A stretch of DNA of 23,281 nt from a bacterium. GTDB taxonomy: Bacteria > Chloroflexota > Dormibacteria > UBA8260 > Bog-877. The translations under genes were made by a program, and so were the position numbers. The stretch is taken from contig JAJYWT010000113.1 of assembly GCA_021791345.1 (NCBI GenBank), positions 1 to 23,281 of the forward strand, written 5' to 3'. The first letter of the stretch is position 1. Each line of letters starts with the position of its first letter. Below the pieces are notes generated by a model that was not told the origin of the DNA, did no database searches, and was given only the letters and a program-made list of their open reading frames with translations. Below, one piece after another: positions 1-23,281 of this stretch.

Positions 1-1
1 C

Positions 2-487
2 CCCACCGACCCCGGAGTGCAGCTGGGCCCGCTCGCCCGCGCCGACCTGCGGGAGCAGCTGCAGGATCAGGTGTCGCGCTCGGTGCGCCAGGGCGCCGAG
101 ATCGTCCTCGGAGGGGTGCCGGAGGAGGGGCCGGGCTTCTTCTACCCGGCCACGGTGCTGACGGGCGTGACGCCGGAGATGGCGGTGTTCCAGGAGGAGA
201 CCTTCGGGCCGGTCGCCGCGTTCACCGCGTTCGCCGACGAGGCCGAGGCGGTCCGGCTGGCCAACCACCCTCGTTACGGGCTCGGGGGCAACGTCTGGAC
301 CTCGGACCCTGACCACGGCACCGCTCTCGCCCGGCAGCTCGACACCGGCGGGGTGTTCGTGAACGGCATGACCCACTCCGATGCGCGCATCCCCTTCGGG
401 GGGGTGAAGCGCAGCGGCTACGGAAGAGAGCTGGCCAGCTTCGGGATCAGAGAGTTCACCAACATCCAGACGGTGTGGCGCCCTTAG
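2..487 (+). CDS. NAD(P)-dependent aldehyde dehydrogenase, C-terminal part (5' end outside the window)
   Basis: This is the last ~161 codons of an aldehyde dehydrogenase, which oxidises an aldehyde to the acid with NAD(P)+. The open frame runs to the left edge, reading PTDPG before the stretch QLGPLARADL, so the true start lies outside the window and the GTG at 17 is internal. Visible family motifs are QLGPLA, EETFGPVA (the conserved C-terminal ALDH motif), GLGGNVWT, and a closing block with PFGGVKRSGYGRE. The catalytic Cys and Glu would lie upstream and cannot be checked. The closing block resembles the succinate-semialdehyde dehydrogenase branch, but substrate cannot be assigned from this part alone. 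It converges on the minus-strand regulator gene ending at 553. Confidence 0.93.
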   Translation, partial: PTDPGVQLGPLARADLREQLQDQVSRSVRQGAEIVLGGVPEEGPGFFYPATVLTGVTPEMAVFQEETFGPVAAFTAFADEAEAVRLANHPRYGLGGNVWTSDPDHGTALARQLDTGGVFVNGMTHSDARIPFGGVKRSGYGRELASFGIREFTNIQTVWRP

Positions 488-518
488 ACCCAAGCCGATC
501 CCGACCCCGGCCGGACGC

Positions 519-532
519 CCCCGATCTCGGGG
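519..532. terminator. Short GC hairpin between convergent genes, possible bidirectional terminator
   Basis: CCCCG (519-523) and CGGGG (528-532) form a 5-bp stem with an ATCT loop in the 65-bp gap between the convergent aldehyde dehydrogenase and regulator genes. There is no T tract on either side, so termination is inferred mainly from position. Confidence 0.3.
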
Positions 533-552
533 TCCTTCGCGGCGGCCCCCAC

Positions 553-1599
553 TCACAGACTCTCACCCAGGATGGCGGTCCCATAACCGGGCAAGGCCGA
601 CAGTTGGCGCTCCAAGGCCGGATGTCCGAGCCCGTTGAGCAGAGCGGTAAGCTCCTCGCTGCCGGCCTTGTCATCCGGCACGAAGATCACCGAGCTCTGC
701 GCGGACAGCCCCAAGAAGCCAAGGCCCAGGGCGAGCGCGGCCGGCTCGGTGGCGATCCCGAAGTCGGCGCCGAGATCGGCCACGGCCGAGGCGACGGGGA
801 GATGACCGCGGTAACGGCTCTCGTAGCCGGGCACCGCGTCGGAGCCGAGCTCCTGCAGGTGGTTGTCCAGGAGCTGCCGCGCCTCGGATCCCGGCTCCCG
901 GTTGGCGAGGCGGAGCCGGCGCCCGACCGCTGCCTCCAGGGTCAATGCCTGGGTGTCAGGGCGGAAGACGATCCCCTCCTCCCAGCTCGCGAACCCGAGC
1001 GCCGAATGGCCCGCCAGCACCGGCAACCGCTGAGCGGGGGCATGGGCCGCGGCCGCGTGCACCAATCCCCGGCTGAGCAACTCCAGCGCCCGCTGGCTTC
1101 CGCATGGCCACCAGACCAGGCGCAGCTCCGACCCGGTGGCGCTCAGCCCCTCGGCCAAAAGGGGAAGCGCCGGGTCACAACCGGCGACCAGCAGGATTCG
1201 TTCCGCGGGCATCGCCCCCAGCGCCACCCCCCCTGACTGGAGACGAGCGCTGCTGGCGCCGAACCCTGCGACTGCCGCCAGCGAGCCCTCCTGCGGCACC
1301 GCCACCAGCCTGCCGAAGACCTGCGCCAGCAGGGCCCGTCCCGAGGGGCCGGCGGGCTCGGCCAGCCCCTCGACCGCGAGCGTCTGCTCTCGCTCCGCGT
1401 CACCGAACAGCTGCTCCACGGTGCGCTGAACCGCGGCGGCGAGCCGCAGTGCGACCCCCAGGGACGGCGTCCACTCCCCCGCCTCGATCCCGGCGACCGC
1501 CTGTCGGCTGACGCCGCACCGGGCCGCCAGCTCCGCCTGCGACATCCCCTTGCCCAGGCGCGCGAGCCGCAGCCGTCTTCCGAGCCCGGACTCAGGCAT
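553..1599 (-). CDS. XRE-type HTH regulator fused to a periplasmic-binding-protein-like sensor domain (Mo/W-responsive one-component regulator)
   Basis: A cytoplasmic regulator of about 348 residues. Residues 5-64 are a lambda-repressor/XRE helix-turn-helix, with GMSQAELAARCGVSRQAVAG (residues 18-37) as the DNA-binding core. The rest is a periplasmic-binding-protein-like sensor (PBP_like, PF12727 type), recognisable by the stretch RLANREPGSEARQLLD. Such fusions usually sit beside molybdate or tungstate transporters and are thought to bind the oxyanion or cofactor. It is the last gene of the minus-strand transporter operon and overlaps the ATPase gene by 8 bp. I chose the ATG at 1599 because GGGAG lies 6 nt upstream; a TTG at 1605 is in frame but the same GGGAG abuts it directly. 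Ligand identity is inferred from context. The target operator may be the repeat near 4312-4328. Confidence 0.88.
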   Translation of the reverse strand: MPESGLGRRLRLARLGKGMSQAELAARCGVSRQAVAGIEAGEWTPSLGVALRLAAAVQRTVEQLFGDAEREQTLAVEGLAEPAGPSGRALLAQVFGRLVAVPQEGSLAAVAGFGASSARLQSGGVALGAMPAERILLVAGCDPALPLLAEGLSATGSELRLVWWPCGSQRALELLSRGLVHAAAAHAPAQRLPVLAGHSALGFASWEEGIVFRPDTQALTLEAAVGRRLRLANREPGSEARQLLDNHLQELGSDAVPGYESRYRGHLPVASAVADLGADFGIATEPAALALGLGFLGLSAQSSVIFVPDDKAGSEELTALLNGLGHPALERQLSALPGYGTAILGESL

Positions 1600-2548
1600 C
1601 GCCAACTCCCGGATGTGAGGGGAAGAACACTGGCTCCGGCGTCACCACCTCGACTTCGGCGCCGACCTCAAGGGGGGAGTCGCAGTGGAGGTGCGCGCGG
1701 CCGGTCCACGGGCCGGTCGCCGCGAACTCGATGTCGAAGCGCCCCCCGAACGGGCGGCAGCCCACAACTGAGGCCCCGACCCGCAGGGCGTCCTGGCCGT
1801 CCGCCCGGCTCAGGTCGGGGTGGACGGCCAGCACCTGGTCCCCGATGGAGAGCCACCCCCGATACCCCATGGCCTGAGCGACGACCCGGGTCGCGGGCCG
1901 TCTCAGGAGCTCCAGGGGGGATCCCATCTGGGCGATCCGGCCGTGGTCGATGACCGCGATGCGATCTGCGAACGCCTGAGCCTCGTCGAGGCGGTGGGTC
2001 ACCAGGATGGCGCCCTCCGGGAGGGATTCGACAAGTTCGCGCACCAGCTGCAGCAGCTCCTCGGCGAGCGGGCGGTCGAGCGCAGCGAACGGCTCATCCA
2101 GACAGAGGGTCCGACAGCCGGCCGCGATCGCTCGGGCCAGGGCGACCCGGCGCCGCTCACCCTCGGAGAGTCTGGCCGGGCGGCTCTCCAGGAGTCGACC
2201 CAGGCCGAGCGCGACCGCGTGCCGACGGGCGGCTGCGGGATTGGCACGCGGTGAGTAGCACACGTTCTGGAAGGCGGTGAGATGCGGGAAGAGGGCGGCA
2301 CTGCCACCGACCAGCGCCACCCCCCGGTCCCGCGGGGGGACAGGCCGCTGCCCCGCCCGGGAGAGAAGGCGGTCTCCCAGCCAGATCTCACCTCGGGAGA
2401 GCGGCACAAAGCCGGCGATGGCCTCCAGGGTGGTGGTCTTCCCCGCCCCCGACGCCCCCAGCAGCGCGAGGCGCTCCCCCGCCTGGAGCCGGAGGGCGAC
2501 GCTCACCGCGAAGTCCCGCCGTGCAACCTCAAAGTCGGCGACGAGCAC
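1592..2548 (-). CDS. Molybdate/tungstate ABC transporter ATP-binding protein
   Basis: The 318-residue cytoplasmic ATPase powers oxyanion import through the permease encoded just upstream. Visible are Walker A GASGAGKTT (31-39), an ABC signature in the variant form LSEGE (127-131), Walker B LCLDEP with catalytic Glu152, and the switch His185 in ILVTH. A C-terminal TOBE-like domain of about 85 residues (~235-310) is typical of ModC/WtpC-type ATPases. One oddity: the Q-loop glutamine, normally four residues before LFPHL, is Gly82 here (LVGGSAALFPHL). The GTG start at 2548 overlaps the permease gene by 20 bp, and the 3' end overlaps the regulator start by 8 bp, so the four genes look co-transcribed. 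Molybdate versus tungstate cannot be decided from the ATPase. Confidence 0.93.
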   Translation of the reverse strand: MLVADFEVARRDFAVSVALRLQAGERLALLGASGAGKTTTLEAIAGFVPLSRGEIWLGDRLLSRAGQRPVPPRDRGVALVGGSAALFPHLTAFQNVCYSPRANPAAARRHAVALGLGRLLESRPARLSEGERRRVALARAIAAGCRTLCLDEPFAALDRPLAEELLQLVRELVESLPEGAILVTHRLDEAQAFADRIAVIDHGRIAQMGSPLELLRRPATRVVAQAMGYRGWLSIGDQVLAVHPDLSRADGQDALRVGASVVGCRPFGGRFDIEFAATGPWTGRAHLHCDSPLEVGAEVEVVTPEPVFFPSHPGVGDA

Positions 2549-3338
2549 GGGCGCTCCAGACGTACGCCGCCACAGGGAGCGGCAGGGCCACCAGCAGCAG
2601 CAGCAGCGCGAACGGGAGCGCCGATTCCAGGCCGGTCTCCTGCAACGTGGTCCAGATCTGCAGGGGCAACCCGAATGGGTGGTACGCGATGATCAGGACC
2701 GCCCCGAAGGCACCCATCGCCCGGGCCCAGGTCACCGCCAGGCTGGAGGCCAGCCCCGGCGCCGCCAGGGGCAGGGTCACCCGTCGCAGGGTTCGGGAAG
2801 GGCGGTCTCCCAGCAGGCTTGCGGCTCGCTCCAGGTCCGGGTCCACGGCCGCGAAGGCGGCCTCCGCACCCAGCACGTAGTAGGGAACCGCCTCGTAGAT
2901 CTCGGCGACCACCAGGGCGAAGAAGGTGTCCGCCGCGGTCAGGTGTACCCCGGCCAGCACGTGCCCGATCGGGGTTGCCGGCCCGACCATGAACACCAGC
3001 AGCAGCCCGATCACCAGCGGAGGCGTGAGCAGGGGCAGCAGCAGACCCGCCTCCCAGACCCGCCCCCAGGGCAGACGATCGCGCGCGAGCATGTAGGCCA
3101 AAGGGGTGCCCAGCAGCAGGATGGCCCCGACCGCCAGGGCCGACGCCTCCACGGAGACCTCCAGTGGCACCAGGGCGCCGGGCTGGCCCAGGGCCTCCAG
3201 CAAGCCTCCCCAGGAGAGGTGCGCGGCCAGAGTTATCACCGGCCCCAGAACCGCCACCCACACGACCCCGGCCCCCAGGACCGCCAGGGCGGTGCTCGGC
3301 CCCGCGAGGCGGATCTTGCGGGACGGAGCCGCGATCAC
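2529..3338 (-). CDS. Molybdate/tungstate ABC transporter permease
   Basis: A 269-residue integral membrane protein of the binding-protein-dependent transport (MetI-like) family, forming the transmembrane channel with the neighbouring ATPase. Hydrophobic helices alternate with short loops throughout. The EAA coupling loop is visible as EAAFAAVDPDLERAASLLGD, continuing to the conserved LP in VTLPLAAPG, and the ModB/WtpB-like WARAMGAFGAVLI follows. The start is a GTG at 3338 that forms a 4-bp GTGA overlap with the stop of the binding-protein gene, indicating translational coupling. The C-terminus ends on Arg/Lys-rich residues facing the cytoplasm. Family assignment is firm; substrate follows from the adjacent WtpA-like protein. 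Confidence 0.93.
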   Translation of the reverse strand: MIAAPSRKIRLAGPSTALAVLGAGVVWVAVLGPVITLAAHLSWGGLLEALGQPGALVPLEVSVEASALAVGAILLLGTPLAYMLARDRLPWGRVWEAGLLLPLLTPPLVIGLLLVFMVGPATPIGHVLAGVHLTAADTFFALVVAEIYEAVPYYVLGAEAAFAAVDPDLERAASLLGDRPSRTLRRVTLPLAAPGLASSLAVTWARAMGAFGAVLIIAYHPFGLPLQIWTTLQETGLESALPFALLLLLVALPLPVAAYVWSARARRRL

Positions 3339-4300
3339 CTGGCCAGGCGGCGAATGCCGGCGGGAGCGGCGGCCGAGTCCCCCAGCAGCTGGACCGGCGG
3401 GGTCGCGTATCCCTCCCGCGCCAGGATCTGCCGCCCGCGGTGACCCGCCAGGAACTCGATGAAGGCTGTCGCCGCTGGGGAACCGCGTCCCAACATGGTC
3501 GCCTCGATGTCGAGCAGCGAGCCGTGCACCACCTCGTTCGCACCAATCCGCAGGTGAGCCGCCCGGTAGTCGGCCAGGTCCTTCGGGTCCCCGAAGTTGA
3601 TGGCGGCCGGGAGGGAGATGAACGGCAGATGGAGTTGGAGGGCCTCCGACTCGAAGGCGCTGGCCGCGTCCAGCTGGCCCGCCTGAAGCTGCGCCTCCAA
3701 CGAGGTCTCGGGATACAGCTGCGCGCCAGGGTCACTCCCACCAAGGTCCTGCGTCGCCACGGCCGGGGACAGATGGTAGAGCTTGACCGCCAGCCCCACC
3801 ATCATCGCGAAGGCCTGCCCCTGAGGATCCGTCGCCGGGTCGGTCCGGCCGAGCCTAAAGCCCGGACGCGCCATCAGGGTGAAGAGGTCGCTTAGCGGCA
3901 GCTGGCGCTCGCGGATCCGGTTCAGGCTCACCGAGTAGGGGCCATGAGCGTAGTACGCCACCACCAGCGGGCTGGATGCGATGCGCACAGCCCAGCGCGT
4001 GTACCTGGGCTCGAGCAGCGCCAGCGGGCCGGGCCCGACCGAGATGAAGACGTTGGGGTGGATCTCCCCGGAGATGACCTCCTGAGCGAGGCCCAAACTG
4101 CCGCCGCCGCGCCCCTGGTATCCGTATCCGTCGTCCCGGGTGAACTCGGGCCCCAGGTACTTGGACATCACCAGCTGCAGTGATCCGGCGAAGGCGACAT
4201 CAACACTGCCGCTACGCACGGACGCGCCGGCGGTCGAGCCGCACCCAGCCAGCGCAGAGGCCAGGATCGTCGACGCCACCACCACCATCCATTTCCCCAC
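3335..4300 (-). CDS. WtpA/ModA-type tungstate/molybdate-binding lipoprotein
   Basis: The extracytoplasmic substrate-binding component, 321 residues. A signal peptide with Lys3 and a hydrophobic core ends in the lipobox LAGC (Cys20), so the mature protein is probably lipid-anchored. Diagnostic blocks are FAGSL (37-41), GGSLGLAQEVISGE (67-80), NVFISVGP (83-90) and GRTDPATDPQG (151-161). The last is characteristic of the WtpA/archaeal-type class that binds WO4 or MoO4 octahedrally. Asp158 and Glu217 (in SAFESEA) are candidate protein ligands by comparison with that class. The start is a GTG at 4300; an in-frame ATG at 4288 has GGGGA 5 nt upstream but would lose the only positive charge of the signal peptide. 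It is first in the operon. Tungstate versus molybdate is unresolved. Confidence 0.9.
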   Translation of the reverse strand: MGKWMVVVASTILASALAGCGSTAGASVRSGSVDVAFAGSLQLVMSKYLGPEFTRDDGYGYQGRGGGSLGLAQEVISGEIHPNVFISVGPGPLALLEPRYTRWAVRIASSPLVVAYYAHGPYSVSLNRIRERQLPLSDLFTLMARPGFRLGRTDPATDPQGQAFAMMVGLAVKLYHLSPAVATQDLGGSDPGAQLYPETSLEAQLQAGQLDAASAFESEALQLHLPFISLPAAINFGDPKDLADYRAAHLRIGANEVVHGSLLDIEATMLGRGSPAATAFIEFLAGHRGRQILAREGYATPPVQLLGDSAAAPAGIRRLAR

Positions 4301-4311
4301 TGCGCAAGTAA

Positions 4312-4328
4312 GACTAGCATGTGACTAG
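4312..4328. promoter_or_regulatory. Helically phased direct repeat upstream of the Mo/W transporter operon (candidate operator)
   Basis: The hexamer GACTAG occurs at 4312-4317 and again at 4323-4328, an 11-bp period that puts both on one face of the helix. On the minus strand it reads CTAGTC twice, and the copy nearer the gene supplies a TAGTCT hexamer of the TANNNT -10 type, 10 nt before the GTG start. It is the obvious place for the operon's own regulator to bind, but this is inference from position. Confidence 0.4.
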
Positions 4329-4340
4329 AACCGCTTGCTG

Positions 4341-4455
4341 AGCGCTCACCGACGGATAGGGTGAAGAGCGCTGCCGAGCTGCACCGGGCGGTGGTCAGAC
4401 CGGGGCGACCCCGGGACTGAGGTGGGGCACCAGTGCCCCCGCTGCTTCCAGCGGG
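4341..4455. other. Cluster of four consecutive hairpin-forming inverted repeats in a divergent intergenic region
   Basis: Four dyads follow each other with little space between them. (a) AGCGC+TCACC (4341-4350) pairs with GGTGA and GCGCT (4360-4364, 4368-4372), with a 3-nt bulge. (b) TCAG+CCGGGG (4395-4398, 4400-4405) pairs with CCCCGG+CTGA (4409-4414, 4417-4420) around a CGA loop. (c) GGGGCAC (4424-4430) and GTGCCCC (4433-4439) are separated by 2 bp. (d) CCCGCTG (4438-4444) and CAGCGGG (4449-4455) close a CTTC tetraloop. Transcribed leftward they would be the leader of the Mo/W transporter mRNA; rightward, a small RNA ahead of the DUF1707 gene. GC-rich DNA makes short hairpins common, so function is unproven. 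Confidence 0.4.
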
Positions 4456-4502
4456 ATGGGCATCACCGCCGGCGCCCAGCGGCCCGACCGTGGGATGGCC
4501 TC

Positions 4503-4508
4503 TAAACT
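4503..4508 (+). promoter_or_regulatory. -10 element TAAACT of a probable leaderless promoter
   Basis: TAAACT ends 6 nt before the ATG at 4515, which would put the transcription start on or next to the A of the ATG. No Shine-Dalgarno sequence precedes this start. No clear -35 hexamer is visible. The same spacing recurs at 13674 and 23226. Confidence 0.6.
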
Positions 4509-4514
4509 GCGCAC

Positions 4515-5150
4515 ATGGACGACTTCGTCGCCCCGCGTGCCGGTGTCCCCAGCCCGCTGGCCTCGGACGTGGATCGGGAGCGCGCGGTGGGGCTGATGAG
4601 CGATGCGTGTTCCGACGGGCGGCTGGGGCTCGAGGAATTCTCCCGCCGCGTGGAGAGCGCTCTTAGCGCTCGGACGCTCGCCGATCTCAGCCGCCTGACG
4701 GTGGACATCGATACGCCGCCAGCATCGCTGGCGCGGTCACGGAAACCTCGGAACGCCAAGTGGTTCATCGCGGTGATGGCCTCCACCGTGCGACGTGGAC
4801 GCTGGCACCTGCGCCCCTTCTCGCGGGTCGTCGCGGTGATGGGTGAGTGCGTCCTGGATCTCCGCCAGGTCGAGGTCGAGACCCGCCAGAGCCACATCCT
4901 GGCCGTGGCGCTGATGGGCTCCATCCAGGTGATCGTGCCTGAGGGAATCGACGTCGACCTATCGGGCGCGGCCGTCATGGGCAGCAAGGAGCTTCGGGGA
5001 GGCTCCACGCGACCGCTGCCGGGGTCCCCGACCGTCCACGTCACCTGCTGTGCCCTCATGGGCGAGGTCCAAGTCCGAGTCAAGCAACTGAAGGAGCTGG
5101 CCGCCGGCGATGGGCCCGATCCCGGTGGGGTGGCGCGCCTTCAAAGCTGA
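4515..5150 (+). CDS. DUF1707 (SHOCT-like) protein with C-terminal LiaF-like domain
   Basis: A 211-residue protein. The N-terminus (~16-65) matches the DUF1707/SHOCT-like domain: VDRERAVGLMSDACSDGRLG then a LEEFSRRVESALSARTLADL block, close to the family pattern of a short helical domain after a conserved Asp-Arg-Glu. The C-terminal half, with three spaced MG-containing strands (VAVMGECVLDL, ALMGSIQVIVPEG, AVMGSKE, ALMGEVQV), matches the beta-helical cell-wall-active-antibiotic response (LiaF/YvqF C-terminal) domain. There is no clear signal peptide or transmembrane helix, so it is probably cytoplasmic or peripheral. The ATG follows a TAAACT box by 6 nt, suggesting a leaderless mRNA. The gene stands alone, divergent from the Mo/W operon. 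A role in envelope-stress sensing is inferred from the family only. Confidence 0.85.
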   Translation: MDDFVAPRAGVPSPLASDVDRERAVGLMSDACSDGRLGLEEFSRRVESALSARTLADLSRLTVDIDTPPASLARSRKPRNAKWFIAVMASTVRRGRWHLRPFSRVVAVMGECVLDLRQVEVETRQSHILAVALMGSIQVIVPEGIDVDLSGAAVMGSKELRGGSTRPLPGSPTVHVTCCALMGEVQVRVKQLKELAAGDGPDPGGVARLQS

Positions 5151-5616
5151 GATCTCACGCCACGGGCCCCCGGTGGGCCCCGCGACTGCTGGTCGCACCT
5201 GGTGACCTTCATGTTCTGGCACAGGATGGGACCTGGCGAGATGGATTTCAGAGCCAGGACCGACGCCGGCTGCCGAGGCGGGAGCGGCTTGGCCGTCAGC
5301 CCCAGCGGCCGCCATTGGGCCGGCTCGCCTCATCCATGGCGACCGCTTGCGGTGCCACCTGGTGCGGCTTCGTCTTCGCTCTCGGACCGGCAGCGGCACG
5401 GCTTTGTCGGTGAACCAGAGGTGGTCAGCGCCGCTGTCAACCCTAGGGCCGGATACGCTACTCTTCGCTGGCCGAGTGCCCCAGGCCTGGCTGGAGATCG
5501 TTGTGGCACGATTCCTTCCAGGTCGCTGAGGTGCCCTGCCTTACGCCCTTCCCCCATCCCAAGTTCACTCGTTCGGGTCTGAAGCATCGGGCACATCGCG
5601 GCCCGGACTGTGCGCC
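5151..5616. other. 466-bp stretch without a recognisable gene
   Basis: I find no convincing gene here. Short open frames exist on both strands but none shows a recognisable domain, a ribosome site or a plausible composition. A GGGCCC (5164-5169) / GGGCCC (5175-5180) hairpin follows the DUF1707 stop and could be its terminator. TACGCT (5453-5458) and TACTCT (5458-5463) are weak -10 candidates for the downstream oxidoreductase. The segment around 5200-5400 has less biased composition than its neighbours and may be the remnant of a decayed gene or mobile element. I could not identify it. Confidence 0.5.
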
Positions 5617-7059
5617 ATGTGCGGCGCGGAAGGAGATCTGCAAGCCGTGGTCAGGCGGTCCCGCTTCGAATACGACCTCGTGGTGATCGGCCTCGGGTCG
5701 GCGGGGATGGTGGCGACTGACTTCGCCGCCAGGCTGGGGCTCAAAACTGCCGCGGTGGAGAGTTCTCGAGTTGGCGGAGACTGCTTGTGGACCGGCTGCG
5801 TCCCCAGCAAGAGCCTGCTGGCGGCGGCCGGCACCGCTCACACCATCCGCCGTGCCCATCGATTCGGCATCACCGCCACCGAGCCGGTGCTGGATCTGCC
5901 CACGATCTGGAATCGCATCGGCCAGGTCCAGGCCGAGGTCGCGGCGACCGATGACGATCCCGAGCGACTTCGGCAGACCGGCGCCGAAATCATCGTCGGC
6001 ACGCCGGCTCGGCTGGTGGGGCCGCACTCGGTCTCGGTGGGCGACAGGATCTTGAAAACTCGCTTCATTCTCGTCTGCACCGGCAGCCGGCCGGCGGTGC
6101 CGCCGCTTGCCGGCCTGGAGGACGTCGGGTTCATCACCAGCGAGACCTTCTTCGAGCTGAAGAGGGTGCCGCGGAGCCTCATCTTCATCGGCGGAGGGCC
6201 GATCTCTCTCGAGCTGGCCCAGGGCATGAGACGCTTGGGCGCAGAGGTCACGGTCCTGGAGGCGGCCGAACAGATCTTGACCCGCGAGGAGCCCGAGCTG
6301 GCGACCGCCCTGACGTCGCTGCTTCGACGGGAAGGCGTCGTGATCGAGACCGGAGTCCAGATCGATGCCGTCAGCGCCGATGGTGGCGCCAAGACGGTCA
6401 CCGGCCTGATCGCGGGCCAGAAGCGCAGATGGCAAGCCCAGGACATCTTCGTTGGCACCGGGCGGCAACCCAATGTCGATGGTCTGGGGCTGGAGGCACC
6501 GGGGGTCAGGGTGGGCCGGGCCGGGATCGCGGTGGATCGCGGCCTGCGCACCTCGGTGCGGAGTATCTACGCCTGCGGTGACGTGACCGGGGGCTATCTC
6601 TTCACCCACTCCGCCGGCCATGAGGCGGTGCAGGCCGTGAGGGGCATGTTCTTCCCTGGCCAAGGCAGGGCCCCTGAGCTGGTGCCGTGGTGCACCTTCA
6701 CCGACCCCCAGCTGGCGCATGCCGGACTCACAGCGGCCGAGGCGACCGCGACCATGCGCAGGGTCGCGGTCTGGCGCTCCCATCTGGAGAACTCAGATCG
6801 CGCCCGGGCCGACTCCGCAGGTGGCGGAGAGGTGGTCCTGGTCACCGCCGCACGCAGGCTGGTGGGGGCCCACATCCTCGCTCCCTGCGCCGGGGAGATG
6901 ATTCATGAGCTGGCCCTGGCGATCTCCCAGCGGCTGAAGATCGACGCCATCTACGGCCTGGTCCATGTGTATCCGACCTACTCGACGTCGGTCGGCACGG
7001 CAGCAGCCGAGGCCGGGCTCGAACAGGCGCGGCGCCTGCGCTGGCTGATTCGGCGCTAG
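5617..7059 (+). CDS. Pyridine nucleotide-disulfide oxidoreductase (MerA/dihydrolipoamide-dehydrogenase-like)
   Basis: A 480-residue class I FAD flavoprotein. The FAD site is VVIGLGSAG (22-30), the redox-active disulfide is Cys56-LWTG-Cys61 in GGDCLWTGCVPSK, the NAD(P) site is IGGGPISLEL (191-200), and a second FAD contact is YACGDVTGG (318-326). The C-terminal dimerisation domain lacks the lipoamide-dehydrogenase His-Glu dyad: the family pattern HPTxxE appears as YPTYST, with Tyr452 and Thr457 at those positions. There is no N-terminal HMA domain and no C-terminal Cys pair, so it is not a classical mercuric reductase either. The true substrate is unknown. The ATG at 5617 has no ribosome site; GTG at 5647 follows GGAAGGAG (5628-5635) by 11 nt and may be the real start, removing ten residues before the FAD fold. 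Confidence 0.9.
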   Translation: MCGAEGDLQAVVRRSRFEYDLVVIGLGSAGMVATDFAARLGLKTAAVESSRVGGDCLWTGCVPSKSLLAAAGTAHTIRRAHRFGITATEPVLDLPTIWNRIGQVQAEVAATDDDPERLRQTGAEIIVGTPARLVGPHSVSVGDRILKTRFILVCTGSRPAVPPLAGLEDVGFITSETFFELKRVPRSLIFIGGGPISLELAQGMRRLGAEVTVLEAAEQILTREEPELATALTSLLRREGVVIETGVQIDAVSADGGAKTVTGLIAGQKRRWQAQDIFVGTGRQPNVDGLGLEAPGVRVGRAGIAVDRGLRTSVRSIYACGDVTGGYLFTHSAGHEAVQAVRGMFFPGQGRAPELVPWCTFTDPQLAHAGLTAAEATATMRRVAVWRSHLENSDRARADSAGGGEVVLVTAARRLVGAHILAPCAGEMIHELALAISQRLKIDAIYGLVHVYPTYSTSVGTAAAEAGLEQARRLRWLIRR

Positions 7060-7264
7060 CGCAGAGGAGCCGCACCGGTCGGCGACGGGCGGATGGGAAC
7101 AGGAGGGGGGTGAACCGCCAGGCGGGCGGCGCCGACCACCTCACTCCCGCTGACACCACCTGCACCGGTCGGTCCATCGCCGCTCCGGCTGCCGCCCAAC
7201 CGCGTGCCGGGCAAGGAGAGGTGCAAGCCTTGTATCTGAGACCGTCCCCTGAAAGAATGTCGGC

Positions 7265-8020
7265 ATGGAGAGCGGGGCCGCAGATACCGACCGCCGGGAC
7301 TTCTCGGGCATCCGCCTGGATGATGCCGACTTTTCCGGAGCCCGCCTGCACAGCCCAAACTGCGAGCGTCTCACGATCACCGACGGCTGGCTGGTCAACG
7401 CCGACATCTCCGGCTATATCGAGGGCATGCGCGTCAATGGGGTCGAGGTCGGCCCCTTGGTGAGCGCCGAACTGGACCGCCGGTTCCCGCAGCGGGTGAA
7501 GCTCAGAGCCACCGACCCGGCAGGGCTGGCTGACGCTTGGACGATGCTGGAGGAGGTATGGCGCCAGACCATCGCCCGGGCCCGGCTGCTGCCGGAGGCG
7601 CGACTCCGCGAACGGGTGGACCAGGAGTGGAGTTTCCTGGAAACCCTGCGTCACCTGATCCTGGCCACCGACTGCTGGCTGGGGCGGATGGTCCTGCAGC
7701 TGGAGCGGCCCTACCATCCCTGGGGAGTGGCCGGCTCCTGGTTGACCGACCCGCGCGAACTCGGCATCGATCCTGACGCTGCCCCATCGTTCGACCAGGT
7801 GCTCCCGGTCTGGCGCGGACGGGCGGACTCCGTGCAGGAGACCATCGCGTCGGTCACCGCCGCCGAACTGGAGCGCCTGCTCACCCCCCCGGCCGCGCCC
7901 GGCCATCCCGACCATCCGGAGTCCATGCTCCACTGCTTGCACGTCATTCTCGACGAGTACTGGCTGCACAGCACCTACGCCAATCGCGATCTGGCCATCC
8001 TCGAGGGCCACCGGGGCTGA
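7265..8020 (+). CDS. DinB-family protein with N-terminal pentapeptide-repeat segment
   Basis: A 251-residue, probably cytoplasmic protein. Residues 12-50 are a short pentapeptide-repeat stretch (DFSGI, DDADFSGARL, then NADISG), a small right-handed beta-helix that usually serves as a binding surface. Residues ~85-245 form a DinB/YfiT-like four-helix bundle (DinB_2 type), a fold whose members often use a metal held by three His residues for thiol- or glutathione-dependent chemistry. Candidate ligands are His130 (ETLRHLI), His226 and His235 (HVILDEYWLH). The ATG at 7265 has no good Shine-Dalgarno; AAGAAT sits 6 nt upstream, a poor match to the leaderless pattern seen elsewhere. It is monocistronic and converges on the PRC-barrel gene. 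The reaction cannot be predicted. Confidence 0.88.
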   Translation: MESGAADTDRRDFSGIRLDDADFSGARLHSPNCERLTITDGWLVNADISGYIEGMRVNGVEVGPLVSAELDRRFPQRVKLRATDPAGLADAWTMLEEVWRQTIARARLLPEARLRERVDQEWSFLETLRHLILATDCWLGRMVLQLERPYHPWGVAGSWLTDPRELGIDPDAAPSFDQVLPVWRGRADSVQETIASVTAAELERLLTPPAAPGHPDHPESMLHCLHVILDEYWLHSTYANRDLAILEGHRG

Positions 8021-8045
8021 GGCGGTGGTGGCGAAGCCCACCGCC
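8021..8045. terminator. Hairpin between convergent genes, probable bidirectional terminator
   Basis: GGCGGTGG (8021-8028) and CCACCGCC (8038-8045) are a perfect 8-bp inverted repeat with a 9-nt loop. The repeat starts at the base after the DinB stop codon and ends 5 bp before the PRC-barrel stop. There is no T tract; the call rests on stem strength and placement between convergent genes. Confidence 0.55.
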
Positions 8046-8049
8046 CCGA

Positions 8050-8685
8050 TCACGAAGCCTGGGCCAGGTTCACCTCCGGCAGCGCCTGGACTTCCGCCTT
8101 GGAGAGGCTCACTTTGATGCCGTCCTGGGCACTCACCACCTGGGAGATGGGAATCGCCACCCGTTTGTGTCCCCACAGGTGACCTTCGTCCAGCAGCACA
8201 TGGGTCACCTTGTGGTCGGCGGGGTCGATCACGAGCCCCCGGACGCTGCCGATGGGCCCGTCGGTCGCCTCAACCTGCTCCCCCTTCCTCACCGTGACCT
8301 CACCGAGGGGGACCTTGTCGTACGTGATCGGAGCCGGGACCACGCCCCCGACACCGCCCATGCCGAGCCCGTAGTACGGCCACATCAGCACCTGTCCCGC
8401 GGGATATCCGGACTCGTCGTCGCCGGGCAGAAACTGGGTCTCCTCGGCCTCCGGCAGTCGATCGAACTCAGCCAGGGTACAGGCCAGGCGGAGCCCTGTC
8501 GCATCGTCCTCGGCCAGGGTCACGGGCACCAGCCTGGCGAGGCCCGCCCTGCCCTTGGGCTCCACCGAAAGGTGGGTCACCTGACGCTTCACCGGGTCCA
8601 TCACCACCCGGATCAGGTCGCCGCACACGCCGTCGGTGCATTGGACCTCGGCACCGATCTGAAAGCTGGTCGCTGGAGTGGTCAC
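8050..8685 (-). CDS. Protein with two PRC-barrel domains
   Basis: A 211-residue protein made of two PRC-barrel-like units: residues ~9-60 (VQCTDGVCGDLIRVVMDP) and ~132-185 (VEATDGPIGSVRGLVIDP). Each has a TDG-x-x-G start, an I/V-DP turn and a VTHL/VTHV strand, so internal duplication is plain. They are joined by a Gly/Pro/Tyr-rich linker (YYGLGMGGVGGVVPAP). PRC-barrels occur in photosynthetic reaction-centre H subunits, RimM and many stress proteins, and usually mediate protein or RNA binding; no enzymatic residues are visible. The start is the GTG at 8685 with a strong AGGAGG 12 nt upstream, longer spacing than usual. A TAGCAT box at 8762-8767 could supply its promoter. Confidence 0.88.
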   Translation of the reverse strand: MTTPATSFQIGAEVQCTDGVCGDLIRVVMDPVKRQVTHLSVEPKGRAGLARLVPVTLAEDDATGLRLACTLAEFDRLPEAEETQFLPGDDESGYPAGQVLMWPYYGLGMGGVGGVVPAPITYDKVPLGEVTVRKGEQVEATDGPIGSVRGLVIDPADHKVTHVLLDEGHLWGHKRVAIPISQVVSAQDGIKVSLSKAEVQALPEVNLAQAS

Positions 8686-8731
8686 GAGCTTGAGGCACCT
8701 CCTGGGACGGCGGACGGGCAGGACCGGACGG

Positions 8732-8752
8732 GGGCGCTGAACTCAAGCGCCC
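8732..8752. other. 7-bp inverted repeat in the leader of the PRC-barrel gene
   Basis: GGGCGCT (8732-8738) and AGCGCCC (8746-8752) flank a 7-nt loop. It lies between the end of the FAD oxidoreductase gene and the start of the PRC-barrel gene, both on the minus strand. It could terminate the upstream transcript or be a 5'-leader stem. No T tract follows. Confidence 0.35.
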
Positions 8753-8761
8753 GCACCTCCG

Positions 8762-8767
8762 ATGCTA
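8762..8767 (-). promoter_or_regulatory. Candidate -10 element TAGCAT for the PRC-barrel gene
   Basis: On the minus strand this reads TAGCAT, fitting TANNNT. It would start a leader of about 70 nt that contains the 8732-8752 hairpin and the AGGAGG ribosome site. No clear -35 is seen. Confidence 0.3.
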
Positions 8768-8830
8768 CGCGCAGCCGACCCCTTCCAGCGAAGGCATCCT
8801 CGGCGGCGCCGACCCGGACCGCCGCCCGGC

Positions 8831-10372
8831 TCAGGGCCGACGCTCCCGGCGGAGGTCGCGCAGCAGCGCCCGGGCGGCGAGCCGGCCGGAGGTGCCCAGA
8901 ATGCCGCCACTGGGGCTGGTCCCGGCGCCGCAGATGTAGAGCCCGCCGACTCCGGTGCGGTGCGAGGCGAGCTGGGGGGTGGGGCGCATCGCCCCCAGCT
9001 GGTCCAGGCTGAGATCCAGCTGCATCGGGTGCGCTCCCGGCCAGAGGCCGCCCAGCGACATCTCCTCAGGGGTCCTGAAGGCGATGCCCTTGATGCTGGC
9101 CCGCAGCCCCGGCGCGCGCGCCTCCAGCTCCGTGAGGGCCCGCTCGACGAACTCCTCGCGGCGGGCGTCCCAGCCTCCGCGAACTCGAAATGGGGTGGCT
9201 GGGCAGGCCAGGTAGATGGTGTGGTTCTCTGGCGGCGCCAGCGACGAGTCGATCGCCGAGGTGGTGAAGCAGTAGAGCGGCAGGGGGTCCGGCAGCTCCT
9301 CGTCCTCGGCTCTGACCCAGGCTCGCTCCAGGCTGCACAGGTCGTCGACCAGGCTCTGCAGTCCGTTCCAATCCCCTGGCCGGGAGCCGGGGTAGGCGGG
9401 CAGCGCCTCGGTCGCCAGATGGATCACCCCCTGGACCACGTTGCCGCTCCTGGTCGCCGCGAGATCGGCGGCGGTCCTGCCGTCGAGAGGAGGGGCGAGC
9501 AGCTGCAGCAGGGCGGTCCTGGGGTCGATCGCCGTGACCACCAGATCGGCCGCAAGCCGTTCGCCGGAGGTCAGCTCCACCGCCTCCACCCGGTCCCGGT
9601 TGGTCCGGATCATGGTCACCTCCGCGGCGCACCGCACCTCCCCGCCGAGGCGCTCGAGCCTGGTGGTCAGCGCGCTCACCAACCCCTGGGAGCCGCCGCG
9701 GGGGTGCCACTGCCCGAAGTGGTGGTAGGCCGACTGCCAGAAGCCGAACAGCGCTCCCCCGGGGATGCTCGGACCGACGGAACCGTGGGCCGCGAAGGCC
9801 GCCAGGGGTCCCCTGGTGAGATCCGAGAACAGCCGCCTCCGCAGCAGGGCACCGTAACCGCCCGCCACATCCCGCACCAGCTCCTTGCGCCCCGAGGAGC
9901 CCAGTTGGAGCGCTCCCCCCAAAACCCGGGGAAGCGTCCTGCCCGAGCGCTCGCCTCGAATCGAGGGCAGCACCCCGCGCATCACCATGTCCCCGGCGGC
10001 GATGAACCGGCGGTAGGGCTCGACGTCGCCGGGGCTCACCTCCGCGATCGACTCCAGGGTCTGTTCCAAGGAGCGATGGAAGCGCACCCGGCGCCCGTCC
10101 GCAAAGATGCCCACGGCGAAGGGGTCCATTTCCAGATACTCGAGCCCCACCGCACTGAGCTCGAGATCCTCCGGGATCGTGGTCATATTGATCAGGTTGT
10201 GGGCGACCGCATGGAGGTCGAAGCGGTAGCCGGGCACCAGCTCCTCGGTGCGGCAACCGCCGCCCGGGGTACCCTGGGCCTCCAGGACGGTCACCTCCAG
10301 CCCGGCACGGGCGAGGTAGCAGGCGGCTACCAGGCCGTTGTGCCCGGCTCCCACGACCACCACCCGGGTCAT
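8831..10372 (-). CDS. CrtI-like FAD-dependent oxidoreductase (phytoene-desaturase-related)
   Basis: A 513-residue flavoprotein of the phytoene desaturase/amine-oxidase superfamily, resembling the PYROXD2-like branch rather than a classical carotenoid CrtI. The dinucleotide-binding motif is VVVGAGHNGLVAACYLARAG (5-24), followed by VLEA. The family block GGGCRTEEL comes next. The C-terminal FAD motif is GLYICGAGTSPSGGI (about 475-489). The central substrate-binding region includes HPRGGSQGLVSAL. These enzymes desaturate, saturate or isomerise isoprenoid or fatty chains; the substrate here is unknown. It lies about 93 bp downstream of the methyltransferase gene on the same strand and may belong to the same transcript, which would fit a lipid-modifying role. 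A weak GGGG ribosome site precedes the ATG. Confidence 0.9.
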   Translation of the reverse strand: MTRVVVVGAGHNGLVAACYLARAGLEVTVLEAQGTPGGGCRTEELVPGYRFDLHAVAHNLINMTTIPEDLELSAVGLEYLEMDPFAVGIFADGRRVRFHRSLEQTLESIAEVSPGDVEPYRRFIAAGDMVMRGVLPSIRGERSGRTLPRVLGGALQLGSSGRKELVRDVAGGYGALLRRRLFSDLTRGPLAAFAAHGSVGPSIPGGALFGFWQSAYHHFGQWHPRGGSQGLVSALTTRLERLGGEVRCAAEVTMIRTNRDRVEAVELTSGERLAADLVVTAIDPRTALLQLLAPPLDGRTAADLAATRSGNVVQGVIHLATEALPAYPGSRPGDWNGLQSLVDDLCSLERAWVRAEDEELPDPLPLYCFTTSAIDSSLAPPENHTIYLACPATPFRVRGGWDARREEFVERALTELEARAPGLRASIKGIAFRTPEEMSLGGLWPGAHPMQLDLSLDQLGAMRPTPQLASHRTGVGGLYICGAGTSPSGGILGTSGRLAARALLRDLRRERRP

Positions 10373-10465
10373 CTCAGCCCCAAGCGCAGGTTTCGATCGG
10401 CCAGCCGGTCCGCCATCGCATCAGGGTGCGGGTCCGCTCACGCCGGCCGCGGACCAGCTGGCTAC

Positions 10466-11266
10466 TCAGGGCTTGGCCGCCGTCAGGATGGAGTAGCCGA
10501 GATGACCCTGGCGCACCTCCCGCAGCGCACTGGCGGCCATGTCCCGCGCGGTCTTCCAGTCCCCGCCGGGCCACTCGACCTTCTTGAGGGCGACCATCAG
10601 CGAGGCCGCCATCAGCTTGAGGCGGATCCCCTCCACCATCTCCACCAGCGCCTGGTCGTGGTTCTCGACCACCACCGAGCGCAGCCCGGCCTGGGTGAGG
10701 TGCGTACGGTAGGCGTCGACCGGCCCGGCGTCACCGACGCAGGCGACCCAGGCCAGAATCCCCTGGAGCTCGGGCGGCAGATCGCCGTTGCGGGTGAGGT
10801 CGCTGATCCCCACCATGCCGCCCTGGCGCAGCACCCTGGTCATCTCCAGGGCTGCGGTGGGCTTGTCCGGAAAGGTGCAGAAGGCGCACTCGCAGACGAC
10901 CGCGTCGAAGCTGGCCGGCGGGAAGGGCAGACCCTCGGCGTCCCCGATCTCAAACGAGACCAGGTGGGCGACCCCAGCGGCCTCCGCGGCGGCGGTCGCC
11001 CGCTCCACGTTGGCCGAGCTGAGGTCGACCCCGATGACCCGGCAGGAGAACCGCTGGGCCAGATGGATGGCGGACGTCCCCAGCCCGGCCGCCACGTCCA
11101 GCACCCGGTGCTGCGGTCCGAGCTCCAGCAGCCGACCCAGCCGTTCGGTGAGCTCCACCCCGCCGGGGTGGAAGCTCTCTCCAACCAGCAGCTTGGCGAG
11201 GTCATTGGAGTAGAGGTCGACGCAGCAGCTCTTGACCTCCTGCGGCGAGACGGGAACCTGACTCAC
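10466..11266 (-). CDS. Class I SAM-dependent methyltransferase coupled to the radical SAM gene
   Basis: A 266-residue Rossmann-fold methyltransferase. Motif I is VLDVAAGLGT (55-64), the acidic residue after beta-2 is Asp81 in VIGVDLS, and motif II is GDAEGLPF (108-115). Unusual cysteines occur near the N-terminus (Cys14-Cys15) and in VCECAFCTFPDK (Cys125, Cys127, Cys130). That Cys-rich block recurs in a bacterial methyltransferase group often auto-annotated as arsenite-methyltransferase-like, but the real substrate is not known. The GTG start at 11266 forms a GTGA overlap with the radical SAM stop and has GAGGAGGT 6 nt upstream. The frame stays open further upstream, but the extra sequence is only antiphase coding of the radical SAM gene. 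Context suggests a lipid or cofactor substrate. Confidence 0.9.
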   Translation of the reverse strand: MSQVPVSPQEVKSCCVDLYSNDLAKLLVGESFHPGGVELTERLGRLLELGPQHRVLDVAAGLGTSAIHLAQRFSCRVIGVDLSSANVERATAAAEAAGVAHLVSFEIGDAEGLPFPPASFDAVVCECAFCTFPDKPTAALEMTRVLRQGGMVGISDLTRNGDLPPELQGILAWVACVGDAGPVDAYRTHLTQAGLRSVVVENHDQALVEMVEGIRLKLMAASLMVALKKVEWPGGDWKTARDMAASALREVRQGHLGYSILTAAKP

Positions 11267-12831
11267 GCCGTCACCTCCTCGCTCGGGGCCGCCATCGGCA
11301 GCGGCGCGACCCGCGCCTCGGCGGTGGCAGCAGGCAGGTCGAACTTGAAGGTTATCGGCTCGGGCACGAACGGACGCTTCTCCCGCTTGGCGCGCTGGCG
11401 CCCCCGCTGACGGGCGGTCAGCTGGGCCCGCGCCTGCTCCCGGTAGCCGACTGTGTTGTACGAGCAGAAGGGGATCTGATGGCCATCGGGCAGGAGGAAC
11501 TCCTTGCAGCACTTCATCAGGTTCTTCTGGTTGAAGGTCCAGGGATCCATGAAATCCTGCAGCATCACCATGAACATCTTCTGACCGATCTCGCCCAGAT
11601 CCATCCCCGCCAGCCCACAGGACTCACAGGAGAGCGCGAACTCGGCCGCCGCCTTGTCACCTCCGGGCACCGCCGACGAGGACCAGAGCCCCTCCAATGC
11701 CTGCTTGATCTCCACATCCAGCTCGGGGAGCGCCCGGTTGGTCAGGTAGTCGAGGTAGTCCTCGACGTTCAGCAGCCGGGTCAGGGGGGTGACGATATCC
11801 CCCTCCACGAAGGCATAGGTGACCGAGTTGCAGGTGGGAAAGCAGCATGGCACCGGTACGAAGTCGCTGACCTTGAACAGGCCGGCGGTCTGCTCCTCCA
11901 CCCCCAGAAGGACATCGGGGATGGTCATCCGCTCCTTGGGGTCGTGCTCTCCGTGCCGGCCGGCGTGGAAGGCGGGCTGGAAGTTGATCCCCCGAACCGC
12001 CTTGTGCTTGAGGGCGAACTTGATGATCTCCCCCACCTCGTGGTCGTTGACCCCCTTCTCCACGGCCGGCACCAGCACCACCCCCAGCCCCGCCTCGGCC
12101 AGGCGGTCGAGCGCTCGCAGCTTCTCCTCCAGAATCTTCGGCTCACCCCGGATCACCTCGTAGGTGTGCTCCTCGAAGCCGTCGAACTGAAAGTAGATGG
12201 AGATCTTGAGCTCGGCCAAATCGGCCACGAACTGGTCGTCCCGAGCGATCCTCTTGCCGTTGGTGTTGAGCATCACGTGGCGGATGTCGCGCGCCTTGGC
12301 GGCCCGCAGCATCTCCACGATCTGGGGATGGATGCTGGGCTCACCCCCGGAGAACTGAACCACCTCCGGCCTGCCCTCGGTCCGCACCAGGTTGTCCAGG
12401 ATCTCCTCCACCTCCTCCAGGGTCAGGTTGAACCCCGGTCCGGCGTTGGCGAAGCAGAGCGGACAGTCCATGTTGCAGGCCGAGTTGACCTCGATGATCC
12501 CCAGGCAGGTGTGCTGCTGGTGGTCCGGGCAGAGCCCGCAGTCGTAGGGACAGCCCCGCTCGATCTCATGGTTGTGCTGCAGCGGGATGGTGCCCGGCTT
12601 GTTGTAGGCGGCGTTGCGGGCGTAGGCCCTGGCGTCGGCGTAGATCAACGCCTCCACCTCCCCGTGGTCGGGGCAGCGCTTGCGCATGTAGACCTTGTCG
12701 TCCCGGAGCAGGATCTTGGCGTCGATCACCCGCCGGCACTGCGGGCAGATGCTCCGGGTCAGCTCGTAGAAGATGTAGTCGGCGTCCTGCTTGACCCGAC
12801 TGGTGCTGGTGGCGGCGAGGATCTCGGTCAT
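11263..12831 (-). CDS. Radical SAM protein of the tetraether-lipid-synthase (Tes / MJ0619-like) family
   Basis: A 522-residue protein. The N-terminus has a rubredoxin/zinc-like site (Cys29-x2-Cys32 ... Cys53-PDHG). A first CX3CX2C lies at Cys94/98/101 and a second, in NSACNMDCPLCF, at Cys119/123/126; the second is the expected radical SAM cluster site. QFSGGEPSIHP (159-169) is the SAM-binding GGE region, and LNTNGKRIA follows. The C-terminus is Cys-rich: CCFPTC (329-334), CESC (402-405), MKCC (439-442) and DGHQIPFCSYN. This architecture matches the archaeal Tes/MJ0619 group, which joins lipid chains or methylates pterin, and its bacterial homologues. ATG at 12831 overlaps the CDP-alcohol transferase stop (ATGA) with GGGAG upstream. 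The exact reaction is inferred; a methylase role remains possible. Confidence 0.85.
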   Translation of the reverse strand: MTEILAATSTSRVKQDADYIFYELTRSICPQCRRVIDAKILLRDDKVYMRKRCPDHGEVEALIYADARAYARNAAYNKPGTIPLQHNHEIERGCPYDCGLCPDHQQHTCLGIIEVNSACNMDCPLCFANAGPGFNLTLEEVEEILDNLVRTEGRPEVVQFSGGEPSIHPQIVEMLRAAKARDIRHVMLNTNGKRIARDDQFVADLAELKISIYFQFDGFEEHTYEVIRGEPKILEEKLRALDRLAEAGLGVVLVPAVEKGVNDHEVGEIIKFALKHKAVRGINFQPAFHAGRHGEHDPKERMTIPDVLLGVEEQTAGLFKVSDFVPVPCCFPTCNSVTYAFVEGDIVTPLTRLLNVEDYLDYLTNRALPELDVEIKQALEGLWSSSAVPGGDKAAAEFALSCESCGLAGMDLGEIGQKMFMVMLQDFMDPWTFNQKNLMKCCKEFLLPDGHQIPFCSYNTVGYREQARAQLTARQRGRQRAKREKRPFVPEPITFKFDLPAATAEARVAPLPMAAPSEEVTA

Positions 12832-13556
12832 ATCACTCCCATGCTGGTTGCAGCCGATATTCGTGGTGATGAACTCAATCGGGGACCGCGCTGGGGGCGG
12901 CGCAGCGCCCGCGCCGCCACCAGGAGCTGGCAGCCCACCGAGAGCTGCCGGAACCACTGGGGCCGGGGGTAGTCCAGGGTCCGGCCCCGCTTGAAGTAGG
13001 CGACCGTGATCACGGCGGCGGGCAGCGTCCAGAGGCCGAGAGCCAAAGCCCGCAGCCATCGGGACGGCTCGTGGTGGAAGAGGAACCAGCTCCAGAACAC
13101 GCTGTCGGCGAGGCCGTCGGCGTAGGCGCCGAACGCCGTCACCCGGCTGCGCCGGGCGATCTGGCCGTCCAGGTAGTCGGTGGCCAGAGCCAGCGGGGCG
13201 GCCAGCCGGCTATGGGGCAGGAGCGCGGGCAGGTTCGCCCGCAGCAGGCTGAGGCGGTTGGCCCATCCCAGGAAGAGGTCCTGCTCGCCCAGCAGGCCGA
13301 GGTGGGTGATCCCCATGAGCCAGGTGAGCAGAGCCGCCCGGCGGTGGCCGGCCAACCCCAATCCGACCGCCAGGCCGCCGAGCTCCAGGGACGCGCGGGG
13401 GTGCCGGACCGCCTGCTCTCCCGAGCGCACCAGGCTGCGCCCGAGGAACCGGGCCCAGCCTCCCGCCGACCACCGGCTCTGAGCCAGCTCCAGAAGCAGC
13501 TGGTCCGTGAAGGCACGGCTCGACTCCGGGCGAACGATCGGGGGGCGCTGGGACAT
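12828..13556 (-). CDS. CDP-alcohol phosphatidyltransferase family membrane protein
   Basis: A 242-residue membrane protein, first gene of the minus-strand operon. The family signature is readable: Asp127-x2-Asp130-Gly131-x2-Ala134-Arg135, then Gly143-x3-Asp147-x3-Asp151. These are the metal-binding Asp residues that swap CMP for an alcohol in phospholipid head-group synthesis. The spacing between Arg135 and Gly143 is seven residues instead of the usual eight. The preceding ANRLSLLRANLPALL (99-113) matches the family's first amphipathic segment. About 95 extra N-terminal residues with hydrophobic stretches precede the core. The ATG at 13556 diverges from glcD across 117 bp. It probably makes a phospholipid head group for the lipid acted on by the next gene; head-group identity cannot be read from sequence. 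Confidence 0.87.
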   Translation of the reverse strand: MSQRPPIVRPESSRAFTDQLLLELAQSRWSAGGWARFLGRSLVRSGEQAVRHPRASLELGGLAVGLGLAGHRRAALLTWLMGITHLGLLGEQDLFLGWANRLSLLRANLPALLPHSRLAAPLALATDYLDGQIARRSRVTAFGAYADGLADSVFWSWFLFHHEPSRWLRALALGLWTLPAAVITVAYFKRGRTLDYPRPQWFRQLSVGCQLLVAARALRRPQRGPRLSSSPRISAATSMGVI

Positions 13557-13658
13557 GGTCTTAGCTACATTCGCACCGGGTGGCCAAACGGTTCACCCTC
13601 ACGACCGCCCGCCTCGGCCGACCCCGGACTCCTGGGAGTGGCCTCGCCGCAATCGGTG

Positions 13659-13687
13659 GCATAGGATGCAGGGGTGGCATCCTATGC
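13659..13687. promoter_or_regulatory. Perfect 11-bp inverted repeat overlapping the glcD -10 element and start codon
   Basis: GCATAGGATGC (13659-13669) and GCATCCTATGC (13677-13687) are exact reverse complements separated by AGGGGTG. The left arm contains the TAGGAT -10 hexamer and the spacer contains the GTG start. A dimeric regulator bound here would block transcription initiation; alternatively the right arm lies in coding sequence and is constrained only by chance. GntR or LysR control of glycolate genes is common, but no such regulator is encoded next to it. Confidence 0.6.
13662..13667 (+). promoter_or_regulatory. -10 element TAGGAT of a probable leaderless glcD promoter
   Basis: TAGGAT ends 6 nt before the GTG at 13674, the same geometry as at 4515 and 23226. 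No Shine-Dalgarno precedes the GTG and no clear -35 is visible. Confidence 0.6.
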
Positions 13688-15152
13688 GCCGCCCAACGTT
13701 GGGGCGCTGGACCAGCTGGTCACAGCGCTCGGCGCGATCGTGGGTTCAGCCTGGGTGCTGACCCGGGCCGATGACCTGCGCACCTACGAGTGCGACGGCC
13801 TGACCGGCTGGCGCCAGCCGCCCCTGGCGGTGGCGCTGCCGGCCACGACTCAGGAGGTAGCCCGGATCGTCCGCCTCTGCCACGAGCTCGCGATCCCCTT
13901 TGTCCCCAGGGGCAGCGGCACCGGCCTCTCCGGCGGAGCGCTCCCCCATCCCGAAGGGATCGTGATCGGCTTGAGCCGGATGCGCTCCATTCTTGAGGTG
14001 GACGTGGACAACGAGCGGGTAGTGGTCCAGCCCGGCGTCCTCAATCTCGACGTCACCCGGGCGGTGGAGGACAAGGGCTATTTCTACGCACCCGACCCCT
14101 CCAGCCAGCGGGTCTGCTCCATCGGCGGCAATGTCGCCGAGAACTCCGGAGGCGCCCACTGCCTGAAGTACGGGTTCACCACCAACCACGTCCTGGCGGC
14201 GACCCTGGTCCTCTCCGACGGGCGCATCGCGCATCTGGGCTCGCCCTGTGTGGACGCGCCCGGGCTGGATCTTCTGGGGGTGGTGATCGGCAGCGAGGGC
14301 ACCCTGGGGATCGTGACCGAGGTCACCCTCAGACTGCTGCCCAAGCCGGAATGGGTGGAGACGCTGCTGGCGGCGTTCCCCTCCACAGATGCGGCCGGCC
14401 AGGCGGTGGCCGCCATCATCGCCCACGGGGTGGTCCCCGCCGCCATGGAGATGATGGACCGGGCCACCATCGCGGCCGTGGAGAGCACCATGCACGCCGG
14501 CTACCCCGATTGCGGCGCCGCGCTATTGGTGGAGCTCGACGGCCCTGCGGCGGACTGCCGGTCGCTCTTTCAGGCGGTGGCGGATCTCTGCCGCGCGGCG
14601 GGGGCCACCGAGGTGCGGGTGGCCCGGGACGAGGCGGAGCGGGCGCTGCTCTGGAAGGGACGTAGAGGCGCCTTCTCCGCCATGGGACGGGTAAGCCCCG
14701 ACTACTACGTCCAGGACGGCGTGGTGCCCCGCTCGCACCTGGCCGAGGTGCTGGCCGGGATCCGGGATCTGGAGCAGCGCCATGGACTGCGCGTCGCCAA
14801 TGTCTTCCACGCCGGGGACGGCAACCTCCATCCCCTCATCCTCTATGACCGCCGTGCACCCGGGGGACCGGAGCGGGCTCGAGAGCTCGCCGAGGACATC
14901 CTCGGCCTCTGCCTTGACGCCGGCGGCTCGCTGACCGGTGAACACGGGGTGGGACGCGACAAGATGTGCCAGATGCCCCGGCTGTTCTCGGTCGCCGATC
15001 AGGAGGTCATGGTGCGAGTCAGGTCGGCCTTCGACCCTGACCATCTGTCCAACCCTGACAAGGTGCTGCCCACCCCGCGCCTCTGCGGTGAGCACCCGGG
15101 CATCTACCGGCCGCACCCGGCCGAGCTCGCCGGTCTGGCGGAGCGGGTGTGA
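13674..15152 (+). CDS. glcD: Glycolate oxidase subunit GlcD (FAD-linked oxidase)
   Basis: A 492-residue FAD-linked oxidase, the catalytic subunit that oxidises glycolate to glyoxylate and feeds electrons to the membrane quinone pool through GlcF. The PCMH-type FAD domain (~47-225) shows PRGSGTGLSGGALPHPEG (78-95) and SIGGNVAENSGGAHCLKYG (149-167). The C-terminal FAD-oxidase domain carries FHAGDGNLHP (about 377-386) and GEHGVGRDK (about 421-429), both family hallmarks. The GTG start sits inside a perfect inverted repeat and follows a TAGGAT box by 6 nt. The stop overlaps the glcE start (GTGA). A D-lactate dehydrogenase role cannot be excluded on sequence alone, but the glcD-E-F order argues for glycolate or a related 2-hydroxyacid. 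Confidence 0.93.
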   Translation: MASYAPPNVGALDQLVTALGAIVGSAWVLTRADDLRTYECDGLTGWRQPPLAVALPATTQEVARIVRLCHELAIPFVPRGSGTGLSGGALPHPEGIVIGLSRMRSILEVDVDNERVVVQPGVLNLDVTRAVEDKGYFYAPDPSSQRVCSIGGNVAENSGGAHCLKYGFTTNHVLAATLVLSDGRIAHLGSPCVDAPGLDLLGVVIGSEGTLGIVTEVTLRLLPKPEWVETLLAAFPSTDAAGQAVAAIIAHGVVPAAMEMMDRATIAAVESTMHAGYPDCGAALLVELDGPAADCRSLFQAVADLCRAAGATEVRVARDEAERALLWKGRRGAFSAMGRVSPDYYVQDGVVPRSHLAEVLAGIRDLEQRHGLRVANVFHAGDGNLHPLILYDRRAPGGPERARELAEDILGLCLDAGGSLTGEHGVGRDKMCQMPRLFSVADQEVMVRVRSAFDPDHLSNPDKVLPTPRLCGEHPGIYRPHPAELAGLAERV

Positions 15153-16423
15153 GAGGACCGCGGGCGAGCGAGCTGGCCCAGCTGGTGGGAGGAGGCCTTG
15201 AGGTCGTCGAGGCGGCGCCGGGGTCCGGCCTGCCACCTGGGCTGCCGATCGCGCAACCCCAAAGTGAGGAGCAGGTGTCAGAGCTGCTGCGGTTGGCTTC
15301 CCAGCGGCGCTGGCGGGTTGACCTCCGCGGTGGGGGAACGCAGCCGCAGTGGGGGCCGCTGGGCGAGCCTGGCGATCTGGTCCTGGCCACCACGGCACTG
15401 AACCAGCTCGTGGAGCACGAGCCGGGGGACCTCATCTGCGTCGCCCAGGCGGGAATGCGTCTCAGCGACCTTCAGGAGCGGATCTCCAGGACCCCCGGCT
15501 ACCGGCAGCGGCTGATGCTCGACCCTCCCGGCGGCGATGGCGCGACCCTGGGGGGACTGGTCGCCACCCGCGCCTCTGGCCCCTTGCGCACCCGCTACGG
15601 CCATATGCGCGATCTCCTGCTGGGAGCCCGCTTCGTGCTCGCCGACGGGACCATCGCCAAGACCGGCGGCAAGGTGGTGAAGAACGTGGCGGGATACGAT
15701 CTCGACAAACTCCTGGTGGGGTCCCTGGGCACCCTGGCGGTGGTGGTGCAGGTGGCGCTGCGGCTCCACCCCCAGGCGGAGGCGCGAGCGTCGGTACTGC
15801 TGGAGGACGTTGACGCCGGGACGGCGGCTCAGTTCCTGGTGTCCCTCCGGACGGCCCCGGTCGTCCCCAGCATCGTCGAGGTGATCTGGCCCGACGGAGT
15901 GGTGCTGGTCCAGATCGACAGCACCGCCGAGGGGGCGGCCCGCCAGGCGGAGGTGGCGGCGGGCCTCAACCCCCGGGCACGGATCCTCGACCTGGCCGAG
16001 GCGAGCTACTGGGAGGAGCTGCTGCGCAGCCGACCGTGGGAACGCCCCGGAGCGGTGCTCGGGGTCTCGGTGCCGCTCACCGCGACCCGGGCGCTGCTGG
16101 AGTTCGTGGAGGACCAGGGGGCGCTGGGGGAGGCGGTCGCTCTCTCCCTGCGGGGCACGATCGGCGCCGGCGAGTTGAGGATCTCCTCCCAGGTCGCCAC
16201 GCTGGAGCTGGTCCGGGAGACGCTCGAGGGCTGGGGAGGGCACACGGAGATCCATCGGGCCCCGGATGAACTGCGCGGGCTGGGATCGTCGCCTCGCGAC
16301 CCGGTCGCCCAGGACCTCATCCGCCGGGTGAAGCGGGCGCTGGATCCCGATGACATCCTCGAACCCGGTCGGATCTCACGCACCGAGCCAACCTCGGTCG
16401 CGGTGGTCGGCACCCGTGGCTGA
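15149..16423 (+). CDS. glcE: Glycolate oxidase subunit GlcE (FAD-binding subunit)
   Basis: A 424-residue protein with a PCMH-type FAD-binding domain similar to the N-terminal part of GlcD. Readable blocks are PGDLICVAQAGMRLSDLQ, LGGLVATRASGPLRTRYGHM (131-150) and KTGGKVVKNVAGYDLDKLL (171-189), the last strongly diagnostic of GlcE. In the family GlcE is required for activity together with GlcD and GlcF. The GTG start at 15149 overlaps the glcD stop by 4 bp. At 424 residues it is longer than the roughly 350-residue E. coli protein; the extra length lies in the C-terminal half. Operon order and motifs make the assignment secure. Confidence 0.92.
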   Translation: MRGPRASELAQLVGGGLEVVEAAPGSGLPPGLPIAQPQSEEQVSELLRLASQRRWRVDLRGGGTQPQWGPLGEPGDLVLATTALNQLVEHEPGDLICVAQAGMRLSDLQERISRTPGYRQRLMLDPPGGDGATLGGLVATRASGPLRTRYGHMRDLLLGARFVLADGTIAKTGGKVVKNVAGYDLDKLLVGSLGTLAVVVQVALRLHPQAEARASVLLEDVDAGTAAQFLVSLRTAPVVPSIVEVIWPDGVVLVQIDSTAEGAARQAEVAAGLNPRARILDLAEASYWEELLRSRPWERPGAVLGVSVPLTATRALLEFVEDQGALGEAVALSLRGTIGAGELRISSQVATLELVRETLEGWGGHTEIHRAPDELRGLGSSPRDPVAQDLIRRVKRALDPDDILEPGRISRTEPTSVAVVGTRG

Positions 16424-17768
16424 GTCCCTCCCCCCGGCCCCCGAGACGGGTCCGGTCGTGGTCCCGGCCTTCGACGACCACGACCCTCCCGATCCCGCGC
16501 TGCTCTCCGACTGCGTGCATTGCGGATTCTGCCTGCCCGCCTGTCCCACGTATGCGCTGTGGGGGGAGGAGATGGATTCACCCCGGGGCCGGATCCTCTT
16601 GATGGACCTGGCGCGCGGCGGAGAACGCCCGATGGGACCGGAGATGGTTGCGCACTGGGATTCCTGCCTGGGATGTCTCGCCTGTGTGCCCGCCTGCCCA
16701 TCGGGGGTCGCCTACGATCGACTCCTGGAGCAGACCCGCCAGCAGGTGGAGCGGCGCTACCCCCGTCGCCGGCGGGAGCGGCTCTGGCGCTGGGCGCTGT
16801 TCGCAGTCCTCCCCCATCCCACCCGCCTGCGCCTGCTCAACTCCCTGCTGTGGGCGGCGGATCGCCTCAGCGGTCCCAATCTCGACCCACGAGCACTGGC
16901 GCCCACCCGTGAGCTCGCGGCCGCGGCCCGGCTGGCGCCCCGGGGGAGCCTCAGAAGCTCCTGGGCCAGGCTGCCCCGGCCCCAGCGGCCCACCCACGGA
17001 CGTCCTGCCCGGCTTCGGGTGGCGGTCCTGGCCGGGTGCGTCCAGAGGGTTGTGGAGGCCCAGACCAACGTGGCCACCGCCGAGGTGTTGGCCGCCTACG
17101 GGGCCGAGGTCAGGATCCCACCCCAGCAGGGCTGCTGCGGCGCGCTCGAGCTCCACGCCGGGCGCCAGGAGTCGGCCCTGCACCGGGCGCGGGCGTTCGT
17201 CGCCACCTTCGAGGACCCCGCCGTGGACCGGATCGCCGTCAATGCCGCGGGCTGCGGCGCCATGCTCCGCGAGCTGGGGCGGCTGCTGGAGGATGACCAC
17301 GAGTGGGCGGCGCGCGCCCGGGCGGTTGCCGCCAAGGTCAGGGATGTGACCGAAATCCTCGACGAGCTCGGCCCCCCCGACGACCTGCACCCACTGCCGC
17401 TGCGGGTCGCCTACCACGATGCCTGCCATCTCGCTCACGCCCAGGGCATCAGGGCCGCGCCCCGCCGGGTGCTGCAGGCGATCCCTGAGCTGCGGCTGCT
17501 GGAGATACCGGAGGGTGACCTCTGCTGCGGCAGCGCCGGGGTGTACAACCTGACCCAGCCCGCGGCGGCCCATGATCTGGGGCTGCGCAAGGCAGCCAAC
17601 GTCACCGCCGTTGCTCCCGATTGCGTGGTGGCGGGCAACCCGGGGTGCCTGCTGCAGATTCGGGCCGCGCTGGCGGAGCAGGGCAGCGCGGTACCCGCGC
17701 TGCATCCCGTCGAGCTGGTTTCCGCCTCTCTTCGGGGCCGCGGCGCGGCCGTGACCGGCGGCGGTTGA
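16416..17768 (+). CDS. glcF: Glycolate oxidase iron-sulfur subunit GlcF
   Basis: A 450-residue protein with two ferredoxin-type 4Fe-4S motifs near the N-terminus, CVHCGFCLPACP (Cys33/36/39/43) and CLGCLACVPACP (Cys84/87/90/94), followed by two CCG domains (about PQQGCCGALELHAG and DLCCGSAGVYNLTQP). It passes electrons from GlcD/GlcE to membrane quinone, the role CCG proteins play in heterodisulfide reductase and succinate:quinone systems. I chose the GTG at 16416, which overlaps the glcE stop by 8 bp; an ATG at 16350 in the same frame would bury the start 74 bp inside glcE and add 22 unconserved residues. The last gene of the glc operon; it converges on the lipid kinase gene. Confidence 0.92.
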   Translation: MAESLPPAPETGPVVVPAFDDHDPPDPALLSDCVHCGFCLPACPTYALWGEEMDSPRGRILLMDLARGGERPMGPEMVAHWDSCLGCLACVPACPSGVAYDRLLEQTRQQVERRYPRRRRERLWRWALFAVLPHPTRLRLLNSLLWAADRLSGPNLDPRALAPTRELAAAARLAPRGSLRSSWARLPRPQRPTHGRPARLRVAVLAGCVQRVVEAQTNVATAEVLAAYGAEVRIPPQQGCCGALELHAGRQESALHRARAFVATFEDPAVDRIAVNAAGCGAMLRELGRLLEDDHEWAARARAVAAKVRDVTEILDELGPPDDLHPLPLRVAYHDACHLAHAQGIRAAPRRVLQAIPELRLLEIPEGDLCCGSAGVYNLTQPAAAHDLGLRKAANVTAVAPDCVVAGNPGCLLQIRAALAEQGSAVPALHPVELVSASLRGRGAAVTGGG

Positions 17769-17851
17769 CCCAGCGACGCTGGCGGTGGTGGCTCGGGCTC
17801 CCGACTGACCGGCAAGCGCGGCCGGTTCTGGAGCGGGACCGGGCTCCGGCA

Positions 17852-17868
17852 GGTCGGCGGGGCCGACC
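17852..17868. terminator. Hairpin between the convergent glcF and lipid-kinase genes
   Basis: GGTCGGC (17852-17858) and GCCGACC (17862-17868) form a perfect 7-bp stem with a GGG loop in the 156-bp gap between convergent genes. No T tract follows on either strand. An alternative pairing uses CAGGTC (17850-17855) with GACCTG (17871-17876). Confidence 0.45.
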
Positions 17869-17924
17869 CTGACCTGAGGCAGCGATCGCCCGCGGGTCAC
17901 GCGGAGGCGATGAGACGGTCTAGA

Positions 17925-18809
17925 TCAGGCCGCAGCCACGCACACCAGGAGCGCCTTCGGCAGCACCCTCGCCTCCATCACCGAGGCGGGCGCCAGGGGC
18001 TCGCCGTCGGCCTCGCGCGGGCGGGGTAGGTCGGTGACTATCTGGATCTCTCGGCCCACCAGCGACTCCAGCCCCATGCCGCCGGGATGTCGCACACCCA
18101 CCCTCCACCCGATCCTGGCCAGGTCCAGGGGACGCCGGGAGGCAATCAGGATCACGTCTAGCTGGCCATCGTCGGCGGCGGCGGCCGGCAGTAGCGTCAG
18201 CCCCCCGGGCAGGGTGCCCACGTTGGCAACCAGGACAGACCGGGCGCGGCGCAGCAGCGGAGCCCCGCCGTCCACGCTGAGCTCGACCGTGAAGCCCGCT
18301 TCGGGCAGGTGGCGCAAGACCGACGGGACGTAGGCCAACCAGCCCAGTGCGCGCTTGGCCAGCCGGGGGGCGTCGGCCAGCATCTGAGCGTCCAGGCCCA
18401 TCCCCGCCGCGACGCAGAAGCGGACCCCATCGACCTCGCCGAGGTCGATGGGGCGACGGGACCCCGTGATCGCCGTCCGAATCGCCGCGATCGGGTCCAG
18501 CGGCAGGCCCAGGTTGCGCGCCAGCAGGTTGCCGCTGCCCAGGGGCACCACCGCCAGGGCGACATCGGGGTGCATCGCCAGGGCGCGCACGGCGCTGGCG
18601 ACCGTCCCATCGCCGCCGCACGCGAAGAGGACCTCGACGCCCTCCCGGAGCACCCGTTGGAGTCCCTCCCGCTCGCCCCCGGCGGGATCGGTCTCGACGA
18701 AGACGGGAGCCGCCCAGCCCGCGTCCCACAGCAACTCCTGGAGGCGCGAGCGCAGTCCGAGGTGCTGAGGGACCCGCGCCGGGTTGATCAGAACCGCACT
18801 GGCGCTCAC
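17925..18809 (-). CDS. Diacylglycerol kinase family lipid kinase (DagK/YegS-like)
   Basis: A 294-residue soluble or membrane-peripheral lipid kinase that transfers phosphate from a nucleotide to diacylglycerol or a related lipid alcohol. The catalytic-domain signature is GGDGTV (65-70), followed by the second nucleotide-binding block VVPLGSGNLLARNLGLP (87-103). The C-terminal beta-sandwich domain (about 130-290) includes LPGGLTLLP and DDGQLDVILI, typical of the YegS/BmrU group. GTG at 18809 starts 42 bp after the pterin dehydratase stop and only a GGGA abutting the start is visible, so coupling to the upstream gene is likely. Substrate lipid is unknown; bacterial members often act on diacylglycerol, undecaprenol or sphingoid bases. 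Confidence 0.9.
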   Translation of the reverse strand: MSASAVLINPARVPQHLGLRSRLQELLWDAGWAAPVFVETDPAGGEREGLQRVLREGVEVLFACGGDGTVASAVRALAMHPDVALAVVPLGSGNLLARNLGLPLDPIAAIRTAITGSRRPIDLGEVDGVRFCVAAGMGLDAQMLADAPRLAKRALGWLAYVPSVLRHLPEAGFTVELSVDGGAPLLRRARSVLVANVGTLPGGLTLLPAAAADDGQLDVILIASRRPLDLARIGWRVGVRHPGGMGLESLVGREIQIVTDLPRPREADGEPLAPASVMEARVLPKALLVCVAAA

Positions 18810-18851
18810 TCCCGGTGGCGGAGCCCCGGAGCGCGCGCCGCCTGCCGCCGC

Positions 18852-19202
18852 CTAGGCCCGGCCACCCGAGGAGGGCTCCAGCAGTCGATCAATCTTGGCG
18901 GCCATGATGAAGTCGTTGCGGGTCACTCCGCCCGCGGCGTGAGTGGTCAACTCCACCTCCAGGTACCCCCAGCCCAACCGCAGCTCCGGGTGGTGGCCCT
19001 CCCGCTCCGCCAGGAGCGCGATCCTGGTCGCCAGGCCGAATGCCTCGGCGAAGTCACTGGTGCGCTGGTGGCGCCGCAGGCCAGGTCCCGACCTGATCCA
19101 GGCGGGCGCCACCTGATCCATCAGCTGGGCGATATCGGCCTCGGGCAGGGGGGGCGTGCCGGGCGCGCAGGCCTGGCAACGCTCCCTGACCAGTCCGCTC
19201 AC
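18852..19202 (-). CDS. 4a-hydroxytetrahydrobiopterin dehydratase (pterin carbinolamine dehydratase)
   Basis: A 116-residue protein that dehydrates 4a-carbinolamine pterins so that the reduced pterin can be recycled. It matches the catalytic signature exactly: EGHHP with His70-His71-Pro72, Trp78, His88 after nine residues, and Asp97 in TRNDF. The N-terminal CQACAPGTPPL resembles the lead-in seen in many bacterial members. Start is a GTG at 19202 forming a GTGA overlap with the DUF6909-like gene. No aromatic amino-acid hydroxylase is visible in the window. COG2154 proteins without such a partner have been linked to molybdopterin metabolism, which is noteworthy given the Mo/W transporter 15 kb away, though this link is inference. 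Confidence 0.92.
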   Translation of the reverse strand: MSGLVRERCQACAPGTPPLPEADIAQLMDQVAPAWIRSGPGLRRHQRTSDFAEAFGLATRIALLAEREGHHPELRLGWGYLEVELTTHAAGGVTRNDFIMAAKIDRLLEPSSGGRA

Positions 19203-20908
19203 TGATCGTTCCGGGGAGCCCGCACGGCCCCCGCCCGCTGCAGGATCCGGGCCGCGATCGCCAGCGCCCCGGCGTAGGTTCCCTCCATCCCCTCGAACTG
19301 CAGCCCCCGGGCACCGAGGGTGCGGGCCTGGGTGTAGGGGGTGTCGGACGCGTAGTGGATCAGACCCACCTCCATCGCGGGGCGGGTCAGATCCACCTGG
19401 CTGCCGGTGGGGTAGCGGGAGGAGTCGCCGGCCTCGTAGACGGCTCCGAGGTACGGCCCTGCCTCCATCTCCACCACCGTGTAGGCGTCGCGATAGTAGA
19501 AGTCCAGATACGCGCGGTTCTGCAGGAAGGTGCTGCGCACCGAGACCGCGCGCTGGCGGTCCAGCACCGACCGCGAGGTCACAAACGGCGCGACCTCGGC
19601 GAAGCTGAAGCAGTTGTCCAGCCAGTAGGTGTTCCCGCTGTGCTCGTCGTGGATCACATCCGAGATCATGACGTCCCCGACATCGGCGTTCAAGGTGGCG
19701 GCCTTGCCCAGGATGTAGACCCCGGCCACCCGGTCGGTCGCCTCCATCACCTGGCGCAGGATGTGGTATGCACCCAGCCCCAGCGGGTACTGGATGTTGA
19801 TGATCACCTCGGGAGCTGCGGCCAGCGCCTGGTGGTCCACCTCGCCGAGCCTCGGATCCAGCTGGTCAGGGCGGAGTTGATCCAGCACCATGACCTGGGC
19901 GGCGACGTCGGTCCCGGATCGCGCCTCGATGTGGTGGATTCCCTCCTGACTCTCCTCCTTGGTGCGGGCGGCCCGGGCCCTGGGATGGGCGTCGAACCAC
20001 AGTCGGGCCGCGTAGTAGAGGAAGTTCTCCTCGGAGATCTGCTCGCTCCGCTGGCGCCGGCGCAGCAGCGCTTGGAGCTCGGGCTGCTGCGACTCCTCGG
20101 CCCAGCGCATCACCTCCGACTGGCGTCGGCGCGCGACCCCCGAGAGCAGGTTGACCAGACAGTGCGCGTTGCTGCTGACGAAGTGGACCGGTCGGTCGCG
20201 CAGCCCCTCCCGGGTCAGCACCTCCCCGATCGGCCCCCACCACTCCCTCGTCGCCCGCGCAAAGCCCACCTGGGAACCCCCGAGCAGCCGGACCCGCAGG
20301 TCCATCGCCCGGGTGGAGACGGTCTCCAGGAATCCGCCCAGCCCACCTCCGAACAGCGCCTCGAGCCGGGCCCAGTCGTCGGGCCCAATGCCCAGGCGGC
20401 CGCGGGCGTCGGCTCCCGCAGGCTCAGACCCGGAGAGCAGACGATGAGCCTTGTTCCACTCGATCTGGAGAGCCACCAGCGTCGGCACCAGGTCGTCGAG
20501 GTCGGAGCTGCTGGCCAGGGCGACCGCCAGTGTGCCCGATCCCTGGTCCCACCACCAGCGCCGCCGCCGACCCGGAGCGGTCACCGGCTCCCAGCCACTG
20601 CCGGCTCGAAGCAGCTGATCCGGTGACTGGCCCAGCAGCACCCGGCGCAACCAGGGGGTGACCGGCGGCAGCCGGTGCAGGGAATACAGCAAAGCGCCCC
20701 CATCCACGACCTTGGCCTCGCCCAGCGGATGGAGCGAGGAGCGCATCCCCAGATGAACGCGTTCCAGAGCCCGCAGCGGCACCTCGCCAGAGGACCGCAG
20801 CAACGTCTGGAAGGTCCGAGTGTAGAGCTCGACCTCGTCGCGGCTCGGGGGAACAGCGACGGGCGCAGATCCTCCCCAGGCCGGCAACCCTTCCCCCCCC
20901 GGGCTCAC
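19199..20908 (-). CDS. DUF6909-like protein with C-terminal nucleoside-phosphorylase-like domain
   Basis: A 569-residue protein I recognise only loosely, as an uncharacterised actinobacterial/Chloroflexota family (DUF6909-like). The N-terminal half (to ~320) is mostly helical with no known motif, although DLDDLVPTLVALQIEWNKAH is distinctive. The C-terminal half looks like a nucleoside phosphorylase/MTAN fold: VIINIQYPLGLGAY (368-381), YILGKAATLNADVGDVMIS (398-416) and VVEMEAGPYLGAVYE (478-492). The VEMEA string equals the ribose-binding Met-Glu site of 5'-methylthioadenosine/nucleoside phosphorylases. It overlaps the glucan phosphorylase gene by 4 bp (GTGA) upstream and the pterin dehydratase gene downstream. 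Substrate unknown; a phosphorolytic or lectin-like role on a sugar or nucleoside is a guess. Confidence 0.75.
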   Translation of the reverse strand: MSPGGEGLPAWGGSAPVAVPPSRDEVELYTRTFQTLLRSSGEVPLRALERVHLGMRSSLHPLGEAKVVDGGALLYSLHRLPPVTPWLRRVLLGQSPDQLLRAGSGWEPVTAPGRRRRWWWDQGSGTLAVALASSSDLDDLVPTLVALQIEWNKAHRLLSGSEPAGADARGRLGIGPDDWARLEALFGGGLGGFLETVSTRAMDLRVRLLGGSQVGFARATREWWGPIGEVLTREGLRDRPVHFVSSNAHCLVNLLSGVARRRQSEVMRWAEESQQPELQALLRRRQRSEQISEENFLYYAARLWFDAHPRARAARTKEESQEGIHHIEARSGTDVAAQVMVLDQLRPDQLDPRLGEVDHQALAAAPEVIINIQYPLGLGAYHILRQVMEATDRVAGVYILGKAATLNADVGDVMISDVIHDEHSGNTYWLDNCFSFAEVAPFVTSRSVLDRQRAVSVRSTFLQNRAYLDFYYRDAYTVVEMEAGPYLGAVYEAGDSSRYPTGSQVDLTRPAMEVGLIHYASDTPYTQARTLGARGLQFEGMEGTYAGALAIAARILQRAGAVRAPRNDQ

Positions 20909-23226
20909 CGCAGGAAGCGCTGAGGCTCAGCGAAGGTCACCGGGATCTCCGGAGGGGGGGCGTCGCGATTCAGCCGCCGGGGCATCACGCGCACCGTGAA
21001 GCCGTAGGGACCGCGGGTGGCGAGAGCCATTCGCCCAACATACCGGTGATGTCCGTTGGAGGTCAGCTCGTCCACCTCCATGACCTCGGTGAGGGGCGCC
21101 ACCAGCTGACCGTCGGCGGTGACCGGCCCGTGCAGGAGCTGCACCTCCACCTGGTGAGGCAGCAACCCATCGAGTTCTACCAGGGCCTCCACCACGCGCT
21201 CGTCACCGTAGTTCAGGCCCCGGGCCAGCCCCTGCGGAGGGATGCCCCGGGCGGTCGCCCGGACGCGCGGCCAGCATTCCCTGACCTGGCCGGCGAAGGC
21301 CACCGCCTGGCGGGCACCCTGGTGATCGTCGACGCCGGCCAGGGCCGCGGCGGCCGCGGCCGGCTGGTACATGAGCCGGACGTAGTCGGCGACCATGCGC
21401 GAACCGAGAACCCGGGGGATGACCGTCTGCAGCGAGCGCTTCACCATCTCCAGCCAGCGCTCGGGGACGCCCGATGCGCCGCGCTCAAAGAAGGTCGGAA
21501 CCACCTTCTGCTCCAGGATCTCGAAGAGGGCCTCGGCCTCCAGGCGGTCGCGCTCGCCCAGGTCGCCGACCTCTTCGAAAGACGGGATGGCAAAGCCGTT
21601 GTCGCTCCGGAAACACTCGTCCCACCAGCCATCCAGGATCGAGCAGTTCAAGGCCCCGCTCAGGGCGGCCTTCTGGCCCGAGGTTCCGCACGCTTCCATC
21701 GGCCTGCGCGGGGTGTTCAGCCACACGTCCGAGCCCTGGTAGAGCATCCGCCCCACATCGATGTCGTAGTCCTCGATGAAGACCAGATGCCCCCTCAACT
21801 CGGGATCTCGGGCCGCTCGGGAGAGCGCCTGGATGATGTGCTTGCCCTGCTCGTCCCGGGGATGAGCCTTGCCGGCGATGACCAGTTGCACCGGCCTGCG
21901 CGGATCCAAGAGGAGCGCCTTCAGCCGCTCCGGCTGATGAAAGAGCAGCGCCCCCCGTTTGTACTCAGCGACCCGCCGGGCAAAGCCGATGGTCAGCGCA
22001 TCCTCGCGGAGCACATCGTCGGTCCAGCCCAGCTCCTCTGGGGGAACGCCGCGGGCGACCTCCGCCGCCCTGAGCCGGCTGCGGACCCCGGCGAGCAGGC
22101 GCCTTCGACCAGCTGCTCTAGCCTCCCAGATCTCCTCAGAGGAAACAGCCTGCAGTCGATCCCAGCGCACCGCATTGTGGACATCCCAACGTGGTCCCAG
22201 ATGGCGGTCGAGGAGATCGCCCATCTCGGGAGCCACCCACTGGCGCGCATGCACCCCGTTGGTCACCGCCTGGATGGGGACCTCGCTCTCGAACAGATCC
22301 GGCCACAGCCCGTGGAACATGGTCTGGCTGACCCGGCGGTGCAGGTGGGAGACCGCATTGGCGTGGCCCGACATGCGCAGTCCCAACACCGCCATGTTGA
22401 AGGGGGCGTCGGTCGGCTCGCCGGGGAAGTGTCCGAGCTCCATCAGGGTCGCCAGGCCGATCCCCATCTCGTCGCAATAACGGTGAAAGTACCGACCCAT
22501 CAGCTCGATCGGGAAGCGATCGATGCCGGCCGGGACCGGGGTGTGGGTGGTGAAGACGGTGGCGGCGCGAGCCGCCTCGATCGCCTCCGCGAAGGTGAGC
22601 CCGTGCCGGACCACCAGGTGCCGGATCCGCTCCAGGGCCAGAAAGCCCGCGTGTCCCTCATTGCTGTGGAACAAAGTCGGGCTCTCGCCGGCCAGCGCGA
22701 GCGCCCGGATGCCCCCCATCCCGAGCAGGATCTCCTGCTGGAGGCGATGCTCAAGTTCTCCTCCGTAAAGGCGGTCTGTGACCGAGACCAGGTCGGGGTC
22801 GTTGGGCGCCGAACTGGTGTCCATGAGGTAGAGCGGCACTGACCCCACCTGCTGGCGCCAGACCATCGCCCGCAGCGTCCGGTCCCCCAGCGGAAGCTCG
22901 ATGGCACTGTCCGAGACCGCGGTGAGGCCCATCTGCTCGGGGTTGAGCTCGCGGTAGCTCTCCTGCTGCCACCCCTCCCCATCCAGGTGCTGGCGGAAGT
23001 ACCCGTAGTGATAGAAGAGACCGACCCCGAGCAGCGGGCGGCCCTCATCGGCACAGACCCGCAGGTAGTCGCCCGCGAGCACCCCCAGGCCGCCTGAGTA
23101 CTGGGGGATACCGGCGCTGACTCCGAATTCAGGGGAGAAGTAGGCGACCTGGGGCATGGCGTCCGGCTGGACCGGCTCGGCCTCCTCCGCCCCCACCGCC
23201 ACCTCGAAGCGTTCCAGTGCGCGCAC
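20905..23226 (-). CDS. glgP: Alpha-glucan (glycogen/maltodextrin) phosphorylase, short form
   Basis: A 773-residue PLP enzyme that releases glucose-1-phosphate from alpha-1,4-glucans. Motifs: AYFSPEFGVSAGIPQYSGGL (28-47), HSNEGHAGF (187-195), FTTHTPVPAGIDRF (225-238), TIGFARRVAEYKR (412-424), AGKAHPRDEQGK (451-462) and GTSGQKAALSGALN (514-527) leading into SILDGWWDE. Lys519 is the expected PLP Schiff-base residue. It resembles the TIGR02094 alpha-glucan phosphorylase branch, but the ~100-residue N-terminal DUF3417 region usual in that branch is absent; an in-frame TAA lies 12 nt before the GTG start, so the short N-terminus is real. A C-terminal extension of about 190 residues follows the catalytic core. 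TAAGTT 6 nt upstream suggests a leaderless mRNA. It is first in a four-gene operon. Confidence 0.93.
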   Translation of the reverse strand: MRALERFEVAVGAEEAEPVQPDAMPQVAYFSPEFGVSAGIPQYSGGLGVLAGDYLRVCADEGRPLLGVGLFYHYGYFRQHLDGEGWQQESYRELNPEQMGLTAVSDSAIELPLGDRTLRAMVWRQQVGSVPLYLMDTSSAPNDPDLVSVTDRLYGGELEHRLQQEILLGMGGIRALALAGESPTLFHSNEGHAGFLALERIRHLVVRHGLTFAEAIEAARAATVFTTHTPVPAGIDRFPIELMGRYFHRYCDEMGIGLATLMELGHFPGEPTDAPFNMAVLGLRMSGHANAVSHLHRRVSQTMFHGLWPDLFESEVPIQAVTNGVHARQWVAPEMGDLLDRHLGPRWDVHNAVRWDRLQAVSSEEIWEARAAGRRRLLAGVRSRLRAAEVARGVPPEELGWTDDVLREDALTIGFARRVAEYKRGALLFHQPERLKALLLDPRRPVQLVIAGKAHPRDEQGKHIIQALSRAARDPELRGHLVFIEDYDIDVGRMLYQGSDVWLNTPRRPMEACGTSGQKAALSGALNCSILDGWWDECFRSDNGFAIPSFEEVGDLGERDRLEAEALFEILEQKVVPTFFERGASGVPERWLEMVKRSLQTVIPRVLGSRMVADYVRLMYQPAAAAAALAGVDDHQGARQAVAFAGQVRECWPRVRATARGIPPQGLARGLNYGDERVVEALVELDGLLPHQVEVQLLHGPVTADGQLVAPLTEVMEVDELTSNGHHRYVGRMALATRGPYGFTVRVMPRRLNRDAPPPEIPVTFAEPQRFLR

Positions 23227-23232
23227 GGGGAC

Positions 23233-23238
23233 AACTTA
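23233..23238 (-). promoter_or_regulatory. -10 element TAAGTT of a probable leaderless glgP promoter
   Basis: On the minus strand TAAGTT ends 6 nt before the GTG at 23226, the same spacing as at 4515 and 13674. A weak -35-like TTGGCG lies 19 nt further upstream (23258-23263). There is no Shine-Dalgarno between the box and the start. Confidence 0.6.
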
Positions 23239-23281
23239 GCGATCTCCCGGCAGTCTCCGCCAACCGGAGCGCGGTGGACCT

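Follow-up and report, generated by a model that had tools for sequence, protein, structure and literature searches.

The window analysed here is a bacterial DNA stretch of 23,281 nucleotides in which three consecutive genes on the reverse strand encode a CDP-alcohol phosphotransferase, a radical SAM protein and a methyltransferase. The features considered are as follows.

12828..13556, minus strand: CDP-alcohol phosphotransferase (PF01066), catalytic motif DYLDGQIARRSRVTAFGAYADGLAD intact
11263..12831, minus strand: class A radical SAM protein of the Tes superfamily, 522 aa, with CX3CX2C motifs and the Tes fold
10466..11266, minus strand: class I SAM methyltransferase, best family DVU_1556 methyltransferase, below its cut-off
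5617..7059, plus strand: MerA-like FAD disulfide oxidoreductase (PF07992 and PF02852), GGDCLWTGCVPSK, without a C-terminal CC
8831-10372: CrtI-like open reading frame, starting 93 bp downstream of the three-gene block
17925-18809: DAGK-type lipid kinase, elsewhere in the window

The stop codon of the transferase gene (12828-12830) overlaps the ATG of the radical SAM gene (12829-12831) in an ATGA, and the radical SAM stop codon (11263-11265) overlaps the GTG start of the methyltransferase gene (11264-11266) in a GTGA. Inspection by eye located an AGGAGG 7 bases 5' of the GTG and a shorter GGAG 4 bases 5' of the ATG. The coordinates and overlaps given in the preliminary description are correct, the CrtI-like frame and the lipid kinase that it mentions are present, and an operon structure that couples the three genes is supported. 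The strict pattern AGGAGG-N4-9-ATG gave 0 matches in the window, against 1.76 expected by chance.

The radical SAM protein carries a rubredoxin-type site (C29/C32/C53/H56), the two CX3CX2C motifs noted earlier (C94/C98/C101 and the radical SAM motif, C119/C123/C126) and a tail rich in cysteine (residues 329, 330, 334, 402, 405, 441, 442 and 456). Its predicted structure matches the whole-protein fold of the archaeal enzyme Tes, also called GDGT-MAS (MJ0619; 7tol/7tom), over the full length. In 80 aligned class A rows each cysteine ligand of the rubredoxin site, the N-terminal cluster and the radical SAM cluster was present in 79 to 80 rows, and the equivalent of His83 in all 80; the equivalent of His36 was His in 45, Cys in 32, Gly in 2 and Asp in 1. 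The C-terminal domain of class A is homologous to that of Tes but diverged. The protein scored 357.5 bits with the Tes model NF045702, under the curated cut-off of 450, and no match in the 25 class A genomes exceeded that cut-off. The score with the TrsS model NF045646, an entry that one review gives for TrsS only, was 346.5 bits, where 490 is the cut-off.

According to PMC9433317, Met439 and Tyr459 are invariant among 1000 archaeal homologues. At the Met439 position class A has Gln in all 24 rows of the tree set (76 Gln and 4 Thr in the 80 rows), and at Tyr459 it has Phe, Ile or Val (14, 7 and 3 of the 24 rows; 50, 27 and 3 of the 80), with Phe at the position of Ser271. Class A furthermore has extra invariant cysteines at 109, 329, 330, 402, 405 and 442, two of which (330 and 442) are also seen in part of the Tes rows. 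The same paper describes the Tes variants M439A and Y459F as still active, so loss of these residues alone does not exclude coupling.

Other radical SAM classes were collected by profile search and placed in a tree with Tes, TrsS and 24 of the 81 class A rows. A branch with support of 100/98 separated class A, class D and group X from Tes, classes B and C and TrsS. No grouping with known pterin or other non-lipid methylases, which this tree did not contain, was seen. The likeness to the archaeal tetraether synthase group drawn in the preliminary description thus does not extend to membership of the Tes clade, and the protein also differs from Tes in being bacterial and paired with a methyltransferase. 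Class D, a set of Tes-like radical SAM proteins seen here in Acidobacteriota, is about 38-40% identical to the window protein and differs at C-terminal cluster positions (338, three Cys and three Ser; 455, Ser or Thr; 470, Asp). In all 8 of the 8 genomes with class D its gene has an Lgt paralogue as neighbour, against 0 of 3 other searched genomes without class D. Group X was seen in a FAS-like cluster, with gene names assigned by eye.

If the protein were nevertheless a true Tes- or Mss-like enzyme, the locus would make membrane-spanning lipids, with methyl branches from the methyltransferase and a head group from the CDP-alcohol transferase. The predicted full-length Tes fold and the retention of Cys/His ligands at three of the four metal sites described for Tes (H56 being His or Cys) agree with this, as does the role in brGDGT synthesis suggested in PMC8941075, where 456 bacterial Tes homologues were retrieved. 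We consider it very improbable in view of the position outside the clade of Tes, B and C and of the replacement, in every class A row of the tree set, of Tyr459 and of Met439 (a labile ligand at the fourth site). Both residues are retained in class B and class C, which are separate proteins of Acidobacteriota, and in 16 of 18 class A genomes not labelled acidobacterial the class A protein is the single match to the Tes model. Tes-type coupling is accordingly disfavoured by score, residue changes and tree position.

The methyltransferase contains an N-terminal CC (14, 15) and cysteines 75, 125, 127, 130 and 176, each shared by 64 to 68 of the 68 homologues, so that extra invariant cysteines occur in both enzymes. 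Of the listed families the DVU_1556 methyltransferase model NF045667 scored best, at 131.9 bits (cut-off 155). Membership of ArsM was rejected by score (NF008823, 91.5 bits, cut-off 263). C127 and C176 nevertheless align with the cysteines of the ISNC and WxGC motifs in 12 ArsM proteins; the N-terminal CC, which ArsM also has, sits at a different alignment position, and the ECAFC sequence and C75 are extra relative to ArsM. All 34 scanned methyltransferases match the DVU_1556 and arsenite methyltransferase models, which also give the window protein its two highest scores, and six further models, the UbiE type included, also match all 34. The fold search gave near ties, within which the natural-product methyltransferases AtmM and MitM were nearest and sugar, phosphoethanolamine and cyclopropane-lipid methyltransferases almost equal, so the predicted fold does not discriminate; that ArsM was not among the 50 matches listed carries no evidential weight.

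The unit that is conserved in other genomes is the pair of radical SAM protein and methyltransferase. The methyltransferase accompanies the radical SAM gene in 75 of 80 loci, and 3 of the 5 misses are contig ends. Among 201 Chloroflexota genomes the methyltransferase occurs in 14, all of which have the radical SAM gene, adjacent in 13; among 249 genomes of the Bradyrhizobium order both genes occur in the same 2. The pairing is therefore near-obligate, recurs beyond what chance would give, and spans several groups of soil bacteria. At loci L049 and L057 and in Chloroflexota genome G295 there was room downstream of the radical SAM gene, yet the methyltransferase was not found.

The transferase recurs only partly, so that of the proposed three-gene block it is the pair that is conserved; adjacency of all three genes was seen outside the window at L001 and L009. 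The window transferase scored 33.7 bits with PF01066 (cut-off 22) and contains the motif D..DG..AR...G...D...D. Its N-terminal region is unusual and common to its pair-linked relatives, which the profile search placed next to the pair at 10 of the 80 loci; those at L009 and in Ktedonobacteria were missed by the motif pattern and found by the profile. In 9 of 35 genomes a PF01066 copy is no more than 4 kb away from the radical SAM gene, compared with about 0.16 expected; such a copy lies near the pair in no acidobacterial or alphaproteobacterial genome searched. Together with the gene coupling and the full Tes fold, this recurrence makes a lipid link reasonable. That part of the lipid pathway originally proposed finds some support, whereas Tes-like chain coupling does not.

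The CrtI-like oxidoreductase was rejected as a pathway member, relatives being found in 0 of 80 loci at 1e-3 in the flanks, some of which were short. The family most frequent near the pair in other genomes is the MerA-like FAD disulfide oxidoreductase, a sequence type present in 31 of 81 loci, the window included; as the window copy is on the opposite strand, it is only a possible partner. A VKOR gene lies immediately upstream in 11 of 81 loci. Genes for true MerA were located in the vicinity of four loci; counted by genome, 3 of 25 have one within 20 kb, where 0.11 would be expected.

A methyltransferase of this kind could also serve a metal or metalloid module. The radical SAM protein would then add an organic group to As, Se or Hg, the ArsM-like partner would methylate the element, and with the CDP-alcohol transferase an arsenosugar phospholipid could result. 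Pairs of a radical SAM protein and ArsM are known (PMC8552651), the models being ArsL with ArsM for arsinothricin and ArsS with ArsM for arsenosugars; the pair logic is alike, but the radical SAM protein here belongs to the Tes superfamily. The shared cysteines, the matches of all 34 methyltransferases to the arsenite model (and to the six others) and the excess of true MerA point in this direction. Against them stand the score far under the ArsM cut-off, a separate ArsM above cut-off in 17 of 25 class A genomes, the confinement of the MerA linkage to a small minority, and the lack of any ars transporter or reductase noticed by eye among neighbour families recurring in at least 3 loci. We regard such a module as unlikely, though worth keeping in view.

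To a similar degree we doubt that the pair modifies a small molecule, cofactor or peptide with lipid-type neighbours that are incidental. TrsS, a distant cousin, lies near a related methyltransferase of the DVU_1556 family and near CoA-ligase-like and redox genes at L112 and L113 (names by eye). It shares Cys 109, 442 and 329 with class A, C329 aligning with the Cys or Sec of TrsS, and differs in keeping Met439, in its separate branch and in its other neighbours. The near-tied fold matches to AtmM and MitM, and the old pterin methylase label of MJ0619, which is disputed in PMC9433317, would also fit. However, the characterised member of the fold family works on lipid chains, and the linkages seen for class D and for the CDP-alcohol transferase greatly exceed chance.

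We favour, tentatively and short of calling it probable, a core module of two enzymes that modifies a lipid or lipid-derived substrate by C-S-type chemistry followed by methylation. The lipid reading draws on the CDP-alcohol transferase and class D-Lgt linkages, on the FAS-like cluster of group X and on Tes, which binds lipid chains and proceeds via an S-C intermediate (PMC9433317). The thiol theme draws on the MerA-like and VKOR genes, the extra invariant cysteines of both enzymes and the alignment of C329; the cysteines shared with arsenite methyltransferases and the true MerA genes near four loci fit metal or metalloid handling about equally. In the proposed sequence of steps, the class A enzyme, a cousin of Tes, would generate a carbon radical at an unactivated C-H of the substrate. 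The radical would most likely be coupled to sulfur, or a similar soft atom, at the enlarged C-terminal Fe-S site and not chain to chain. The methyltransferase with its seven conserved cysteines would then methylate the product, probably at the soft atom. In Chloroflexota and the window lineage the CDP-alcohol phosphotransferase may supply or fix a phospho-alcohol part, and control of the thiol redox state may fall, in many genomes, to a MerA-like FAD disulfide reductase or to a VKOR-type protein. The product of the gene block is probably a modified lipid, or a compound of similar kind, rather than membrane-spanning lipids.

A bolder and rather improbable version is an undescribed membrane lipid of soil bacteria of several phyla. 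Here the Tes-like enzyme would place S (or As or Se) on an inert lipid-chain carbon through radical capture by an auxiliary Fe-S cluster, the Cys-rich methyltransferase would cap that atom, and the S-C intermediate of Tes would be the product. C-S formation on inert carbon, if true, would extend the known chemistry of the Tes-type fold.

Literature searches found no product, and the pair was the subject of no title or abstract opening among the matches listed from the openly licensed PubMed Central literature; its two enzymes form a tightly linked module that is open to experiment, since some of its hosts are in culture. Bacterial Tes homologues have been proposed in PMC8941075 and PMC10087280 as a possible origin of the branched GDGT lipids used in palaeoclimate work. 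Among such homologues class A can be set apart as a large subfamily that probably does not couple lipids; the acidobacterial classes B and C are better candidates.

Four genes of the window were found in the following transcription order.

CDP-alcohol phosphotransferase, minus strand, 242 aa, first in order
Radical SAM protein, 11263..12831, minus strand, 522 aa, second in order
Methyltransferase, 10466..11266, minus strand, 266 aa, third in order
CrtI-like oxidoreductase, minus strand, 513 aa, fourth in order, 93 bp after the methyltransferase

The stop and start codons bear out the overlaps reported in the preliminary description for the first three genes (ATGA, then GTGA). Both the double CX3CX2C motif and the Cys-rich tail that it noted in the radical SAM protein were present, with eight cysteines in the tail, and this protein matched the profiles PF23545 (zinc ribbon) and PF04055. 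Divergent from the block lies a glycolate oxidase-like set (13674-17768, plus strand), in which profiles identified GlcD and GlcF and the middle gene was read by eye. Molybdate-type ABC transporter-like genes with a regulator were read by eye at 553-4300 (minus strand), and at 19199-20908 (minus strand) a DUF6909 protein (PF21850, 613.8 bits) adjoins a gene that by eye is alpha-glucan phosphorylase-like.

A protein search gave 6576 proteins at E ≤1e-10 among 7999 candidates scored; the nearest organism-named relative was from an Acidimicrobiales MAG (88%). The genome scan yielded 117 relatives, and the 80 best loci were retained. These were labeled in their records as Chloroflexota (many Ktedonobacteria), Acidobacteria, Bradyrhizobium and Afipia and, by MAG label only, as Eremiobacterota, Chthonomonadaceae, Gammaproteobacteria and others. 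A methyltransferase relative followed downstream on the same strand in 75 of the 80; where the gap was measured (68 loci), it was between −4 and +9 bp in 44. A relative of the CrtI-like gene was found in none of the 80. In three of the five loci without a downstream methyltransferase the contig ends within 18 bases; the other two (L049, L057) have room downstream, yet carry no methyltransferase relative.

The same pairing was observed within one phylum and one order. The phylum of G001, judged to be Chloroflexota from members such as Dictyobacter, was covered by 201 genomes: the subfamily holding the window radical SAM protein (class A, ≥59% identity) occurred in 17 and the methyltransferase in 14, all within these 17 (hypergeometric P ~5e-19), and the genes were adjacent in 13 of the 14. 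In two of the three genomes with the radical SAM gene alone (G340, G236) the locus is truncated or close to the end of a contig; G295, where no methyltransferase was found, is a real exception at the search threshold. Across the Bradyrhizobium order (249 genomes) both genes occurred in the same two genomes, adjacent, and 17 more with radical SAM relatives of 34-42% gave no methyltransferase at E 1e-30. The unit of conservation is thus the radical SAM-methyltransferase pair, and the methyltransferase is a near-obligate partner of class A. In the literature searched, by title or the start of the abstract, the pair was not found as a topic.

Conservation of the whole three-gene block held in part: the CDP-alcohol transferase lies directly upstream of the pair in L001 and L009, but a profile search detected it in only 10 of the 80 loci (L001, L006, L007, L009, L010, L011, L013, L015, L020 and L021), in seven of them past the methyltransferase on the opposite strand. 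The close transferase family occurred in 4 of the 201 Chloroflexota genomes, in three of them <2 kb from the radical SAM gene. A PF01066 copy lay within 4 kb of the radical SAM gene in 9 of 35 genomes (0.16 expected), all nine known beforehand and seven belonging to a 25-genome subset; none of the searched acidobacterial or alphaproteobacterial genomes had one at this distance. Since the linkage takes several gene arrangements, it argues for a functional tie of the transferase to the pair in limited lineages. In Ktedonobacter racemifer (G003) the pair (C7:2505688-2508770) has no adjoining transferase; a copy on another contig adjoins a MerA-model match.

To place class A in the Tes superfamily, 68 proteins were aligned (archaeal Tes 14, class A 24, B 8, C 10, D 6, TrsS 4, others 2; B and C from Acidobacteriota genomes). 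In the tree, midpoint-rooted for drawing, a branch with support 100/98 placed A, D and X on one side and Tes, B, C and TrsS on the other, and Tes, B and C grouped together (100/98); class C was not one clade, the two X rows were long-branched and eight rows had odd letter composition. Met439 of Tes was kept in Tes (14/14), B (8/8), C (10/10), TrsS (4/4) and D (4/6) and was Gln in all 24 class A proteins; Tyr459 was kept in Tes, B, C and one X row. These changes alone do not exclude coupling, because the Tes variants M439A and Y459F are reported to retain activity (PMC9433317). Tree and residues jointly speak against it, and the Tes-like chain coupling suggested in the preliminary description appears unlikely for class A.

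Bacterial Tes homologues were noted by Zeng et al. (PMC8941075) and Lloyd et al. (PMC9433317), with a branched GDGT role suggested as possible or function left open; Solibacter homologues were put forward for tetraether synthesis (PMC10087280), and Sahonero-Canavesi et al. used Mss and Ger (PMC13274423). Classes B (L082, L085-L087, L089, L115, L129, L130) and C (L095-L098, L100-L102, L105, L107, L109, L157), which keep Met439 and Tyr459, look like better candidates for branched-GDGT synthases than class A. L115 holds one protein of each class within 19 kb, and a class C protein in L157 shares 45% identity with an archaeal Tes.

Lgt (PF01790) was searched in eight genomes with a class D protein, six called by tree (G088, G141, G034, G076, G148, G119) and G067 and G121 by best match, and in three without (G051, G055, G089). 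A second Lgt copy lay within 2.6 kb of the class D gene in 8/8 and beside radical SAM genes in 0/3; class D (loci L119, L123, L124, L126, L127, L158, L159) and the Lgt paralogue form a candidate separate lipid-modifying pair. A group X protein lies inside a FAS-like cluster with genes named by eye (L128). Because of these two associations we suggest that the A/D/X side of the tree is engaged in lipid work. In L128 (7100-12000) several tandem Tes-like radical SAM frames were seen by eye among ACP-, ketosynthase-, FabZ- and SDR-like genes.

In Tes, the substrate radical is reported to be stored by forming a C-S bond at the C-terminal cluster, and a lipid carrying sulfur has been trapped (PMC9433317). 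Class A retains the three cysteines putatively assigned here to that cluster and has further ones at C329, C330, C402, C405 and C442. Given this intermediate and the retained and added cysteines, we propose that class A would functionalize a carbon, perhaps with sulfur, on a lipid or lipid precursor, and that the cysteine-rich methyltransferase might then cap the product. TrsS has Sec or Cys at the position of C329; TrsS-type genes in L112 and L113 carry an in-frame TGA there, near a DVU_1556-like methyltransferase gene.

Seven methyltransferase cysteines (14, 15, 75, 125, 127, 130, 176) were each present in 64 to 68 of 68 homologues. The predicted fold is no pointer to the substrate, since AtmM, MitM, mycolic cyclopropane synthases and phosphoethanolamine methyltransferases are almost equally close matches. 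Each of the 34 scanned members matched the models for DVU_1556 and for arsenite methyltransferases, and also six broader ones; the window protein stayed under both cut-offs (131.9 vs 155 and 91.5 vs 263 bits). C127 and C176 align with the cysteines of the ISNC and WxGC motifs in 12 ArsM proteins. The main rival is the metalloid counterpart of this scheme, in which both enzymes would act on a metalloid; it ranks so because ArsL/ArsM and ArsS/ArsM are established examples of a radical SAM enzyme paired with a methyltransferase (PMC8552651). Class A represents a new subfamily within a known kind of enzyme, and its module with the methyltransferase is plausibly lipid-modifying; the gene block described earlier is confirmed as an observation, and its interpretation as a lipid pathway is partly supported.

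Thiol redox genes were frequent neighbors. With the window counted, a MerA-like FAD disulfide reductase (GGDCxWxGCVPSK) occurred in 31 of 81 loci, a VKOR-like protein directly upstream in 11 and true MerA (C-terminal LSCCA) in four. MerA-model matches at E ≤1e-60, a broad net, lay within 10 kb in 13 of 25 genomes (0.43 expected), and true MerA within 20 kb in three (0.11 expected). L001 carries transferase, radical SAM, methyltransferase and MerA-like genes in this order on one strand. L001 (3593-4999), L017 (14919-16619), L047 and L056 each have a true mercuric reductase gene no more than 6 kb from the pair, and genome G024 has a further one, over the cut-off, at ~14 kb.
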